From NCBI RefSeq assembly GCF_030819175.1, contig NZ_JAUTBJ010000002.1:630001-694000 (forward strand): a stretch of 64,000 bases of DNA. The letters run 5' to 3'. Within the stretch, counting starts at the first letter, position 1, and every line of letters starts with the position of its first letter. The stretch comes from Sphingomonas sp. SORGH_AS_0879. GTDB taxonomy: Bacteria; Pseudomonadota; Alphaproteobacteria; Sphingomonadales; Sphingomonadaceae. Below, piece by piece: positions 1-64,000 of this stretch. A program made the translations under genes and the position numbers. Under the pieces are notes generated by a model, which worked only from the letters and a program-made list of their open reading frames with translations, searched no databases and was not told the DNA's origin.

Positions 1-2
1 TC

Positions 3-350
3 GACCGGGGTGGGACGGCTCCCGTACCCGGCGCGCCCCCCGCCGCCAATGACGACGCGGTGCCCGTCGACCCGGCGGTCGCCCTGGCCGAACCCGCCAT
101 TCGCGCCGATCGCGACGATATCGACGATGCGGTCGACGCGATCATGGCGGACGAGGGCTGGACCGGCGACGCCGCTGCGATGATCGCGCCGCTGGTCGCG
201 CGGCTCCGGGCGGCGGGCTCGGTCGAGGACGCGATCGCGATGCTGGAAAGCGCCGCCGCCGACCGCGCCGCCGAGCGCCTGGCCGAACGGGTCGCCCGCG
301 CCAGCTTCGCCGCGCGCGTCCAGGCGCTGACCGGTTCGGAGGCGCATTGA
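3..350 (+). CDS. C-terminal part of a Mu gp29-like (DUF935) portal protein, 5' end outside window
   Basis: The frame is open to the window edge, so only the last 115 or so residues are seen. The tail is Ala/Asp/Arg-rich and helical, with a pattern (paired acidic residues, then 'APLVARLRAAGSVEDAIAML', ending 'ASFAARVQAL') like the C-terminus of DUF935 portal proteins of Mu-like phages. The assignment leans on context: a Mu gpF-like protein is encoded shortly downstream, as in Mu-like genomes. Its stop overlaps the next start (TGATG). Identification from so short a piece is tentative. Confidence 0.5.
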   Translation, partial: DRGGTAPVPGAPPAANDDAVPVDPAVALAEPAIRADRDDIDDAVDAIMADEGWTGDAAAMIAPLVARLRAAGSVEDAIAMLESAAADRAAERLAERVARASFAARVQALTGSEAH

Positions 351-523
351 TGGCCGACGAGATGGACATCGCCGTCGCGGTGGGGACGCGCGAACTCGAA
401 CGCCTGATCGCCAATGCGCGCCAGCCGGTGCCGGTCGGCGTGGCTGGGGAATGCCGCGAATGCGGGTGGACCTCGCCCCGACTGGTCGGCGGTCGGTGCG
501 CGCCGTGCCGGGACGGGCGCTGA
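350..523 (+). CDS. Small DksA/TraR-type C4 zinc-finger protein
   Basis: A 57-residue protein with two CxxC pairs, 'CREC' and 'CAPC', separated by about eleven residues and ending 'CRDGR'. This is the treble-clef layout of phage TraR/DksA-like proteins, which modulate RNA polymerase through its secondary channel. The acidic N-terminal helix is very short, so it may instead be a structural zinc knuckle. ATG overlaps the upstream stop by one base, arguing for translational coupling in the late operon. Confidence 0.6.
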   Translation: MADEMDIAVAVGTRELERLIANARQPVPVGVAGECRECGWTSPRLVGGRCAPCRDGR

Positions 524-525
524 CC

Positions 526-870
526 ATGGCCGCCCGCTGGGATCGCGACGTGCTGCCGCACATTCCGCCCAAGGACCGCTGCCCGTGCGAGGCGTGCGCG
601 GCGAAGCGGCGGGCCCGCTGGGCGCGGCTGTCCGACGCCCAGCGCCGCGCGTTGCTGGCCGTCCACCCGACCTCGCCCCGGCACGTCCCCGACGTGCTGC
701 GGACGGGGGTGCGCTGGCGGACCATTGCAACGCTGTTGCAACGGCATCGCGACCGGCCTGCCCTGATCGAGCAACTGGGCCTGAAGACTTGGTCGCTCAA
801 CGCCGAGTCGATGCCCTTCCTGCGCCTGTCGCAGGCGGGGGCGGACCTGCTGGATACGGTGCAGCCGTGA
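526..870 (+). CDS. Hypothetical phage protein, 114 aa
   Basis: Starts two bases after the previous stop (tga-cc-atg). It contains a Cys pair 'CPCEAC' near residue 20 followed by a basic stretch, then a helical part with 'TGVRWRTIATLLQRH' that resembles a helix-turn-helix. No family is recognised. The tight spacing and the 4-base overlap with the next gene support that it is real and part of the phage operon. Confidence 0.55.
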   Translation: MAARWDRDVLPHIPPKDRCPCEACAAKRRARWARLSDAQRRALLAVHPTSPRHVPDVLRTGVRWRTIATLLQRHRDRPALIEQLGLKTWSLNAESMPFLRLSQAGADLLDTVQP

Positions 871-1325
871 CGCGCCGTCCAGCGCCCCGCCGCCAGCGCC
901 AGCCGGACGACGGTGAAATCGCAGCCGCCTGGGTCCGGCGCGGCATGAGGGATTTGGACGACACCTATCCGTCCGAGGAACGCCGCCCCCTGGGTTGGAT
1001 CGCTCCCAGCCGCGACCGGCCGCCGCCCGAATGCCCGCGCGCCATGGTCCGGTACTGGCTGACCGGCTGGGACCTGCGCGCCGCCGTGCGCCAGCGCTGG
1101 GACGACCAGCTCGACCAGATGAAGGTCCAGCTCGACAAGGCGAAGGCCTTTCTGGACCGGGATTGGAAGCCGGGAACGCTCAAGCGGTCGGATGCGCTGG
1201 CGCTGCGCTTCTACTCGCTGGCGACCGACGATGTCGGCCCCGATTACGCCTGGCGCTGGTTCCAGGACCGCCTCGCCGACGCCCGCGACGAGTATCGCGA
1301 AGCCCAGGCCGAGGGCCGGTTGTGA
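867..1325 (+). CDS. Hypothetical phage protein, 152 aa
   Basis: GTG start overlaps the upstream stop (GTGA). The first 60 residues are basic and proline-rich; the rest is charged and helical ('WDDQLDQMKVQLDKAKAFL') and may form a coiled coil. No known domain is seen. It is in an uninterrupted run of overlapping + strand genes between the portal-like and gpF-like genes. Confidence 0.6.
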   Translation: MTRRPAPRRQRQPDDGEIAAAWVRRGMRDLDDTYPSEERRPLGWIAPSRDRPPPECPRAMVRYWLTGWDLRAAVRQRWDDQLDQMKVQLDKAKAFLDRDWKPGTLKRSDALALRFYSLATDDVGPDYAWRWFQDRLADARDEYREAQAEGRL

Positions 1326-1501
1326 AGCGCAACCCCGGCTTCTGCCCATCCGAGGCGATCGGAAAACGCGTCACCGGCACGCTGCGCAACGGCGAGCGCT
1401 TCGGCCACCCCGGCGGCTGGGCGGCGGATGGCCGCGCCGGTTGCCGCTGGTCGCTGACCGGCCAGCCTCACGACATCGAATTTTATGAGGTTTTGGCGTG
1501 A
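1322..1501 (+). CDS. Small hypothetical phage protein, 59 aa
   Basis: GTG start overlaps the preceding stop by four bases (GTGA). The product is a compact, Gly/Arg-rich protein with two cysteines and aromatic residues ('CRWSLTGQPHDIEFYEV'), suggestive of a small beta-rich fold. Its last 19 bases overlap the 3' end of the convergent gene at 1483-2019. No function can be assigned. Confidence 0.5.
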   Translation: MKRNPGFCPSEAIGKRVTGTLRNGERFGHPGGWAADGRAGCRWSLTGQPHDIEFYEVLA

Positions 1502-2019
1502 AGATTTCGAAGTTTCCGAAGATCCACACAAAGCTGATCTCCTATAGATATGACATCATCGGGCAATGTCGCCAATTGGTGAACTATAAACGCGAGATTG
1601 ATGACGAAATGCTTGAAATCGCGCTCACTGCGTTCAACATTTTTTCTTACTGCAATGATACTTGGTCGTTTTGGCGGATAGAAGCTGTAAACGTCTTTGA
1701 AGACCTGGGAGCTTGTCAAAAATTCACGTCGGTTATCGTCTGTGAGGCCGTTTATGCTAATCAGCCTCTTTACGGAGCCGATATGGGTGTCAATCGCATC
1801 CAGCACCGGTTGCTGCTCTTCCAAGGCAGATATGCGACGCTTTCTTCCTTCAACATAAAGTGCGCCCCAAACCGCACCGGCTGCACCGACGAGAGCACCT
1901 TCAAAGCTCAAGATGTCGCCCGCTTCGACATTGCCCAGAAAGATGGCAACCGAGATCGACACGGCGCTCAGGATAGCCAGTGCCGTAACGCCAATAATTC
2001 CGTCGCGCAGCGTAATCAT
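1483..2019 (-). CDS. Opposite-strand membrane protein (probable prophage moron)
   Basis: Encodes about 178 residues from ATG at 2019, preceded on the - strand by a GAGAG-like ribosome site; a GTG at 2064 would add 15 residues. Two hydrophobic segments occur near the N-terminus ('VTALAILSAVSISVAIFL' and 'GALVGAAGAVWGALYV'), followed by a charged cytoplasmic part. The gene is clearly AT-richer than both neighbours and is inverted relative to the phage operon, which together suggest a separately acquired moron. No family is recognised. Confidence 0.6.
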   Translation of the reverse strand: MITLRDGIIGVTALAILSAVSISVAIFLGNVEAGDILSFEGALVGAAGAVWGALYVEGRKRRISALEEQQPVLDAIDTHIGSVKRLISINGLTDDNRREFLTSSQVFKDVYSFYPPKRPSIIAVRKNVERSERDFKHFVINLAFIVHQLATLPDDVISIGDQLCVDLRKLRNLHAKTS

Positions 2020-2048
2020 CCATTTTCTCTCGCTTTGAGCCTGTCTGT

Positions 2049-3848
2049 ATGACGGGCGTGCCACCGCTCCGCGCCACCATCAACCTGCCCGCCGACGACA
2101 CCGTCGCGGCGTTCGAGGCGCGGGACACGCTGCGCCCGACCGTACACTGGACGGAGATGTGGCAGGCCGATCACGCCCGCGCCTTCACCGTCGCCAAGGT
2201 GGCGAACCTCGACCTGCTGGCGACCATCCGCCAGTCGCTGGACACCGTCATGCGCGACGGCGGCACGCTGGAGCAATGGAAGGCGGGCCTCATCCCCGAG
2301 CTGAAGAAGGCCGGGTGGTGGGGGATGGTCGAGGACAAGGCCGTCACCGGCACCGACGATCCCGTCTTCGTCGGCGGGCGTCGCCTGCGCACCATCTACG
2401 ACACGAACCTGCGGGTCAGCCGCGCGGCTGGGCGATGGAAGCGCATCCAGGAGATGAAGGATGTCCGACCGTACCTCATGTACGTGTCGATCGGCGACAA
2501 CCGGACGCGCCCGCTGCATCGGCGCTGGGGCGGCAACGATCCGGCCTTTCCAGTCCGCATCATCCTGCCCGTCGACCATCCCGCCTGGGCGATCTTCTAT
2601 CCGCCCAACGACTGGCGATGCCGCTGCTCGGTCCGCCAGCTTTCGCAGGCCGACATGGACCGGCTGGGCTACCGCGTCACCACCGAGGCCGAGCTGGTCC
2701 GCATCGGGTGGATGACCGCCGATGGGCAGGTCGGGGGGCGGCTGCGCACCTTCTGGCGCAAGGGGGCCGACAAGCCGGAGGCCGTGCCGGTCGGGATCGG
2801 GCCCGGCTTTGCCTACAACCCCGGCGCGTTCGGGATGCAGGCCGTCGCCGAAAAGGCGACCCGGTCGCTGGAGGCGATGGCCCCGATCGATCCGAAGGCG
2901 GCACGCGCGGTACTGACCGACCTGGTCAAAAGCGACGCCTTTCTGGAGACGCTGTCGGAGCCGGGCGGCGTCTTTCCAGTCATGGTCCTGGACGACGCGG
3001 CCCGCGCGGTGCTGGGGGCGAAGAACCATGTCGTGGTGCTGTCGAGCGACAGCTACGCCAAGCAGCTCGGCCAGACGGCGCGCAGTGCCGGGCACACCGA
3101 CCTGGTCGTGGTCGATTACCGCAAGCTGCCCGAAATCGGCTCCGCGCCGGACCATGTGATACATGATCGGGATCAGCATGTCGTTCTGTGGAAGCTGGAC
3201 GACGACCGATATTTGCGCGCCGTGGTGAAGGTCACGTCGTCGCGCGACGAAATGTATCTTCAGAGTTTCCGCATCGGCGACGCCAAGCACCTGGCGCGCG
3301 AGATTGGCGCGGGGACCCGCATCGGCGGTGCCGCCATCGTCGACGACAAGCCGGTGGCAAGCGGCCCCGAAATGGCCGCGACCACGGCGCTGGCCCGGCT
3401 GGGCCCCGATGCCACGCGCAAGGACGGTCGCTCGGCGATCCAGGCGTTGATCGAGGCGGCCAAGGCCGACCTGCCCGCCACCCAGGCCGCGCTCGAAGCG
3501 TTCGTCACGTCCGACCGTTTCGCGGCGGTGGTCGAGCGGATGGGCGAAGCGCCCGCGCTGGCGCTGGCGGACGATCTGCGGCGTCTACTCGGGGCGCAGC
3601 AGGGGATCGTTCGTATTTCCCGCGATCATCTGCCAGCGATCGTCGGCGATATCGGGGATTTGAGCCTTTTCGCGGATACGCCCGACCGAATCCTGCGCGA
3701 CGGAGACGACGCGTTGCTGGTCCGCACGGTCGGGGATCGGACCGTTGTTCTGCGGCTTCGCCCGAAGACCAGCCTGCTCCAGATTATCGCGCTGCGCGTG
3801 TTGCAGGGCGAGGAACTGGCCGCAATTCTGGACCTGCCGATATGGTAG
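2049..3848 (+). CDS. Mu gpF-like minor head protein with C-terminal PBECR-like nuclease domain
   Basis: A 599-residue virion morphogenesis protein. Residues ~40-205 match the Mu gpF fold (Phage_Mu_F): 'RRLRTIYDTNLRVSRAAGRW', then 'RPLHRRWGG' and the Cys motif 'PPNDWRCRC' at ~186-194. gpF-type proteins connect portal and capsid and travel in the head. Residues ~325-415 ('HVVVLSSDSYAKQLG', 'HTDLVVVDYRKLPEI', 'YLRAVVKVTSSRDEMY', 'SFRIGDAK') have the layout of the PBECR superfamily (barnase/EndoU/colicin E5/RelE-like nucleases) known to be fused to phage head proteins. The remaining C-terminus has one or two further helical regions. The nuclease call is by pattern only. The start is an ATG just beyond the divergent membrane gene. 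Confidence 0.85.
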   Translation: MTGVPPLRATINLPADDTVAAFEARDTLRPTVHWTEMWQADHARAFTVAKVANLDLLATIRQSLDTVMRDGGTLEQWKAGLIPELKKAGWWGMVEDKAVTGTDDPVFVGGRRLRTIYDTNLRVSRAAGRWKRIQEMKDVRPYLMYVSIGDNRTRPLHRRWGGNDPAFPVRIILPVDHPAWAIFYPPNDWRCRCSVRQLSQADMDRLGYRVTTEAELVRIGWMTADGQVGGRLRTFWRKGADKPEAVPVGIGPGFAYNPGAFGMQAVAEKATRSLEAMAPIDPKAARAVLTDLVKSDAFLETLSEPGGVFPVMVLDDAARAVLGAKNHVVVLSSDSYAKQLGQTARSAGHTDLVVVDYRKLPEIGSAPDHVIHDRDQHVVLWKLDDDRYLRAVVKVTSSRDEMYLQSFRIGDAKHLAREIGAGTRIGGAAIVDDKPVASGPEMAATTALARLGPDATRKDGRSAIQALIEAAKADLPATQAALEAFVTSDRFAAVVERMGEAPALALADDLRRLLGAQQGIVRISRDHLPAIVGDIGDLSLFADTPDRILRDGDDALLVRTVGDRTVVLRLRPKTSLLQIIALRVLQGEELAAILDLPIW

Positions 3849-4036
3849 GGAGGGTGCGTCGCGCGGCGAGGTCTGACATTCCCTCGCAAGCGATCCCGGA
3901 TTGCTCCGGTCCTACGGCCGCCAGTTTCACCGTGTCACGCGCGACGCTCCTCCTATTTAGGCGCGCCAGCGCCCCCCGACAAGTCGCCGCGATGCGCCCA
4001 TCATCGCCGCCGTCACCACGCCAAGGAGCTGTTCCC

Positions 4037-4501
4037 ATGTCACCCCGTCGCATCGGCGTCCTGCTGGCCGCCATGCTCCTCCCGCCGACCGCCGTCCTCG
4101 CCCAGTCGACCAAACCGATCGCCGCGCCCGGTGCCTCGACGCCGCAAACGGCCATCGCCTTCGGCGGGATCGGTGAGAAGGCGATGCCGGTCACGCCCGC
4201 GACACCGCTCCCCGTTGGCGGGGTGCGCGAGGCGTTCCAGCTTGTCAGCGCGAACACCCCCAGCATCCCGGTCAAGCTCTATGGCGGCGATTACATCCTG
4301 TCGCAGCTCTGCGGCACCTACGGCACGTTCAAGCTGGAGGTGCTGGGCGCGGACGGGCTGACCTGGCTGCCGCTCGTCACCAAGACGGCATCGGATAGTG
4401 GATCGGGCACGGGCGTCGCGCTCGGCTCGTTCGCGATGGTCCGTGGTTCGGTCAATGGAACCAGCGGCTGCTACGCCAGCCTGTCGCGGGTGCCCGCGTA
4501 A
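4037..4501 (+). CDS. Secreted or virion-associated hypothetical protein, 154 aa
   Basis: The ATG follows a good ribosome site (AAGGAG at 4023-4028). The N-terminus is a signal peptide: basic residues, hydrophobic core 'IGVLLAAMLLPP', and a likely cut after 'VLA'. The mature part is beta-rich with two cysteines in positions that could pair ('LCGTYG', 'SGCYASL'). The stop overlaps the next start by one base (TAATG). A signal peptide on a phage late protein is unusual; a role on the virion or host surface is a guess. The 188 bases upstream (3849-4036) hold no recognisable feature. Confidence 0.65.
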   Translation: MSPRRIGVLLAAMLLPPTAVLAQSTKPIAAPGASTPQTAIAFGGIGEKAMPVTPATPLPVGGVREAFQLVSANTPSIPVKLYGGDYILSQLCGTYGTFKLEVLGADGLTWLPLVTKTASDSGSGTGVALGSFAMVRGSVNGTSGCYASLSRVPA

Positions 4502-5109
4502 TGGTGCGCTTCCTCGATCGCATCGCGCTGGGCCCTGGACAGGTGCCGGGCTTCGTACCGCCGCAACCGGTCGTCCGTCCGGCCAGTTATCCCAAGGCTG
4601 GCGACCTGGTGTTCGGCCTGTCGCCCTATCGAACGGTTGGAAACAGCACCACGACACTGGCCTATGCGCCAGCATCGGGCGCGCTGAATGAGGTTTCCGA
4701 CAACTTCATGACCGCCCAGCCCGCCGGGCATCGCTTCGTCTATCTGAACTTCGGGTTCAATTCGGCAGACAGCGGGGGGCCGACCGCATTGGAAACCCCG
4801 CCGGGCAATTCCAACACGATCGATGGGTCCGTGACGTTCACGGCGGCCAATGGCGGCGGGACGCGCGTGGCGGGGACGTTCGGCGGGGCGGCCTCGATCG
4901 TCATGCCGGACGGCGGCTTCGCCATCGAGGACGCCCGCCCCGCATTCGGCGGCGGCTGGCACCGGGTCAGCCTGACCACTCCGGGCGGGCGGCAAGCGTC
5001 CGACCGGTTGGAACGCCGATGCGAACTTTGGCGAGTATCGACGGCGCGGCACTGCCTATGCGGCCAGCAACATGGCCGGGGGCCAGATAACGGGCAGTAC
5101 GCCCGATAG
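4501..5109 (+). CDS. N-terminal half of a frameshifted tail-associated SGNH protein
   Basis: Starts directly on the stop of the previous gene. About 160 residues form a Gly/Thr/Asn-rich beta domain typical of carbohydrate-binding or tail-fibre modules ('GFNSADSGGPTALETPPGNS'). After roughly 4985 the translation turns Arg/Cys-rich and loses this character, while frame +2 becomes convincing ('WNADANFGEYRRRGTAYAAS') and runs into the SGNH domain of the next entry. A one-base excess near 4982-4992 (a GGGCGGGCGGC tract) would explain the split. The gene was probably one ~548-residue protein ending at 6145. Confidence 0.55.
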   Translation: MVRFLDRIALGPGQVPGFVPPQPVVRPASYPKAGDLVFGLSPYRTVGNSTTTLAYAPASGALNEVSDNFMTAQPAGHRFVYLNFGFNSADSGGPTALETPPGNSNTIDGSVTFTAANGGGTRVAGTFGGAASIVMPDGGFAIEDARPAFGGGWHRVSLTTPGGRQASDRLERRCELWRVSTARHCLCGQQHGRGPDNGQYAR

Positions 5110-6145
5110 CAGTCGGGGCTACAAGCCGCATGGGGTGTTGGTGCCGTTCAACGGCTCGATGCCATCCGTGCTCCTGATCGGCGATTCGATCACCCAGCAA
5201 AACGACATACGGCCCGACGCGCGCCAGCTTGTCGGGGGCATCGTCAAGGGACTGGGCGATCCCTCCGGGCCGGGATCGTTCGGCGTCGCGAACTTCGGCC
5301 ACCACGGCGCATCCATGGAAGATTTCATGGACGTGACGCCGGGCAGCAACCGCTTCAGCCAGCGCTATGCCCTGTTCGCCGCCATCCGCGATATGAACGG
5401 CGGGCGCTGGCCGTTCACGCACATCTGGTCGCAGGGCCTGCGGAACGACTTTTCGGGTATCCCCAGCCCGACCAACCCCGCCGATGCCTTGGTGCTTATG
5501 AAGGCGCGGGCACAGGCGTGGTGGGATTTCCTGGCGGCGACCTTCCCCGGTATTCCCATTATCCAATCCACGGTCAGCGCGCGGGTCACGTCATCGAGCG
5601 CGACCAATTACGCGACCTTGGACGGGCAGGAGCCGCGACCGTACACGGCGGGCGTCGCGCTGGAGGATTTCAACGAGTGGTTGGTGACGACCGTGCCCGC
5701 GCCGCTGGCGATGGTGGTCGACCTGCGCGAAGGCCAGCGCGAGCTGCGCCCCGATGTGCAGTTCGCCGGGCAGGCTCCGGTATGGGCGCGGCTCGCGTTC
5801 GTGAAGGCGGGCGGCGGCAAGCTGGCGACCGCGCTGGCGGCGGGTGTGGCCACCTCGACCGTCAAGATTACCGCCACTACGCCCCCGGCGGTAGGCAGCA
5901 TGGCCTATTTCGAGCCGGGCACGTCCGCTGTCGAGATGAAGGGCAATATCTCGACCGTGACAGACAACGGCGATGGCACGTTTACCCTGACGCTTTCGCC
6001 GAGCATCACGCCCAGTTCGACTCATGCGGTCGGATCGGCCTTCGCCACGTCGCCGACAGCCGATGGCACCCACCCCGAAAGCGTGGTGCACGATATCTGG
6101 GCCGCGATGATCCGACCGCTCAAGCCGCTGATCGCAGCCCTGTGA
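5072..6145 (+). CDS. SGNH/GDSL hydrolase domain of phage tail protein
   Basis: Encodes 357 residues beginning with 'MAGGQITGS'. The block I motif 'VLLIGDSIT' carries the catalytic Ser, and 'HPESVVHD' near the C-terminus suits the block V Asp/His pair of SGNH esterases (here reversed in spacing, so not certain). Such domains in tail fibres deacetylate host surface polysaccharide. A Thr/Gly beta module ('TPPAVGSMAYFEPGTSAVEM') is inserted before the last block. The ATG is internal to the ancestral gene and has no good ribosome site, so this half may be poorly translated unless the frameshift is a sequencing error. Confidence 0.7.
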   Translation: MAGGQITGSTPDSSRGYKPHGVLVPFNGSMPSVLLIGDSITQQNDIRPDARQLVGGIVKGLGDPSGPGSFGVANFGHHGASMEDFMDVTPGSNRFSQRYALFAAIRDMNGGRWPFTHIWSQGLRNDFSGIPSPTNPADALVLMKARAQAWWDFLAATFPGIPIIQSTVSARVTSSSATNYATLDGQEPRPYTAGVALEDFNEWLVTTVPAPLAMVVDLREGQRELRPDVQFAGQAPVWARLAFVKAGGGKLATALAAGVATSTVKITATTPPAVGSMAYFEPGTSAVEMKGNISTVTDNGDGTFTLTLSPSITPSSTHAVGSAFATSPTADGTHPESVVHDIWAAMIRPLKPLIAAL

Positions 6146-6164
6146 GGGGGTTTTTGCCAGAAGA

Positions 6165-6352
6165 AGGAACTGTCACATTGGGCCATTCATAAGGGTTGAA
6201 CGGTCGTTTCAAGCCCTTTCAGGCCCGAAAACTGTCACGCCCGTGACACTTCGGCTCCGAACCCCTCGAAAGCCCAGATTTCAGCCATTCTCATCCCAAA
6301 TTATCCCAGGATGGCCCGCCCAATCCCACCATTCCAAGATGTGACAGTTCCT
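6165..6352. repeat. Inverted repeat cluster at the inferred prophage right end
   Basis: The 14-base sequence aggaactgtcacat at 6165-6178 recurs exactly, inverted, at 6339-6352. A shorter copy, aaactgtcacg, lies at 6229-6239, inside a perfect palindrome (tgtcacg-cc-cgtgaca, 6233-6248). Repeated, oriented copies close to an element border resemble the MuA-type transposase sites at ends of Mu-like phages; an operator for a phage repressor is the alternative. No gene is seen between 6146 and 6354. Confidence 0.55.
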
Positions 6353-6354
6353 GA

Positions 6355-6474
6355 TCCCCTACACCCGAGGGGCTGAGCCGCGAGCAGTTGGGCGAGGCGC
6401 TGGTCGAATTGGGGCTGGCGGCGCTGGCGCCGGTGCTGCGGCAATTGCTGCGCCAGATATTGGGCGGGCGGTGA
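6355..6474 (+). pseudogene. Truncated C-terminus of GTA gp10-like tail assembly chaperone
   Basis: The frame opens just after a TGA at 6352-6354 and encodes about 39 residues with no start codon: 'PEGLSREQLGEALVELG' followed by 'LAPVLRQLLRQILGGR'. This is the characteristic end of the small GTA gene-10 family ('gene transfer agent family protein'). Its stop overlaps the GTG of the next GTA gene (GTGA), as expected for the intact operon. The missing 5' part and the repeat cluster immediately upstream indicate that an insertion removed or displaced it. Confidence 0.55.
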
Positions 6475-6665
6475 CCTTCGCCGAGGAGGCGGGGCGGCTG
6501 GCGGGGATGGCGGGGGCAGTGCTGGGCTGGTCGCCCGACCGCTTCTGGCGCGCCACCCCGGCCGAGATCCACGGCGTCGTGACGGCGATGGCGGGGCGGC
6601 CCGAGGGCGATCCGCCTTCGCCCGCCACGCTCGCCCGGTTGCGGGAGATGTATCCGGATGGATGA
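6471..6665 (+). CDS. Phage tail assembly chaperone, rcc01693/TIGR02216 family
   Basis: A 64-residue protein with the family pattern: hydrophobic N-terminal helix, 'LGWSPDRFWRATPAEIHGVV', and terminal 'LREMYPDG'. It is the GTA gp10.1 equivalent and helps tail assembly before the tape-measure gene, which starts eight bases inside this gene's 3' end. Confidence 0.8.
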   Translation: MTFAEEAGRLAGMAGAVLGWSPDRFWRATPAEIHGVVTAMAGRPEGDPPSPATLARLREMYPDG

Positions 6666-7197
6666 ACAGGAAATCGCACCCCGCATCGACATGCGGGGCT
6701 TCGCCGCCGATATGGCCGCGATGCGCGGCGAATTGTCGCAAGGGCTGGGCGACGCCGCCGAACGGGGGGCGCGCAGCGTCGAGGGGGCGCTGCTCCGTGC
6801 CGCCCGGACCGGCAGGTTCGGCTTCGAGGAATTGAAGGCGACCGCGCTGACGGCACTGGATTCGATCGCGCGCGCCGCCTTGCGGGAGGGCGTGGCGGCG
6901 GCCGGTGGCGGGGAAGGGCTGGTGCGGCTGATCGGCGGATTGCTGGCGGGATCGCCGGGGCGTGCGACCGGCGGGCCGGTATCGCCCGACCGCCCCTATC
7001 TGGTCGGCGAACGCGGGCCGGAATTGTTCGTGCCCACCAGTAGCGGGCGGGTGGAGACGCTGAGCCCCGGTGGGGCCCCACGCGACGTGCGGGTGGCGAT
7101 CACGATCAACGCCGCGCCGGGCGAGGCGGGGGGCGTGCTGCAACGCTCCAGCCGACAGGTGGCGCGGGCGGTCCGGGCGGCGCTGGCGGAGGACTGA
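6658..7197 (+). CDS. Short tape-measure-like tail protein (GTA gp11 type)
   Basis: Encodes 179 residues. The first half is helical and Ala/Arg-rich; the second has the tape-measure C-terminal signature of phage and GTA proteins, 'GRATGGPVSPDRPYLVGERG' followed by 'PELFVPTSSGRV'. GTA gp11 proteins set the short tail length, and the small size suits a short-tailed GTA-like particle. It overlaps the preceding gene by eight bases. Confidence 0.8.
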   Translation: MDEQEIAPRIDMRGFAADMAAMRGELSQGLGDAAERGARSVEGALLRAARTGRFGFEELKATALTALDSIARAALREGVAAAGGGEGLVRLIGGLLAGSPGRATGGPVSPDRPYLVGERGPELFVPTSSGRVETLSPGGAPRDVRVAITINAAPGEAGGVLQRSSRQVARAVRAALAED

Positions 7198-7368
7198 GGG
7201 CGGGGATGCCCCTCCACCACGCCCTTCGGGCGCGGTCCCCCTCCCCATCGGAGATGGGGAGGATTTGGAAACGCCATTCCGCCCCAAGCTCGGCTTGGGG
7301 AGGGGAACCGCCGGGCGTCAGGCCGGTGGTGGAGGGGCAGGAGCCTCGACATCTGGGAGACGAACTCC
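7198..7368. repeat. GC-rich REP-like palindromic repeats between tail genes
   Basis: Contains 'ccctccaccacgcccttc' followed by 'ggtccccctccccat' and the palindrome 'atcggagatggggagg', then a second copy of the pattern near 7295-7335. The same family occurs at 34795-34934, 56594-56770 and 61204-61335. It interrupts an otherwise overlapping operon and could form strong hairpins in the transcript. Confidence 0.6.
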
Positions 7369-9639
7369 ATGCAATATTGCCTGCACAGCGAACGCCGGGA
7401 CCAGCGGAGCGATACGCTGTCGCGCTTCGACCCGCGTTACTGGACGGTCGATTTTCCGCGCCCGATGATGGCGGCGGTGGTGGCGACCGCGCCCGATGCC
7501 TTGCGGGTCGATACGGTTTTCTACCGGACCGACGATCTGGCGGGCCTCATCTGGGAATCGGCGGACCGGCACGACCACCCATTGCTCCGCTATGAGACGG
7601 GGCGCGACTATCGCGAGTGCCGGTTGCGGTTCCGCTGGCGCTCGGGCGGGATGAAGCCGCTGGATGCGGTGCACGGCCCGACGCTGACCATCGAGGGGCG
7701 AGATGCGGACGGCAAGGCGCGCGCCTGGTATGTCCGGCTGTGGAATTATGCGACCGGGACGCCCGAGGATGCGGAGATCGTCATCGACTTCGCGAATCTG
7801 ACGGGCGGGTTCAACTTCCCCGAGGATCGCGATCCGGTCTGGGCGGGGGATGTCGACCGGATGTTCGTTTCGCTGGTTGCGCCCGGCTATGACGCGCATG
7901 CGGGATTTCTGGCCCAGCCGCAGGAAGGCTGGGTCGAGATGACCGGCATCGCCTGCGACGGACCGGGATCGGTGATCGGCGTCGGGGCGGCGGTGTTGCC
8001 CGAACAGGGGTTCGCAATCGCGAGCGGCTATGACGACAGCTATCACCTGACGCCGCAGCGTTTGCTGCGCAACATGCTGCACCTCGGCTATCGCGGAGAC
8101 ATCATCCATTATGTCGGCATGAGCCATTATTTCCGGCTCGAGCGACTGGGTGACGGCCTGTATGTCAGCCTGGCGGGCGGGGTGATGAACGCGGCATGCG
8201 CGGCATGGCATCGCGGCTTTGCGGCGGAGGCCAAGGCGCTGGGCCAAGACCTGATCTGGTCGCTCTCCTACGAGCTGTTCGATGCGCATTGCTGGAACGA
8301 CTGGAAACAGCGTTCGGCGGACGGCGGCCCCGCGCTGACCGGCTGGTCGCCGCCTTCGACGCTGCTCAGCCCGGCGCATGCGGGCGCGATGGCCTATCTG
8401 CGGGCGGTGGCGCAGGCGTTTCTGGCGATCGGTCAGGCGGCGGGGCTGGCGCCGAAATTCCAGGTCGGGGAGCCCTGGTGGTGGGTGCGGCCGTCGGATG
8501 GTGCGCCGTGCCTGTACGATGCGGCGGCGGTGGCGGCCTTCGCGCCGGTGCCGATGGCAAGCATGACGGGGCCGAAAAGCCAGGCGCAGCGCGACACGCT
8601 CGACCGGGCGGGGGCGTGTCTGGCGGCCTCGACGGCGGCGCTTTGTGCGGCGGCGAAAGCGGCGGCACCGGGCTGCGTCACCCATTTGCTCACCTATCTG
8701 CCGACCGTGCTCGACCCGCTCGCGCCCGAGGCTAGCCGCGCCAACATGCCGGTCGGCTGGGCGAGCCCGGCCTTCGATGTGTTGCAGCTGGAGGATTATG
8801 ACTGGGTGACGGCGGGCGACACCGCCTCGACCCGCAAGGGCGTGGCGCTGGCCGAGGCGCGGCTCGGCTATCCGCCGGGGCGGCAGCATTATCTGTCGGG
8901 CTTCGTGTTGCGTGCCGACCAGCGGGCGCAATGGGGCCGGATCGCCGAAGCCGCGCGGACGGCGCGTGACCGGGGCGTCGCCGCGACCTTCCTGTGGGCG
9001 ATCCCCCAGGTGATGCGCGACGGCTTCGTCTGTTGGGAAGGGGAGGATGATATGCAGGCTTTCGACGATGTGCTCTTTCCCCTGGCACTGGGGCGCGAGG
9101 CGGAGGTGACGCCCGGTTTCTCCACCGCGATCCTGACCGGCGCGGGCGGGCGAGAGGCGCGCAATGCCTCATGGGCGGAGGCGCGGACGACCTATGATGT
9201 CGGACCCGGCATCCGTTCGGCGGAGGACGTCGCCCGGCTGCTGGCCTTCTTCCGGGCGCGAATGGGACCGGCACGGGGCTTTCGCCTGCGCGATCCGTTC
9301 GACAGCACCGGCACCGAGGAGCGCGTCGGCACCGGCGACGGCACCACGCGCCGGTTCGCGCTGGTCCGTCACTATGACGATCAGGTGCGGCGGATCACCC
9401 GCCCGCTGGCGGGTAGCGTCTCGGTGAAGGTGGCGGGTGCGGGTGTGACGGATTTCGTCGTCGAGCCGGGCGGCTGGCTGCTGCTCGACACCGCGCCCGC
9501 GCCAGGCACGGCGATCACCGCCAGCTTCACCTTCGACGTGCCCGTCCGCTTTGCCGAGGATCGGTTGAGCGCGACGCTGGCCGGGTTCCGGGCGGGGGCG
9601 GTGCCCTCGGTCCCGCTGGTCGAGGTGCGGGAGGCATGA
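7369..9639 (+). CDS. TIM-barrel glycosidase-like / DUF2460 fusion tail protein (GTA gp12 equivalent)
   Basis: A 756-residue protein. Residues ~15-540 look like a glycoside-hydrolase TIM barrel module: 'RFDPRYWTVDFPRPMM' at the start, a carbohydrate-binding-like beta part, then barrel segments 'IIHYVGMSHY', 'LIWSLSYELFD', 'KFQVGEPWWW', 'VLQLEDYDWV' and 'ATFLWAIPQVM'. Residues ~545-756 are the DUF2460 distal-tail domain ('TTYDVGPGIRSAEDVARLLA', 'FRLRDPFD', 'RFALVRHYDD', terminal 'SVPLVEVREA'). DUF2460 proteins form the ring under the tail tube in GTAs. The barrel may degrade host envelope glycans. The stop overlaps the next ATG. Confidence 0.88.
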   Translation: MQYCLHSERRDQRSDTLSRFDPRYWTVDFPRPMMAAVVATAPDALRVDTVFYRTDDLAGLIWESADRHDHPLLRYETGRDYRECRLRFRWRSGGMKPLDAVHGPTLTIEGRDADGKARAWYVRLWNYATGTPEDAEIVIDFANLTGGFNFPEDRDPVWAGDVDRMFVSLVAPGYDAHAGFLAQPQEGWVEMTGIACDGPGSVIGVGAAVLPEQGFAIASGYDDSYHLTPQRLLRNMLHLGYRGDIIHYVGMSHYFRLERLGDGLYVSLAGGVMNAACAAWHRGFAAEAKALGQDLIWSLSYELFDAHCWNDWKQRSADGGPALTGWSPPSTLLSPAHAGAMAYLRAVAQAFLAIGQAAGLAPKFQVGEPWWWVRPSDGAPCLYDAAAVAAFAPVPMASMTGPKSQAQRDTLDRAGACLAASTAALCAAAKAAAPGCVTHLLTYLPTVLDPLAPEASRANMPVGWASPAFDVLQLEDYDWVTAGDTASTRKGVALAEARLGYPPGRQHYLSGFVLRADQRAQWGRIAEAARTARDRGVAATFLWAIPQVMRDGFVCWEGEDDMQAFDDVLFPLALGREAEVTPGFSTAILTGAGGREARNASWAEARTTYDVGPGIRSAEDVARLLAFFRARMGPARGFRLRDPFDSTGTEERVGTGDGTTRRFALVRHYDDQVRRITRPLAGSVSVKVAGAGVTDFVVEPGGWLLLDTAPAPGTAITASFTFDVPVRFAEDRLSATLAGFRAGAVPSVPLVEVREA

Positions 9640-10442
9640 GCGCCGACACGGTCACGACATGGGTGCTGTGCTGGCGGATCGACCGGCGCGACGGGGTGAC
9701 GATCGGGCTGACCGGGCATGACCATGACCTGTGGATCGATGAACTCCGCTACCGCGCCGCGCCCGGCCTGGTGCCGAGTGCGATCCTGCGCGGCGATGGG
9801 CTGGACCCCGATCTGATGGACGCCTCGGGCGCGCTGACCAGTGCCGCGATCGCCGAGCGCGACCTGCTGGCCGGTCGCTGGGACGGGGCGAGCGTGGCGG
9901 CGTTCGCGGTCGACTGGACCGGCGAGGCCGCACCCGTGCCGCTGGGGCAGGGCGTGATCGGCGCGGTGCAACTGGGCGAGGGGGGCTTCACCGCCGAACT
10001 GCGCGGCATGGGCGCGCTGCTCGACCAGCCGGTGGCGGAGGAAACCTCGCCCGACTGCCGCGCCTCGCTGGGCGACCGGCGGTGCCGGGTGGCGATGGCG
10101 GGGCGGCGGCGCTTCGCGCGCGTCGCGGCCTGGGATGGCGAGGTGATGCTGACCCTCGACACCGCCGAGCCGGTCGCCAATGCCTATGGCCAGGGACGGC
10201 TGATCTGGCTCGGCGGAGCCAATACCGGGCTGGAGAGCGCAGTCGCGCGGTCGGAGGGGAACCGGCTGTGGCTCTCCGCCACGCCCGCCTTCGCCATCGA
10301 GGGCACGCCGCTGATCGAACTGGTCGAGGGGTGCGACAAGCGGCTGGAGACCTGTTTGTCGCGCTTTGCCAATGCTGTGAATTTCCGGGGCGAGCCGTTC
10401 CTGCCCGGCATCGACCTGCTTACCCGCTATCCCGGCGCATGA
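9636..10442 (+). CDS. DUF2163 (phage BR0599-type) tail hub protein, GTA gp13
   Basis: A 268-residue protein with the DUF2163 N-terminal pattern ('CWRIDRRDGVTIGLTGHDHD') and C-terminal BR0599 pattern 'GCDKRLETCLSRFANAVNF' then 'RGEPFLPG'. Conserved Cys pairs ('SPDCRASLGDRRCRV', 'CDKRLETC') match the iron-sulphur or disulphide hub described for GTA gp13. It overlaps its neighbours by four bases on each side, so the four genes from DUF2460 to the megatron are one translationally coupled block. Confidence 0.9.
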   Translation: MSADTVTTWVLCWRIDRRDGVTIGLTGHDHDLWIDELRYRAAPGLVPSAILRGDGLDPDLMDASGALTSAAIAERDLLAGRWDGASVAAFAVDWTGEAAPVPLGQGVIGAVQLGEGGFTAELRGMGALLDQPVAEETSPDCRASLGDRRCRVAMAGRRRFARVAAWDGEVMLTLDTAEPVANAYGQGRLIWLGGANTGLESAVARSEGNRLWLSATPAFAIEGTPLIELVEGCDKRLETCLSRFANAVNFRGEPFLPGIDLLTRYPGA

Positions 10443-10807
10443 GTGGCGTGGAGGCGGCGGCGCGGGCGCTGGTCGGCGTGCGGTTCCGGCTGCACGGGCG
10501 CGATCCGGTGCATGGCCTCGACTGTGTCGGGCTGGTCGCGGCGGCGACCGGGCGGGATGCGCCGACCGGCTATGGCTGGCGGAGCGGTGACGCGGGGCCG
10601 GTGTCGGCGCTGCTCGATGCGCAGTTCCCGCGGGGAGAGGACGCGCCGGGCGCGGTGATGCTGCTGCGTGCCGGGCCGGGACAACTGCACTTGGCGATCC
10701 GGGTGAGCGACGGGATCGTCCATGCCGATGCCGGGCTTCGCCGCGTCGCCTGGCGACCGGGCGCGCCGCCCTGGCCGGTGCTGGGATATTGGAAGGGGGA
10801 GGGGTAA
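10439..10807 (+). CDS. NlpC/P60 family tail peptidase, GTA gp14
   Basis: A 122-residue cysteine peptidase. The catalytic Cys lies in 'VHGLDCVGLVAA' (~residue 27) and the His in 'GPGQLHLAIRVSDG' (~residue 87), with the hydrophobic strand context expected of the fold. In GTAs and phages this protein cuts peptidoglycan cross-links during DNA entry. ATG starts inside the previous gene's stop codon; the stop overlaps the next ATG by one base (TAATG). Confidence 0.9.
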   Translation: MSGVEAAARALVGVRFRLHGRDPVHGLDCVGLVAAATGRDAPTGYGWRSGDAGPVSALLDAQFPRGEDAPGAVMLLRAGPGQLHLAIRVSDGIVHADAGLRRVAWRPGAPPWPVLGYWKGEG

Positions 10808-12937
10808 TGGCGACCTTGGTGTTGGGCACGGTGGGCCGTGCGCTGCTGGGGCCGGTGGGCGGCGCGATCGGCGCGCTGATCGGCAACCGGGTGGATCATG
10901 CCGTGCTGGGCTCGCCCCGGCGACAGGGGCCGCGCCTGGCCGAGCTGTCGGTGCAGACCTCCAGCTATGGCACGCAGGTGCCCGCCATCTTCGGCACGAT
11001 GCGCGTGGCGGGCCCCGTCATCTGGGCGACCGATCTGGTCGAGTCGCGCGGCATCTCCGGTGGGGGCAAGGGGCGGCCGAGCACGGAAAGCTACAGCTAT
11101 TCCGCCAATTTCGCGGTCGCTTTGTCGGGGCGGACGATCCGGCGCGTCGGGCGCATCTGGGCCGATGGACGCCTGCTGCGCGGGGAAGCGGGCGACTTCA
11201 AGGTCGCGACCGGCTTTCGCCTCCACACGGGTACCGAGGACCAGCCGGTCGATCCGCTGATCGCCTCGGTCGAGGGCGCGCGTGCCTCGGCCTTTCGGGG
11301 GATCGCCTATGCGGTGTTCGAGGGGCTGGCGCTGGCCGAGTTCGGCAACCGGATCCCCCAACTCACCTTCGAGGTGGAGGCGGATGCGGCGTCCCTGTCC
11401 TGCGGCACGATCGCGCAGGCCCTCTCGCCATGGGTGCGGGCGGGCGATGACGGCACGATGGTCGGCGGCTTTGCGGCGAGCGGGGGGAAGCGTGCGCGCG
11501 GTGCTGGCGATGCTCGCCGATATGAGCGGCGGTCAGTGGGTGGCGGAAGGGCGCGGCCTGCGCCTCGCGGTGCCCGACCCCGCCGCCGTCCCGACCCTCA
11601 TCCAAGATGAGGGGATGGGCGCCGACGGACCGGGCCGCCGCGGCCAGCGCGAGGTGGCGGCGGAGGCGATCCTCCCGGCGAGCGTCACCGTCGCCCATTA
11701 TGATCCGGCGCGCGACTATCAGATCGGGATGCAGCGCGCGCGCCGCCCCGGCGGGGTGCGCGACGAGCGACTGGATCTGGCCGCCGTGCTCGATGCCGCC
11801 ACGGCGCGGACGCTGGCCGAGGATCGGCTGGCACGCAAACGGGCCGAGCGGGTGCGGCGGACCGTCACGCTCGGCCCCGATGCGCTGGCCATCGCGCCCG
11901 GCGGTCTCGTCACCATCGTGGGAGAGGCGGGACGCTGGCGCGTGGTCGAGGCGGCGTGGGAGGCCATGGCCGTGCGGCTGACCTGCGTGCCGGTGGGGCA
12001 TGTCGGGCCGATGCTGGCGGCGTCGCCGGGGCGGATCGCGCGGGCGACGGACCTGACCATCGGGGCGACGCGGCTGATCGCCTTTGAAGCGCCGCCGCTG
12101 ACCGACGACCTGCTGTCCGCCCCGCGCCTGACCGTCATCGCGGCGGGCGGGCCGGGATGGCGGCAGGCGAACCTGGCCTATAGCCTGGACGACGGGGCAA
12201 GCTGGACCGCGATCGGCACCACCGCGCTGCCGGGCGTGATCGGAAGCGTGACGGCGGTGACGCCGGGCGGTGGCACCACATCGTTGATCGACCGGCGCGG
12301 GGCGTTCGTGGTCACGGTGGCGGAGGATCTGGCCGATGCCGATGCGGCGGCGATCGAGGCGGGGGCCAATCTCGCCTGGATCGGCGGCGAGCTGATCCAG
12401 TTCGCGCGGGCCGAGCCGCTGGGCGACCGGCGCTGGCGATTGCGCGAGTTGCGGCGTGGCCTGCGCGGGACCGAGGCGATGATCGGGCAGGCGGTGGCGG
12501 GAATGCCCTTCGCGCTGATCGCGGCGGAGGCGGTACGGACCATCGACGTGCCGATGACCGCGCTGGGCGGTCGTGTCCGCTTCCTGGCCCATGGCGTGGC
12601 GGACGGCACCGAGGGTGTGCAGGCGGTGGCGGAGGTCACTGGTCGTTCGATCCTGCCGCCCGCCCCCATCGGATTATGGAGCCGCCGGAATGCGGACGGC
12701 CACGTCACCCTGGGCTGGACCCGGCGAAGTCGGCTCGGCTGGCGCTGGCTCGACCGGGTCGATGCGCCGCTGGGCGAGGAGGCGGAGCGCTATCGCGTGA
12801 CCCTGGGCGACCGGGAGGCGATCGTGACCGCCCCCGGCTGGACCGGCATGGCGAGCGTGGGGGAGCGGGTGACGGTGCGGCAATTGGGGACCTGGGGCGC
12901 GTCGGCGCCGCTGGTCGGATTCGTGGGAGAGAATTGA
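10807..12937 (+). pseudogene. GTA gp15-like tail 'megatron' protein, frameshifted
   Basis: The N-terminal part runs from ATG 10807 and matches tail hub proteins ('SVQTSSYGTQVPAIFGTMRV', 'GPVIWATDL', 'YSYSANFAVALS'). At a run of six G (11482-11487) the frame is lost and ends at 11610, while frame +2 continues the family sequence ('GGSVRAVLAMLADMSGGQW', 'YQIGMQRARRPG', 'TCVPVGHVGP') to 12937. With five G the gene would encode about 710 residues without interruption. Rhodobacter gp15 is near 1300 residues; the missing barrel may be the one fused to DUF2460 upstream. A homopolymer lesion could be a sequencing error or a real inactivation. Confidence 0.82.
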
Positions 12938-12938
12938 A

Positions 12939-13442
12939 ATGACCGGAGAAACACCGCGCTGGACGCTGCCGCTGCTGACCGCGGGGCAGGCGCAGAAGGA
13001 AATCACCCATAACGAGGCGCTGACCCTGCTGGACATGGTGGTGCAACCCTGTGTCGAGGCGGTGGGCCTCGACACCCCGCCCGACGCGCCCGTGCCGGGC
13101 CAGGCCTGGGTGGTCGGCGACCAGCCGGTGGCGGCGTGGAAGGACCGTGCCGCGATGCTGGCCGGATGGACCGAGGGCGGGTGGCGATTTCTCCCGCCGC
13201 GCCAGGGGCTTTCGGTGTGGAACAAGGCCGAACAATGCCGATCCGATTGGGACGGGACGGCATGGCGGACGGGGCGCGTCGTCGCGCGCGAATTGACCGT
13301 GAACGGTAAAAAAGTTTTGGGCGCGCAACAATCCGCCATCGTCCAACCGGATGGAGGGCAAGTCATTGATATAGAGGCACGTTATGCGCTGAACGCGGTC
13401 ATCTCGGCGCTGCGGAGCCATGGATTGATCGCCTCGGACTGA
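12939..13442 (+). CDS. DUF2793 family protein closing the tail cluster
   Basis: A 167-residue protein with the DUF2793 pattern 'WTLPLLTAGQAQKEITHNEA' and later 'WRFLPPRQGLSVWN', plus a C-terminal helix. The family is found at the 3' end of GTA-like and prophage tail clusters in alphaproteobacteria; the role is thought to be in fibres but is not established. It starts two bases after the megatron stop. Confidence 0.8.
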   Translation: MTGETPRWTLPLLTAGQAQKEITHNEALTLLDMVVQPCVEAVGLDTPPDAPVPGQAWVVGDQPVAAWKDRAAMLAGWTEGGWRFLPPRQGLSVWNKAEQCRSDWDGTAWRTGRVVARELTVNGKKVLGAQQSAIVQPDGGQVIDIEARYALNAVISALRSHGLIASD

Positions 13443-13555
13443 CGAAATTCCTGTGCCTTTAATGCCACAGTGCCGGGCTTTTGTTTGCTTGCGTGGAAAC
13501 CAACACGTCGATAGTGGGTTTGCGCTGTCCGTAGTGACAACCAAGAAAGGGGACT

Positions 13556-14686
13556 ATGATGCGGAAGCTTGCCATTGTTCTGGCACTCGCCTCCACCGCT
13601 CTGGCTTCGCCTGCCCTCGCCCGCGACAAGTCGTGGTACGTCGGCATCGAAGGCGGCGGGATGATCGTCGAGGACATCGATTATGATGTCACCGGCACGC
13701 GCACCGGTGTGGCCACCGTCGACCATGACTATGGTTATGATGTTGACGCCGTGATGGGTTACGACTTCGGTGGTTTCCGTCTGGAAACCGAAGTCGGCTA
13801 TCGCCGCGCGACCGTCGACGGCTTCAGCTCGACCACGCTGACCAACACCGGCATCGGTGCGGGCACGGTTGCGGCTGGTAACTACGACTATGCCGGTGGT
13901 TCCACCTCGGCGCTCAGCTTCATGCTGAACGGCTTGCTGGACTTCGGTGCCGATGACGGCATCCAGGGCTTCGTCGGTGGCGGCGTCGGCGTCGCGCGCG
14001 TCAAGGCGAACTACGCCCTGAACAACCGCGCCGACTTCCTGAACGACTCGGACACCGTGTTCGCGTGGCAGGCTCTGGCGGGCATCCGTGCGCCGCTGAC
14101 CGACCACATCGACGCGACGCTGAAGTATCGCTTCTTCAACGCCGAGAACGTCAAGCTGGTCGACGTCGCGAACAACACGTTCGACGGCCGTTTCCGTTCG
14201 CACTCGATCCTGGGTGGCGTGGCGTACAACTTCGGCGAACCGGCAGCTCCGCCGCCCCCGCCGCCGCCCCCGCCGCCCCCGCCGCCTCCTCCCCCGCCGC
14301 CCCCGCCGCCGGCTCCGGAGCCCGTGCAGTGCTCGCCGGGTCCGTTCATCGTGTTCTTCGAATGGGACAAGTCGGACGTCACCCCGGAAGCAGCGTCGAT
14401 CCTCGACAATGCGATCACCCAGTACCAGAGCTGCGGCAATGCCCGCGTGATGGTTGCGGGCTACACCGACACGTCGGGTACGCCGCGCTACAACCAGGGT
14501 CTGTCGCAGCGTCGTGCCGACGCGGTGAAGGCGTACATGACGTCGCGTTCGATCCCGGACGGCACGATCACGACCGAGGCGTTCGGCGAGCAGCGCGACA
14601 AGCTGCGCGTTCAGACCGCGGACGGCGTCCGCGAGGTCCAGAACCGTCGCGTCGAAATCACCTACGGTCCGGGCGCTGGCCAATAA
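13556..14686 (+). CDS. OmpA-like outer membrane protein with poly-proline hinge
   Basis: A 376-residue precursor. Residues 1-23 are a signal peptide ending 'ASPALA'. Residues ~24-225 form an eight-strand barrel ('WYVGIEGGGM' ... 'SILGGVAYNF'). A hinge of more than twenty consecutive prolines follows, then an OmpA C-terminal peptidoglycan-binding domain: 'VMVAGYTDTSG', 'YNQGLSQRRADAVKAYM', 'NRRVEITYGPG', with the Asp and Arg residues that hold diaminopimelate. A ribosome site AAAGGGG lies at 13546-13552. A rho-independent terminator follows. It anchors the outer membrane to the wall. Confidence 0.93.
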   Translation: MMRKLAIVLALASTALASPALARDKSWYVGIEGGGMIVEDIDYDVTGTRTGVATVDHDYGYDVDAVMGYDFGGFRLETEVGYRRATVDGFSSTTLTNTGIGAGTVAAGNYDYAGGSTSALSFMLNGLLDFGADDGIQGFVGGGVGVARVKANYALNNRADFLNDSDTVFAWQALAGIRAPLTDHIDATLKYRFFNAENVKLVDVANNTFDGRFRSHSILGGVAYNFGEPAAPPPPPPPPPPPPPPPPPPPPPAPEPVQCSPGPFIVFFEWDKSDVTPEAASILDNAITQYQSCGNARVMVAGYTDTSGTPRYNQGLSQRRADAVKAYMTSRSIPDGTITTEAFGEQRDKLRVQTADGVREVQNRRVEITYGPGAGQ

Positions 14687-14717
14687 GCCACGCTCAGCCA
14701 AGGCTGATGACGAAAGA

Positions 14718-14749
14718 GGGAGGTCGGCGAAAGCCGGCCTCCCTTTTTT
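14718..14749 (+). terminator. Rho-independent terminator of the ompA-like gene
   Basis: An eleven-base stem (gggaggtcggc / gccggcctccc, one G-T type mismatch) with loop gaaa, followed by six T. It lies 31 bases after the stop codon. The remaining gap to 15004 holds no recognisable gene or structure. Confidence 0.82.
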
Positions 14750-15004
14750 CTTTGGGGCCATATGTGGTGGTCACCCGTCATGCGGCGCTACGCCCGCATG
14801 CTTGATCGGTTTCGATAGCGTTGCAGGAACCCATGCCGAATTCGGCGAGGTCGGTCCTGCGCAAACCTTCCGCAAGATCGTTCGCCCGCCGCAACGAGCC
14901 GTTATCCCCGCCGCCCTGACGCCAATACCCGCTCAATAGCGACGGATTCACACTTTCTTGGTATCTGTCCACTATGGACAGGGATTGGATGTGAAAGGAA
15001 TCTC

Positions 15005-15544
15005 ATGGCGCGGGCGGGCCCGGATTATAAAAGCCGGGAGGCGCGCCGACAGGTTCTGATCCCCTGCCGCATCAAGTCCGTGCGGGGCTGGGGCGATGCG
15101 TGCATTCACAATGTCTCGTCGCGCGGCATGATGCTGGCGAGCGACGACCCCTTGCAGGCGGGCGAATATGTCGACATCCGTCGCGGCCGTCAGGTCGTGA
15201 TCGGCCGCGTCATCTGGCGGCGGGACCGCTTCTCCGGCATCCGGACCCAGGATAGGATCAGCGCCGACGCGCTGGTCAACGAACCGCGTCTGGAGGGCAA
15301 GCCCGCCGCGCTCGCATCCGGCGGCGATCGTCGCGACGCACCGCATCGCATGGTCAGCGAAATCGACGCCGCGCGCCGTATGGAGCGAAGCCGCTCCATA
15401 TCCAGCGCGCTGCAATTCGGCGCGCTCTGCCTGTTCGGTCTGGCCGCCGCCGCGACGATTGCGGTCCAGGTCGGGCATATGCTCGCCGCGCCCAGCGTCC
15501 GGATTCAGCAGGCGCTGGCCGACGCAGCGAATCTTCCCCGCTGA
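15005..15544 (+). CDS. PilZ-domain protein with C-terminal membrane anchor
   Basis: A 179-residue protein preceded by AAAGGA. Residues ~10-95 are a PilZ domain with the c-di-GMP binding elements: Arg-rich 'REARRQVLIPCRIK' and 'NVSSRGMML' (the D/NxSxxG motif). A hydrophobic segment 'FGALCLFGLAAAATIAVQVG' near residue 140 should anchor it in the inner membrane with PilZ on the cytoplasmic side. Likely a c-di-GMP effector; the output is unknown. Confidence 0.85.
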   Translation: MARAGPDYKSREARRQVLIPCRIKSVRGWGDACIHNVSSRGMMLASDDPLQAGEYVDIRRGRQVVIGRVIWRRDRFSGIRTQDRISADALVNEPRLEGKPAALASGGDRRDAPHRMVSEIDAARRMERSRSISSALQFGALCLFGLAAAATIAVQVGHMLAAPSVRIQQALADAANLPR

Positions 15545-15553
15545 CCCCCGGGT

Positions 15554-16318
15554 TCAGCCCTGATCCGGTTCCGCGAGCGCGGCGACCAGCCAATCGGGGC
15601 GCAAGGCGTCACCCAGCGACTCGACCCGGCGATGCTCGACCATCAACCCCAGCGCGGGATAGGTGGCGCGGGTCCGGTCTCCACTTTCTCCCAGTGGCGC
15701 GACGACCAGCCGCCGATTGACCTTCGACCGATGGTGCATCCGCGCCGTATTCTCCTGCCCGACATAGCAGCCCTTGGTGAAGCTGACGCCGTTCAGCTCG
15801 CGCGCATTGCACTCCAGCCATAGCGTCTCGCCCGAGCCCAGTTCGCCCACGCCTTCCGTCACGCCCAGCGACAGGCGATGCGCGGTCCACCCGCTCGCCG
15901 CCTCGCCCGCCGGGGCCAGCCAGCGCTTGCCCAGCGCCGCCAGCCGGGGGTCGGCGGGGCGGCCGGGGGCATCCAGGCTCCAATGCACCGCCAGATCGTG
16001 GACCGGCGTGATGGTGATCGCCCGTCGCAACCGATAGATGGTCAGCCGCCGGGCAAGGGCGTCGGCCTGATCGGCTTCCGCATCGATCAGTACCGCCTCG
16101 CCATCGGCCCAGAGGAAGAAGTCGAACAACGCCTTGCCCTGCGGTGTCAGCAGTCCGGCCCAACGGGGAGCATCCGGCTCCAGCCCCAGCACATCCTGGG
16201 TCAGCAGCCCTTGCAGAAATCCACGCACATCCTCGCCGCCTACGCGGATCAGGCGGCGGTCGGCCAGGGTCGTGCCGGGCGTGCTTCCGGAGGCGGTCGT
16301 CGGGGTGGTATCGCTCAT
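15554..16318 (-). CDS. ygfZ: Folate-binding protein YgfZ (iron-sulphur cluster assembly factor)
   Basis: Encodes 254 residues from ATG 16318 ('MSDTTP'); an upstream GTG in frame is less likely. The family signature 'KGCYVGQE' with its redox-active Cys is present, as is an N-terminal GcvT-like part ('FLQGLLTQDV', 'LTPQGKALFDFFLW'). YgfZ uses tetrahydrofolate to support repair or assembly of Fe-S enzymes such as MiaB. It is divergent from the dihydroorotase gene; the 47-base gap must hold both promoters. Confidence 0.92.
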   Translation of the reverse strand: MSDTTPTTASGSTPGTTLADRRLIRVGGEDVRGFLQGLLTQDVLGLEPDAPRWAGLLTPQGKALFDFFLWADGEAVLIDAEADQADALARRLTIYRLRRAITITPVHDLAVHWSLDAPGRPADPRLAALGKRWLAPAGEAASGWTAHRLSLGVTEGVGELGSGETLWLECNARELNGVSFTKGCYVGQENTARMHHRSKVNRRLVVAPLGESGDRTRATYPALGLMVEHRRVESLGDALRPDWLVAALAEPDQG

Positions 16319-16365
16319 GCGGGCAAGGTAGGAAGGCGCGACCATTCGCGAAAGGCCCGTTCGTC

Positions 16366-17700
16366 ATGACCTTCGATCTGCTTCTCTCCGGCGGCACCGT
16401 TCACACGCCCGGCGGCCCGGTCCGCGCCGATGTCGGCGTTCGCGACGGCCGGATCGTGGAGATCGGCGCGTTCGGGGGTGCCCATGGCGGCGATGCGGGT
16501 CGGGTGATCGACTGTACCGGGCTGGACATCCTGCCCGGCGTGATCGACAGCCAGGTTCACTTCCGCGAACCCGGCCTGATGCACAAGGAAGACCTGGCCA
16601 GCGGCAGCCGCGCGGCGGTGATGGGTGGCGTCACCGCCGTCTTCGAAATGCCCAATACCAAGCCGAACACGGACTCGGCCGACGCGATCACCGACAAGCT
16701 GACCCGCGCCAGGACCATGTATTGCGACCATGCCTTTTATGTCGGCGCGACCAACCACAATGCCCGCGACCTGGCCGAACTGGAGCGGATGCCCGGCACG
16801 GCGGGGGTGAAGATCTTCATGGGCGCGTCGACCGGCGACCTCTTGGTGTCGGAGGATGCGCGGCTGGCCGAGGTGCTCGCCTCGGGCCATCGCCGCGTCG
16901 CGATCCATGCCGAGGACGAGGACCGGATGAACGCGCGCACGGGTGAGCGGGTGGAGGGCGATCCCTCCTCGCATCCCGTCTGGCGCGATGACGAGAGTGC
17001 GTTGCTCGCCACTCGCCGCATCCTGCGCCTGGCGCGCGAGGCCAAGCGCCGCATCCACATCCTGCACGTCACCACCCCGGCCGAACTGGAATATATCGCG
17101 CAGCACAAGGACATCGCGACCTGCGAGGTGACGCCGCAGCATCTGACCCTGGCGGGCGAGGAGGCCTATCCGCGTCTCGGCACGCTGGCGCAGATGAACC
17201 CGCCGATCCGATCGGGCGCGCATCGCGACGGGCTGTGGCATTGGCTCAACCAGGGCGTGCCCGACGTGATCGGCTCGGATCACGCGCCGCACACGCTGGA
17301 GGAAAAGGCCAAGCCCTATCCGGGCAGCCCCAGCGGCATGCCGGGCGTGCAGACCCTGCTGCCGCTGCTGCTCGATCATGCCGCCCATGGCCGACTGTCG
17401 CTCCAGCGGGTGATCGAGCTGACCAGCGCGGGGGCGCAGCGCATCTTTGGCATCGTCGGCAAGGGGCGGATCGTGGCGGGCTATGACGCCGACTTCACCA
17501 TCGTCGACCTGAAGAAGCGCTGGACGATCGAGGACCGGTGGCTTCAGTCGAAGTGCGGCTGGTCGCCCTTCACCGGCATGGAACTGACCGGCAAGCCGAT
17601 CGGCACCATCGTGCGCGGCCAGGTGGCGATGTGGGAAGACCAGTTGGCCGACGCGCCGACCGGTCAGCCGATCCGCTTCGAAGCGGTCGACTTCGGATGA
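16366..17700 (+). CDS. pyrC: Dihydroorotase (amidohydrolase)
   Basis: A 444-residue amidohydrolase converting carbamoyl-aspartate to dihydroorotate in pyrimidine synthesis. Seen: 'DSQVHFREPGLMHKEDL' at ~61-77, 'FMGAS' (the usual carbamylated Lys region 'GVKIFMG'), 'AIHAEDE', 'ILHVTT', 'CEVTPQHL' and 'VIGSDHAPH' with the catalytic Asp. The first metal-ligand motif reads QxH in place of the usual HxH, a variant I recall from an alphaproteobacterial clade of the family. Allantoinase is the main alternative. ATG at 16366 gives the usual 'LLLSGGTVHTP' start. Confidence 0.86.
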   Translation: MTFDLLLSGGTVHTPGGPVRADVGVRDGRIVEIGAFGGAHGGDAGRVIDCTGLDILPGVIDSQVHFREPGLMHKEDLASGSRAAVMGGVTAVFEMPNTKPNTDSADAITDKLTRARTMYCDHAFYVGATNHNARDLAELERMPGTAGVKIFMGASTGDLLVSEDARLAEVLASGHRRVAIHAEDEDRMNARTGERVEGDPSSHPVWRDDESALLATRRILRLAREAKRRIHILHVTTPAELEYIAQHKDIATCEVTPQHLTLAGEEAYPRLGTLAQMNPPIRSGAHRDGLWHWLNQGVPDVIGSDHAPHTLEEKAKPYPGSPSGMPGVQTLLPLLLDHAAHGRLSLQRVIELTSAGAQRIFGIVGKGRIVAGYDADFTIVDLKKRWTIEDRWLQSKCGWSPFTGMELTGKPIGTIVRGQVAMWEDQLADAPTGQPIRFEAVDFG

Positions 17701-18098
17701 CGGCCCTGCGGTGGGTGCGGGATATCCGGGTCTATTGCCCGGTCGCGCCCGCCCCGCTCTCTGCGCTGATGGCGGGCGATCCGGGTGCGGTGGAGCGGGA
17801 CGAAACCGCCGCCGCGCTGCTGACGATCCTGCGCACGCCGCCGCTCGGCGATTTCGGGCGGTATCGCGAGGTGGTGGAACTGGCGCTGGGTTATGAGGGC
17901 TTCCGGCCGGGCGAGGGCGCGGTGCCTGCACTTGGGGCGGTGGGTGAGGCGAGTTGGTCGCCCACCGTCATCCTGACCGCGATGTACGATGCGGCGGCCG
18001 ATGTGGATGCGCTGGCGGAGCAGCTACTGGCCGCGCATCCCTGGGACGTGCCGGTGATCGCGGTGGGTGAGCCTTATCGGTTACTGGTACGGGGATAG
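17697..18098 (+). CDS. Hypothetical protein, 133 aa, coupled to dihydroorotase
   Basis: ATG overlaps the dihydroorotase stop (ATGA). The protein is alpha/beta and ends with 'LLAAHPWDVPVIAVGEPYRL', faintly like the 'AHPYEEP' strand of CutA/NIF3-type proteins. No reliable family. The overlap suggests co-expression with pyrimidine synthesis. Confidence 0.6.
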   Translation: MTALRWVRDIRVYCPVAPAPLSALMAGDPGAVERDETAAALLTILRTPPLGDFGRYREVVELALGYEGFRPGEGAVPALGAVGEASWSPTVILTAMYDAAADVDALAEQLLAAHPWDVPVIAVGEPYRLLVRG

Positions 18099-18109
18099 GG
18101 CAGGGTGTA

Positions 18110-18196
18110 GGCTTCGACTTCGCTCAGCCTGAACGGCTGTGGGAGAGGTCGAGCGCGCAACCCCACCCCCGTTCAGCCTGAGCGAAGTCGAAGGCC
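18110..18196. repeat. Inverted intergenic repeat, 'cttcgacttcgctcag' family
   Basis: The arm ggcttcgacttcgctcagcc (18110-18129) followed by tgaacgg is repeated inverted at ~18170-18196 (ttcagcctgagcgaagtcga then aggcc). The same unit occurs at 40493-40581. It sits between two convergent genes and may act as a bidirectional terminator or REP-like element. Confidence 0.65.
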
Positions 18197-18224
18197 AAGG
18201 GAAACCCTCATCCCTAGGCCGAAA

Positions 18225-18980
18225 TCAGAACGGCAACCACCGCGCCTTATGGGTGAAGTTCATATACCCCACATTCACCCCCGCGCGCCAGCCGACGCCC
18301 AGTCGCACCGGGATCAGCACGACATTGCCGCGCCGCAAATAGGTCGCGGCGAACCCGCCGACGAAATAGAGCCGCCCCTCGGCCGCCGGAAAGCGGTGGA
18401 ACAGTTCCTCGGTGTCGTAGAGATTATAGACCAGCACGAACACCTTGTTCGCATCGCCGCCGATGTCGAAACCCAGGGACGGTCCGGTCCAATAGACCGG
18501 CATCTGCCCTTCGACCTTGTGGGTCATGATCCCCGAGCCGTAGCGCAGCCCGACCACGAACGCGCCCGACGCCTCGCGCCCGGCGATATAGGCGTTGGGG
18601 CGACCCTGTTCGCGCAGGATCCGCTCGATCATCCCCGCCAGCCCTTCCGCACCCTTGCCGAACACGCCTTCACCCGCCGCGAGCAGATCGTCGCGCTCGA
18701 ACGTGTCGGCGGCCTGGGTCGTCTGCGTCGCGCGGGTTTCCGGCGTGGTCGCGGGCGGCGTGGCGGTGACGGGGGGCTGCTGCTGCACCGGTGGAGCGGA
18801 CGGGGCGGGCGCGTCGTCCTGCGTGGGCGTACTGCGCGGGGCGGGGCGCGAGGGCTGGGTGCCGAGGTCGCTGTCGATGCCCTGATTCGGGTCGATGGTG
18901 CGGACCTGTGCGGCGACGGGCGCGGCGGTGACCATGGATAGGCCGCCCAGCACCGACAGACCCAGACAGACGAAACGCAT
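18225..18980 (-). CDS. eipA: EipA/DUF1134 family periplasmic envelope-integrity protein
   Basis: A 251-residue precursor from ATG 18980, preceded on the - strand by GGGGGAG. Signal peptide 'FVCLGLSVLGGLSMV' ends near 'VAAQ'. A Pro/Thr/Gln-rich linker (~35-95) leads to the DUF1134 domain: 'YGSGIMTHKVEG', 'VYWTGPSLGFDIGGDANKVF', 'VLVYNLYDTEELF', 'RFPAAEGRLYFVGG'. In Brucella and Caulobacter, EipA supports cell-envelope integrity. The gene stands alone, divergent from the tRNA. Confidence 0.85.
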   Translation of the reverse strand: MRFVCLGLSVLGGLSMVTAAPVAAQVRTIDPNQGIDSDLGTQPSRPAPRSTPTQDDAPAPSAPPVQQQPPVTATPPATTPETRATQTTQAADTFERDDLLAAGEGVFGKGAEGLAGMIERILREQGRPNAYIAGREASGAFVVGLRYGSGIMTHKVEGQMPVYWTGPSLGFDIGGDANKVFVLVYNLYDTEELFHRFPAAEGRLYFVGGFAATYLRRGNVVLIPVRLGVGWRAGVNVGYMNFTHKARWLPF

Positions 18981-19144
18981 GACTTCAAACTCCCCCGGCG
19001 AACCGATGAGCCAGGTTAACCAGCCCGCGCCTTGCAGTGCAATGAATGACGGAAAGGCCTCTAGTCGATTTTCCTGATAAAATCCCCTCCAGACCCGGTT
19101 GATTGCCTCCCCCGGCCCCGCTATAGCCGCACCTCGCCGCAACC

Positions 19145-19231
19145 GGAGACGTGGGTGAGTGGCTGAAACCAACGCTTTGCTAAAGCGTCGTACGGGAAAC
19201 CGTACCGAGGGTTCGAATCCCTCCGTCTCCG
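19145..19231 (+). tRNA. tRNA-Ser (anticodon GCT)
   Basis: Acceptor stem ggagacg / cgtctcc pairs end to end; D-arm 'gtgagtggctgaaa'; anticodon loop in 'cgctttgctaaagcg' gives GCT; a long variable arm typical of serine tRNA ('tcgtacgggaaaccgtacc'); T-arm 'gggttcgaatccc'. Encoded CCA follows at 19232-19234. The 3' end doubles as the attachment site of the island downstream. Confidence 0.96.
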
Positions 19232-19234
19232 CCA
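19219..19234 (+). repeat. attL core (16-bp repeat within tRNA-Ser 3' end)
   Basis: ccctccgtctccgcca covers the T-stem/acceptor 3' side plus CCA. It is identical to 31194-31209; flanking bases differ on both sides, so the shared core is exactly 16 bp. The tRNA remains intact at this end. Confidence 0.85.
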
Positions 19235-19366
19235 GCCGCTGTTTTTTCGAGCGCCCCTAAGCGCCTTCTACGCGCAGCTTTCCACAGCATTTCAGAGCGT
19301 TAGCCAACTCGATCCGCTTTCTAGCGCCTTCGAGAACCTTCGTCATATTTGTCGACTTTGAGCCAA

Positions 19367-19389
19367 ATCAGGGGTTAAAACAGGGGTCG
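19367..19389 (+). repeat. Putative integrase arm-type site, left
   Basis: A 23-base unit containing two caggggt elements (atcaggggttaaaacagg then ggtcg). It matches 31123-31145 at 21 of 23 positions in the same orientation. Paired direct repeats just inside both ends are where tyrosine integrases of tRNA islands bind their arm sites. Confidence 0.55.
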
Positions 19390-19420
19390 AACAAAGCATG
19401 AACAAGGGCGTCGAACAGCA

Positions 19421-20013
19421 ATGGGAAAGCTCAGCGCGAAGCGGATCAAAGGTCTGACCGAAAAGGGGCGGTACGGGGACGGGGACAACTTGTACCTCTG
19501 TGTTGGGAGTGGCGGGCGCAAGTCTTGGGCGTTGCTCTACACGATCTCCGGTCAGAACCGTCAGATGGGCCTTGGCCCGCTCGATGACGAATTTGGACTT
19601 ACGGAGGCGCGCGACCGCGCCGCTGAACTCCGCCGGATGATCCGCCGGGGCGTCGATCCACTGGCCGAGAAGCATGCAGAGCGGGCGAAGGCAGCGCCGA
19701 CCGTCGTTACCTTCCGCGAGGTCGCTGAGGACTGCATCGCGGCCCTCCTGCCGGGGTGGACGAACGGTAAGAGCGAAGGCCAATGGCGGCAGTCGCTGAC
19801 GGCATACGCCTATCCCGTCATGGGCAATATGGACGTAGCCGCGATCACGACCGACGAAGTGTATCGGGTGTTGGAGCCGATTTGGGCAACAAAACCGGAG
19901 ACGGCGGGCCGGGTGCGCGCTCGCATCGAGAAGGTGTTGGATCGGGCAACCGCTCGCAAGCTCCGCACCGGCGACAATCCCGCCCGTCTTAAGGGCAACC
20001 TCGACCACCTGTT
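19421..20013 (+). pseudogene. Tyrosine integrase, N-terminal part, interrupted by IS
   Basis: Begins 'MGKLSAKRIKGL' with the DUF4102-type N-terminal domain of P4-like integrases ('YGDGDNLYLCVGSGGRKSWA', 'MGLGPLDDEFGLTEARDRA', 'RRGVDPLAEK') and the start of the SAM-like core-binding domain ('GNMDVAAITTDEVYRVL', 'ARIEKVLDRATA'). It adjoins the tRNA attachment site, as usual for this class. The IS begins at 20014; in-frame translation runs on to 20056 within the IS. The catalytic domain is at 21172-21793. Confidence 0.9.
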
Positions 20014-21167
20014 GGATTCCTCTGCGAAACGGCTGGCAATGAGGATGGTTGAGTGATTCACTGTGCGGGCAGGAGGGCATGGTGATGGTCGAGCAGCGAT
20101 CGCTGGTGGAAGCGTTGATGGATCCGCGCTTGGGATCGAATGCGAAGCTGTCGGGGATCGAGCGGCTGATCGACTGGAGCCGGCTGGAGCCGCTGGTGTC
20201 GCCGCTGCGGCAGGGTCGGACGGGTCGACCGCCCTATGCGCCGCTGGCGATGGTCAAGGCGCTGTATCTGCAGGCGTTGTATGATCTGTCGGACCCCGGG
20301 CTGGAGGAGGCGCTGCTCGACCGGCTGTCGTTCCGGCGGTTCTGCGGCTTTGCGCTGGATGGCGGCACGCCGGACGAGACGACGCTGTGCCGGTTTCGCG
20401 CGGCTGCGGCGGCGGGGGACGTGCTGGAGCGCTGCTTTGCCGAGATCAACCGGCAGCTGGATGCGCAGGGGCTGGTGCTGCGGCGGGGGACGATCCTTGA
20501 TGCCTCGGTGGTCAAGGCGACCCGCAAGCCCCCGCGCGGGGACGGGATCGCGCCGGGTGATCCGCACCCCCAGGAGCCGGGTGCCGACTGGACGCGCAAG
20601 GACGGCAAGCCGGTGTTCGGCTACCGCTTCCATATCGGCATGGACGAGGGCTCGGGCCTGATCCGCAAGCTGGCCTTCACCTCGGCCAGGGTCCAGGATG
20701 TCGAACGGGCCGACGCGCTGGTCTGCGGCGACGAAGGCGCGGTCTATGCCGACCGGGCCTATGAGGGCCAGGCGCGTCGCAAGGCCCTGAAGGCGGCCGG
20801 GATCAAGGATCGCATCATGCATCGCCGGCACCGCTACATGCCAAAGCTGCCGCGCTGGCAGGCCCGGCGCAACCACCTCATCGCCAGACGGCGCGCCCCT
20901 GTCGAGGCGGTCTTCAGCGCCATGAAGCGCCTCTACGGCAAGGCGCGCACCAGATGCCTGTCGATCGAGCGGAACGCCGCAGACTTCCTCGCCTTTGCCA
21001 CCATCTACAATCTCAGACGCGCCGCCATCCTTGCCGCTGGCTGAGCCGGAGCGATCCTGCCCCTCCAAACCGGCCAGCCAAAGCTGACCAAGGCCCGTAC
21101 CGGATCCCTGCAGCGAAAGCCTCGCCCAGATCCTCTGTCACAAATGAGCCGTTTCGCAGAGGAATCC
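20014..21167. mobile_element. IS5-family insertion sequence, 1154 bp
   Basis: Perfect 21-base terminal inverted repeats: ggattcctctgcgaaacggct at 20014-20034 and its exact complement at 21147-21167. The flanks carry a 4-base direct repeat tgtt (20010-20013 and 21168-21171), the target duplication length usual for the IS5 group. One transposase gene fills the element. Deleting the IS with one tgtt copy rejoins the integrase frame exactly ('LDHLL' + 'AKQSKVKRVKSHAALPY'). Confidence 0.93.
20079..21044 (+). CDS. IS5-family DDE transposase
   Basis: Encodes 321 residues from ATG 20079, chosen because GGAGGG sits at 20072-20077; a TTG upstream would lie in the left end. N-terminal DUF772 domain ('FRRFCGFALDGGTPDETTLC'), then the DDE residues in 'GTILDASVV' (Asp), 'YADRAYEG' (Asp) and 'RRAPVEAVFSAMKRLYG' (Glu), with the 'YNLRR' end typical of IS5. 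The frame is complete, so the element may still be mobile. Confidence 0.93.
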   Translation: MVMVEQRSLVEALMDPRLGSNAKLSGIERLIDWSRLEPLVSPLRQGRTGRPPYAPLAMVKALYLQALYDLSDPGLEEALLDRLSFRRFCGFALDGGTPDETTLCRFRAAAAAGDVLERCFAEINRQLDAQGLVLRRGTILDASVVKATRKPPRGDGIAPGDPHPQEPGADWTRKDGKPVFGYRFHIGMDEGSGLIRKLAFTSARVQDVERADALVCGDEGAVYADRAYEGQARRKALKAAGIKDRIMHRRHRYMPKLPRWQARRNHLIARRRAPVEAVFSAMKRLYGKARTRCLSIERNAADFLAFATIYNLRRAAILAAG

Positions 21168-21793
21168 TGTTGGCGAAGCAATCGAAGGTGAAGCGGGTGA
21201 AGTCGCACGCCGCGCTGCCATATGCCGAAGTGTCGAGCTTCATGGCCGAGGTGCGGAAGCGGGAGGGTGTCGCCGCCCGTGCTTTTGAGTTCGCCATCCT
21301 GACCGCCGCCCGCACGAACGAGGCGCTGGGCGCGACGTGGAGCGAAATTGACCTCGACGCCGCTGTGTGGACGATCCCCGCCGACCGTATGAAGGCCCGC
21401 CGCGACCATCGAGTGCCGTTGAGCGATGCGGCGGTTGCGCTCCTGCGCTCGATGCCGCGCGATCAGGGCAGCGACTTCGTGTTCATCAGTCCGATGGCGA
21501 AGGGCAAGCCGCTCAGCAACATGGCCTTGCTCGCCACCCTCAAGCGCATGGATCGCACCGACCTGACCGCCCACGGCTTTCGGTCCACGTTCCGCGACTG
21601 GGCGGCTGAGACGACGGCATACCCCGACGCCGTGGTTGAGATGGCCCTCGCCCACGCGATCAGCAATGCAGTGGAGGCGGCATACCGACGGGGCGACTTG
21701 TTCGAGAAGCGCAAGCGGTTGATGGCCGATTGGGCTGGGTACTGCGAATCAGGCAGCCAGCGAACGGCGGAAGTGGTGCCGATCCGCGCTTGA
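21168..21793 (+). pseudogene. Tyrosine integrase, C-terminal catalytic part
   Basis: Continues the integrase after the IS: 'HAALPYAEVSSFMAEVRKRE', then the catalytic-domain boxes 'ILTAARTNEALGATWSEID' (Arg), 'RDHRVPLSDAAV' , 'TAHGFRSTFRDWAAE' (His-x-x-Arg) and 'VVEMALAHA' with 'AYRRGDLFEKRKRLMADWA' (the C-terminal Tyr is in 'AAYRRG'). All catalytic residues survive, so the loss is due only to the insertion. Whether this fragment is translated separately is unknown. Confidence 0.9.
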
Positions 21794-21917
21794 AAGCGCA
21801 GCCGTCCTCACGGGAAAAATGATAAGCCGCTGTAATTGCACAAAAGAAAAATAACTAACTGTAGGAAAGCCGACGCACACCCTTATCGTTCGGGATGAGC
21901 TTCTAGAGGCTTCCCGG

Positions 21918-21932
21918 ACCTCCAAGGGAGGT
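21918..21932 (+). promoter_or_regulatory. Hairpin enclosing the ribosome site of the AlpA-like gene
   Basis: acctcc-aag-ggaggt forms a perfect six-pair stem whose 3' arm is the Shine-Dalgarno sequence ggaggt, eight bases before ATG 21941. It could hide the ribosome site and dampen translation. The stem is short; function is inferred. The rest of 21794-21917 is AT-rich and probably holds the promoter. Confidence 0.4.
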
Positions 21933-21940
21933 TTCGACTG

Positions 21941-22159
21941 ATGACTGCCAAGTACGTTTTGTCCCCCGCCGAACTGCGCGAGCAGCTTGGCCTATCGCGC
22001 AATGCCATTGAACGGCTGATCGAGAACGGCGACTTGAAGCCGCCCATTCTTCTGTCGCCCCGCCGCAAAGCGCACCTGACGAGCGACGTGGAAGCGTTCC
22101 TCGCTTCCCGCGCCGCTCTGCGCGACGCCAGCGACAATCCCGCCCACCCCTGCGCCTGA
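21941..22159 (+). CDS. AlpA/excisionase-like helix-turn-helix regulator
   Basis: A 72-residue protein with a MerR-type winged helix start: 'LSPAELREQLGLSRNAIERL' followed by 'IENGDLKPPILLSPRRKAHL' and 'TSDVEAFLASRAAL'. AlpA-like proteins control integrase expression or act as directionality factors in P4-like islands, and this one lies just after the integrase. A strong ribosome site is present but may be paired in a hairpin. Confidence 0.75.
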   Translation: MTAKYVLSPAELREQLGLSRNAIERLIENGDLKPPILLSPRRKAHLTSDVEAFLASRAALRDASDNPAHPCA

Positions 22160-22168
22160 GCGCAGACG

Positions 22169-22402
22169 ATGGACGATGATTTTGACTTCGGCCCGCCGGG
22201 GCCGGTCGTCGTGCTCGACCGCGCCGCCGACACATGGGCCGTATTCTTCGATCCGCCCATGCCGGACGGGGAACGGCGGGTCACGTTCGCAGACAAGAAC
22301 ACCGCTTGGGGCGAAGCGATGACCCGTTGCGCCGAACATCGGTTCGGTTTTCGCGATGATGCAAACCCCGCGACAGGCAATCGGAATGCCGCTCTCAAGT
22401 AA
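22169..22402 (+). CDS. Small hypothetical island protein, 77 aa
   Basis: Acidic N-terminus 'MDDDFDFG', then 'PVVVLDRAADTWAVFFD' and 'RRVTFADKNTAWGEAMTRCA', the look of a small alpha/beta domain. It begins nine bases after the AlpA-like stop. No family recognised. Confidence 0.55.
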   Translation: MDDDFDFGPPGPVVVLDRAADTWAVFFDPPMPDGERRVTFADKNTAWGEAMTRCAEHRFGFRDDANPATGNRNAALK

Positions 22403-22472
22403 TCGGTCGAATTATTACTTTCGACTGAAGGGAGTGCACTCGAAGAATAAGCCTCGAAACGAGGAGGTATAT

Positions 22473-22928
22473 ATGCAGACCCAGTTCACCAGCCCTTACG
22501 TCCACAAGAAGATTATTCCCGCTCTCAATCGCGACTGGGATCGCAAGCAGGCGCAGGATGACAAGTCCACCAAGGCGCTGGGCTTCGCTCCTACCGCCGA
22601 TCATCCACGCTGGTCTTTCGATCAGATCGCGGCGGCGGAGTTCTATCTCAGCCAACGCGACAAGGGCCACAAGCGCGAAATGGCGGGCCGATTGGCGACC
22701 CGGCTGCATCACGCGATGCAGGAACACCCGACCGCCGACCAGTTCACCGTCGTCACGCTCGCCAACGGCTCCACCTCGATCCACCCGACCGCCGACCTCG
22801 ACCTCTCCACCGGCTTCGTGTCGGGCGGCTGCGTCGAGACGGCACTGATGATCGAGGTGCGGGGTCTGCGGGAAAAGGTGGCGCGGGCAATTGAGGAAGC
22901 CGCATCCGTCGTCGGCACCGAAGAATGA
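22473..22928 (+). CDS. Hypothetical island protein, 151 aa
   Basis: The start follows a consensus ribosome site GAGGAGG (22461-22467). The product is a helical protein with 'RWSFDQIAAAEFYLSQRDKG' and 'TRLHHAMQEHPTADQFTVVT', ending in a helix 'LREKVARAIEEAASVV'. No known domain. The strong initiation signal implies good expression ahead of the primase operon. Confidence 0.65.
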   Translation: MQTQFTSPYVHKKIIPALNRDWDRKQAQDDKSTKALGFAPTADHPRWSFDQIAAAEFYLSQRDKGHKREMAGRLATRLHHAMQEHPTADQFTVVTLANGSTSIHPTADLDLSTGFVSGGCVETALMIEVRGLREKVARAIEEAASVVGTEE

Positions 22929-23026
22929 ACGCGCTCGCGATGCTGCTCGCGACGGTCGGGCTGGCGGTGAGTCTCGCTGCCCTCGACCGCGCGCGATTGC
23001 CGGAGGGCCGCGATGCTCGTCCCTGA
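22925..23026 (+). CDS. Possible 33-aa single-span peptide
   Basis: ATG overlaps the previous stop (ATGA). It encodes a hydrophobic segment 'ALAMLLATVGLAVSLAAL' followed by a basic tail. The stop lies 11 bases inside the next gene. It is short and could be chance, but the coupled start and transmembrane pattern support it. Confidence 0.35.
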   Translation: MNALAMLLATVGLAVSLAALDRARLPEGRDARP

Positions 23027-25016
23027 AAACGAAGCGACCCCCGCCGACCGAACGGCGGGGGCCACCCCAGAGGTAACTATGAAGCCCGATTCTTCTGCCG
23101 AAGATGCACGTCAGACGAAAGCTGACGGCTCTTGGTCAGCCGACGATCCTGACCGGCCATTCTATGATCGCACGACCAAGGTGGTCGACATTTTCGACTA
23201 CCACCATGAAGGCGGTCGATACTCCTGCTCCAAGATTAAGGGGCTGCGAAGTGACGGTGAGAAGGTCTTTCTCACCGGTCGGCTTCGCGGCGGCAATGAT
23301 CTTCAAATCGAGAAGCAGGAATGGCCCGATCAGTTTTATCGTTTCGAGGGCCTGACCGATTACATGAAGGGCAAGGGTGATGAACCCGACTTGCCGTTCC
23401 GGTTGCATGATCTGACTCGCGAGAAAGCGGCGCGCCCGGATGAGCCGATCATCGTGCTCGAAGGCGAGAAGGACGCGAACACAGCGTGGGCGCAGGGGTT
23501 CATAGCCACTTCTAATCCAGACGGCGCGATGAAGTGGCGCGATCATTTCAACACGCATTTTGAGGGCCGTCACGTCGTTGTCGTCGCAGACAATGACGAA
23601 AAGGGACGGAAGCACGCCACCGCCGTTGCGCGATCTTTGGTGCCGGTCGCGGCCTCTGTGAAGATCATCGACCTTCCAGGCTTAGGGAGAAATGGCGACT
23701 TCACCGACTGGATCGAAGCAGGCAACGACCGTGACAAATTCCAAGCCCTGATCGCCGCGACGCGGGCGGAGCGTGACTTTGCGCGGGATGACGACCGCAA
23801 GCCGCTCAATATTCCCAGCAACGTGCGTCTGTCGCTCAAGCTGATGGGAACCGCCGTCCGGTACAATAACTTCGCTGACAGGTATGAAGTTGAGGGGCTG
23901 GCTGGTTTCGGTTCGCTACTAGACGACGCCGCACTCAACCGGATGCGACTGCAAGCGGAGGAACGCTACCGGCTCGCTGTAGGCAAAGATCGCTGGCACG
24001 ACATCGTGACCGATACCGCCCGCCGCCGGTCTTATCACCCCGTGCGCGACATGCTCGACGGCTTGATATGGGACGGCGTTGACCGGCTCGATGAGTGGCT
24101 GGTGACGTATGCCGGGGCCGAGGACAGCGAGTATGTGCGGGCTGTTGGCGCTATCTGCCTCATCGCGGGCGTCCGCCGGGTCCGCGTGCCGGGGTGCAAG
24201 TTCGATGAGATGCTGGTCCTTGAAGGCGAGCAGGGCGGAAACAAAAGCAGCGGCCTAGCCACGCTGGCGGGCCGCGAGGACTGGTTTGCCGACGACCTCC
24301 CGCTGGACGCCGATAGCAAGGTGTTGATGGAGCGAACGGCGGGCCGGTGGATCGTTGAGCTTGCCGAGTTGAAGGGCTTGAGACGCGGTGCTGTCGAGCA
24401 CGTCAAGTCGATGCTTAGCCGCCAAGTCGATAAGGCGCGTCTCGCTTACGGGCGCATGACGACGGAACAGCCGCGCCAGTGCGTGTTCTTCGGCACCACC
24501 AACGACGGCCAGTATCTCCGCGACATGACCGGCAATCGGCGGTTCTGGCCTGTAGCGGTCAAGCGGTTCGATCTGGCGGCGCTGCGCCGGGATCGAGACC
24601 AACTTTGGGCGGAGGCAGCGGCGAGGGAAGCCGCTGGTGCGAGCATTCGCCTGCCGGAAGAATTGTGGGCGGTGGCCGGGGCGCATCAAGCAGGCCGTGA
24701 GATCGGTGACCCATTCCACGATCTTCTGTCCGAACGTCTAGACGGCTGGGAGGGCAAGGTTCGCGCCAACGACGTGTGGGAAGCCTTGGGCTTGGGGGAG
24801 GTCGGGCGCCGGACGCAGGACGATAATGTGCGCCTCAGCGCCGCCATGCAGAAGCTCGGTTGGCGGCGTCCCAAATCGAAGGTTCGCTTCGATGGGCGTC
24901 CGCAACTCGCATGGGTGAAGGGCGGCGATTGTGATGGTGTCGGGGCTTTCGATGAGGTGCCGCGCGCAGTGGTGCTTGGTCTGGACGCGCATGGCGACGA
25001 CGGGAGGCCGATGTGA
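23013..25016 (+). CDS. TOPRIM primase / VapE-type helicase replication protein
   Basis: A 667-residue protein; ATG 23013 has GGAGGG at 23002-23007, and ATG 23079 has its own AGAGG, so two starts are possible. Residues ~145-240 form a TOPRIM domain ('PIIVLEGEKDANTAW', 'VVVVADNDEKGRKHA', 'GDFTDWIEAG'). Residues ~340-600 are a virulence-associated E type P-loop ATPase with Walker A 'GEQGGNKSS' near 406 and 'VFFGTTNDGQYLRDMTGNRR', 'WPVAVKRFDL'. Such proteins start replication of satellites and small prophages. The repeat-rich region follows directly. Confidence 0.88.
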   Translation: MLVPENEATPADRTAGATPEVTMKPDSSAEDARQTKADGSWSADDPDRPFYDRTTKVVDIFDYHHEGGRYSCSKIKGLRSDGEKVFLTGRLRGGNDLQIEKQEWPDQFYRFEGLTDYMKGKGDEPDLPFRLHDLTREKAARPDEPIIVLEGEKDANTAWAQGFIATSNPDGAMKWRDHFNTHFEGRHVVVVADNDEKGRKHATAVARSLVPVAASVKIIDLPGLGRNGDFTDWIEAGNDRDKFQALIAATRAERDFARDDDRKPLNIPSNVRLSLKLMGTAVRYNNFADRYEVEGLAGFGSLLDDAALNRMRLQAEERYRLAVGKDRWHDIVTDTARRRSYHPVRDMLDGLIWDGVDRLDEWLVTYAGAEDSEYVRAVGAICLIAGVRRVRVPGCKFDEMLVLEGEQGGNKSSGLATLAGREDWFADDLPLDADSKVLMERTAGRWIVELAELKGLRRGAVEHVKSMLSRQVDKARLAYGRMTTEQPRQCVFFGTTNDGQYLRDMTGNRRFWPVAVKRFDLAALRRDRDQLWAEAAAREAAGASIRLPEELWAVAGAHQAGREIGDPFHDLLSERLDGWEGKVRANDVWEALGLGEVGRRTQDDNVRLSAAMQKLGWRRPKSKVRFDGRPQLAWVKGGDCDGVGAFDEVPRAVVLGLDAHGDDGRPM

Positions 25017-25344
25017 CGGGCTTCCGAACCTCCCCGAACCCCGCCCGAACCTCCCAGGGGGGGGCGCCGTATCCTCAGCTTTTCTGTGGGTTTCGTTGGG
25101 GCGAACCCCCCGAACCCCCTCTTTCTCTAGAAGTAGAAACGAGAGGGGAAGCGGACGGGGAAAGACGGCCCCCGCGACCCCTCTACCGGAAAACCCCGGT
25201 TCGGGGAGGTTCGGGGGGTTCGCCCCAAAGGAACCCCGCAGAAAAGCTGGGGAAATCGCGAACCCCCTCCCTCCCGCGACAGGGGTTCGCCCCGCCCCTC
25301 CAGGGGGTTCGCCTTCCCCGCCTGAACCGAACGGACGGAATATC
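25017..25344. repeat. Iteron-rich region with long inverted repeat; candidate replication origin
   Basis: Gene-free. The hexamer cgaacc appears six times (25025, 25035, 25046, 25102, 25111, 25259) and its complement ggttcg five times (25198, 25208, 25217, 25284, 25306). A ~42-base imperfect inverted repeat pairs 25076-25117 with 25208-25249, flanking an AT-richer centre (ctctttctctagaagtag). This architecture directly after a primase-helicase gene suits an origin recognised by it; a packaging site or hairpin terminator cannot be excluded. Confidence 0.55.
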
Positions 25345-25719
25345 ATGAGTGAACAGCAGTATATCCGCGACGCCTCGACCAACTATCTCCCGGCGCTGGT
25401 CGAACCGACCCATAGCTCCCGCCGTGAGCAGGTGCGCTGGCGCGTTCGCCACCTCAACCTGTCCGCCCTCGACCGCGAGACGCGGCAGGATGCGGCGGCA
25501 GACCCCGGCATCGAGTGGGACCCGACCGAGCGCCAGTACCGCATACGGCGGCGCGGGAAGGCCGGAGCGCAGTGCGCCAGCGCCGTCCAGTCCGACCCTA
25601 GCGCCATCCCCGCCGCCAGCCCTCCTGCATCGTCCCCGGCGGGCGTCGGGAGCGCCCTGGCGGGAGGGGGCCAGAAAAGTTCGGACGCCTCCAGCCTTAC
25701 GACCGGCGCCAACCAGTAA
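25345..25719 (+). CDS. Hypothetical island protein, 124 aa
   Basis: N-terminal two thirds are helical ('REQVRWRVRHLNLSALDRET', 'WDPTERQYRIRRRGKAG'), the rest is Ala/Pro/Ser-rich and probably disordered. ATG lies 328 bases after the primase, at the edge of the repeat region, with a weak ACGGA ribosome site. No family. Confidence 0.55.
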   Translation: MSEQQYIRDASTNYLPALVEPTHSSRREQVRWRVRHLNLSALDRETRQDAAADPGIEWDPTERQYRIRRRGKAGAQCASAVQSDPSAIPAASPPASSPAGVGSALAGGGQKSSDASSLTTGANQ

Positions 25720-25753
25720 CGCATATACTAACACCCAAAGTGGAGGACACCCG

Positions 25754-26269
25754 ATGAGTATCAATGTGAAGAACCCACGGCGTCAACGTGCTGATAGCGC
25801 AGAAGCGGCAGTTAAAGACATGCTTAATGGCGAGCGTATCATCACGCCGCCTGCCGATTACTTCCTGACCAGCCCCGAACTCACCATCTTCAATGAGGTG
25901 ATTGCCGAGTTGCCGAAGGGCGAATGGACCGATCACATGATCCGCATCGCCGCTGACCTAACGCGCATGATTGCCGACGCGCGGGCCGAAGCCGATGCGA
26001 TCCGCCGTGAGGGCAGCGTTGTGGAAGGTGCCAGCGGCGGGCCGATCCGCAATCCCCGGTGCGCGGAACTTGCGTCGCTGCGGGCCTGCATCGCGACCAC
26101 CCGCCGCTCCCTCGCCATCCACAGCCGCGCCAAGGACGGCATGGACACTGGCGGCCTCGCCCGTCGTCGCGAGCTACAGCGCGGCAACGAGGCATTCCCG
26201 CTCGATGACGACGACGAAGGCCTGCTGGCGCGCCCGCCCGCTGACTTCGACTTCAATGGGGTGCATTGA
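25754..26269 (+). CDS. P27-like phage terminase small subunit
   Basis: Encodes 171 residues, preceded by GGAGGA (25742-25747). The middle follows the P27 small-terminase pattern: 'LTSPELTIFNEVIAELPKGE', 'HMIRIAADLTRMIADARAEA', then 'GGPIRNPRCAELASLRACI', where the Gly-...-NP motif is a hallmark. Small terminases choose the DNA to package. No large terminase is present in the island, as in satellites that redirect a helper phage's packaging motor. Assignment is by pattern. Confidence 0.62.
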   Translation: MSINVKNPRRQRADSAEAAVKDMLNGERIITPPADYFLTSPELTIFNEVIAELPKGEWTDHMIRIAADLTRMIADARAEADAIRREGSVVEGASGGPIRNPRCAELASLRACIATTRRSLAIHSRAKDGMDTGGLARRRELQRGNEAFPLDDDDEGLLARPPADFDFNGVH

Positions 26270-26270
26270 T

Positions 26271-26516
26271 ATGACCAGGAGCGAAACCGCCAGCATCGAC
26301 AAGATCGAACGCTGCCGCCGGGTGAACCGGCTCGCCGCCTCTAAGTACGCCGAGCAAGGCGTTGCCCCCGACGACATCGCCATAGCTGCCGCCTACAGCG
26401 CCGTGGACCTCGCTCAGCACAACGTGGGCGACCCCGCCGCCGCTATCGCCTGGGTGCGTCGCGCCCTCGACGTAATGGAAGCGGGCCTCCCCCTCACCGT
26501 GGAGACGATGCAATGA
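26271..26516 (+). CDS. Hypothetical island protein, 81 aa
   Basis: ATG follows the terminase-like stop by one base. The product is fully helical ('SIDKIERCRRVNRLAASKYA', 'AAIAWVRRALDVME') with the look of a tetratricopeptide-like hairpin. Overlaps the next gene by four bases (ATGA). Confidence 0.55.
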   Translation: MTRSETASIDKIERCRRVNRLAASKYAEQGVAPDDIAIAAAYSAVDLAQHNVGDPAAAIAWVRRALDVMEAGLPLTVETMQ

Positions 26517-26713
26517 TCGACCACCCTGCCTATGCCGCCGCAACGCCCGAAGTGCGCGCCGCCGCGCTCGCGCTGTTGGACGAAATCAGCGAACCACTTC
26601 ACCCTCACGCTCTGGAGCGCCGATTTCAGGACGAAGGGCTGACGCGCGGACAAGCCCGGAAGGCGAAGCACGCACTAGGCCGCGTCAATGTAATTGCGCT
26701 GGTCCCCCGGTGA
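26513..26713 (+). CDS. Small helical island protein, 66 aa
   Basis: Starts in the ATGA overlap with the previous gene. Pattern 'LLDEISEPLHPHALERRFQD' then 'GLTRGQARKAKHALGRVNVI' suggests a winged-helix DNA-binding fold. Ends in a GTGA overlap with the next gene, so three small genes are coupled. Confidence 0.5.
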   Translation: MIDHPAYAAATPEVRAAALALLDEISEPLHPHALERRFQDEGLTRGQARKAKHALGRVNVIALVPR

Positions 26714-27108
26714 GTGGCGGGCGACCAAGGCGACCGGCGCTAGAGGCGCGGCTGGTTCGCGAGGCGGTGGCGGACATGGATCCATCCGCGCCTCGCGAAC
26801 CGTTGGCCCGCGATCTGGCCGCCCGCGTCGTGCAGCACCTTCGTAATCACGCTGCCGCTGCCTCTGAACCGGCAATGGCTGCGATGGGCGAGTTGGGCCG
26901 TGCCGTACTTCTGTCCCCTGCGCTCGCGCTCGCCACGGACCCGACCATCGACACACTCGCCCTGTTCACCGATGCGCGCGTCAAGTCCCTCCGCGACAGG
27001 AACGGCTGGCCGCGAACCGCCGACCAAGAAACGCGAGACGTGGAAGCTGCCTTCACGCAGGTAGAAGGCAAGCTGTTCGCCCGCTATCTCAAAATCATGC
27101 GCGCCTAA
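26710..27108 (+). CDS. Hypothetical island protein, 132 aa
   Basis: GTG start overlaps the preceding stop. Mostly helical, with 'AARVVQHLRNHAAAASEPAM' and a C-terminal 'VEAAFTQVEGKLFARYLKIM'. It precedes the capsid gene by 80 bases that contain an AT-rich patch and the capsid ribosome site. No family recognised. Confidence 0.55.
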   Translation: MSGGRPRRPALEARLVREAVADMDPSAPREPLARDLAARVVQHLRNHAAAASEPAMAAMGELGRAVLLSPALALATDPTIDTLALFTDARVKSLRDRNGWPRTADQETRDVEAAFTQVEGKLFARYLKIMRA

Positions 27109-27188
27109 TTATTTCCGGTCACTGGACCTTATCCAGTACTTTCCAAACCGGCTGGCCGAAAGTCCCTCCGTTATCAGGAGGAACTATT

Positions 27189-28424
27189 ATGCGAACCAAC
27201 AACCTTCCCATCGCGATGATCCGCACCGGCGGTCGCGTCATGGCCAGCGCGCTTCCGACCCGCATCCCGGTCGCGATGCTCCGTGTCAGCGGCAGCGGCA
27301 TGGGCGTCCGCGCCGATGGCAACCGCAGCCCGGAAGCGATCTTCGCGGACATTCAGGCGACGCTTCGCGACGGCTTCACCCAGCGCGATCAGCAGATCAC
27401 CAATCTGGCCGACGCAATGTCCTCGATCCAGAACCAGATCAACGCTGGCGGCCACATCGTGTTCGGCGGCTCGCAGTCGTCGTGGGGCGATCAGGTCGTC
27501 AACTCGGAAGCCCTGAGCGGCCTTCGCAACGCGGCGGGCAAGGCTCGCGCGCAGATCGACCTCACGCCCTCGAACGCAATCACCAGCGTCCCCGGCAGCG
27601 GCGGCGCGCTGATCGCGCCGGATCGGGCGGACGCGGTGGCGATGCCCCGCCGCCGCCTCACCATCCGCGACCTGCTGGGGCGCGGCACGACCGGCTCGAA
27701 CATGATTGAGTATCCGCGTCAGGTGGTTCGCGAGATCAACGCGGCCACGGTCGCGGAAATGGCGCTCAAGCCGGAAAGCCAGTTCGGCTGGGAACTCGCG
27801 CAGGCGAAGGTCCAGACGATCGCGCATTGGGTGGGCGCGTCGCGGCAGGTGCTGGACGACGGCGGGCAGCTTCGCACCCTGATCGACGGTGAACTGCGCT
27901 ATGGGCTGGCGCTGCGCGAGGAAATGCAGCTGCTGCTCGGTGACGGTGCGGGGACGAACCTGCTGGGCCTGATCCCGCAGGCGACCGCTTACGACGCGAC
28001 CGGGGAAGCCGCTGGAGCCTCCAAGTTCGATGTCGTCCTCAACGCTATCGCCCAGGCGGAGCGGGCCGACCTCCCGGCGACCGGCATCGTCGTCAACTCA
28101 ACCGACTGGCTCCGCTTGCAGGGGCTGAAGGGCAGCGAGGGCCGCTACATCGGCTCCGGTCCGATGGGCACGGCGATGGCGACCGCGTGGGGCCTCGATG
28201 TTGCCCCCTCCGCTTCGATGCCGGCGGGCAAGTTCCTTGTCGGCAACTTCGCCAACAGCGCGACCGTGTACGACCGGATGACGCCGGTGGTCCTGCTCTC
28301 GACGGAGGACCGGGACAACTTCGTCCGCAACGCCGTCACCATTCTCGCTGAGGAGCGGATTGCGCTGGCCGTGCGCCAGCCGCGCGCCCTGATCTACGGC
28401 GATTATTCGGGGGCGCAGGGCTGA
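27189..28424 (+). CDS. HK97-type phage major capsid protein
   Basis: A 411-residue protein with a strong ribosome site (caggaggaac, 27175-27184). Residues ~45-85 form a coiled-coil, scaffold-like delta region ('RDGFTQRDQQITNLADAMSS'). The HK97 fold follows: 'RRRLTIRDLLGRGTTGSNMI' 'EYPRQ', 'QAKVQTIAHWVGASRQVLDD', 'EEMQLLLGDGAGTNLLGLI', 'GIVVNSTDWLRLQ', and terminal 'AVTILAEERIALAVRQPRAL'. It would form the shell of a particle. No separate protease or portal is encoded nearby, so assembly would need a helper's parts. Confidence 0.9.
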   Translation: MRTNNLPIAMIRTGGRVMASALPTRIPVAMLRVSGSGMGVRADGNRSPEAIFADIQATLRDGFTQRDQQITNLADAMSSIQNQINAGGHIVFGGSQSSWGDQVVNSEALSGLRNAAGKARAQIDLTPSNAITSVPGSGGALIAPDRADAVAMPRRRLTIRDLLGRGTTGSNMIEYPRQVVREINAATVAEMALKPESQFGWELAQAKVQTIAHWVGASRQVLDDGGQLRTLIDGELRYGLALREEMQLLLGDGAGTNLLGLIPQATAYDATGEAAGASKFDVVLNAIAQAERADLPATGIVVNSTDWLRLQGLKGSEGRYIGSGPMGTAMATAWGLDVAPSASMPAGKFLVGNFANSATVYDRMTPVVLLSTEDRDNFVRNAVTILAEERIALAVRQPRALIYGDYSGAQG

Positions 28425-28711
28425 TGGGCGAGAAGGTCACAACCGCCGTCGTGACCGGTGAGCCGGTGCCGGAAAGCGCATATGACGTCGCGCTTCTCGG
28501 CACCCCCTCGCTCGTCACCCTCAAGCACGACACGGAAGGCGAACGGATGAAGCTCCGCATCCTCCGGGCTTGCGGGCAGTGGGTCGAAGGCGACGAACCA
28601 GAGGTCAATGCCGAGTACGGGCGGCAACTGATCGGCAACGGCTTGGCTGAGGAGGTCAAACCGAAGGCTGGAAAGCCTGCACCCGCGCCTACGGGCAATG
28701 GGCAGGCGTGA
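28424..28711 (+). CDS. Small island protein A of a tandem paralogous pair, 95 aa
   Basis: Start overlaps the capsid stop by one base (TGATG). The C-terminal half shares with the next gene the pattern 'RxCGxW-x(3)G-x(5-7)-AxYGRQLI' and 'NGLAEEV-PK-GKPAP'. Position after the capsid gene suits a head-decoration or head-completion protein, but no family is known to me. Confidence 0.65.
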   Translation: MGEKVTTAVVTGEPVPESAYDVALLGTPSLVTLKHDTEGERMKLRILRACGQWVEGDEPEVNAEYGRQLIGNGLAEEVKPKAGKPAPAPTGNGQA

Positions 28712-28953
28712 CGGATACCATCATCTTTCTCACCCATAAGCTACCCCGGCGCGAAGGTCTCACCCCCTCCGCGCCGGGGCCGACGATCAACATTCGTATC
28801 GTTCGGGAGTGTGGGCGCTGGCGAGCCGGTCAGACCGGCGCGATCAATGCCGACTATGGCCGTCAACTCATCCGCAACGGCTTGGCCGAGGAGGTCGGGC
28901 CGAAGGTCGGGAAGCCCGCACCGACCGGACAACGGGTCCGCGCGAGCGTGTAA
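28708..28953 (+). CDS. Small island protein B, paralogue of the preceding gene, 81 aa
   Basis: GTG start overlaps the preceding stop (GTGA). 'IRIVRECGRWRAGQTGAINA' and 'DYGRQLIRNGLAEEVGPKVG' align with the C-terminal half of its neighbour, showing a tandem duplication. Its N-terminus is shorter. The next 134 bases (28954-29087) hold nothing recognised. Confidence 0.62.
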   Translation: MTDTIIFLTHKLPRREGLTPSAPGPTINIRIVRECGRWRAGQTGAINADYGRQLIRNGLAEEVGPKVGKPAPTGQRVRASV

Positions 28954-29087
28954 GGGCAGGCGTTCGCGCGGTGGGCGGCGGGGTTGAGCGAGGCTCCTCC
29001 GTCGCCCCTTCCATTCGCAGAGTCGGCGGGTTAACAATATCACAAACGCGATGTGGGAAGCCACCACGCGCATTGATGGGGCGATAG

Positions 29088-30143
29088 GTGGCCGAGAAGC
29101 CGGACGACATTCAGCTAAAATTCGACGGCGAGCCAGTGAAGCGGCTTGACGGCGCTCCTGCTGACGCGGTCATCGCCTCGCTGCAAGCCCTCCAACGCAT
29201 GGTTTACATTATTGGAATGCGCTCGGAAGGGCGAAACCTAAGTGAGCGGCTTAAGCCGACGGCGAAGGTAAAGCGCGATTACGCGATCGTTTGTCGCGCA
29301 CCGAAGTATGGCAGTCACATCCAGCCCTTCAATGTCGCTTCCCAAGCTGGCGCATTCACTCCTGCCGCCGTCGCCGCACGTGAGAAACTGCTGAAGACAC
29401 TAAAGGCGTTCGACAGCGGAGAAGAGGAAAAGGTCGAACTTGCGCTTCCGAATGCGCGCGAGCGTTGGTTTATGGCGAAAGCGGCGCTCGGATTATTGCC
29501 GCCCGAAGACAGCGGCCTTGAGGTCACTGTTCGTGCTGGATCACGAGGACCATTCAACTTTAAAGCTGATCGCGCGCGTGCCCTGCTTGCGAAGTATGAT
29601 ACAGCCGAGCCACCGGAGGTGGACGAAGAAGTTGTGGCGGGCAAGTTGCAGGCGATCGACTTCGCGCGAACCATTCTGACGGTCAAGCCGAGCCACGATC
29701 CTGCTATTCGCCTGGACTACCCGCTGCCGCTTGAAGATTGGTTGAAAGCGAATGTAAGGAAGCGCCTCCGTTTCACGGGGTGCCCGAAGATCAATCAGAA
29801 GGGCGATGTAAGCTCTTTCAAGCAGATTGATACGGTTACAGAGCTTGAGCCCAGCCTGCCTCCTATCGAGGAGTTCAAGGCGGATGACTATGTAATCAGG
29901 GCCAACCGCCCACTCTCTATACCGGTCACGGTCGAGTGGGATGAGCGTCTCTTCATATTCCAAGATCGATCGATTGGCGTGGATGCTTTTGCCACCTCTT
30001 ACGGTGATCTTCGGAAAAGTGTTCTTGATGAACTGAACGTCTTATGGCGCAATTACGCGCTTGCTGAAGATGATGAGCTTGATGATGAGGCTCGCGCAGT
30101 GAAGGCGAATTTGCTGACTCGCTTTAAGGTAGCCGCCGGGTGA
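29088..30143 (+). CDS. Unknown 351-aa protein, first gene of a candidate two-gene accessory module
   Basis: GTG start; GC content is visibly lower than in the island core. N-terminal ~110 residues are helical ('AVIASLQALQRMVYIIGMRS', 'REKLLKTLKAF'). Residues ~185-265 read like an OB-type beta domain ('KLQAIDFARTILTVKPSHD' ... 'VRKRLRFTGCPKINQKGDV'). The C-terminus ('IPVTVEWDERLFIFQDRSIG' then 'VDAFATSYGDLRKSVLDEL') faintly recalls HicB-type folds. Its stop overlaps the start of a HicA-like gene by four bases, so the two are translationally coupled. A toxin-antitoxin or anti-phage role is inferred from layout only. Confidence 0.7.
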   Translation: MAEKPDDIQLKFDGEPVKRLDGAPADAVIASLQALQRMVYIIGMRSEGRNLSERLKPTAKVKRDYAIVCRAPKYGSHIQPFNVASQAGAFTPAAVAAREKLLKTLKAFDSGEEEKVELALPNARERWFMAKAALGLLPPEDSGLEVTVRAGSRGPFNFKADRARALLAKYDTAEPPEVDEEVVAGKLQAIDFARTILTVKPSHDPAIRLDYPLPLEDWLKANVRKRLRFTGCPKINQKGDVSSFKQIDTVTELEPSLPPIEEFKADDYVIRANRPLSIPVTVEWDERLFIFQDRSIGVDAFATSYGDLRKSVLDELNVLWRNYALAEDDELDDEARAVKANLLTRFKVAAG

Positions 30144-30418
30144 CGAGGGATCGCGACGTCATTGATGCTGCGCTACAGCGCAAGGGCTTCCAAAAAGATA
30201 ATGGTGACCACAATTATTATATATATTGGAACTTGGCGGGCAAAAAGACCATGAAGAAGACAAAAATGAGTCATGGTTCGTCGCATAAAACAATTGGTGA
30301 CCCGCTGCTCGGTAAAATGGCAAAGCAGGTTGGGCTGACGAAGAAGTCTTTTCTGGAGTTGGTCGATTGCACTTTAGATCAGGCGGGGTATGAAAAAGTT
30401 GCGATCGCCAATCCATAG
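30140..30418 (+). CDS. HicA-like small basic protein, second gene of the module
   Basis: A 92-residue Lys-rich protein from GTG 30140. Pattern 'VIDAALQRKGFQKDNGDHNY' ... 'TKMSHGSSHKTIGDPLLGKM' matches the HicA/YcfA layout: N-terminal helix, beta strands, and the key 'GxH' and 'SHG' residues of the double-stranded-RNA-binding-like mRNA interferase fold. It is longer than usual HicA and ends in an extra helix 'KSFLELVDCTLDQAGYEKVA'. Toxin activity is inferred. Confidence 0.6.
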   Translation: MTRDRDVIDAALQRKGFQKDNGDHNYYIYWNLAGKKTMKKTKMSHGSSHKTIGDPLLGKMAKQVGLTKKSFLELVDCTLDQAGYEKVAIANP

Positions 30419-30479
30419 CTCGATGAACGCATAATCTTTGCATTTAGGCGGAGCATAGCCATAAGCGGTTATCGGCAGG

Positions 30480-31111
30480 GTGGGTTTCAGGAAATGGGTT
30501 AGCCTTGCCTTCGGCGGGGTGACTGCTGTTGCTTTCATCATTTTTACGAAGGCTGTTGAAGAGTTTGCAGCGGCTAGGGGCTGGGACAAGTTCTTGGTAT
30601 CCGGCTGGGGGATAGTGTCGCGCCTAGGGTTATCCGACGTGGTTGCCTTCTCGTTCTTCGGGTTGGGAGGAGCTACCCTAGCCTTATGGACAGAATTTTG
30701 GTTCAGAGGGCGCAGAGAAGCCCGCGATGCGCTAGACAAGATCGCCTTATTTTCGAGAGCAGACCTGACATTTCCAAGAGTGCTGATGGCGAATTGTCTG
30801 TCTCGCTAGGTGAATCCTCAGAAAACGTCGCCTACTACGCCTGGTATGTGAATAACGGCGGGACGATGCGGAATGAGGCTGTCCTTGTCTTCATCGAGTT
30901 TGAAAAGCAGATACCCGCACCTCAAGTTCTAGCACATTCAAAACTAGAGGGGCAGTGGAGCGAGTTCGCAACCACCGATCGCTTTACATTCGTCCAGCTG
31001 AAAGGTTGGCCAGAGGGCGAGGTCGTCGTACAGTCAGTTGACTCGAAGGCTCTTGGCTTGGACCACCGCTATGAGCTTCAGGTATGGCGCTCATACTCAC
31101 CGGCAGATTAA
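30480..31111 (+). pseudogene. Membrane protein gene, apparently frameshifted
   Basis: The first frame (30480-30809) encodes two transmembrane segments ('WVSLAFGGVTAVAFIIFTKA' and 'DVVAFSFFGLGGATLALWTE') and then turns nonsensical after 'ALDKIALF'. A second frame takes over at ~30745 ('FESRPDISKSADGELSVSLG', 'YAWYVNNGGTMRNEAVLVFI') and ends at 31111, a plausible beta-rich extramembrane domain. The switch is at a tttt tract near 30751-30754. GTG 30480 is a weak start. Last gene before the island end. Confidence 0.5.
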
Positions 31112-31122
31112 AGCTCGTCTAT

Positions 31123-31145
31123 ATCAGGGGTCGAAACAGGGGTCG
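31123..31145 (+). repeat. Putative integrase arm-type site, right
   Basis: A 23-base unit with two caggggtcg elements separated by aaa, matching 19367-19389 at 21 of 23 positions, same orientation. It is 49 bases inside the right core repeat. Confidence 0.55.
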
Positions 31146-31193
31146 CGCCCGCCGCACTCCCTAGAACCCCAACTTTTCTGTGCCCGTTAGATA

Positions 31194-31209
31194 CCCTCCG
31201 TCTCCGCCA
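31194..31209 (+). repeat. attR core (16-bp repeat of tRNA-Ser 3' end)
   Basis: ccctccgtctccgcca, identical to 19219-19234. No tRNA sequence precedes it, so it is the displaced copy marking the right end of the island. Confidence 0.85.
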
Positions 31210-31301
31210 TTGCCGTGCTGCAAAATTAGCCACCGGCATCCCGCCTCCGCGGCGGCCTTCCTGGACATCGCCAAAGCCCGGCAAGCGCCGCCCGCTGGCC
31301 T

Positions 31302-33341
31302 TCACACCCCCGTGGCTCGCGGCGCCGTGCACGGCACATTGTCGGCGGTCCAGTCGATTTCGTCGGGCGTGGGGACTTTCTCGCCCTTGCCGATGTCCGC
31401 TTTTTTTCCGGTCGGGGTGTAGGTGATATAGCCCTTGCTGTTGTCGAAGGCGGCGATGCGGGCATTGTCGCGTTCGGCGGTGGCGACGTCGATTTCCGTC
31501 TGTTCGGTGCGCGAGCCGCGGATCATGCGGATCGTGCCGTCGCGCATCTCCCAGGCGCGGTAATAATCATGGCCGAACAGCCGCTGGTCGAAGCTGGCCG
31601 TCGCCGACCATTGCCGGGCCTCCGTCCCGCCGGGCAGGCGGATGCTGGTGGCGTAGCAGTCATAGCTGGGCTTGGTGTAGAAGGGCACGTCCTTGCGCGC
31701 ATCGGCGCCCCGACTGCGCCGGTCGGGCGGGCTGAAGCCGCCGCCGGGCAGCGCCAGCGATCTGGTCCCGTCCGTGCCATTTTCCCAATCGACGTTGCCG
31801 GTGCCCTTGATGGTCAGGATGCTCGCCTGGGCCTTCTGGTCGTAGTGCCATGTGACGCTGTCGATCGCCTGCCAGAATTCGCCGACCGCGTTCTGGCGCA
31901 GCGTGTCGAGCAGTTGTGCCGGGGTGATGGCGGAGAATTGCATCTGCTGCTGCAATCCCTCCACCCCGCGCGTGATGGTGGTGGAGGTCAGCGTGGCGGG
32001 CTTGTCGAACCCGGCGCGCGCGTCGATCTCGGTCAGCGTGATCTCGTCAGGCACCTTGGCCATATGCCGGTCCAGCTTCTCCAGGCCATGGCCCGTGGCC
32101 GTCAGCGGCAGCACCCATTGTACCGGAAAGACCGGCCGCGCGGCGGGCGTCGCCACGGCGGGCAAGGTGCCGTCCAGCCAATAGCTCTGGCCGTCGATAT
32201 GCGCACGGACCAGCACATGGTCGAACAGGCCGGGATTGGGCAGATGCTGGTCGAAGCCGTCGTCGCCGCCGCTGGAATTGACGATCACCGGCTCCGCCTC
32301 GATCCCCATGTCGCGGAGCAGGGCGAGCAGCAGCGCCGTCTTGCCCTTGCAGTCGCCATAGCGGCGCTGCCACGTCTCGTCGGCGCCGGCCGGGGTCAGG
32401 TTGCCGCCGTTCAGCCCGACATAGATGTAGCGAACATTCTGCTGGACCAGCTTCAGCGCGGCCGCCGCCCGGTCGAGCGGCTTGGGATTTGCGGCGGCGA
32501 TACGGGCGACCTCGGCCTTGAGCGGGGAGGCGGCGGGCAGGGTCGATGCCTTGACGTAGAGCGGCGCGAAATGGCGCGACACCGACTCCCAGTCGGCGAA
32601 GTCGCTATATTCCGCGATCCGTTGCCACTGGTAGCGCGGCGGCGCGTCCTTGGGCGGGGTCAGGGTCGGCGGATTGTCGAAGCGGAGGTCGAGGGCCGTG
32701 TCGCTCCATTGGGCCGCCGAGGCCAGGTCGGGCGTCATCCTGACGTTGGGCTTGTGCCCGGCGTCCCAGCTCAGGCCGACATGATAGCGGCCCGGTGCCG
32801 GGCTGGCGGCCAGCGCCAGCAGCCCGGAGGCCTTGTTGCCCATCACCGGGTCCTTGGAAAAGCTGGTCCATTCGATCTCCAGCTCGTCGCCGACGCGCAG
32901 GTCGGGGACGCGCAGCACGGCGGTCAGCATGCCGTCGAGCTTGGCCTCCTCCAGCTTGTCCTCGCGGCGCAGGATTTCGAACGCGGCGGTCTTGAGCACG
33001 TCGATGGTCTGGCCGTCGCGGATGACGGTGATGCCATGGACGATCGGCGGCCCGGCGGCCGGATCCCAGGCCAGCGAGACATTGCCGATCTGAAGCGCAT
33101 TGGATTGCAGGATCTTGACGCGGTAGCCCAGATATTGGGCCTGCCCCTTGTCGTCGAGATGCGCCTCGACATCCTGGCGGCGGATGAAGACCGGGCCGCC
33201 GGCATCCGCGGGGACGGCCAGGGGTTCGGACCGGGTGGCCCAGGCGGGCAGGGGCCCGCGCCGGACCCGGTCGGCCTGTCCTTGCGCCGTTCCGACCGCC
33301 AGCATCGACACCAGCGCCATCGCCATCATCCGCACCGTCAT
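31302..33341 (-). CDS. DUF3857 / transglutaminase-like periplasmic protein
   Basis: A 679-residue precursor. Signal peptide 'MAMALVSMLAVGTAQG'. Residues ~55-220 are the DUF3857 domain. A transglutaminase core follows at ~290-400 with catalytic Cys in 'QRRYGDCKGKTALLLALLRD', His in 'LFDHVLVRAHID' and Asp in 'YWLDGT'. The C-terminal part is beta-rich (DUF2569-like position, ending 'YTPTGKKADIGKGE'). Such proteins occur in sphingomonads as exported proteins of unknown substrate. The gene runs toward the island's right end. Confidence 0.88.
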   Translation of the reverse strand: MTVRMMAMALVSMLAVGTAQGQADRVRRGPLPAWATRSEPLAVPADAGGPVFIRRQDVEAHLDDKGQAQYLGYRVKILQSNALQIGNVSLAWDPAAGPPIVHGITVIRDGQTIDVLKTAAFEILRREDKLEEAKLDGMLTAVLRVPDLRVGDELEIEWTSFSKDPVMGNKASGLLALAASPAPGRYHVGLSWDAGHKPNVRMTPDLASAAQWSDTALDLRFDNPPTLTPPKDAPPRYQWQRIAEYSDFADWESVSRHFAPLYVKASTLPAASPLKAEVARIAAANPKPLDRAAAALKLVQQNVRYIYVGLNGGNLTPAGADETWQRRYGDCKGKTALLLALLRDMGIEAEPVIVNSSGGDDGFDQHLPNPGLFDHVLVRAHIDGQSYWLDGTLPAVATPAARPVFPVQWVLPLTATGHGLEKLDRHMAKVPDEITLTEIDARAGFDKPATLTSTTITRGVEGLQQQMQFSAITPAQLLDTLRQNAVGEFWQAIDSVTWHYDQKAQASILTIKGTGNVDWENGTDGTRSLALPGGGFSPPDRRSRGADARKDVPFYTKPSYDCYATSIRLPGGTEARQWSATASFDQRLFGHDYYRAWEMRDGTIRMIRGSRTEQTEIDVATAERDNARIAAFDNSKGYITYTPTGKKADIGKGEKVPTPDEIDWTADNVPCTAPRATGV

Positions 33342-33486
33342 CCCCCCCCAATCCCGTCATCGGCCCCGGGCGGCATAGTGACAGAAGCTTCGCCCGGTTC
33401 AAGCCGGGGCCGGTGCTTGCCCGGTCGCGGCGGAACGTGCATCGACGGACGCATTGCCGCAGAGCGACCGACCATGAGGAGTCCCG

Positions 33487-34791
33487 ATGCCCGTCACCGA
33501 TATCGCCACCCGCGTCTATAATCACGGCTGGCGGCTGGACCCGGTCGTGCGCAGCCTGCTCGACACCGATTTCTACAAGCTGCTGATGCTTCAGATGATC
33601 CGGCAGCTTCATCCGGAGGTCCATGCGACCTTCTCGCTGATCAACCGCAGCACGTCGGTCCGGCTGGCCGAGGTGATCGACGAGCGGGAATTGCGCGAGC
33701 AACTGGACCACGCCCGCACGCTCCGCTTCACCAAGAAGGAGCTGATCTGGCTGGCGGGCAACAGCTTTTACGGCAAGCAGCGGATGTTCAAGCCCGAGTT
33801 CATCGACTGGCTGGCCCGCTTCCAACTGCCCGATTACGAGCTGCGCACGGTCGACGGCCAGTTCGAGCTGCATTTCGACGGCCCTTGGGCACAGACGACG
33901 ATGTGGGAAATTCCCGCGCTCGCCATCGTCAACGAGCTCCGCTCGCGCGCCGCGCTGAAGGGCAAGGGGCGGTTCGAGCTCGACATCCTCTATGCCCGCG
34001 CCAAGGCCAAGCTGTGGGACAAGGTGGAACGGTTGCGCGAATTGCCCGACCTTGTCCTCTCCGACTTCGGGACGCGGCGGCGGCACGGTTTCCTGTGGCA
34101 GCGCTGGTGCGTCGAGGCACTGAAGGAAGGGCTGGGCGATCGCTTCATCGGCTCGTCCAACGTGCTGCTGGCGATGGACAACGACCTGGAGGCGATCGGC
34201 ACCAACGCGCATGAACTGCCCATGGTGATGGCCGCGCTGGCCCCCGACGATGCCGGGGTGGCGGCGGCGCCTTACCGCGTGCTGGAGGAGTGGCAGGCGC
34301 TGTATGACGGCAATCTGCGCATCGCCCTGCCCGATGCGTTCGGGACCAGCGCCTTCCTGCGCAACGCCCCCGACTGGCTGGCGGACTGGACCGGCTTCCG
34401 CCCCGATTCGATGCCGCCGATCGAAGGGGGCGAGCAGATCATCGCCTGGTGGAAGCAGCTTGGCCGCGACCCGAAGACCAAGCTGCTGATCTTTTCCGAC
34501 GGCATGGATGTGGACAGCATCGAGGCGACCTATCGCCATTTCCATGGCCGGGTGCGGATGAGCTTCGGCTGGGGCACCAACCTGACCAACGACTTCCGGG
34601 GATGCGATCCGGCGGGCGAGGCGGGGCTGGAGCCGATCTCGCTGGTCGCCAAGGTCATCAGCGCGGACGGGCGACCGGCGGTCAAACTGTCCGACAACCC
34701 CGCCAAGGCGACCGGCCGGCCGGACGAGATCGAACGCTATCTGCGGATATTCGGGCAGGAAGGGCGCCACGCGTCTGCGGTCACCGTGTAG
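33487..34791 (+). CDS. pncB: Nicotinate phosphoribosyltransferase
   Basis: A 434-residue enzyme of NAD salvage joining nicotinate to PRPP. Family marks: '[16 protein letters not shown]' at the N-terminus, '[17 protein letters not shown]' carrying the autophosphorylated His region, '[13 protein letters not shown]', and '[17 protein letters not shown]' with '[14 protein letters not shown]' at the PRPP site. Ribosome site GAGGAG is seven bases before ATG. It stands alone, divergent from the transglutaminase gene. Confidence 0.95.
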
Positions 34792-34794
34792 GCC

Positions 34795-34934
34795 GATACG
34801 ATCCTCCCCGGCACGGGGAGGGGGACCGCCGCGAAGCGGTGGTGGAGGGCGCGCGCCGCTAGGGACATCTTATGAGGAAACCCCTCCGGCAGGGCTACAC
34901 CCTGCCCCTTCCCTGTGCTGGGGAGGATCGTATC
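34795..34934. repeat. REP-like palindromic repeat after pncB
   Basis: gatacgatcctcccc (34795-34809) is repeated inverted at 34920-34934. Within are 'ggggagggggaccgccgcga' / 'agcggtggtggaggg', the same unit as at 7198 and 61204. Likely a mobile REP-type element; may also terminate pncB transcription. Confidence 0.65.
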
Positions 34935-35029
34935 GACTTTGGTCTATGATGGTGGTGCCCCGTGGCGGCGCATGGTAACTTCATGAAATGGCGGGACGAC
35001 ATCGCCTGGCCGGATCAAGGGAGAAGACC

Positions 35030-36121
35030 ATGCGCAACGCCGATCGTCGGACCATCATCGCGGGGTTGGGAGCGGGGCTCGCTTTGGCGGCGGGCAATGC
35101 CTGTGCCGCGCCGCGCGGACGCAAGATCGGTTATGCGATCGTCGGGCTGGGCAGCTATGCCGAACTGATCATGTCCAAATTCGCGGAATGCGATCAATCG
35201 CGGCTGGTCGCGCTGGTCAGCGGGACGCCCGAAAAGCTGAAGCGCTTCGGCGAGAAATACGGCATCCCCGAAAGCCATCGCTACAGCTATCAGACGTTCG
35301 ACCGCATCCGCGACAATCCGGATATCGACGTCGTCTATGTGATCCTGCCCAATTCCCTGCACGCGGAATATACGGTGCGCGCCGCGCAGGCTGGCAAGCA
35401 TGTGATGTGCGAAAAGCCGATGGCGGTGTCGGTGGCCGAGTGCCGCACGATGATCGAGGCGTGCCGCAAGGCAGGGCGCAAGCTGATGATCGGCTATCGC
35501 TCGCGGTTCGAGCCGCACAACCGGTTGGCGATCGATCTGGCGCAGAAGGGTTTCGTCGGGCCGACGCGGATCATCACCGCCGACCACGGCTTCAACGCGC
35601 GGCCCAACCAGTGGCGGCTCGACCGGGCGCTGTCGGGCGGCGGGTCGCTGATGGATATCGGCATCTACAGCCTCAACGCCGTCCGCTATCTGACCGGAGA
35701 GGAACCGGTGGAGGTCAGCGCGATCGAGGCGACCGACCGCAACGACCCGCGCTTCCGCACCGTCGAGGACCGGATCAGCTTCCTGCTGCGCTTCCCCTCG
35801 GGGATCGAGACGACCTGCGTGTCGAGCTACAGCTCCAACCACAATATGTACCGCGTGACCGGGACCGAGGGCTGGATCGAACTGGAGCCCGCCACCTCCT
35901 ACGAGGGGCAGAAGATGTGGATTCGTCGCGACGGTCGTACCGAGGAGCGACAGGTCCCGGCAGGCAAGGGCCAGCATGCCGGGCAACTCGATCACCTGGC
36001 CGAGTGCATCCTGAACGACACCAAGCCCCTGGTGGCGGGCGAGGAAGGGCTGGCGGACATGAAGGTGATCGAGGCGATCTACCGCTCCGCGCGGGAGGGG
36101 CGGCGGATCGCCATCGCCTGA
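35030..36121 (+). CDS. Tat-exported Gfo/Idh/MocA oxidoreductase (glucose-fructose oxidoreductase-like)
   Basis: Encodes 363 residues from ATG 35030, chosen for GGGAGA at 35019-35024 and a proper Tat signal: 'DRRTIIAGLGAGLALAAG' then 'ACAA'. The Rossmann fold starts at 'YAIVGLGSYAE', with 'VVYVILPNSLHAEY' and the catalytic 'AGKHVMCEKPMAVS'. The C-terminal domain has 'GGGSLMDIGIYSLNAVRYLT'. It resembles Zymomonas glucose-fructose oxidoreductase, a periplasmic enzyme with bound NADP; the sugar used here is unknown. Confidence 0.9.
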   Translation: MRNADRRTIIAGLGAGLALAAGNACAAPRGRKIGYAIVGLGSYAELIMSKFAECDQSRLVALVSGTPEKLKRFGEKYGIPESHRYSYQTFDRIRDNPDIDVVYVILPNSLHAEYTVRAAQAGKHVMCEKPMAVSVAECRTMIEACRKAGRKLMIGYRSRFEPHNRLAIDLAQKGFVGPTRIITADHGFNARPNQWRLDRALSGGGSLMDIGIYSLNAVRYLTGEEPVEVSAIEATDRNDPRFRTVEDRISFLLRFPSGIETTCVSSYSSNHNMYRVTGTEGWIELEPATSYEGQKMWIRRDGRTEERQVPAGKGQHAGQLDHLAECILNDTKPLVAGEEGLADMKVIEAIYRSAREGRRIAIA

Positions 36122-36150
36122 TCCCGGTCATGCCTCCAGGGGGCGCCCCG

Positions 36151-36501
36151 ATGAACCACCATGTCGTCGCCATCGTCCCCGCCGACGATCTGGATGCCAG
36201 CACCGCCTTTTACCGGCTGCTGGGTTTCGAGGTGGCGGCCGATTTCGGCGGCTATCGCATCCTGGAGGACGGGCAGGGCTGGCACCTGCATCTGAACCAC
36301 ATGCCGGGCTGGCCGCCACGGGTGGAGGACAACCCCTTCGGCCTCTATCTCTATGTCGAGGATGTCGATGCGGTCGCCGACCGGGTGCGCGACCGCATCA
36401 TCGAGCGGGGTGCCCCGCACGCCAAACCCTGAGGCACCTATGAATTCGCGGTGAGCGATCCCAGCGGGGTGCTGGTGCGGATCGGCCACATCATCCGCTG
36501 A
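36151..36501 (+). pseudogene. VOC/glyoxalase-like protein with in-frame TGA
   Basis: From ATG 36151 the frame encodes a typical vicinal-oxygen-chelate domain ('VVAIVPADDLDASTAFYRLL', 'WHLHLNHMPGWPP', 'GLYLYVEDVDAVADRVRD') up to a TGA at 36430-36432 after 'PHAKP'. The same frame then continues 'GTYEFAVSDPSGVLVRIGHI' to a stop at 36501, the normal end of the family. Relatives have Trp here ('PWGTYEF'), so TGG to TGA is the likely change. ATG 36130 is an alternative start. Confidence 0.78.
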
Positions 36502-36555
36502 CGCCGCCGGGAGGCTGTTCGGATACGCGCCCGCAGCGCGCTCGCAAACGGCCCC

Positions 36556-36735
36556 TCAGTGCAGCTTGGCGATCGACAGCCCGTCTTCCTTCGCGCGCGC
36601 CTTTACCGACTCCTCGCTCCGGGTCAGCGCCTTGGCGATCGCCTTCAGCGCCATGCCCTTCTTGGCAAGCGTATGGAGTTTCTGAATTTCGTCGGTCCGC
36701 CAGGGCTGGCGGTGTCTTTCAAAACGTTCGGCCAT
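36556..36735 (-). CDS. Small SANT/HTH-like DNA-binding protein, 59 aa
   Basis: 'RQPWRTDEIQKLHTLAKKGM' followed by 'ALKAIAKALTRSEESVKARA' has the Trp spacing and helix pattern of a Myb/SANT or GcrA-like N-terminal helix-turn-helix. The start chosen gives 'MAERFERHRQPW'; a longer form from 36798 adds 21 residues. Function unknown. The gene runs away from the TonB-receptor gene. Confidence 0.6.
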   Translation of the reverse strand: MAERFERHRQPWRTDEIQKLHTLAKKGMALKAIAKALTRSEESVKARAKEDGLSIAKLH

Positions 36736-36900
36736 CTCGCTGATATAGGCCGATGCCGCCCCGCTTACCATGACCCATGGAGGGCCTGAGCGGCGCATGA
36801 TGACTCGCTTACAAATGCGTCATGCGGTGCGACTCCGCTTGCCTTCGTATCGCGGTGCAGCGAAGCAGGACGTCACCGGGAGACTATATATCATGCGAGT

Positions 36901-39042
36901 ATGTCCATGCGTCTTTATGCCCTGCTCTGCTGTGTCGCCTCGTCCGCAATAGCCGTTCCGGCGCTCGCCCAGACGCGCGGCGTCCCCACGCCCGATACCG
37001 ACCAGACGCAGGCGAGCGGTGACACCAGCGATATCGTCGTCACCGCCAAGCGGCTCGACAATGCCCGCGCGCATATCCAGCCGAGCCTGGGCGCGTCGAA
37101 TTACGAGATCACCAGCGACACGATCAAGGCGCTGCCCGGCGGCGAGAACCAGCAGTTCAACCAGATCCTGCTTCAGGCCCCCGGCGTGGTGCAGGACGGC
37201 TTTGGCCAGTTCCATGTCCGCGACGACCATAACGGCCTGCAATATCGCATCAATGGCACCATCCTGCCCGAAGGGCTGGCGGTGTTCGGCCAGACCCTGT
37301 CGCCGCGCCTGGTAGACAAGGTCAACATCCTGACCGGCGCGCTTCCCGCCCAATATGGCCTTCGCACGGCGGGGGTGATCGACATCACCACCAAGAGCGG
37401 GCTGTTCGACAATGGCGGCACCGCGTCCCTCTATGGCGGCAGCCATAACACCATCCAGCCCAGCCTGACCTATGGCGGCTCGACGGGCAGCACCAACTAT
37501 TTCGTTTCGGGCGATTACCGGCATAGCGGGCTGGGCATCGAGAGCGTCGATGGCCGCTCCAACCCGGTGCATGACGATACTGACCAGTATCAGGCCTTCA
37601 CCTATATCGACCATATCCTGGACGATCAGAACCGGGTGTCGTTCGTCGGCGGTTATTCCAACCAGTGGTTCCAGATCCCCAACCCGGTCGGCCAGCAGCC
37701 CAGCGGCACCTGGACCGTCGGCGGGCAGAGCGCCTTTCCCAGCGAGACGCTGAACGAGACGCAGTTAGAGAAGACGGGCTTCGGCCAGATCGCCTTCCTC
37801 CACGATGCCGAACCGCTGACCGTGCAGGCGTCGCTGTTCGCGCGCTATTCCTCTCTGCGCTACCGCCCCGACGTGCTGGGCGAGTTGCTGTATAATGGCC
37901 AGGCGCAACAGGCGTACAAGCAGGACTTCGCGATCGGCGGACAGGTCGATGCGGTCTATCATGTCGGCGCCGCCCATACGTTGCGCGGCGGCTTGCTGGT
38001 GACGCGGGACCGTTCGACCAGCGATACCACGACCAGCGTCTTGCCCGTCGATGCGAACGGCAACCAGGCGGGCGAGCCGATCGCGATCGTCGACAATGGC
38101 GGCAAGACCGCGACCAGCTTCAGCGCCTATCTTCAGGACGAATGGAAGCTGCTGCCCCGGCTGACGCTCAACTATGGCGCGCGCTACGATCTCTATAACG
38201 GCTATCGGCGCGAGGGGCAGTTGTCGCCGCGCGTCAATCTCGTTTGGCAGCCCGGCGATACCTATACGCTGCATGCGGGCTATTCGCGCTATTTCGTGCC
38301 GCCGCCCTTCGAACTGGTCGGCAGCACCAGCATCGCCAAGTTCGTCGGCACCAGCGCCTATCCGGCCGTCACCGACAACACCGTGCCTTTCGCCGAGCGG
38401 CAGGATTATTTCGACGCCGGGTTCCAGGCGAAGCTCAGCCGTTACTTCACCTATGGCATCGACGCCTATTATCGCATCTCGAAGAACCTGATCGATGAAG
38501 GGCAGTTCGGCGCGCCGATCATCCTGACCCCGTTCAACTATTCCCAGGGACGCATCGGCGGGATCGAGGCGAATATGAGCTATGCGCGCGGCGGCCTGCT
38601 CGCCTATGCCAATTTCGCGGCGGCCAAGGCCAAGGGGCGCAACATCGTCTCCAGCCAGTTCAGCTTCGGCCAGGACGATCTCGACTATATCGCACGGCAT
38701 TATATCTATCTGGATCACGACCAGACATTCACCGGATCGGCGGGCCTGTCCTATGCCTTTGCGGAAGGGACAAAGCTGGGCGGCAGCATGATCTATGGCT
38801 CGGGCTTGCGGCGGGACGACGACGTCAATTCCATCCCCAACGGCGCGAAGCTGTCACCCTATGCGCAATTCAACCTGACCGCGAGCCAGCATCTGGCGGG
38901 GCCGAATCTCGATATCCGCTTCGACGTGATCAACCTGCTGGACCATAAGTACGAAATCCGCGACGGAACCGGCGTGGGTGTCGGTGCGCCGCAATTCGGA
39001 CCGCGTCGCGGCTTTTTCGTCGGCCTGTCCAAGGCGTTCTGA
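36901..39042 (+). CDS. TonB-dependent outer membrane receptor
   Basis: A 713-residue precursor: signal peptide 'LYALLCCVASSAIAV' ending 'ALAQ', a TonB-box-like 'SDIVVTAKRL', a plug domain ('LLQAPGVVQDGFGQFHVRDD', 'INGTILPEG', 'YGLRTAGVIDITTKSG'), then a 22-strand barrel ending in Phe ('GFFVGLSKAF'). No associated uptake operon identifies the ligand; the plug resembles receptors for small organic or metal-chelate ligands. ATG is followed by a second ATG two codons later. Confidence 0.9.
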   Translation: MSMRLYALLCCVASSAIAVPALAQTRGVPTPDTDQTQASGDTSDIVVTAKRLDNARAHIQPSLGASNYEITSDTIKALPGGENQQFNQILLQAPGVVQDGFGQFHVRDDHNGLQYRINGTILPEGLAVFGQTLSPRLVDKVNILTGALPAQYGLRTAGVIDITTKSGLFDNGGTASLYGGSHNTIQPSLTYGGSTGSTNYFVSGDYRHSGLGIESVDGRSNPVHDDTDQYQAFTYIDHILDDQNRVSFVGGYSNQWFQIPNPVGQQPSGTWTVGGQSAFPSETLNETQLEKTGFGQIAFLHDAEPLTVQASLFARYSSLRYRPDVLGELLYNGQAQQAYKQDFAIGGQVDAVYHVGAAHTLRGGLLVTRDRSTSDTTTSVLPVDANGNQAGEPIAIVDNGGKTATSFSAYLQDEWKLLPRLTLNYGARYDLYNGYRREGQLSPRVNLVWQPGDTYTLHAGYSRYFVPPPFELVGSTSIAKFVGTSAYPAVTDNTVPFAERQDYFDAGFQAKLSRYFTYGIDAYYRISKNLIDEGQFGAPIILTPFNYSQGRIGGIEANMSYARGGLLAYANFAAAKAKGRNIVSSQFSFGQDDLDYIARHYIYLDHDQTFTGSAGLSYAFAEGTKLGGSMIYGSGLRRDDDVNSIPNGAKLSPYAQFNLTASQHLAGPNLDIRFDVINLLDHKYEIRDGTGVGVGAPQFGPRRGFFVGLSKAF

Positions 39043-39230
39043 TGAGGTGAAGTTCTCCCCTGTGGGGGTGTTGCTAAAGTCGGCCTTTCACGCCCCCTTC
39101 ATGCCCCACCCCGGCGAAAGCCGGGGCCGGTTGGGACAGGATGGGAGCGGCCATTGCCACGGCTTGCGCCTCTCGCCTATCGGGCGACGGACGACGGGGC
39201 CGGTGCGGCCCGCAGGGGAATGATTAGCCG

Positions 39231-40484
39231 ATGGTGACGCTGGCAACGGGCACGACCTGGGCGATTGCGGGGCTGTCCACCGCGGGCGTCATCGCGCGGC
39301 CGATGCGCTGGCCCGAATGGATCTGGGCGGTGGCGGGGGCGGTGGTGCTGATCGTCCTCGGCCTGATGCCCTGGCAAGAGGCCGGGCAGGCGGTCGGCAA
39401 GGGGCTCGACGTCTATCTCTTTCTGATCGGCATGATGCTGCTGAGCGAGACGGCGCGCGAGCATGGCGCGTTCGACTGGATCGCCGCCACCGCCGTCAAC
39501 ATGGCGGGGCGGTCACGGGCCCGGCTGTTCGCGCTGGTCTATGCGACCGGCGTGATCGTCACGGCCTTCATGTCCAACGACGCGACCGCCGTGGTGCTGA
39601 CTCCCGCCGTGTTCGTCGCGGCGAAAAAGGCCAAGGCCGATCCGCTGCCCCTGCTCTTCGCCTGTGCCCTGATCGCCAATGCGGCGAGCTTCGTGCTGCC
39701 CATTTCCAACCCGGCGAACCTGGTCCTGTACGGGGGGCATATGCCGCCATTGGGGGCGTGGATGAAGGCGTTCGCGCTGCCCTCCATCGCGTCGATCGTC
39801 GTGACCTATGCGGTGCTGCGTTTCACCCAGCGTGAGCGGATCGCGGGGACGTGCGAGGCCGATGTGGTCCGCGATACGCTGACCACCGGCGGCAGGCTGG
39901 CGATCGCGGGGATCGTGCTGACCGCACTGCTGCTCCTCGTCGTGTCGGCGCTCGACGCCGAACTGGGCCTGCCGACCGCGCTGGCGGGGATCGCGACGGC
40001 GGTGATCGTATCGCTGCTGGCGGGACGGTCGCCGCTCGGGCTCGCGCGGCATGTGTCCTGGGGCGTGCTGCCGCTGGTCGCGGGGCTGTTCGTGCTGGTC
40101 GAGGCGCTCGACCGGACCGGCGTGATCGCCTGGGTGGCGCGCGGGCTGCGGGACATGCTGATCGATCCGACGCGCGCGGCGGCGGTGTCGGGGACGGTGC
40201 TGGCCTTTGTTAGCAACGCGATGAACAACCTGCCCGCCGGGCTGATCGCCAGCAGCGCGATTGCGCAGGCGCAGCCGCCGCAGATCGTCACCGACGCGCT
40301 GCTGATCGGGGTGGACCTGGGGCCCAACCTGTCGGTGACGGGCTCGCTGGCGACGATATTGTGGCTCCAGGCGATCCGGCGCGAGGGCGAGGATGTGAGC
40401 TTCCTCGCCTTCCTGAAGGTGGGGGCGGTGGCAATGCCGCTGGCATTGCTGGCGGCGCTGGGGATGCGGTTGGCGATCGGGTGA
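39231..40484 (+). CDS. ArsB/NhaD-type anion permease
   Basis: A 417-residue protein with about eleven transmembrane segments. ArsB-type motifs: 'FMSNDATAVVLTPAVF', 'ACALIANAASFVLPISNPAN' and 'GVDLGPNLSVTGSLATILWL'. These match arsenite-efflux permeases, but no arsR or arsC lies nearby, so another oxyanion or organic anion is possible. The 188 bases before it hold no clear feature. Confidence 0.85.
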   Translation: MVTLATGTTWAIAGLSTAGVIARPMRWPEWIWAVAGAVVLIVLGLMPWQEAGQAVGKGLDVYLFLIGMMLLSETAREHGAFDWIAATAVNMAGRSRARLFALVYATGVIVTAFMSNDATAVVLTPAVFVAAKKAKADPLPLLFACALIANAASFVLPISNPANLVLYGGHMPPLGAWMKAFALPSIASIVVTYAVLRFTQRERIAGTCEADVVRDTLTTGGRLAIAGIVLTALLLLVVSALDAELGLPTALAGIATAVIVSLLAGRSPLGLARHVSWGVLPLVAGLFVLVEALDRTGVIAWVARGLRDMLIDPTRAAAVSGTVLAFVSNAMNNLPAGLIASSAIAQAQPPQIVTDALLIGVDLGPNLSVTGSLATILWLQAIRREGEDVSFLAFLKVGAVAMPLALLAALGMRLAIG

Positions 40485-40492
40485 ATTAATCC

Positions 40493-40581
40493 CAACCTCC
40501 GTTCGCACTGAGCGACGTCGAAGTGCACGCGGGACGCTTTCCCTTGGCCTTCGACTTCGCTCAGGTTGAACGGCGGTGGGG
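40493..40581. repeat. Inverted intergenic repeat, 'cttcgacttcgctcag' family
   Basis: 'gttcgcactgagcgacgtcg' (40501-40520) pairs imperfectly with 'cgacttcgctcaggttgaac' (40551-40570). Same family as 18110-18196. It separates two convergent genes and may terminate both. Confidence 0.6.
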
Positions 40582-40583
40582 CA

Positions 40584-41807
40584 TTACAGCGCCGCCAGAT
40601 CGATCGCCCCGTCCTTGTCCAGCCACTGCCCCGCTTCCGGCATCGGATATTTCAGCCCGGTGGCGCAGTTGAACAGCACCACCCGCTCATCCTCATCGAC
40701 CAGATTGTCGCGCACCGCCTGGTTATACGCCGCCAGCGTCGCCCCGCCCTCGGGACAGAGCAGCAGCCCGTCGCGCCGGGCGCAATCGTCCACCGCCTTC
40801 AGGATGGCGGGGTCGCCCACCGCCAGCGCGGCGCCTCCCGACTCCCGCACTGCGCGCAGGATCAGGAAGTCGCCGACCGCTTTCGGCACCCGAATCCCCG
40901 CCGCCACGGTCGCGGCATCTTCCCAGCGTTCGGCATGCTCCTCGCCCGCCTCATAGGCGCGGACGATGGGCGCGCAGCCGCTCGCCTGCACCGCATACAT
41001 GCGCGGGCGCTTGGGACCGATCCAGCCGAGCCGCTCCATCTCGTCGAAAGCCTTCCACATGCCGATCAGGCCGGTGCCCCCGCCGGTGGGATAGAAGATC
41101 GCATCGGGCAGTTCCCATCCCAGTTGCGCGGCCAGTTCGAGGCCCATCGTCTTCTTCCCCTCGATCCGATAGGGCTCCTTCAGCGTCGAGAAGTCGAACC
41201 AGCGCCCCTCGACCGCACCGCGCCCGACGATCGCGCCGCATTCGTCGATCTGGCCGTTGACCCGCCAGACGCGCGCGCCTTGCGCGGCGATCTCGCGGAC
41301 ATTCACTTCCGGGGTTTCCTCCGGGCAGAGGATCACCGTCTCGATCCCGCAGCGGGCGGCATAGGCGGCCAGCGCCGCGCCCGCATTGCCGTTGGTCGGC
41401 ATGGCGATCCGGGTGACGCCCAGTTCGCGCGCCATCGCGACCGCCATGACCAGCCCGCGCGCCTTGAACGAGCCCGTGGGCAGTCGCCCCTCATCCTTGA
41501 CCAGCACCGATGCGCCGCCGGACCGCGGAATCGGGATCAGCGGCGTCTCGATCTCGCCCAGCGATACGATGCTTGTCGTGTGCCGCACGGGCAGGAGTTC
41601 GCGCCAGCGCCACAGGTCCGTCTCACGCGCGGCGATGGCCTCGCGCGACACCGCCCGACCCAGCGCCTCCAGGTCGTAGCGGACAAGCAGCGGTCGCCCC
41701 GCGCGGGACAGGCCGTGGAGTTGGTCCGCCTCGTACCGTTTGCCGGTCAGCGAGCATTCCAGATGGGTCACGAAGGTCGGGCGGTCTTCGGTCAGGTTGC
41801 GATTCAT
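40584..41807 (-). CDS. thrC: Threonine synthase (PLP-dependent)
   Basis: A 407-residue fold-type II PLP enzyme converting phosphohomoserine to threonine. An N-terminal 'FVTHLECSLTGKRYEADQLH' zinc-ribbon-like start is typical of the thermophile/plant-type threonine synthase. The PLP Lys is K115 in 'LPTGSFKARGL'; the phosphate-binding loop is 'PTGGGTGLIGMW', and 'NGNAGAALAAYAA' contacts the cofactor. Related PLP lyases cannot be fully excluded. It is convergent with the permease gene. Confidence 0.87.
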   Translation of the reverse strand: MNRNLTEDRPTFVTHLECSLTGKRYEADQLHGLSRAGRPLLVRYDLEALGRAVSREAIAARETDLWRWRELLPVRHTTSIVSLGEIETPLIPIPRSGGASVLVKDEGRLPTGSFKARGLVMAVAMARELGVTRIAMPTNGNAGAALAAYAARCGIETVILCPEETPEVNVREIAAQGARVWRVNGQIDECGAIVGRGAVEGRWFDFSTLKEPYRIEGKKTMGLELAAQLGWELPDAIFYPTGGGTGLIGMWKAFDEMERLGWIGPKRPRMYAVQASGCAPIVRAYEAGEEHAERWEDAATVAAGIRVPKAVGDFLILRAVRESGGAALAVGDPAILKAVDDCARRDGLLLCPEGGATLAAYNQAVRDNLVDEDERVVLFNCATGLKYPMPEAGQWLDKDGAIDLAAL

Positions 41808-41847
41808 GACCCCAGCCTATCGGCCGAAACCGCCCGACGCCAGACGC

Positions 41848-42627
41848 TTAGCCCGGTGTCGCCGCAGACCCGGCGAGCAGCCCTCCGTCGATGGTGAATT
41901 CCGAGCCGGTGATGTACGTCGCCTCGTCCGAGGCCAGCATGACCGCGATGGCCGCGACCTCGTCCGGTTCGCCGAAGCGCTTGAGCGGCGTGTCGGCGAC
42001 CAGCGCCGCCATCTTCGCCGCCCGGTCGGGGCCGCCGCCCAGCATGGGTTCCCATATCGGGGTCAGGATCGCCGCCGGGTGGATCGAGTTGCAACGGATC
42101 TTCCACCCCTGTTGCGCGGCATAGAGCGCGACCGTCTTGCTATGGTTGCGGATCGCCGCCTTGGACGAGGCATAGGCCGCTGCCCCCGGTATCCCGACCA
42201 GCCCCGAGCGCGACGAGATGTTGATGATCGAACCCGTGCCCGCCGCCTTCATCGCGCCGATGGCATAGCGACAGCCGAGGAACGTGCCGTCGAGATTGAC
42301 CCGGTGCACCGCGCGCCAATCCGCCAGGCTGGCATGTTCGGGGTCGTGGGGGACGAAGCCATACTCGAACCCGGTGATCCCGGCATTGTTGACCACCACA
42401 TCGGCGGTGGGCACGGCCCCGGCCAGTCGTGCCCAGTCGGCTTCCTCCGCGACGTCGAGCGGCTCGAAGCGGCAGCCGAGCGTATCGGCGGCGGCCTGTC
42501 CGGCTTGTCGATCGCGGTCGGTCAGGATGACGGTCGCGCCTTCCGCATGAACGCGCCGGGCGATGGCGTGGCCGATCCCACGCGCGGCGCCGGTGACGAC
42601 GCACGTCTTGTTTGGCAAGCGTGGCAT
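41848..42627 (-). CDS. Short-chain dehydrogenase/reductase
   Basis: A 259-residue classical SDR. Cofactor motif '[15 protein letters not shown]', '[14 protein letters not shown]', catalytic Ser in '[12 protein letters not shown]', and '[13 protein letters not shown]' carrying Tyr and Lys. An Asp after strand 2 ('TDRDRQ') predicts NAD preference. Substrate unknown. It reads in the same direction as threonine synthase, 40 bases upstream of it. Confidence 0.9.
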
Positions 42628-42775
42628 GAATTCTCTCGAAATGAAGGGCAGGGGGGCGGGTCTTGCCGCCTCGTTGAAACCTGTGCCGCCTTAGCGGTGC
42701 CGCTGGATCATTTCGAAAACTCCCGATATTGGGCTGGGGGCTTTTACCATGGCTCGGTCCTTCGATCACCCTTTT

Positions 42776-42930
42776 TTGTTCGCGCGGAGGCGCGGAGACG
42801 CGGAGGTGTCTCGCCCAGCCGCAGGCTGCCTCCATTCACAACAGATCGGCTTTGTCTTCCGATCGAGAGGATGGGGGACGGCGCGGCACGTCCAGACACC
42901 TCCGCGTCTGCGCGTCTCCGCGCGAAACTT
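42776..42930. repeat. Inverted repeat, 'ttcgcgcggaggcgcggag' family
   Basis: ttcgcgcggaggcgcggaga plus cgcggaggtgtc at 42779-42810 is mirrored near 42893-42924 (cacctccgcgtctgcgcgtc then tccgcgcgaa). Copies occur at 51420-51565 and 56812-56942. The rest of the gap 42628-42928 between the SDR and DUF2238 genes shows nothing else. Confidence 0.65.
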
Positions 42931-43546
42931 ACCTTGCCGCCATCCCCGCCATCTGCCGGTCATGCGCCCGCGACAGGGTCAGCACCGCCGTCACCGCCCC
43001 GATCAGGCACATCAGCATGTCCCATTGCGTGTCCCACGGATCGCCCTGCGTCCCCAGAAACTCGTCCGCCCCCTGGCCCAGCGCCATGGCCGCGCCGAAC
43101 TCGATCAGTTCATAGGTCGCGCTGACCGCCAGGCAGCAGGCAACGACCAAGGCGGTCAGCAAGCCGCCCCGGACCAGTCCCCCGCGCCGGATCAGCGCTT
43201 CACGAAACACGATGGCGGGTACGAAGCCTTGCGCGAAATGGCCCAGCCGGTCGTAGGGGTTGCGCGCCAGATGCAGCCAGTCCTGTACCCAATATCCGGC
43301 GGGCACCCGCGCATAGCTATATGCTCCGCCCAGCATCAGGATCAGCCCGTGCGCCCCGATCAGCAACAGCGCCAGCCCGGTCAGCGGAAAGCGCCGCCGC
43401 GCTGCCCATAACAACGGCAGCAGGATCAGCACCGGCGCGACCTCCATCCACCAGGTCGCCCGGTCGAAGGGGCGCAGGCCCGATACGACCAGTCCGGCCA
43501 TCCAGATCGCGCTCAACAGCGCCAGTCGCATCGTTCCCCGCTCCAT
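42929..43546 (-). CDS. DUF2238 (YjdF-type) integral membrane protein
   Basis: Encodes 205 residues from ATG 43546 ('MERGTMRLALL'). About six transmembrane helices; the family motif 'NPYDRLGHFAQGFVPAIVFR' and 'ATYELIEFGAAMALGQGADE' followed by 'FLGTQGDPWDTQWDM' are clear. Function of the family is not established. Divergent from the dienelactone hydrolase gene. Confidence 0.88.
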   Translation of the reverse strand: MERGTMRLALLSAIWMAGLVVSGLRPFDRATWWMEVAPVLILLPLLWAARRRFPLTGLALLLIGAHGLILMLGGAYSYARVPAGYWVQDWLHLARNPYDRLGHFAQGFVPAIVFREALIRRGGLVRGGLLTALVVACCLAVSATYELIEFGAAMALGQGADEFLGTQGDPWDTQWDMLMCLIGAVTAVLTLSRAHDRQMAGMAAR

Positions 43547-43640
43547 GCCGCCAGGATAACGACGGCCCGCCCCCTCGCAAGCCGATTGCCGCCGCCGCGC
43601 CGGAATGCGAAGGACGGCGCGCAGCAGAGAAAGGCCCGCC

Positions 43641-44384
43641 ATGATCATACGCAGCGACGAGTGTCAGGATGTCGAAGTGCCCGGATCGGGCACGATGCGC
43701 ATGCACCTGTTCCGCCCCGCGATCGAGGGGCGCTTTCCCGGCATCCTGCTGTTTTCCGAAATCTATCAGGTGACGGCCCCGATCCGGCGGCTGGCGGCGA
43801 TGTTGGCGGGGCAGGGTTATGTCGTCGCGGTGCCCGAGGTCTATCATGAATATGAACCGGCGGGAACGGTGCTCGCCTATGACAAGCCGGGGACGGACCG
43901 GGGCAACGACCTGAAATTCACCAAGCCGGTGGCGGCCTATGACGCGGATGCGGCGGCGGGGCTGGGCGCGCTGGCGGCGCATCCGGCGTCCAACGGGCGG
44001 CTGGGGACGTTCGGCGTGTGCCTGGGCGGGCATCTCGCCTATCGCGCCGCGCTCGACCCGCGCGTGTCGGCGGCGGCCTGCTTCTACGCCACCGATATCC
44101 ATTCGGGCACGCTGGGCGAGGGACGTGACGACGACAGCCTGGCCCGGATGGACGAGTTGAAGGCGGAGGCGATGTTCGTCTGGGGGCGGCAGGACCCGCA
44201 TGTCCCCTATGCCGGGCGAGAGGCGATCCGCGCGCGGCTGGAGGAAGTCGGGGCCTCCTATGAATGGCATGAGGTGGCGGGCCAGCACGCCTTTCTGCGC
44301 GACGAGGGGCCGCGATACGATCCCGCGCTGTTCCTTCAGGCGATGAACTGGACATTGGCCTTGTACGCCCGCGCGCTGCGATAG
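43641..44384 (+). CDS. Dienelactone hydrolase family protein
   Basis: A 247-residue alpha/beta hydrolase with the dienelactone triad: Cys127 in 'FGVCLGGHLAY', Asp185 in 'WGRQDPHVPY', His216 in 'VAGQHAFLRDEG'; Glu40 in 'LLFSEIYQVT' matches the residue that tunes the Cys. Start 'MIIRSDECQDVEVPG' follows AGAGAAAGG. No aromatic-degradation cluster surrounds it, so the natural ester is unknown. Confidence 0.88.
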   Translation: MIIRSDECQDVEVPGSGTMRMHLFRPAIEGRFPGILLFSEIYQVTAPIRRLAAMLAGQGYVVAVPEVYHEYEPAGTVLAYDKPGTDRGNDLKFTKPVAAYDADAAAGLGALAAHPASNGRLGTFGVCLGGHLAYRAALDPRVSAAACFYATDIHSGTLGEGRDDDSLARMDELKAEAMFVWGRQDPHVPYAGREAIRARLEEVGASYEWHEVAGQHAFLRDEGPRYDPALFLQAMNWTLALYARALR

Positions 44385-44465
44385 GGTCCGGCCTCCGGCG
44401 GGCGGCCCGCCGGATTCTTGACGCAAGCTAAGATGTTTGCCGAAGTTTAACGAATCCTGGCCATA

Positions 44466-45074
44466 ATGGGCAGGAAAGAAACTTGCCCGGCCATGCCTTT
44501 TCTCCCCTTACCGCGCCGCCGTTTAGGCCACCGAACGTCGATCCTTGCCGATCGACGGGGGGCGGCGATCGTCGAATTCGCGCTGGTCGCGACCCCGTTC
44601 ATCGCGCTGTTGCTGGCGATCCTCCAGACCAGCCTGGCCTATCTGGCGCAGGAAACGCTGGAAAGCGCGGTCGAGGTGGCGGCGCGCGGTGTCGTCACCG
44701 GCCAGACCCAGGCCAGCGATATCCAGGGCAGCGGCACGGGCATGACCAAGGCGCAGCTTGCCGAGCGTTTCCGCAAGAACGGATGCGCCGCGCTGCCCTC
44801 ATTCATGTCGTGCTCGCGGCTGTATGTCGATGTGAGGAGCGCGACGACCGGCGCCGGGCTGGGTAGCAATGCCATGACCCTGACCTTCGATGCCAAGGGA
44901 AAGCCGACCAACAGCTTTTCCTATGACCTGGGCGCGCAAGGGTCGCTGGTGATGATCCGTTTCATCTATCTCTGGCCGATGCAGATTGCCCCGACCGCCG
45001 ACCTGAAGGCGCGGGGGACGGGCCAGACGGTCCTGATGGCGACCTCTGTCTCCAAGTCGGAGGCCTATACGTGA
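44466..45074 (+). CDS. TadE-like minor pilin
   Basis: About 193-202 residues (ATG 44466 or 44493). The TadE motif 'RRGAAIVEFALVATPFIALL' with Glu at the prepilin-like +5 position begins the hydrophobic helix; 'AQETLESAVEVAARGVVTGQ' continues it. TadE proteins assist Flp/Tad pilus assembly in the periplasm. First of three coupled genes. Confidence 0.85.
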   Translation: MGRKETCPAMPFLPLPRRRLGHRTSILADRRGAAIVEFALVATPFIALLLAILQTSLAYLAQETLESAVEVAARGVVTGQTQASDIQGSGTGMTKAQLAERFRKNGCAALPSFMSCSRLYVDVRSATTGAGLGSNAMTLTFDAKGKPTNSFSYDLGAQGSLVMIRFIYLWPMQIAPTADLKARGTGQTVLMATSVSKSEAYT

Positions 45075-45622
45075 TCCGCCGGGGGGTGCGATGCGTTGCC
45101 GCGCTGGGCGACAGGCAGGGGGTCGCGATGATCGAATTCGCGCTGACCCTGCCGGTGATGCTGATCCTCTATCTGGGCGGAGTTCAGCTTCAGGACGGCA
45201 TCGCCTGCAACCGCAAGGTGACGATCGCCACCCGTGCGGCCGGCGACCTGATCTCGCAGAACACCACCGGCACGATCTCGGCGAGCGAAGTGGACGACGA
45301 CCTGCAACTGGCGACCCAGGTGCTGCTGCCCTATGCCGCCAGCGCGGCGACGATCCGCGTGACGGAGATCGCCATCGCCAACGGCCAGGCGACGGTGAAA
45401 TGGAGCAGGGGGCTCAACACCACCCGCTACAATCCCGGCAGCCGGATCACCGTGCCGAACGAAATGCTCGCTTATTCCTCATCCTATCTGCTTTTCGCCG
45501 AAGTCACCTATGCCTACACCCCGCCCAGTTCCTTCGGGGCGATCGGGCCGCTGACACTGAAGGATTCGCTCTACATGATCCCGCGCAACACCGACCAGAT
45601 CGACTGCACGGATTGTCAGTGA
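45071..45622 (+). CDS. TadE/TadF-like pseudopilin
   Basis: A 183-residue protein; GTG overlaps the previous stop (GTGA). 'DRQGVAMIEFALTLPVMLIL' is the TadE-type processing site and helix; the rest is a beta-rich periplasmic domain ending in a Cys pair 'CTDC'. Coupled by overlap to the VWA gene downstream. Confidence 0.85.
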   Translation: MIRRGVRCVAALGDRQGVAMIEFALTLPVMLILYLGGVQLQDGIACNRKVTIATRAAGDLISQNTTGTISASEVDDDLQLATQVLLPYAASAATIRVTEIAIANGQATVKWSRGLNTTRYNPGSRITVPNEMLAYSSSYLLFAEVTYAYTPPSSFGAIGPLTLKDSLYMIPRNTDQIDCTDCQ

Positions 45623-47011
45623 CGCTCACCCATCTCCGCTCGCGCCGGGCGCTGCTGCGCCATCGGGGTGGCAACGTCATGATGATGTTCGCGCTGGCCT
45701 TGCCGATCCTGACATGCTCGATCGGGATGGGCGTCGATTATGCCCGTGCGATGAAGGCGCAGACCAAGCTCAACGCCATCGCCGACGCCGCTGCGCTTCT
45801 GGCCGTCAGCAACAGTGCGATGCGGGCGGATGACAGCTATGCCGCCAATATCGCCCGCAATTTCTTCAACCTGCAAGCCGCTGACCTGATAAAGTCGAGC
45901 GGCATCACCCTGTCCAATGTGACGATCCAGGCCCCGACCGACGCCAATGGACGCCGTACCGCGACGGTCAGCTATAGCGGGGTGTCGAACAACGTCTTCG
46001 CCCGCATATTGGGTATCGACGGCCTGACCGTTACGGGCAAGTCGGCGACGACCAACGCCGTTGCGCCCGATATCGATTTCTACATGCTGCTCGACGTGTC
46101 GGGCTCGATGGCGCTGCCGACGACGAGCGCCGGTCTGGCGAAGGTCGCGGCAAGCAACGGCAGGGGCTGCAAGTTCGCCTGCCATTCGACCAATGACCTG
46201 ACCGGCATCGATGCCAATGGGAAGATGACCGACCTGTATGGCGTCGCCAAATCCTATGGATTGTCGCTGCGCATCGACGACGAAGGAACGGCTGTTTCCA
46301 AGCTGACGACGAATGCGACCAACACGTCCAGCAAGAACGGCGCGAACTATCGCATCACGATCGCATCCTTCCGGGGGCGCGGCGGATATTCGATCCTACA
46401 GCCCAAGACCGGGAATATGAAACTGGCCGCGACCAAGACGGCCAATCTCATGCCATCGCTTTTCTACAGCAACCTTTGTCCGACACAGGCCTGCCAATCG
46501 ACCGAAGTCGGTTTCAACGACCAGGATACGGGCAGCAGCGATGCGATGGATCGGATGAATGCGACCATCGATGATCCGGGCAACGGCATCGGAAAGGACG
46601 CGCCTCAGGCCGTGCTGTTGAATGCGGGACGAACAGCGACCCGATGATCCGGGCAACGGCATCGGAAAGGACGCGCCTCAGGCCGTGCTGTTCATCATCA
46701 CCGATGGAATGCGGGACGAACAGCGACCCGGGGGCGCTCCCGAGGTCGCTTTCGATACCGCCAAATGCGACATGATCAAGAATCGCAATGTACGGATCGC
46801 GATCCTCTATACCGAATATCTGCCGGACTCCATGGACGGGGACAGGTGGTCGCAGGACAATGTGAAGCCGCGCCTGTACAAGGTCGAACCCGCGCTGAAG
46901 GCCTGCGCCTCGTCGGGCCTCTACACCAAGGTCACGACCGATCAGGACATCTACACCGCGCTCGATGCGCTGTTCCAGAACGCCGTGGCGACCGCGCGCA
47001 TCACCGGATGA
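45619..47011 (+). pseudogene. TadG-like von Willebrand factor A pilus protein, broken by duplication
   Basis: From GTG 45619 (GTGA overlap): N-terminal TadG helix 'FALALPILTCSIGMGVDYAR', then a VWA-like part with the metal site 'DIDFYMLLDVSGSMALP'. The frame ends at 46647. The remainder of the domain ('APQAVLFIITDGMRDEQRPG', 'IAILYTEYLPD', terminal 'ALFQNAVATARITG') is in the next frame to 47011. A 73-base partial duplication (copies 46569-46619 and 46642-46692) causes the shift. Without it the gene would encode 439 residues. Confidence 0.85.
46569..46692 (+). repeat. 73-bp-offset direct duplication inside the VWA pilus gene
   Basis: A 51-base sequence is present exactly twice, at 46569-46619 and 46642-46692. 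Between them gaatgcgggacgaacagcga (46620-46639) is also found again at 46707-46726. The first copy lacks the 14 bases catcatcaccgatg found in the second (46693-46706). Confidence 0.92.
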
Positions 47012-47029
47012 CGCGCGGCGCGCGGGGGA

Positions 47030-48814
<1,785 letters not shown>

Positions 48815-48927
48815 GATGATATGGCAGTTAGGGGCGGATGGGGAACCCGGCAAGCGGTCCATGCGCTGTCCGGGGCCTGCATGATCCATTCAGAGGCTGT
48901 TCAACGGTTGACCGCTATGCCAATTTC

Positions 48928-49245
48928 ATGTCGATGACCGTCCTTCTGGCTCTGCTTGCCGTACCGATGGGTTCGCCGCCGATGATCGAGCCCCCGATGG
49001 GAATGGCCCCCGATCAGCGTCGCGGCGACCAGATGCGTGCGTTCCAGGCGCGCAAGGAAGGCAATCTGTCGCTGCGGGAAATCGAACAGCGCGTCGTGCC
49101 CACCATGCGCGATTCGCAATATATCGGTTTCGACTATGATGCGGGGGCACAGATTTACACGCTGAAGTTCCTGCGCAATGGGACGGTCATCTGGGTGGAA
49201 GTGGATGGCCGCACCGGCAAGATCATCGGGCGGACCGATGGCTGA
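48928..49245 (+). CDS. Small exported PepSY-domain protein
   Basis: A 105-residue precursor: signal peptide 'MSMTVLLALLAVPMG', then a PepSY domain ('LSLREIEQRVVPTMRDSQYI', 'IYTLKFLRNGTVIWVEVDGR', 'TGKIIGRTDG'). Small PepSY proteins often sit beside PhoPQ-like systems and may modulate the sensor. It is 39 bases before the response regulator, in the same direction. Confidence 0.85.
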   Translation: MSMTVLLALLAVPMGSPPMIEPPMGMAPDQRRGDQMRAFQARKEGNLSLREIEQRVVPTMRDSQYIGFDYDAGAQIYTLKFLRNGTVIWVEVDGRTGKIIGRTDG

Positions 49246-49284
49246 ACGCCGCCGCTTTCGTCGAAGGGGAATAGGAGTTTTGCG

Positions 49285-49974
49285 ATGCGCGTTCTGATCG
49301 TCGAGGACGAGCCCAATCTCGGCCAGCAGTTGAAGGCCACGCTGGAGGGCGCGGGCTATGCCATCGACCTGGCCACCGATGGCGAGGAGGGGCATTTCCT
49401 GGGCTCGACCGAAAGCTATGACGCGATCGTCCTCGACCTCGGCCTGCCCGAGATCGACGGGCTGACCGTACTCGACCGCTGGCGCAAGGAGGGCAAGACC
49501 ACGCCCGTCCTGGTCCTGACCGCGCGCGATAGCTGGTCGGACAAGGTGGCGGGGCTGGACGCGGGCGCGGACGATTATGTCGCCAAGCCGTTCCAGACCG
49601 AGGAACTGATCGCCCGCCTGCGCGCGCTGATCCGGCGCGCGAGCGGCAACGCCTCGTCCGAACTGACCGCCGGTGACGTGCGGCTCGACACCCGTTCGGG
49701 CAAGGTCACGCGCGCCGGGGAGCCGGTGAAGCTGACCGCGCAGGAATATAAGCTGCTCAGCTATCTGCTCCATCACAAGGGCAAGGTGGTCAGCCGGACC
49801 GAGTTGATCGAGCATATCTACGACCAGGATTTCGACCGCGATTCGAACACGATCGAGGTGTTCGTGACGCGCATCCGCAAGAAGCTGGGCCAGGATGTGA
49901 TCACCACCATCCGGGGCCTGGGCTATAGCCTGGACGATCCGGCGGCGGGCGCCGCGGCGGAACCGGCGGCCTGA
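49285..49974 (+). CDS. OmpR/PhoP-type response regulator
   Basis: A 229-residue regulator. Receiver domain with acidic pocket 'VEDE', phospho-acceptor Asp51 in 'IVLDLGLPEIDG', 'LTARDSW' Thr and 'VAKPFQTEEL' Lys. C-terminal winged helix ('LTAQEYKLLSYLLHHKGKVV', 'NTIEVFVTRIRKKLG'). AGGAG lies at 49272-49276. It pairs with the kinase that starts 13 bases downstream. Confidence 0.93.
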   Translation: MRVLIVEDEPNLGQQLKATLEGAGYAIDLATDGEEGHFLGSTESYDAIVLDLGLPEIDGLTVLDRWRKEGKTTPVLVLTARDSWSDKVAGLDAGADDYVAKPFQTEELIARLRALIRRASGNASSELTAGDVRLDTRSGKVTRAGEPVKLTAQEYKLLSYLLHHKGKVVSRTELIEHIYDQDFDRDSNTIEVFVTRIRKKLGQDVITTIRGLGYSLDDPAAGAAAEPAA

Positions 49975-49987
49975 TCCGGATAACATC

Positions 49988-51355
49988 GTGAAGGAAGGCC
50001 AGACCACGCGCCCGACGCTGCGCACGGGGTCGCTGTCGCGTCGCATGATCCTGATCGCCGCGGGGTGGATCATGGTCCTGCTGGCGGGCGGCGGCTTCGC
50101 GCTCGACCGGGTGCTGGTGTCGGCGGTCACCCAGAATTTCGACGACCGCCAGGCCTATGTGCTGAAGTCGCTGCTGGTGTCCGCCGGAATCGATTCGCAG
50201 GGCGAGGTATGGTTCAACCGGGAGCCCGCCGATCAGGGGTTTCTGGAGCCTGGCTCCGGCATCTACTGGCAGGTGTCCGGCAAGGGCTATGATCCCTTCC
50301 CGTCGCGGTCGCTCTGGGACCGGCGGCTCGCTTATGGCCCGGCGCGCAACGACGACGACATCCACGTCTATACCAGCACCCAGTTTCCGGAAGAAAAGCT
50401 GCGCATCGTCGAACGCGACGTCAAGCTGCCCGGATCGGATGTCCGCTGGCGCTTTCAGGTGGCACAGCGGACGACCGAATTGGACGCCCAGGTCGGGGCG
50501 CTGCGCCGCATCCTGATCCGCAGCTTCGCGCTGCTGGGCGTCGGCCTGCTCCTGATGGCGGCGATGCAGACATTCTACGGCCTCTACCCCTTGCGCCGGG
50601 TGCGCGAGGAGATCGCGGCGATGCGCGCCGGGCGGGCGAACCGCATTTCCGACGCCATGCCCAATGAAGTCGCGCCGATGGTCGAGGAGTTGAACGCGCT
50701 CATCGAGCATAATGAGAAACAGGCCGAGGAGGCGCGGCGCCATGCGGGCAACCTCGCCCATGCGCTCAAGACCCCGCTGACCGTCATCATGAACGCCGCG
50801 ACCGCGCGCGCCGACGACCTGTCCGAGACCGTCATCCGCGAGGCGCGGACGATGCGGCGGCAGGTCGACCATCATCTCGCCCGTGCCCGCGCGGTCGGGC
50901 GGCGTGGGTCCGCGCACAGCCGGGCGGAGGTCTGGCCCAGCCTGGAATCGGTCGAGCGCGCGGTGGGCCGCCTCTATCGCCATGTCCGCATCGACATCGA
51001 CGGCCCCAAGGACCTGGCGGTTCATGTCGAGCGGCAGGATCTGGACGAGATGCTGGGCAATCTGGTCGAGAACGCGGCCAAATATGGCGGCGGCAGCGTC
51101 TTCGTGACGGTCGGCGCGCAGGCCGGGTTCGTCGAAATCCTGGTTGAGGACGACGGCACCGGCATCCCGGAGAGCGAACGGGTGCGCATCTTCGATCGCG
51201 GCGTGCGGCTCGACACCGGCAAGCCGGGTACCGGCCTGGGCCTCGCCATCGTGCGCGACGTGGCGGAGATTTACGGCGGTACGGTTTCGCTGGAGGAGAG
51301 CGAGGATCTGGGCGGGCTCCTGGTGCGGCTCCGGCTACCAGCGGCGGTGGGGTAG
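49988..51355 (+). CDS. PhoQ-like sensor histidine kinase
   Basis: A 455-residue kinase from GTG 49988. Transmembrane helices near 20-42 ('MILIAAGWIMVLLAGGGFAL') and 172-192 ('SFALLGVGLLLMAAMQTFYG') flank a periplasmic sensor. A HAMP-like region follows, then the dimerisation His in 'GNLAHALKTPLTVIMN', N-box 'LVENAAKYGG', and 'DDGTGIPE' with 'GTGLGLAIVRDVAEIYGG'. With the PepSY protein and regulator it forms one operon, probably sensing envelope or cation conditions. Confidence 0.93.
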   Translation: MKEGQTTRPTLRTGSLSRRMILIAAGWIMVLLAGGGFALDRVLVSAVTQNFDDRQAYVLKSLLVSAGIDSQGEVWFNREPADQGFLEPGSGIYWQVSGKGYDPFPSRSLWDRRLAYGPARNDDDIHVYTSTQFPEEKLRIVERDVKLPGSDVRWRFQVAQRTTELDAQVGALRRILIRSFALLGVGLLLMAAMQTFYGLYPLRRVREEIAAMRAGRANRISDAMPNEVAPMVEELNALIEHNEKQAEEARRHAGNLAHALKTPLTVIMNAATARADDLSETVIREARTMRRQVDHHLARARAVGRRGSAHSRAEVWPSLESVERAVGRLYRHVRIDIDGPKDLAVHVERQDLDEMLGNLVENAAKYGGGSVFVTVGAQAGFVEILVEDDGTGIPESERVRIFDRGVRLDTGKPGTGLGLAIVRDVAEIYGGTVSLEESEDLGGLLVRLRLPAAVG

Positions 51356-51365
51356 GGGTTTTCCG

Positions 51366-51600
51366 GCTTTTTGGTTCACGCGAAGCCGCGATGACGCGAA
51401 GAGAGAAGAAGAAGGATGGTTCGCGCGGAGGCGCGGAGAACGCGGAGGTGTCGTACCCGGTGGCACCGCCACCCCTTCATCCTCACCGGCTTGCAAGGCA
51501 GGTTTGAGCGTGCCGCTCGGCACACCCCCTCCGCGTTCTCCGCGCCTCCGCGCGAACAAATTTCCTTCGCGTCATCGCGGCTTCGCGCGAAATTCCAAGA
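51366..51600. repeat. Nested inverted repeats between kinase and LLM genes
   Basis: Outer pair: ttcacgcgaagccgcgatga (51373-51392) and tcatcgcggcttcgcgcgaa (51573-51592). Inner pair: ttcgcgcggaggcgcggaga (51419-51438) and ctccgcgcctccgcgcgaac (51537-51556). Same two families at 56772-56985. No gene in the stretch. Confidence 0.65.
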
Positions 51601-52602
51601 TCAAGCCACCACCCTCTCCAGCGCATCCATCGCCTGCGCCGCGATCCCGATCGACCGCTTGCGCGCCGCATGGTCGAAGATCGCACTCACCACCATCACC
51701 TCATCGACCTTGGTCCGCTCGACAAAGGCGGCCACTTGGCGCTCCACCGTCTCGGGCGAGCCGATCGCCGAGCAGGACAGGACGGACCCGAGGATCGCCG
51801 AACCCTGCACGCCCAGGCTTTCGCGATAGCCGGGGACGGGTGGGGGCAGCTTGCCGGGGCGGCCGGTGCGTAAGCCGACGAAGGCCTGCTGCTGCGAACT
51901 CGCCAGCAATTCCGCCTCTTCGTCCGTGTCGGCGGCGAAGACGTTGAAGCCCGCCATCGCATAGGGCTTGTCCAGCACCGCCGAGGGGCGGAAGTCGCGG
52001 CGATAGATGGCCAGCGCGTCGTCGAGCGCATCGGGCGCGAAGTGCGAGGCGAAGGCATAGGGCAGGCCCAGCGCGGCGGCGAGTTGTGCGCCATACAGGC
52101 TCGACCCCAATATCCACATCTGGGGCTTCGCGCCTGCACCCGGCGTCGCGACGATGCCGGTCTGGCCGTCATCGGCGAAATAGCTTTGCAACTCCATCAC
52201 GTCGCGGGGAAAGGCGTTGGGATCGCTGTCGAGCGTCCGACGCATGGCGCGCGCGACGCGCTGATCCGATCCCGGCGCGCGGCCCAGCCCCAAATCGATC
52301 CGGCCCGGAAACAACGCGTCGAGCGTCCCGAACTGCTCGGCGATGGTCAGCGGCGCGTGGTTGGGCAGCATGATGCCACCCGCGCCGATGCGGATCCTGC
52401 TCGTCGCCGCGCCGACATGCGCCAGCACCACGGCGGTCGCGGCGGAGGCGATGCCCGCCATGCCGTGATGCTCGGCGGTCCAATAGCGGTGGAAGCCGAC
52501 CGCCTCCGCATGGGCCGCGAGGTCGGCGGCGTTGGCCAGCGCCTGCGCCACGGTGCCGCCCTCGACGACGGGCACCAGATCGAGCAAGGAATAACGTGTC
52601 AT
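51601..52602 (-). CDS. LLM-class flavin-dependent oxidoreductase
   Basis: A 333-residue luciferase-like protein, start '[20 protein letters not shown]'. Family marks: '[20 protein letters not shown]', '[20 protein letters not shown]' with '[20 protein letters not shown]', then 'APGSDQ' and '[13 protein letters not shown]'. This is the single-component group close to alkanal-monooxygenase-like YhbW. Electron donor and substrate unknown. Confidence 0.9.
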
Positions 52603-52651
52603 TCGGGCAAGATGGGGATGGCGGACCCTCCCCGCCAGCCAAGTCCGCATA

Positions 52652-54928
52652 TCAGAAGGTCAAGCCATACTTCATCGCCATCCCCCGCTCGGGCGGCAGC
52701 GCGGCGATATGGCCGGGATCGCGTCGCCAGAAGAGATGCGTCGACACTTGCCCCGCGCCCAGCGGCACCGCATGCCGCGCCTCGACCAGCAATTCGCGCC
52801 CCGTCGGGGCCAGCGACAGGCGGTTGGTGGTCCAGCCATCGACCTGCCCCCCGGCATAATCCCAATGCGACGGCAACCGCAGGTCCAGCCCGCCCGCCAT
52901 CACCCGCAAGGGCTGGGACAGGCGAAGGTCGATCCGGTCGCCGCCGAACAGTCCCCGCTTGCCCGCCTCGACCGACCAGGAGCGGCTGGCGAGCATTCCG
53001 CCGCCCAGCCCGCCCTCCGCGCGGGTCCAGCCGCCGCGCCAGCGGGTGGCGAGCGTCCAGCCGCCTTCGTCGCTCCACCGCGCGGCGGCGTCGGCGAACC
53101 AACTGACCCCGTGTGCCTGTCCCAGCGCGCCACCGAACCAGCCGCCCAGCACGGTCGAGCGCTCCGCCAGCCGGGTCATGCCCAGCATCATCGCGACCGG
53201 GCCGACAGGGCGGTCGATCGAGAGACTCGTCTGGTCGTAACCGGGCGGGGCCATAGCGGGCGCGGGGGCGGCGAAGCGACCATTTTCCGCCATCATGCTG
53301 ATGCCCCATGCGCCCAGCCGATGATGCAGCGCCGCCGACGCGCGCGGCGCCCGGTCGATGCCGAAGCCGGGATCGGTCAGCAGAAAGGCCGCACCCGACT
53401 GCCCCGCCCAGCCGGAAACCAGCGCCTCGCCGCTGCTGGCGAGGCCGAACCCGATCATGGTGCGCGGGCCGAGCGTCTGCGTCACGCTGCCCGCGACGAT
53501 CCGGCGCACCGGGCCGGTCGCGTCGGCGGGGACGATGGCGCGCAACCGGGCCTCGCCGGGCATCGTGATCGCACTGGTCATGGCGATCGACCGGGCGCCG
53601 TCGCTGACCGCCGCCCCCTCGATCCGGCCGAGCAGGGCGGGGGCGAGCAGCGCGCGCGGGCTGGCCTGTGCGACGGTGGCGGACAGATCGACCCGATAGG
53701 CGCGGGCATAACCGTCCAGCGCGACGAGGTTCAGCCCCTGCACCCGCGCATCGCCCATGGCGGGGGACAGGCGCGCATTGACGCTCATCGACACGGCGGC
53801 GGTGCCGCCCGCCACGCTCATTCCGCCGACCGGCTGGAAGGCGGCGGTCAGGTCCAGCGTGCCGCGACCATAGATGCCGTCGGTCCCGCTGCCCCCCGCC
53901 TCGCGCGCGGTGCGGAGCAGCAGGTCGGCGATCTGCGCGCCGGTCAGGTTGGGAAAGGCCTGCGCCAGCAGCGCCGCCGCCCCGGTGATCTGCGGCGCGG
54001 CGAAGGAGGTGCCCGACCAGAGCAGCCGCGTGCCGGTGGCATCCGGGGCTTCCACCCGCTCGCCCAGCGCGGTCAGGTAATGCGCCGCCGATTGGCCGGC
54101 CCGGTTGCTGAAGGAGGAGATGGTGCCGCTCTGTCCGACCGAACCGGCGATGATGATCTGGCCGCGCGCCACCGCCGCATTGTTGGCGATCTGTGCCAGC
54201 AGGGTCGGGTCGGACTCGCCGTCATTTCCGGCGGCGATGACGATCACCATCCCGGCGGCGGTCGCCCGCCCGATCGCCTCGAGCAGGGCCGAGGGCGGCG
54301 TCTCGTTGGAGCCGAGCGAGATGTTGACCACCCGCGCCCCCGCCGTCCGCGCGACGTCCAGCCCGCGCGCGATCGAGGTGGAGGAGAAGGAGCATTTGCC
54401 GCCCAGCCCGCCATCGGTGCCGGTGCTCGTCCCGCAACTGCCCGGTTCATCGGCGCGCAGGACCAGGATGGTGGAATCGAACGCCACGCCCTGTGCCCGG
54501 TCGCCGCCGCGTCCCCCGGCGGCGGTGAAGGTGACGGCGGTGCCATGCCCGTCCTCGTCCCCGGTCCCTCGCGTCCCCGCCAGATCGGTGGAGGCGGCGG
54601 CGACACGCCCCGCGAACAGTCCGGTGCGCGTATCCAGCCCCGAATCGATCACGCCCAGCGTCACGCCCGCGCCGGTCGCGCCGCGCTGATAGGCGGCGAG
54701 CGCGTTCATCGACACCGCGCCATTGGTCGCGCGATAGCCCGCCGTGTCGTAATTCTGCGTTGGTGCGGGCGCCGGAGTCGTGGTGGGTGTCGGTGTGGGC
54801 GGGACGGTCGGCGGCGGCGGCGGGGTCGATTGCACGCCACCGCCGCCGCCGCACGCCGACAGCATCGCCCCCATGGCGCAGGCCATGCCCCCTATCGCCA
54901 CGCCGCGCGCCGCACCGATCCTCGACAT
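52652..54928 (-). CDS. S8 subtilisin-like serine protease, lipoprotein, with C-terminal barrel-like domain
   Basis: A 758-residue precursor. Lipobox 'MLSACGG' near residue 26 and a Pro/Thr linker precede the peptidase. The triad is Asp95 ('GVIDSGLD'), His128 ('DGHGTAV') and Ser308 ('[12 protein letters not shown]'), with the oxyanion Asn in '[12 protein letters not shown]'. The last ~380 residues are beta-rich with alternating aromatic residues and end in Phe ('[10 protein letters not shown]'), as in autotransporter barrels. A lipobox together with a barrel is unusual, so the Cys may not be lipidated. Divergent from the HAD gene. Confidence 0.9.
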
Positions 54929-55085
54929 GATCCCCCTCGGCTTCGCGCCTTTGGCTTATTCTCGTTGTCATAAAGCGGGTTGCGCCAGGCGCGAAGGAGA
55001 AGTTTGCGTGTCGATCGCAGAATGATCGTCGCCGTTCGCCACCCACGGCTTGCGACCCCGCGGCCTCGCGCCTAAACGCTGGCCG

Positions 55086-55763
55086 ATGCTGCCAGCCCTT
55101 GCCCATATCGACGCTTGGATCTTCGATCTGGACAATACGCTCTATCCGGCGAGCGCCAATCTGTTCCAGCATATCGACCGGCGGATGACCGCCTTTGTCG
55201 GCGACCTGCTGGGGTTGGAGCCTGCCGAGGCGTTTCGCGTGCAGAAGGACTATTTCCACGCGCATGGCACCACGCTGGCGGGGCTGATGGCCGAGCATGA
55301 CGTCGATCCCGCCGCCTTTCTGGACTATGTCCACGATATCGAGATGGACGTGCTGGAGGCGGACGCCCCGCTCGCCGCCGCGATCGCCAGGCTGCCGGGG
55401 CGCAAGCTGGTCTTCACCAATGGCGACAAGCCCTATGCGCTCAAGGTGCTCGACCGGCTGGGGCTGGGCGGGCAGTTCGAGGCGGTGCATGACATTCACG
55501 CCATGGGCCTGATCCCCAAGCCGCAGCCCTCGGCCTATGCGGGCCTGTGCGCGGCGTTCGACATCGATCCCACCCGCGCCATCTTCTTCGAGGATATGGC
55601 GCGCAACCTGATCCCCGCCAAGGCGATCGGGATGACGACCGTGTGGGTCGACAACGGGTCTGAACAGGGGGGCTCTGAACAGGGGTCCGGGGCCCCCCGC
55701 GAGCATATCGATTACACCGTCCACGCGCTGACGCCGTGGCTGACCAGCATATTGGAGGAATGA
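55086..55763 (+). CDS. HAD-family pyrimidine 5'-nucleotidase
   Basis: A 225-residue phosphatase, start '[13 protein letters not shown]'. Motif I 'FDLDNTLYP' carries the nucleophile Asp; '[20 protein letters not shown]' holds motif II; 'KPQPSAY' motif III Lys; '[20 protein letters not shown]' motif IV. This is the SDT1/PHM8-like group that dephosphorylates UMP/CMP. A short acidic repeat '[11 protein letters not shown]' is an odd insertion near the C-terminus. It precedes dapD by two bases. Confidence 0.9.
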
Positions 55764-55765
55764 CC

Positions 55766-56593
55766 ATGAGCCAGGACCTGGCCGCCACCATCGACGCCGC
55801 CTGGGAGAACCGGGCCGAACTGGACTTCGCGACGCAGGGCGAGGCGCGCATCGCCGTCGATCGCGCGCTGGCGCTGCTCGACCGGGGCGAGGCGCGGGTG
55901 GCCGAGCCCGACGGGAATGGCGGCTGGACCGTCAACCAGTGGCTGAAAAAGGCGGTGCTGCTGTCTTTCCGGCTGAACGACAATGTGCTGATCGACAATG
56001 GTCCGGGCGCGGGGCACTGGTTCGACAAGGTGCCGTCGAAGTTCAGCGGCTGGTCGGAGGCGGACTTCCGCGCCGCCGGGTTCCGCGCGGTGCCGGGCTC
56101 GGTCGTGCGGCGCGGCGCGCATGTCGCGAAGGGCGCGATCCTGATGCCCAGCTTCGTGAATATCGGCGCCTATGTCGGTGAGGGCACGATGGTCGATACC
56201 TGGGCGACCGTGGGCAGTTGCGCGCAGATCGGCAAGAACGTGCACCTCTCCGGCGGCGCGGGCATCGGCGGCGTGCTGGAGCCGTTGCAGGCGGGGCCCG
56301 TCATCATCGAGGACGGCGCGTTCATTGGCGCACGCGCCGAAGTCGCCGAGGGCGTGCGCGTCGGCGAGGGCGCGGTGCTGTCCATGGGTGTCTATCTGGG
56401 CGCGTCGACCAAGATCATCGACCGCGAGACGGGCGAGGTCTTCCGGGGCCATGTGCCGCCCTATTCGGTGGTGGTGCCCGGCACGACCCCGTCGGTGGAC
56501 GGCAAGCCGGGGCTGTATTGCGCGGTGATCGTCAAGCGCGTGGATGCGCAGACGCGGTCGAAGACCAGCATCAACGACCTGTTGCGGGATTGA
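55766..56593 (+). CDS. dapD: Tetrahydrodipicolinate N-succinyltransferase
   Basis: A 275-residue enzyme of lysine/diaminopimelate synthesis. A left-handed beta-helix of hexapeptide repeats is obvious ('[20 protein letters not shown]', '[20 protein letters not shown]', '[20 protein letters not shown]'). N-terminal domain '[20 protein letters not shown]' and C-terminal '[11 protein letters not shown]' match DapD. The ribosome site GGAGG (55754-55758) lies within the HAD gene, so the two are coupled. Confidence 0.95.
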
Positions 56594-56990
56594 TCCTTGG
56601 CACGCCCCTCCCGCAGGCGAGTTTCAGGTCGGTCATGCCCCCGGCATGACCTAAACGATGCGGGGCATCGTTTACCTGAAACTGGGATGGGGGAGGGCAA
56701 GCCACGGGCGATAGGCTCGGTGAGACACCCTGCCCTCCCCAAACCCCTCCCGTTTACGGGAGGGGCTTAAGGTTCACGCGAAGCCGCGAAGTCGCGAAGA
56801 AGAATGAGGTTCGCGCGGAGGCGCGGAGAACGCAGAGGTGTCGTACCCGGCGGCAGCCGTAATCCTGCCCCCCGGCCTATAGAAAAAATAGGACGTTTGC
56901 CAAACGCGATACCCCTCCGCGTCCTCCGCGCCTCCGCGCGAACAAAAATCTCTTCTGCTTCGCGACTTCGCGGCTTCGCGTGAACCAAAA
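56594..56990. repeat. Block of intergenic repeats after dapD
   Basis: A gene-free stretch of 397 bases. It carries a palindrome around 56623-56690 (aggtcggtcatgcccccggc / mirrored 'gcatcgtttacctgaaactg'), a 'ccctccccaaacccctcccg' REP-like unit (56732-56765), then nested pairs: ttcacgcgaagccgcgaagt (56773-56792) with acttcgcggcttcgcgtgaa (56964-56983), and ttcgcgcggaggcgcggaga (56811-56830) with its mirror at ~56920-56941. Probably ends both converging transcripts. Confidence 0.65.
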
Positions 56991-58532
56991 CTACAACCCC
57001 ACCCGTTTGGCCAGCCACCGCGCCGCCGTCTCCGGGCTTTCCTTCGCCGCATCGTCGCGATCGACCCGGTAGTTCGCCTCACGCATCGCCTCTACGGGAA
57101 TGCGGTTCAGCATCGGCCGCAACGCCTCCACGAACCCCGCATCCCCTGCCCGGTCCTTCGCCACCAGCAGCACCGCGTCATAGCCCGGAATGGCCCGTTT
57201 CGGATCGCTCAGCACCGTTAGCCGATCCGCCGCGATCCGCCCGTCCGAGGAAAAGGCCGAGATCACCCCCGCCCGCCCGCTCGACAGCGCGCGGTACATG
57301 AAGGTCGGGCTATACGGCGTCATGCTCGCGAACCGCAGGCCATAGGCATCGCGCACCGCGGCCCATTCGGGTCGGTCGAGAAACTCCAGGTCGCTGCCCA
57401 GCTTCAGCCCCGGCGCAACCCTCGCCAGATCAGCCAGCGACCGCACGCCCAGCCGCCGCGCCGATGGGGCCTTCATCGCAAAGGCATAGGCATTCTCGAA
57501 TCCCAGCGGCCCCAGCATCGCCACGTCGCGCGTCGCCGCCCAGTCCTTCAGCGCGTTCAGCATCGCCCCGCGCGGCGGCGAATCATGCCGGTGCATCGCG
57601 GTGGTCCACAGCGTGCCCGCATAATCGATATAGACATCGACCCGGCCCGCCGCCGTCGCCTCGAACGCCACCGCCGAGCCCAGCCCGTCGCGATAGCTGA
57701 CCGCATAACCCGCCCGCGTCAGCCGGTCGCCGATCAGACGCGCCAGGATATATTGCTCGGAAAAACTCTTCGCCCCGATCACCACCTCGCGTCGCGGCTC
57801 GCCCCCGCGCGGCCAGAGCGGCTGGGTCGCCAGCGCGCAGCCCAGCACCAGCGCGACCAGCCCACCGATCCACAGGGCTTTCTGCCGCCTCGCCAGTCCG
57901 CGCTCGATCAGCCCGATCAGCGCATCGACCGCCAGCGCCAGGGCGGCCGCCGCGATGCATCCGGCCAGCACCAGCGCCCAGGCCTGGGTCTGGAGCCCGG
58001 CGAAGATCAGATCCCCCAATGACGGTTGCCCCACCGTGGTCGACAGCGTGGCGGCTCCGATCGTCCAGACGGCGGCGGTACGGATGCCCGCCGCCAGCAT
58101 GGGGGCGACCAGGGGAGCCTCGACCAGCCGCAGCTTCTGCCCGCGCGTCATCCCTACCGCGTCGGCCGCCTGCAACACCGCCGGGTCCAGGCCGAGCAGC
58201 CCCGTCACCCCGTTCCGCAGGATCGGCAGCAGCGCATAGAGGGTCAGCGCCAGCAGCGAAGGCAGGAAGCCCAGCGTCGGTATCCCCCCGCCGACCAGTC
58301 CCGACAGGCTGAGCAGCACCGGATAGAAGAGCGCGAGCAGCGCCAGCGCGGGAATGGTCTGAACCAGGCTTGCCAGCCCCAGCGCGATTCGTGACAGGCC
58401 GGGCCGCCGCGCGCAGGCGAAGGCCAGCGGCACCGCGATCAGGATCCCCAGCAGCAGCGCCACCATGCTGACCAGCACATGCTGGGCGAGCAGCGGCGGC
58501 ACGCGGGTGAGGGCGTCGGAAAAGGCGCTCAT
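56991..58532 (-). CDS. OpuC-type ABC importer: fused permease and substrate-binding protein
   Basis: A 513-residue fusion. Residues ~1-235 are the permease with six or seven helices and the coupling motif 'LRNGVTGLLGLDPAVLQAAD' 'AVGM'. Residues ~245-513 are a type-2 periplasmic binding domain of the glycine-betaine/choline (OpuAC) family: 'VVIGAKSFSEQYILARLIGD', 'VDVYIDYAGTLWTTAM', 'KLGSDLEFLDRPEWAAVRDA', 'MYRALSSGRAGVISAFSSDG'. Likely imports a quaternary-amine osmoprotectant or related ligand. ATP is supplied by the gene that overlaps its start. Confidence 0.93.
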   Translation of the reverse strand: MSAFSDALTRVPPLLAQHVLVSMVALLLGILIAVPLAFACARRPGLSRIALGLASLVQTIPALALLALFYPVLLSLSGLVGGGIPTLGFLPSLLALTLYALLPILRNGVTGLLGLDPAVLQAADAVGMTRGQKLRLVEAPLVAPMLAAGIRTAAVWTIGAATLSTTVGQPSLGDLIFAGLQTQAWALVLAGCIAAAALALAVDALIGLIERGLARRQKALWIGGLVALVLGCALATQPLWPRGGEPRREVVIGAKSFSEQYILARLIGDRLTRAGYAVSYRDGLGSAVAFEATAAGRVDVYIDYAGTLWTTAMHRHDSPPRGAMLNALKDWAATRDVAMLGPLGFENAYAFAMKAPSARRLGVRSLADLARVAPGLKLGSDLEFLDRPEWAAVRDAYGLRFASMTPYSPTFMYRALSSGRAGVISAFSSDGRIAADRLTVLSDPKRAIPGYDAVLLVAKDRAGDAGFVEALRPMLNRIPVEAMREANYRVDRDDAAKESPETAARWLAKRVGL

Positions 58533-59284
58533 CGGGCCAGCGCCGCCAGCCGTTCGGCCTGATGCCGGGGAACCGCCATCAGCGCCTGCGCGGCCTCGCC
58601 GACTTCCCCCGCGACCAGTTGCGCCGGGCTGGCATCGGCGACGATCCGCCCCCGCTCCATCACCAGCACCCGGTCCGCGGTCAGCAGCGCCTCCGCCATG
58701 TCATGGGTGACCAGCAAGGTCGTCAGCCCCAATCGCTGGTGAAGCGCCACCAGCCGCCCCGCCACCGCGTCGCGCGTCACCGGATCGAGCGCGCCCAGCG
58801 CTTCGTCGAGCAGCAGGATCGGCGGCTCGGTCGCCAGTGCGCGGGCGATGGCGACCCGCTGACGCTGGCCGCCGGACAGTGCGTCGGGCATGCGATCGGC
58901 CAGATCGCGGGGCAGTTCGACCAGATCGAGTACCTCCCCCACCCGGTCGCCGACCGCACGCCCGGCCAGCCGCAGTCCGATCGCGACATTGGCCGCCACC
59001 GTCATATGCGGGAACAGGCCATGGTGTTGAAAGACATAGCCGATCCGGCGACGCCATTCGTGCGGCGACTCGGCGGTGACGTCGCGACCATCGACACGTA
59101 CCCGGCCGCTGTCGGGCGTCTCCAGCCGGTTGATCGTGCGGAGCAGCGTCGACTTGCCCGAGCCCGATGCGCCGACCAGCGCGACGAACGATCCGCGCGC
59201 GATGGTCAGCGATACGCCGTCGACCGCCGCGACCGTGCCATAGCGGCGGGACAGGTTCTCCAGCGCGATCATCGGGTCGGGCAT
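58529..59284 (-). CDS. OpuC-type ABC importer ATPase
   Basis: A 251-residue ATPase: Walker A 'VGASGSGKSTLLRTI', signature 'LSGGQRQRVAIARAL', Walker B 'ILLLDEALGALDP', H-loop 'LLVTHDMAEAL'. No C-terminal CBS domains, unlike many OpuA/OpuC ATPases, so regulation by ionic strength through CBS is not expected. Stop overlaps the permease start by four bases. Confidence 0.93.
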   Translation of the reverse strand: MPDPMIALENLSRRYGTVAAVDGVSLTIARGSFVALVGASGSGKSTLLRTINRLETPDSGRVRVDGRDVTAESPHEWRRRIGYVFQHHGLFPHMTVAANVAIGLRLAGRAVGDRVGEVLDLVELPRDLADRMPDALSGGQRQRVAIARALATEPPILLLDEALGALDPVTRDAVAGRLVALHQRLGLTTLLVTHDMAEALLTADRVLVMERGRIVADASPAQLVAGEVGEAAQALMAVPRHQAERLAALAR

Positions 59285-59437
59285 GGCGGGCGATCATGGG
59301 GATGCAACATGAATCGGTCAAACGCCGCAGTCGGCCTTTCCGCCGCAAGCGCCGGCGCTTTCGGGCTATTCCTGCGTCACGCGGCGCGGTAAGGCGTGTA
59401 AAACATGTTCAACGCACAAGTCCGCGTCAGGAGACTT

Positions 59438-60412
59438 ATGAGCCAGATCGATCAGCAGAGCGCCAGCCATGTCCTCGACCGAGTCCTCGTCCTCGAAATG
59501 GTGCGGGTGACCGAGGCGGCGGCGATCGCGGCCTCGACGCTGGTCGGGCGCGGGGACGAGAAGGCGGCGGATGCGGCGGCGGTCGAGGCAATGCGTGCCG
59601 CGCTCAACGAACTCGACATGGACGGCACCGTGGTCATCGGAGAGGGCGAGCGCGACGAGGCGCCGATGCTGTTCATCGGCGAGAAGGTCGGCACCGGCCA
59701 GGGCCCGGAGATCGACATCGCGCTCGACCCGCTGGAGGGCACGACCATCTGCGCCAAGGCGGGGCCGAACAGCCTGGCGGTGCTGGCGATCGCGGAGAAG
59801 GGGCATCTGCTCAACGCGCCCGACGTCTATATGGACAAGATCGCGGTCGGCCCCGGCTATCCGGCGGGCGTGATCGACCTCGACCGCAGCCCCAGCGACA
59901 ATATCCGCGCCATCGCCGAGGCCAAGGGCGTGAAGCCGGGCGACGTCACGGTGTGCGTGCTCGACCGGCCCCGGCATGAGGGGCTGATCGCCGAATTGCG
60001 CTCGCTGGGTTGCGGCGTGGTGCTGATCGGTGACGGCGACGTGGCGGGGGTGATCGCGACCACCGATCCGGAGACGACGATCGACGCCTATATGGGATCG
60101 GGCGGTGCGCCCGAGGGCGTGCTGGCCTGCGCCGCGCTGCGTTGCGTCGGCGGGCAGTTCAAGGGGCGGCTGCTGTTCCGCAACGACGCGGAGCGGTCGC
60201 GGGCCTATAAATGGGGCGTGACCGACCTCGACAAGCAATATGACCTGACCGAACTGGCGCGCGGCGACTGCATCTTCGCGGCGACCGGGGTGACCGACGG
60301 CTCGCTGCTGGCGGGAGTGAAGCGCCATGCGAAGGTGATGACGACCGAGAGCGTCGTCATGCGTGCCTCGTCGGGCACGGTCCGCTGGGTGAAGGGACAG
60401 CATCGCCTTTGA
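59438..60412 (+). CDS. glpX: Class II fructose-1,6-bisphosphatase
   Basis: A 324-residue GlpX enzyme of gluconeogenesis. Start ATG 59438 follows AGGAG (59429-59433) and gives 'MSQIDQQSASHVLDRVLVLE'. Metal-binding signature: 'GTVVIGEGERDEAPMLFIGE' and 'IDIALDPLEGTTICAKAGPN'; substrate region 'LDRPRHEGLIAELRSLGCGV' and 'MGSGGAPEGVLACAALRCVG'. Sugar-phosphate activity on sedoheptulose bisphosphate is also possible. Confidence 0.95.
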   Translation: MSQIDQQSASHVLDRVLVLEMVRVTEAAAIAASTLVGRGDEKAADAAAVEAMRAALNELDMDGTVVIGEGERDEAPMLFIGEKVGTGQGPEIDIALDPLEGTTICAKAGPNSLAVLAIAEKGHLLNAPDVYMDKIAVGPGYPAGVIDLDRSPSDNIRAIAEAKGVKPGDVTVCVLDRPRHEGLIAELRSLGCGVVLIGDGDVAGVIATTDPETTIDAYMGSGGAPEGVLACAALRCVGGQFKGRLLFRNDAERSRAYKWGVTDLDKQYDLTELARGDCIFAATGVTDGSLLAGVKRHAKVMTTESVVMRASSGTVRWVKGQHRL

Positions 60413-60488
60413 TCGTTGGCAGGCGATGGTCTTTTCGAGGAACGGACCGGGTAAGGCGGAATCTGCCTTTGGATGAGAGATCTCCGCC

Positions 60489-61223
60489 ATGCCTCCTGCT
60501 CTAGCTGCCGCCCTGTTGCTTCTCGCCGCACTGGCCGGGATATGGTGGTTCCAGAAAGGCGATCTGGGCGAATATCGGCGGTTCAAGGCGCTGGGCGACG
60601 GCCATTCGCGGCGGATGCGGTTCCGGTTGTGGCTGGCGCGGGCGGCGCTGGCCTTTTTGGTGCCGGTGCCGGCCGGGCTGGCGCTGCTCGGACGGATCGA
60701 TGCGTTGGTGGTGATGCCCGGTGAATTCGTGGGGCTGGCGGGGGCGATGCCGCCGATCTTCGACGGCGATGCGATGCGCCCGATGCTGATCGGCGGTGCG
60801 GTCGGCGGGCTGGTGGCGGGTGCGGTGCTGGCGCGGATGCGCAAGCGGCGGCCGCTGGGCGATGTCTCCGCGCTGTTGCCGCGCGACCGGCGCGAGTTGA
60901 AATATACCGCAGCGCTCAGCGTCATGGCGGGGGTGAGCGAGGAGGCGTTCTTTCGCCTCTATCTGCCCTTGCTGATCGCACTCGTGACGGGGCAGGTTTG
61001 GATCGGCTTCGCCGCGTCGCTGGTGCTGTTCGGGGCGATGCACCGCTATCAGGGCTGGACGGGGATCATCGCGACGACGGCGCTGGGGGCGGTGATGACC
61101 GGGCTGTATCTGATGACCGGAAGCTTGTGGGTGGCGATGCTGGTCCATGGGCTGGTGGACCTGAACGGGCTGGTCGTGACGCCGCTATTGGGTGGGACGT
61201 TAGGCAAAAGTCCTCCCCGTTAA
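60489..61223 (+). CDS. CPBP-family intramembrane glutamic protease
   Basis: A 244-residue membrane protein with about seven helices. The Rce1/CPBP motifs are 'VMAGVSEEAFFRLYLPLLIA' (catalytic EExxxR), 'VLFGAMHRYQG' (His) and 'MLVHGLVDLNGLVV' (His, Asn). Target proteins unknown; some bacterial members process bacteriocins or confer immunity. It stands alone between glpX and an inverted repeat. Confidence 0.88.
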   Translation: MPPALAAALLLLAALAGIWWFQKGDLGEYRRFKALGDGHSRRMRFRLWLARAALAFLVPVPAGLALLGRIDALVVMPGEFVGLAGAMPPIFDGDAMRPMLIGGAVGGLVAGAVLARMRKRRPLGDVSALLPRDRRELKYTAALSVMAGVSEEAFFRLYLPLLIALVTGQVWIGFAASLVLFGAMHRYQGWTGIIATTALGAVMTGLYLMTGSLWVAMLVHGLVDLNGLVVTPLLGGTLGKSPPR

Positions 61224-61335
61224 CGGGGAGGGGGACCAGCCGCAGGCTGGTGGAGGGGGATCGCCGTTGGCCTATCCCGTGTGGAAGCCCCCCTCCGTCA
61301 GGGCTTCGCCCTGCCACCTCCCCGTGCCGGGGAGG
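61204..61335. repeat. REP-like repeat pair
   Basis: tcctccccgttaacggggag at 61210-61229 with 'ggggaccagccgcaggctgg' / 'tggaggggg' is matched by the inverted 'cccctccgtcagggcttcgc' and 'cctccccgtgccggggagga' up to 61336. Same family as 7198 and 34795. It overlaps the last codons of the CPBP gene and separates convergent genes. Confidence 0.65.
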
Positions 61336-61339
61336 ATCG

Positions 61340-62101
61340 TCAGTTCTTCAGCCGCCACCCGGTGCGGAAGATCCATCCGATCCACGCCAGACACACCAGC
61401 AGGAACAACCCCGTCACCCCCAGGCTGACCCCCGGAGCCACGTCCGATGTCCCGAAAAAGGTCCAGCGGAAGCCGTTGATCAGATACACGACCGGGTTGA
61501 ACAGCGTCACCGTCCGCCACGGCTCGGGCAGGATTTTGACCGAATAGAACGCCCCGCCCAGAAAGGTCAGCGGCGTGACGATCAGGAGCGGGATGACCTG
61601 CAACTGCTCGAATCCGCGCGCCCAGATGCCGATGGCGAAGCCGAACAGCGAGAAGGTCGCCGCCACCAGCAGCAGGTAGAAGAGCATCGCGACCGGGTGC
61701 AGGATGCTGAGGTCCACGAACAGATAGGCGGTGGCCAGGATCACCAGCCCGATCACCATCGACTTGCTCGCCGCCGCACCGACATAGCCGAGTACCGTCT
61801 CGATCGGCGACAAGGGCGCGGACAGGATCTCGTACATGGTCCCGGTGAATTTGGGCATGTAGATGCCGAGGCTCGCATTCAGGATGCTCTCCGAGAAAAT
61901 GGAGAGCAGCATCAGCCCCGGCACGATGAACGCGCCGTACGGCACGCCCGACACCTGGTTCATCGCCGATCCGATCGCGGTGCCGAACACCACGAAATAG
62001 AGCGTCGTGGTGATGACCGGCACCATCAGGCTGGTCCACACGGTCCGCCGGAACCGCGCCATTTCGAAGCGATAGATCGCCCATATGCCATGCAGGTTCA
62101 T
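61340..62101 (-). CDS. ABC-2 type transporter permease
   Basis: A 253-residue membrane protein of the ABC-2 family: N-terminal '[20 protein letters not shown]', six helices, and the conserved '[20 protein letters not shown]' before the last span. Works with the ATPase whose stop overlaps this start. Substrate unknown (drug, lipid or polysaccharide export). Confidence 0.92.
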
Positions 62102-63030
62102 GCCCGAGTCCCCTCGACCAGATCGACGAAGATATCCTCCAGCGAGGATTTATAGGTTTCCAGATCGTGGAAGCCGATCCCCAACTCGCCCAGCTTGCGC
62201 AACAGCGAGGGGATGCCGGTATGCTCGGCGCGGGCATCGAAGATGTAGCGCAGCCTTTTGCCCTCATCCTCCAGCGCCAGGTTCCATTCGGCCAGTTCCG
62301 CCGGGATCACCGCCATCGGCTCGGCGAGGGTCAGCACCATTTCGCGCTTGCCAAGCTTCTTCATCATCTCCGCCTTCTCCTCGACCAGGAGGAGTTGGCC
62401 CTTGGCGATCACGCCCACCCGGTCGGCCATTTCCTCGGCCTCCTCGATATAATGGGTGGTCAGGATGATGGTGACGCCGCGCTCCCGCAAGCGGTGGACC
62501 AGCTTCCACATGTCGCGGCGCAATTCGACATCGACGCCCGCCGTCGGTTCGTCGAGGAAGAGCAAATCGGGTTCGTGGGCCAGCGCCTTGGCGATCAGCA
62601 CCCGGCGCTTCATGCCGCCGGACAATTCCATCAGCTTGGCATGGCGCTTGTCCCATAGCGACAGGTCGCGCAGCACCTGTTCGACATAGGCCGGATCGGG
62701 CGCGCGGCCGAACAGGCCCCGGCTGAAATTCACCGTGTCGATGACCCGCTCGAACATGTCGACCGACAGTTCCTGCGGCACCAGCCCGATCTTTCGCCGC
62801 GCGCCCTTATAGTCGCGCAGGGCGTCATGGCCATCGACCCGGATCGCGCCCGCCGACGGGGTCACGATCCCGCAGACGATCGAGATGAGCGTCGTCTTGC
62901 CCGCCCCATTGGGGCCGAGCAGCGCGAAAATCTCGCCGCGCCGGATGGTCAGGTCGACCGGCTGGAGCGCGGTGACCCCGCTCTTATAGGTCTTGGTCAC
63001 GCCCTCGACGGACAGGATCGGGTCGGTCAT
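62098..63030 (-). CDS. ABC-2 type transporter ATPase
   Basis: A 310-residue ATPase with Walker A '[15 protein letters not shown]', signature '[16 protein letters not shown]', Walker B '[12 protein letters not shown]' and '[17 protein letters not shown]'. The C-terminal ~70 residues form the DUF4162-like extension of drug/daunorubicin-type exporters. Overlaps the permease gene by four bases. Confidence 0.93.
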
Positions 63031-63063
63031 GCGGCAGTTCCCCGTTGGAAGACCGCCGCCTTA

Positions 63064-63771
63064 TCAAGTGTTTCGTGCAGCGGCGATGGCCTTTTGCAAC
63101 TCTTCGACCGGCAGCGCGCCCGACAATATGCGATTGCCGACGATCCAACTCGGCGTGCCGGTCAGGCCCAGCCGCCCCGCGGCTTCCAGATTGCGCGCGA
63201 TCTCGGCATCCGCCTGGGGCTGGAACGCCGCCATCCGGCTCGCATCGACCCCGGCCTTGGCGGCGGCGGCGGCGATGGTCGCGTCACTGACCGGCCCGCC
63301 CGCATAAAGGGCATCGTGGAAGGCGGCGAACTTGCCCTGCGATGCGGCGAGCAGGCTCATCCGCGCCGCCGCCTTGCTCGACGGGGCGAGGATCGGCAGT
63401 TCGCGATAGACGATGCGCAGCTTCGGGTCGGCCTGGGTCAGTTGCTTGAGCAAAGGCAGGCTGGCCCGGCAATAGCCGCAATTATAGTCGTAGAACTCGA
63501 CCAGCGTGACATCGCCTTTCGGATTGCCGGTAAAGGCATTGCCGAACGGCTTGGTCAGGTCGCCGCCGATCGCCGCCACCGCCTTGCCTTGCTCGCGGTC
63601 CTGAAGCCGCTGCATCGCCTCCGGGATCACTTCCGGATGGTCGAGCAGATAGGCGCGGACGCTGTCGCCCGATGCGCCGCCATGCGCGATCAGCGGCGCC
63701 AGGGCCAGCGCGGTGCCGCCGCCGACCAGACCACCCACGACCGCGACGGCGGCCAAAGTCTTCACGCTCAT
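63064..63771 (-). CDS. DsbA-family thiol-disulphide oxidoreductase
   Basis: A 235-residue exported protein, start 'MSVKTLAAVAVVGGLVGGGT' (signal anchor). The thioredoxin-like fold holds 'FYDYNCGYCRASLPLLKQL' (active site CGYC) and the cis-Pro loop 'LGLTGTPSWIVGN'. Residues ~30-70 are the helical N-terminal region seen in ScsC/Com1-type isomerase-like proteins. Overlaps the next gene's stop by four bases. Confidence 0.9.
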   Translation of the reverse strand: MSVKTLAAVAVVGGLVGGGTALALAPLIAHGGASGDSVRAYLLDHPEVIPEAMQRLQDREQGKAVAAIGGDLTKPFGNAFTGNPKGDVTLVEFYDYNCGYCRASLPLLKQLTQADPKLRIVYRELPILAPSSKAAARMSLLAASQGKFAAFHDALYAGGPVSDATIAAAAAKAGVDASRMAAFQPQADAEIARNLEAAGRLGLTGTPSWIVGNRILSGALPVEELQKAIAAARNT

Positions 63772-64000
63772 CGGCGACGCTTCTTCTTGGTGCTGGCGGC
63801 GGCGTCGGCAGAGGTCATGGCGATATCCTGCGCCCGAATCCATTCGGACGTGTTGGGGGTGAGATTGGCGAGCGCATAGCGGGCGCTCTGGATGGCGGTG
63901 CGCGTGTCACCCATCATGCTCGCCCGTTCGGCGGTGGCGAGCGCGGCGCGCGGCGTGTCGCCCATCTGTTCATAGGCAGTGCCCAACTGCACCCAGGCGA
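63768..64000 (-). CDS. C-terminal TPR part of a protein, probably an M48 metalloprotease (partial)
   Basis: The frame is open to the window edge. It shows one TPR-like repeat ('AWVQLGTAYEQMGDTPRAAL'), further helices ('IQSARYALANLTPNTSEWIR') and a basic tail 'STKKKRRR'. In sphingomonads an exported M48 protease with C-terminal TPRs (BepA-like) precedes a DsbA-type gene, which fits the overlap here. No catalytic part is visible in the window. Confidence 0.6.
   Translation of the reverse strand, partial: AWVQLGTAYEQMGDTPRAALATAERASMMGDTRTAIQSARYALANLTPNTSEWIRAQDIAMTSADAAASTKKKRRR

Follow-up and report, generated by a model that had tools for sequence, protein, structure and literature searches.

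An IS-disrupted, capsid-encoding island at a tRNA-Ser gene of Sphingomonas, a probable member of a family of PICI-like satellites with exchangeable coats

Lone capsid genes have been reported from phage satellites of more than one kind. The survey in PMC10111431 describes them as common in Gram-negative PICIs, with one present in 21 of 29 reference elements. For SaPIbov5, the account in PMC8569155 presents Ccm as a lone capsid homolog that makes small shells; Ccm occupies the pentamers, which leads to small T=4 shells, and it was found cleaved. Small heads are reported for PmCI172 (PMC6092414), and in EcCICFT073 such a gene is described as dispensable (PMC10111431, PMC6092414). Small, uniform size is a general trait of satellites (PMC10803314). 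An initial annotation of the locus described here held that known satellites either borrow their capsids entirely or encode a fuller packaging set, a view that the published lone capsid genes (PMC10111431, PMC8569155) contradict.

The window, i.e. the whole stretch of 64,000 nucleotides of Sphingomonas sp. SORGH_AS_0879 that was analysed, contains an island at 19219-31209 (11,975 bp with an insertion sequence, 10,817 bp without it). A perfect 16-bp direct repeat bounds it, in agreement with its first description as an att-bounded tRNA-Ser island, and its G+C content is 62.8%, against 67.6% for the remaining window. Near-identical arm-type repeats at the two ends are probable integrase arm sites. 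Five relatives from other genomes (L008-L012), which were retrieved by a coat-protein search, also have a specific att site flanked by direct repeats, as PICIs do. L009-L012 lie at called tRNA genes; in L008 the 16-bp sequence is the same, with no called tRNA. A search for an empty integration site by way of the DUF3857 neighbour returned no locus with an adjoining tRNA-Ser. The features of the ends and of the integrase region are as follows.

19145..19234, + strand: tRNA-Ser (GCT), the integration target (ARAGORN)
19219..19234, + strand: attL, 16-bp core CCCTCCGTCTCCGCCA, direct repeat; the same 16 bp bound the L008 and L009 islands
19368..19389, + strand: arm-type repeat beside attL (TCAGGGGTTAAAACAGGGGTCG), with near-identical copies at both island ends; also in L008
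19421..20013, + strand: tyrosine integrase, N-terminal part (interrupted); PF13356 1.3e-17, PF22022 2.7e-27
20010-20013 / 21168-21171: target site duplication TGTT of the IS5-family element
20014..21167, + strand: IS5-family insertion sequence within the integrase gene, 1154 bp, with 21-bp perfect terminal inverted repeats
20085-21044, + strand: IS5-family transposase; NF033581 3e-73
21168..21793, + strand: tyrosine integrase, C-terminal catalytic part; PF00589 2.2e-19
31124..31145, + strand: arm-type repeat beside attR (TCAGGGGTCGAAACAGGGGTCG), near-identical to the attL-side copy
31194..31209, + strand: attR, 16-bp core, perfect direct repeat of attL

An IS5-family element with inverted ends and a TGTT duplication breaks the integrase, and the earlier statement that the retained genes are intact does not hold. 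Because this element splits the integrase, the window copy is probably immobile and should have lost the ability to excise by itself. In each of the five relatives the integrase is a single unbroken frame (403-433 aa); the initial annotation had suggested a search for such relatives, and all five are att-bounded and portal-less. L011 is carried by the sphingomonad Polymorphobacter glacialis CGMCC 1.15519.

When the plausible ORFs of the island were scanned against Pfam and PHROG, none matched a portal, large terminase, protease or tail gene, which upholds the description of a capsid-encoding island without portal, large terminase or tail. In the relatives, the presence of portal and terminase genes was judged by tblastn, since the gene caller performs poorly on low-G+C loci, and neither gene was found in any of the five (16-21 kb each). 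An ascertainment test without a capsid query, in which the small terminase and the 132-aa family listed below were searched in 397 genomes, gave 13 matches outside the own genome. Eight of them, namely L011, L012 and six that are new from this search (L220-L223, L225 and L227), lie in islands that have a PF05065 capsid gene and in which tblastn found neither a portal nor a large terminase. Three (L228-L230) lie in ordinary prophages, which have both a portal and a large terminase, one (L226) has a small terminase with no capsid gene seen, and one (L224) is a remnant with stops. Twelve members of the backbone measure 9.9-11.3 kb, and att repeats enclose 9,349-11,309 bp (SD 507) at 21 portal-less elements, of which nine are more distant. 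The window island likewise shows the small size without a full structural set that is characteristic of PICIs. One further element (L035), a distant relative, has a related capsid gene and sits inside a prophage head cluster, adjoining the phage's own capsid gene. Distantly related portal-less elements occur in Rhizobiales and other Alphaproteobacteria; some of them have a tape measure, and some branches a protease.

The early part of the island follows the PICI order of integrase, alpA-type regulator, primase/replication gene and origin, with the integrase IS-split and the origin predicted.

21941..22159, + strand: AlpA/excisionase-like HTH regulator; phrog_66 (excisionase) 2.1e-5, HTH_17 2.4e-5
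22169..22402, + strand: conserved 77-aa protein; tblastn matches in L008, L009 and L011
22473..22928, + strand: conserved 151-aa protein; tblastn matches in L008, L010 and L011, also L220, L225 and L227
23079..25016, + strand: VapE-like primase-helicase; PF05272 7.8e-70, PHROG helicase/primase
25020..25330, no strand: iteron-like repeat region, GGTTCGGGG/CCCCGAACC repeats in both orientations
25345..25719, + strand: 124-aa ORF; no match in PHROG, Pfam or PADLOC

The AlpA-like regulator proposed at first is supported by the PHROG excisionase match; its Pfam HTH_17 match, at 24.9 bits, lies below the cut-off of 27. What had been called a TOPRIM/VapE primase-helicase has the VapE domain and a primase-type N-terminus, with PHROG primase profiles spanning residues 86-283, but no separate Toprim match in Pfam. 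The iteron-like repeats are present as described, and the region is a probable replication origin, a role predicted from the repeats.

The remaining genes of the island are the late and cargo genes.

25754..26269, + strand: small terminase subunit, 171 aa; phrog_5601 6.9e-21, tblastn matches in L008, L009 and L010
26271..26516, + strand: conserved 81-aa protein; matches in L008, L010-L012, L221, L222, L223, L225 and L227
26513..26713, + strand: conserved 66-aa protein; matches in L008, L010 and L220
26710..27108, + strand: 132-aa island protein, all-helical model; 45 homologs, AF2 pLDDT 83
27189..28424, + strand: major capsid protein, HK97 gp5 type, with delta-domain region; PF05065 1.3e-45
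28424..28711, + strand: conserved 95-aa phage-type protein 3' of the capsid gene; phrog_2616 1.8e-9, matches in L008-L012
28708..28953, + strand: 81-aa protein with the same PHROG as its 95-aa neighbour; phrog_2616 1.8e-4
29088..30143, + strand: 351-aa cargo protein; no match in Pfam, PHROG, NCBIfam or PADLOC, none by tblastn in L008-L012
30140..30418, + strand: 92-aa cargo protein, HicA-like by eye only; no match in Pfam, PHROG, NCBIfam or PADLOC
30480..30809, + strand: 109-aa cargo ORF; no match in PHROG, Pfam or PADLOC

Of the label P27-like small terminase, the small terminase part stands on phrog_5601, while phrog_83 matches weakly (0.0024) and Pfam not at all; tblastn gave no match to this protein in L011 or L012. 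The 132-aa protein, whose gene precedes the capsid gene, has no significant Pfam or PHROG family match, a fold search with its AF2 model gave no PDB match at E<=0.001, and its family has no relative in IMG/VR viral contigs. Metagenomic contigs of about 10.1-11.4 kb (P0010, P0036, P0039, P0122, P0123, P0139, P0143, P0154 and P0165) encode either this protein or the coat. A peptide of the island capsid proteins also occurs near the N-terminus of 18 of its 45 homologs, and the protein is a candidate head-assembly factor. A profile comparison of the 81-aa family at 26271..26516 with small proteins of the Rhizobiales elements was not significant, and PADLOC gave nothing for the cargo genes.

The HK97-type major capsid protein of the initial annotation is confirmed by PF05065 and by solved HK97 gp5, residues 14-383 of which (3qpr) align with the capsid family profile at 1.4e-95. 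Residues K194, N381 and E388 of the island coat align with HK97 K169, N356 and E363, which we take, in role and numbering, to be the cross-link residues, and they are invariant in 19/19 sequences of alignment A1. AF2 modelling of the capsid protein gave no usable structure (pLDDT 34.5). In the six elements found without a capsid query, the coat slot holds a second HK97-family coat that is 19-27% identical to the window type and does not have the HK97 cross-link residues as a feature. L010 and L227 have small terminases that are 73% identical, yet their coats are of the two different types, with 25% identity between the window-type coat and that of L227. The sequences show that the coat gene has been exchanged between very different HK97-type coats on one backbone. 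Purifying selection is seen in the dN/dS values, which are 0.19-0.33 for the capsid (15 pairs) and 0.13-0.21 for the small terminase (three close pairs). A quick tree suggested that the portal-less capsid genes share one origin, but a careful tree did not uphold this.

The reading that we prefer, at a probability of roughly 0.72, places the island, as a copy disabled by an IS, in a sphingomonad family of PICI-like satellites, which would build a small shell, or bias assembly towards one, on the portal and motor of a helper and whose coats are exchangeable. The island has its own coat and packaging adaptor but no portal, motor or tail, and its shell is therefore probably combined with helper parts. 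From the gene content we infer that such satellites depend on a helper, assemble shells, and are packaged and transferred. An intact member would insert itself at a tRNA 3' end by means of the tyrosine integrase and the AlpA-type regulator, and the primase-helicase would replicate the island from the repeat region behind its gene. Once a helper phage infects or is induced, its large terminase would be guided onto island DNA by the small terminase of the island, and the island capsid protein, alone or mixed with the helper coat, would assemble on the helper portal into a small shell sized for ~10-11 kb. The helper protease would mature this shell and a helper tail would be added, much as SaPIbov5 uses Ccm. 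Swapping of the coat gene on the same backbone may match the satellite to different helpers.

The coat could instead be a passenger or a weapon, the island travelling as concatemers in full-size helper capsids and the coat gene being dispensable or only disturbing the helper. For EcCICFT073, the capsid and decoration genes are reported to be unneeded for transfer and full-size capsids to be filled (PMC10111431, PMC6092414), and L226 pairs a related small terminase with no visible capsid gene. However, in all eight islands found without a capsid query the coat slot is still filled by a capsid gene, and this of two very different types, the capsid dN/dS is low, and full-size packaging would not demand sizes such as those of the 12 backbone members. 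We regard a passenger or weapon coat as unlikely.

Decay of a full phage that lost its portal, motor and tail by deletion at the tRNA-Ser gene, which the initial annotation had named as the main alternative, draws on the phage origin of the HK97-type coat and small terminase, on the distant small-terminase relatives in the three ordinary prophages and on the IS damage of the window copy. Against this, the reduced set recurs elsewhere with unbroken integrases and att repeats, and dN/dS is well below 1. Relatives that carry portal, large terminase and tail genes at the same site, which would have placed the island in a deletion series, number 0/5 among the close relatives and 0/6 among the further elements found without a capsid query. 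With no portal or large terminase in either set, a simple decayed prophage was rejected in favour of a satellite-like island, and decay is now a very improbable account, largely refuted.

No helper phage for the window island was identified, and its own genome has no PF03354 large terminase. Mu-type head genes lie ~42-46 kb upstream of the capsid gene on the same chromosome and are a weak helper candidate. It has also to be considered that a host gene transfer agent (GTA), not a phage, supplies the portal, motor, protease and tail. A GTA-like cluster ~67 kb upstream of the island capsid gene contains the only PF04860 portal of the genome, PF05065 finds no capsid gene there beyond those of this cluster and the island, and the second coat type is 42-46% identical to the GTA-like coat over ~290 residues. 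However, that coat type is equally close (46%) to a Burkholderia phage coat, the window coat has no BLAST match to the GTA-like coat at 1e-3, 8 of the 20 genomes searched are without a PF04860 portal, and L035 is embedded in a phage; a GTA as helper seems highly doubtful. An encapsulin-like compartment of coat protein carrying no DNA, to which the missing portal gene and a weak match to the family 3 encapsulin NF041188 might point, was rejected and is barely credible, as that match (71.8 bits) is far under the cut-off of 180, a small terminase lies nearby, and the island coat keeps the HK97 delta-domain region, which to our knowledge encapsulins lack.

Beyond the preferred reading of the sphingomonad family, we tentatively entertain, at somewhat less than even odds for the claim as a whole, an unnamed alphaproteobacterial class of tRNA-integrated satellites of near-constant length (9.3-11.3 kb) with an HK97-family coat and no portal or motor. 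Its core late gene would be a full coat, to which some branches add genes for a protease and a tape measure; the coat would be an exchangeable module, 19-27% identical on the same backbone; and several coats would stand behind the same N-terminal peptide, shared by some 132-aa proteins. If true, these elements would substitute for no more of the helper particle than the parts that set its size (the shell and, in some branches, the tail ruler), and the peptide and the 132-aa protein would couple any coat to the island assembly programme. The sphingomonad family and the distant elements would form a natural series that bears on how a satellite determines head and tail size when the portal is foreign and on how it adapts to new helpers. 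Single-genome packaging in a fixed small shell directly predicts the near-constant island length, a prediction that lends itself to testing.

P4-like satellites have sid, psu and delta and a P4 alpha-type gene set, and these labels are absent among the island matches in a general rather than dedicated Pfam/PHROG scan. Virion-encapsidated marine elements (VEIME, tycheposon) are recognised by their occurrence in particle DNA or by a family-specific integrase; for the island, IMG/VR contains no relative of the 132-aa protein. The cf-PICIs resemble the island in encoding a capsid protein and a small terminase, but they also encode a protease, portal, connectors and large terminase (PMC10690885) and average 14 kb (PMC10803314); membership was rejected, with none of these four recognised in the island and no portal or large terminase in the five relatives. 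MulchRoom and MiniFlayer, satellites of Streptomyces phages, share a capsid gene but have genes for both terminase subunits, a portal, a scaffold and an adaptor (PMC10690885). L035, directly after a phage capsid gene within a head cluster, is like the helper-embedded PICIs of the 11capE type as PMC10111431 describes them, whereas no phage surrounds the window island or any of its five close relatives.

SaPIbov5 is similarly a satellite with one HK97-type capsid homolog and, in the account of PMC8569155, no identified protease. It is staphylococcal and cos-packaged, whereas the window island has the AlpA/VapE layout of Gram-negative elements and its own small terminase, and the shell function of its coat is putative. 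With respect to this type, the island coat has the delta-domain region and cross-link residues and the size range is narrow, with co-assembly a predicted step. The closest likeness in layout is to Gram-negative PICIs of ~10-20 kb, in which integrase, alpA, primase and origin are described as followed by late genes, frequently with a lone capsid gene among them (PMC6092414, PMC10111431). Those described (EcCICFT073, PmCI172) are from Gammaproteobacteria, and EcCICFT073, as reported, has no small terminase and a dispensable capsid gene. The portions of these descriptions consulted mention neither coat exchange on one backbone nor the 132-aa protein, both of which are found in the window island family. 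The proposal of a new satellite therefore stands in part: the family looks undescribed and its coat gene appears swappable, but the novelty was overstated, coat-carrying islands such as SaPIbov5 (Ccm), EcCICFT073 and PmCI172 being already known elsewhere. On its gene content, the island is best read as an alphaproteobacterial variant of the PICI-like satellite, of which lone-coat forms are already known from staphylococci and Gammaproteobacteria.

The island lies between two perfect copies of a 16-bp sequence, at 19219–19234 and 31194–31209, which confirms the att repeats first proposed for it. Its features are as follows.

19145–19234, tRNA-Ser(GCT) gene, the 3' end of which is the 16-bp att sequence
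between the repeats, + strand, tyrosine integrase in two pieces
after the integrase, + strand, AlpA/excisionase-like regulator
between the repeats, + strand, VapE primase-helicase, then a repeat-rich stretch
25754–26269, + strand, small terminase (phrog_5601, 6.9e-21)
between small terminase and capsid gene, + strand, three small conserved genes
27189–28424, + strand, HK97-type capsid gene (PF05065, 1.3e-45)
after the capsid gene, + strand, two small genes (phrog_2616)
distal to this pair, + strand, cargo genes with no family match

A paired motif, AGGGGTnnAAACAGGGGTCG, is present near both ends, and perhaps marks integrase arm sites. Among the plausible island ORFs, neither Pfam nor PHROG revealed a gene for portal, large terminase, protease or tail, in agreement with the initial annotation as to portal, large terminase and tail. 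However, the retained genes, described there as intact, are not all so. The integrase is split by an IS5-family element of 1154 bp (20014–21167; NF033581, 3e-73) with 21-bp perfect inverted repeats at its ends and a 4-bp TGTT duplication. Due to this insertion the copy in the window is probably stranded, and functional inference therefore rests on relatives of the island. From repeat to repeat the island measures 11,975 bp, or 10,817 bp without the insertion element and duplication. Its cargo includes a pair of genes (29088–30418) with products of 351 aa and 92 aa, the latter HicA-like by eye; neither has a match in Pfam, PHROG or PADLOC.

Scanning genomes with a 19-sequence capsid alignment yielded 206 confirmed stretches, the best 80 of which were retained, and a scan of viral contigs added at least 80 more. 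Among the best 80 of 206, the island layout is repeated at five loci: L008 in S. melonis (capsid 93% identical to that of the window), L009 and L010 in Sphingomonas MAGs, L011 in Polymorphobacter glacialis and L012 in Alteripontixanthobacter muriae. The sought-after intact integrase is present in all five as one frame of 403–433 aa. Gene order is conserved, and tblastn does not find every gene in each. The small terminase is found by tblastn in L008, L009 and L010, and the VapE primase occurs in L008, L009, L011 and L012, while L010 carries another replication gene. The 132-aa protein encoded just before the capsid gene (26710–27108 in the window) is found in L008, L009 and L010 by tblastn and, by profile, at matching places in the L011 and L012 genomes. 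All five have att repeats of 14 to 46 bp, located at tRNA-Ser in L009, L010 and L011 and at tRNA-Lys in L012; that of L008 is the same 16 bp as in the window, although ARAGORN called no tRNA in L008. Together with the window's island (minus the insertion element) these loci span 10,358–11,309 bp. The capsid clade is uncommon: among 397 genomes of the bacterial family only 3, counting the own, reach E ≤ 1e-100, and in a set of 100 genomes only the own genome and G020 do so.

Because L008–L012 had been found by their capsid genes, the 397 genomes were also searched without a capsid query. The small terminase identified seven genomes at E ≤ 1e-15 and the 132-aa family eight at E ≤ 1e-6, own genome included in each. 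The 13 hits outside the own genome consist of the L011 and L012 genomes, six new elements (L220–L223, L225 and L227), L226 (integrase and small terminase, no capsid gene seen), L224 (a remnant whose 132-aa gene is broken by stops), and L228–L230, three prophages with portal and large terminase whose small terminase is 35–44% identical. The initial annotation named close relatives with portal, large terminase and tail genes at the same place as the mark of a simple deletion series from a prophage; by tblastn, neither portal nor large terminase was detected in any of L008–L012 or of the six new elements. The latter have a tRNA at one end in every case (Ser three times, Arg, Lys and Cys), att repeats of 14–46 bp and lengths of 9,861–10,773 bp. 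The capsid slot of each is occupied by a gene of 401–414 aa (PF05065, 1.8e-70 to 1e-78), the products of which are 29–70% identical to one another and 19–27% identical to the window capsid protein. Identities are much higher for the backbone genes: 67% for the integrase and 59% for the primase of L220, 62% for the integrase and 70% for the small terminase of L225, and 73% between the small terminases of L227 and L010. The capsid slot of one backbone thus accommodates either of two highly divergent coat types. The second type is 42–46% identical to the coat of a GTA-like cluster in the own genome and 46% to that of Burkholderia phage Bcep176; the L225 coat has 542 phage matches, all below 60% identity.

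When proteins taken from the loci themselves were used as queries, 20 of 160 loci (the best 80 of 206 genomic stretches and the 80 retained from viral contigs) lacked both portal and large terminase. With L108 and L129 dropped (contigs <5 kb), there remain L008–L012 and 13 others (L013–L017, L019, L020, L023, L027, L043, L046, L072 and L110), although the absence is weakly tested in L043, where the capsid match is preceded by 0.3 kb of sequence, and in L110, whose contig is only 8 kb. A Pfam search of 20 genomes (own, those of L008–L012, 12 of the 13 others, L035 and L045) detected the portal family PF04860 in 12 and the large terminase family PF03354 in eight. The over-cut-off portals in the genomes of L013, L014, L015, L016, L046 and L072 are on contigs that differ in length from that of the element. 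In S. melonis a portal shares a contig with the island, at a distance of about 46 kb from the locus, whereas L035 and L045 each have a portal inside the locus itself, on the contig of the element. L045 is a real exception, its capsid gene belonging to a full head cluster. In L072 a 215-aa gene has a match (9.8e-6) to a PHROG annotated as large terminase, and related genes occur in several wider elements, so that the lack of a motor is slightly less secure for these than for the sphingomonad family.

A tape-measure-type gene follows the capsid gene in L014 (11279–13216), L017 (11058–12683), L027 (12689–14704), L046 (12709–13464), L110 (5571–7265) and L223 (12076–14316), and some portal-less elements of this kind also have a head protease before it. 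It would be unusual for a satellite to determine the size of the head as well as the length of the tail. A gene of 74–95 aa lies shortly before the protease or capsid gene in the window (26271–26516), L014 (8826–9107), L016 (8531–8809) and L015 (8712–8936), with no significant homology across groups of portal-less elements.

The portal and motor of L035 (S. ginsenosidimutans) are those of a prophage. Its large terminase, portal and protease genes and the phage capsid gene (4095–5300) are followed by primase, protease, a second capsid gene (9650–10870), regulator and integrase (to 15348), and then by connector and tail genes. The second capsid gene falls in the portal-less group, and the region at about 5300–15500 is a probable satellite embedded in its helper at one locus. 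Its candidate ends are an 11-bp repeat at 5271 and 15355, a length that can be chance.

Att repeats are present in all six sphingomonad elements (window and L008–L012), in nine of 12 wider elements examined (L013, L014, L016, L017, L019, L020, L023, L027 and L046; none found for L015, L035 and L072) and in six of eight examined from the capsid-free searches. These 21 elements measure 9,349–11,309 bp (mean 10,437, SD 507; window minus the insertion element) and use Ser, Lys, Glu, Gln, Phe, Pro, Val, Arg and Cys tRNA genes, with L019 at a repeat without tRNA assignment. Such a narrow range is as would be expected from single-genome packaging in a fixed small shell, but is not proof, since the available text of PMC10803314 gives means of 9.5 and 10 kb for PICI and P4. 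The longest contigs for nine listed capsid or 132-aa homologs (P0010, P0036, P0039, P0122, P0123, P0139, P0143, P0154 and P0165) are 10.1–11.4 kb, approximately island length, and might be complete free elements.

Capsid dN/dS is 0.19–0.33 in all 15 pairs among the window and L008–L012, those with L012 being near saturation (dS 1.4–1.8). The small terminase shows 0.13–0.21 in three close pairs and 0.40–0.46 in three pairs with L010, at dS 1.8–1.9; the 95-aa gene after the capsid gene (28424–28711) 0.08–0.19 (six pairs); and the 132-aa gene 0.30 (one pair). The capsid family profile covers HK97 gp5 residues 14–383, delta domain included (3qpr, 1.4e-95), and the window protein alone aligns only from residue 100 on. 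HK97 K169, N356 and E363, the cross-link residues, correspond along the alignment to K194, N381 and E388 of the window capsid, invariant in all 19 aligned sequences. All 989 matches in 50,697 phage records are below 60% identity.

A quick tree of 106 capsid proteins sets 19 portal-less rows, the window's among them, together with L035 and L045 apart from 85 prophage rows (support 90), and the no-portal label requires 4 changes versus 12.5 in shuffles. In a careful tree of a chosen subset of 61 rows, with L035 counted as portal-less, it requires 2 versus 17. The six sphingomonad proteins form one clade (100/99) next to L014 (93/87). A single origin is not established, as the careful tree has weakly supported deep nodes and several long terminal branches. 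The second coat type, left out of both trees, is an argument for at least two entries of capsid genes into such elements.

Close to the N-terminus, the peptide PRA[LIMV]xGxVxA is carried by 17 of 46 sphingomonad-group capsid homologs (P0001–P0046, some fragments), by none of 74 other listed capsid homologs, and by 18 of the 45 listed homologs (P0121–P0165) of the 132-aa protein. In L010 (8705, 10034) and L011 (8398, 9980) the two proteins of a single element both show it or something close to it, and it begins three of six second-type coats (L220, L225 and L227). It is absent from all three prophage or GTA-like coats compared, and in strict form from the window's capsid and 132-aa proteins. 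Its retention across coats otherwise 19–27% identical suggests a coupling role in assembly. An AF2 model of the 132-aa protein is predicted to be all-helical (pLDDT 83), and matched no solved fold at E ≤ 0.001.

Profile searches for portal, capsid and large terminase found no helper in the own genome. The only PF04860 portal there is located in a head cluster with a GTA-like gene order (L170 8099–13520, about 588–594 kb of chromosome C2, upstream of the window); the two PF05065 capsid genes are that cluster's and the island's, and PF03354 is absent. Mu-type head genes (phrog_1005, phrog_976 and phrog_26) lie about 42–46 kb upstream of the capsid gene. They occur with a CI-like repressor between the GTA-like cluster and the window (L171 10941–19281, about 611–619 kb).

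In an intact relative, excision, replication and packaging would take place while a helper phage is active. The island small terminase would recruit the helper's large terminase, and the island coat, alone or mixed with helper coat, would form a small shell on the helper's portal. The delta domain would then be removed by the helper's protease and the helper's tail added. According to the available text of PMC8569155, SaPIbov5 uses Ccm in nearly this way, and a protease has not been identified there; the island is likewise without a recognised one.

The initial annotation held that known satellites either borrow capsids or encode a fuller packaging set. This does not hold for reference PICIs, 21 of 29 of which carry a capsid gene, one not required for transfer, in the portions of PMC10111431 available. 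A capsid gene is also carried by EcCICFT073 and PmCI172, and PmCI172 makes small heads (PMC6092414, in part). Among the papers listed by a literature search, none was seen to describe elements of this kind from sphingomonads or Rhizobiales, although absence from print is not established. The cf-PICIs, as described in the accessible sections of PMC10690885, have portal, protease and large terminase, whereas none of these is recognised in the island. The arrangement of L035 resembles that of the HE-PICIs, described as helper-embedded (PMC10111431, same portions). We class the island as a variant of an already known kind of element, new as a variant.
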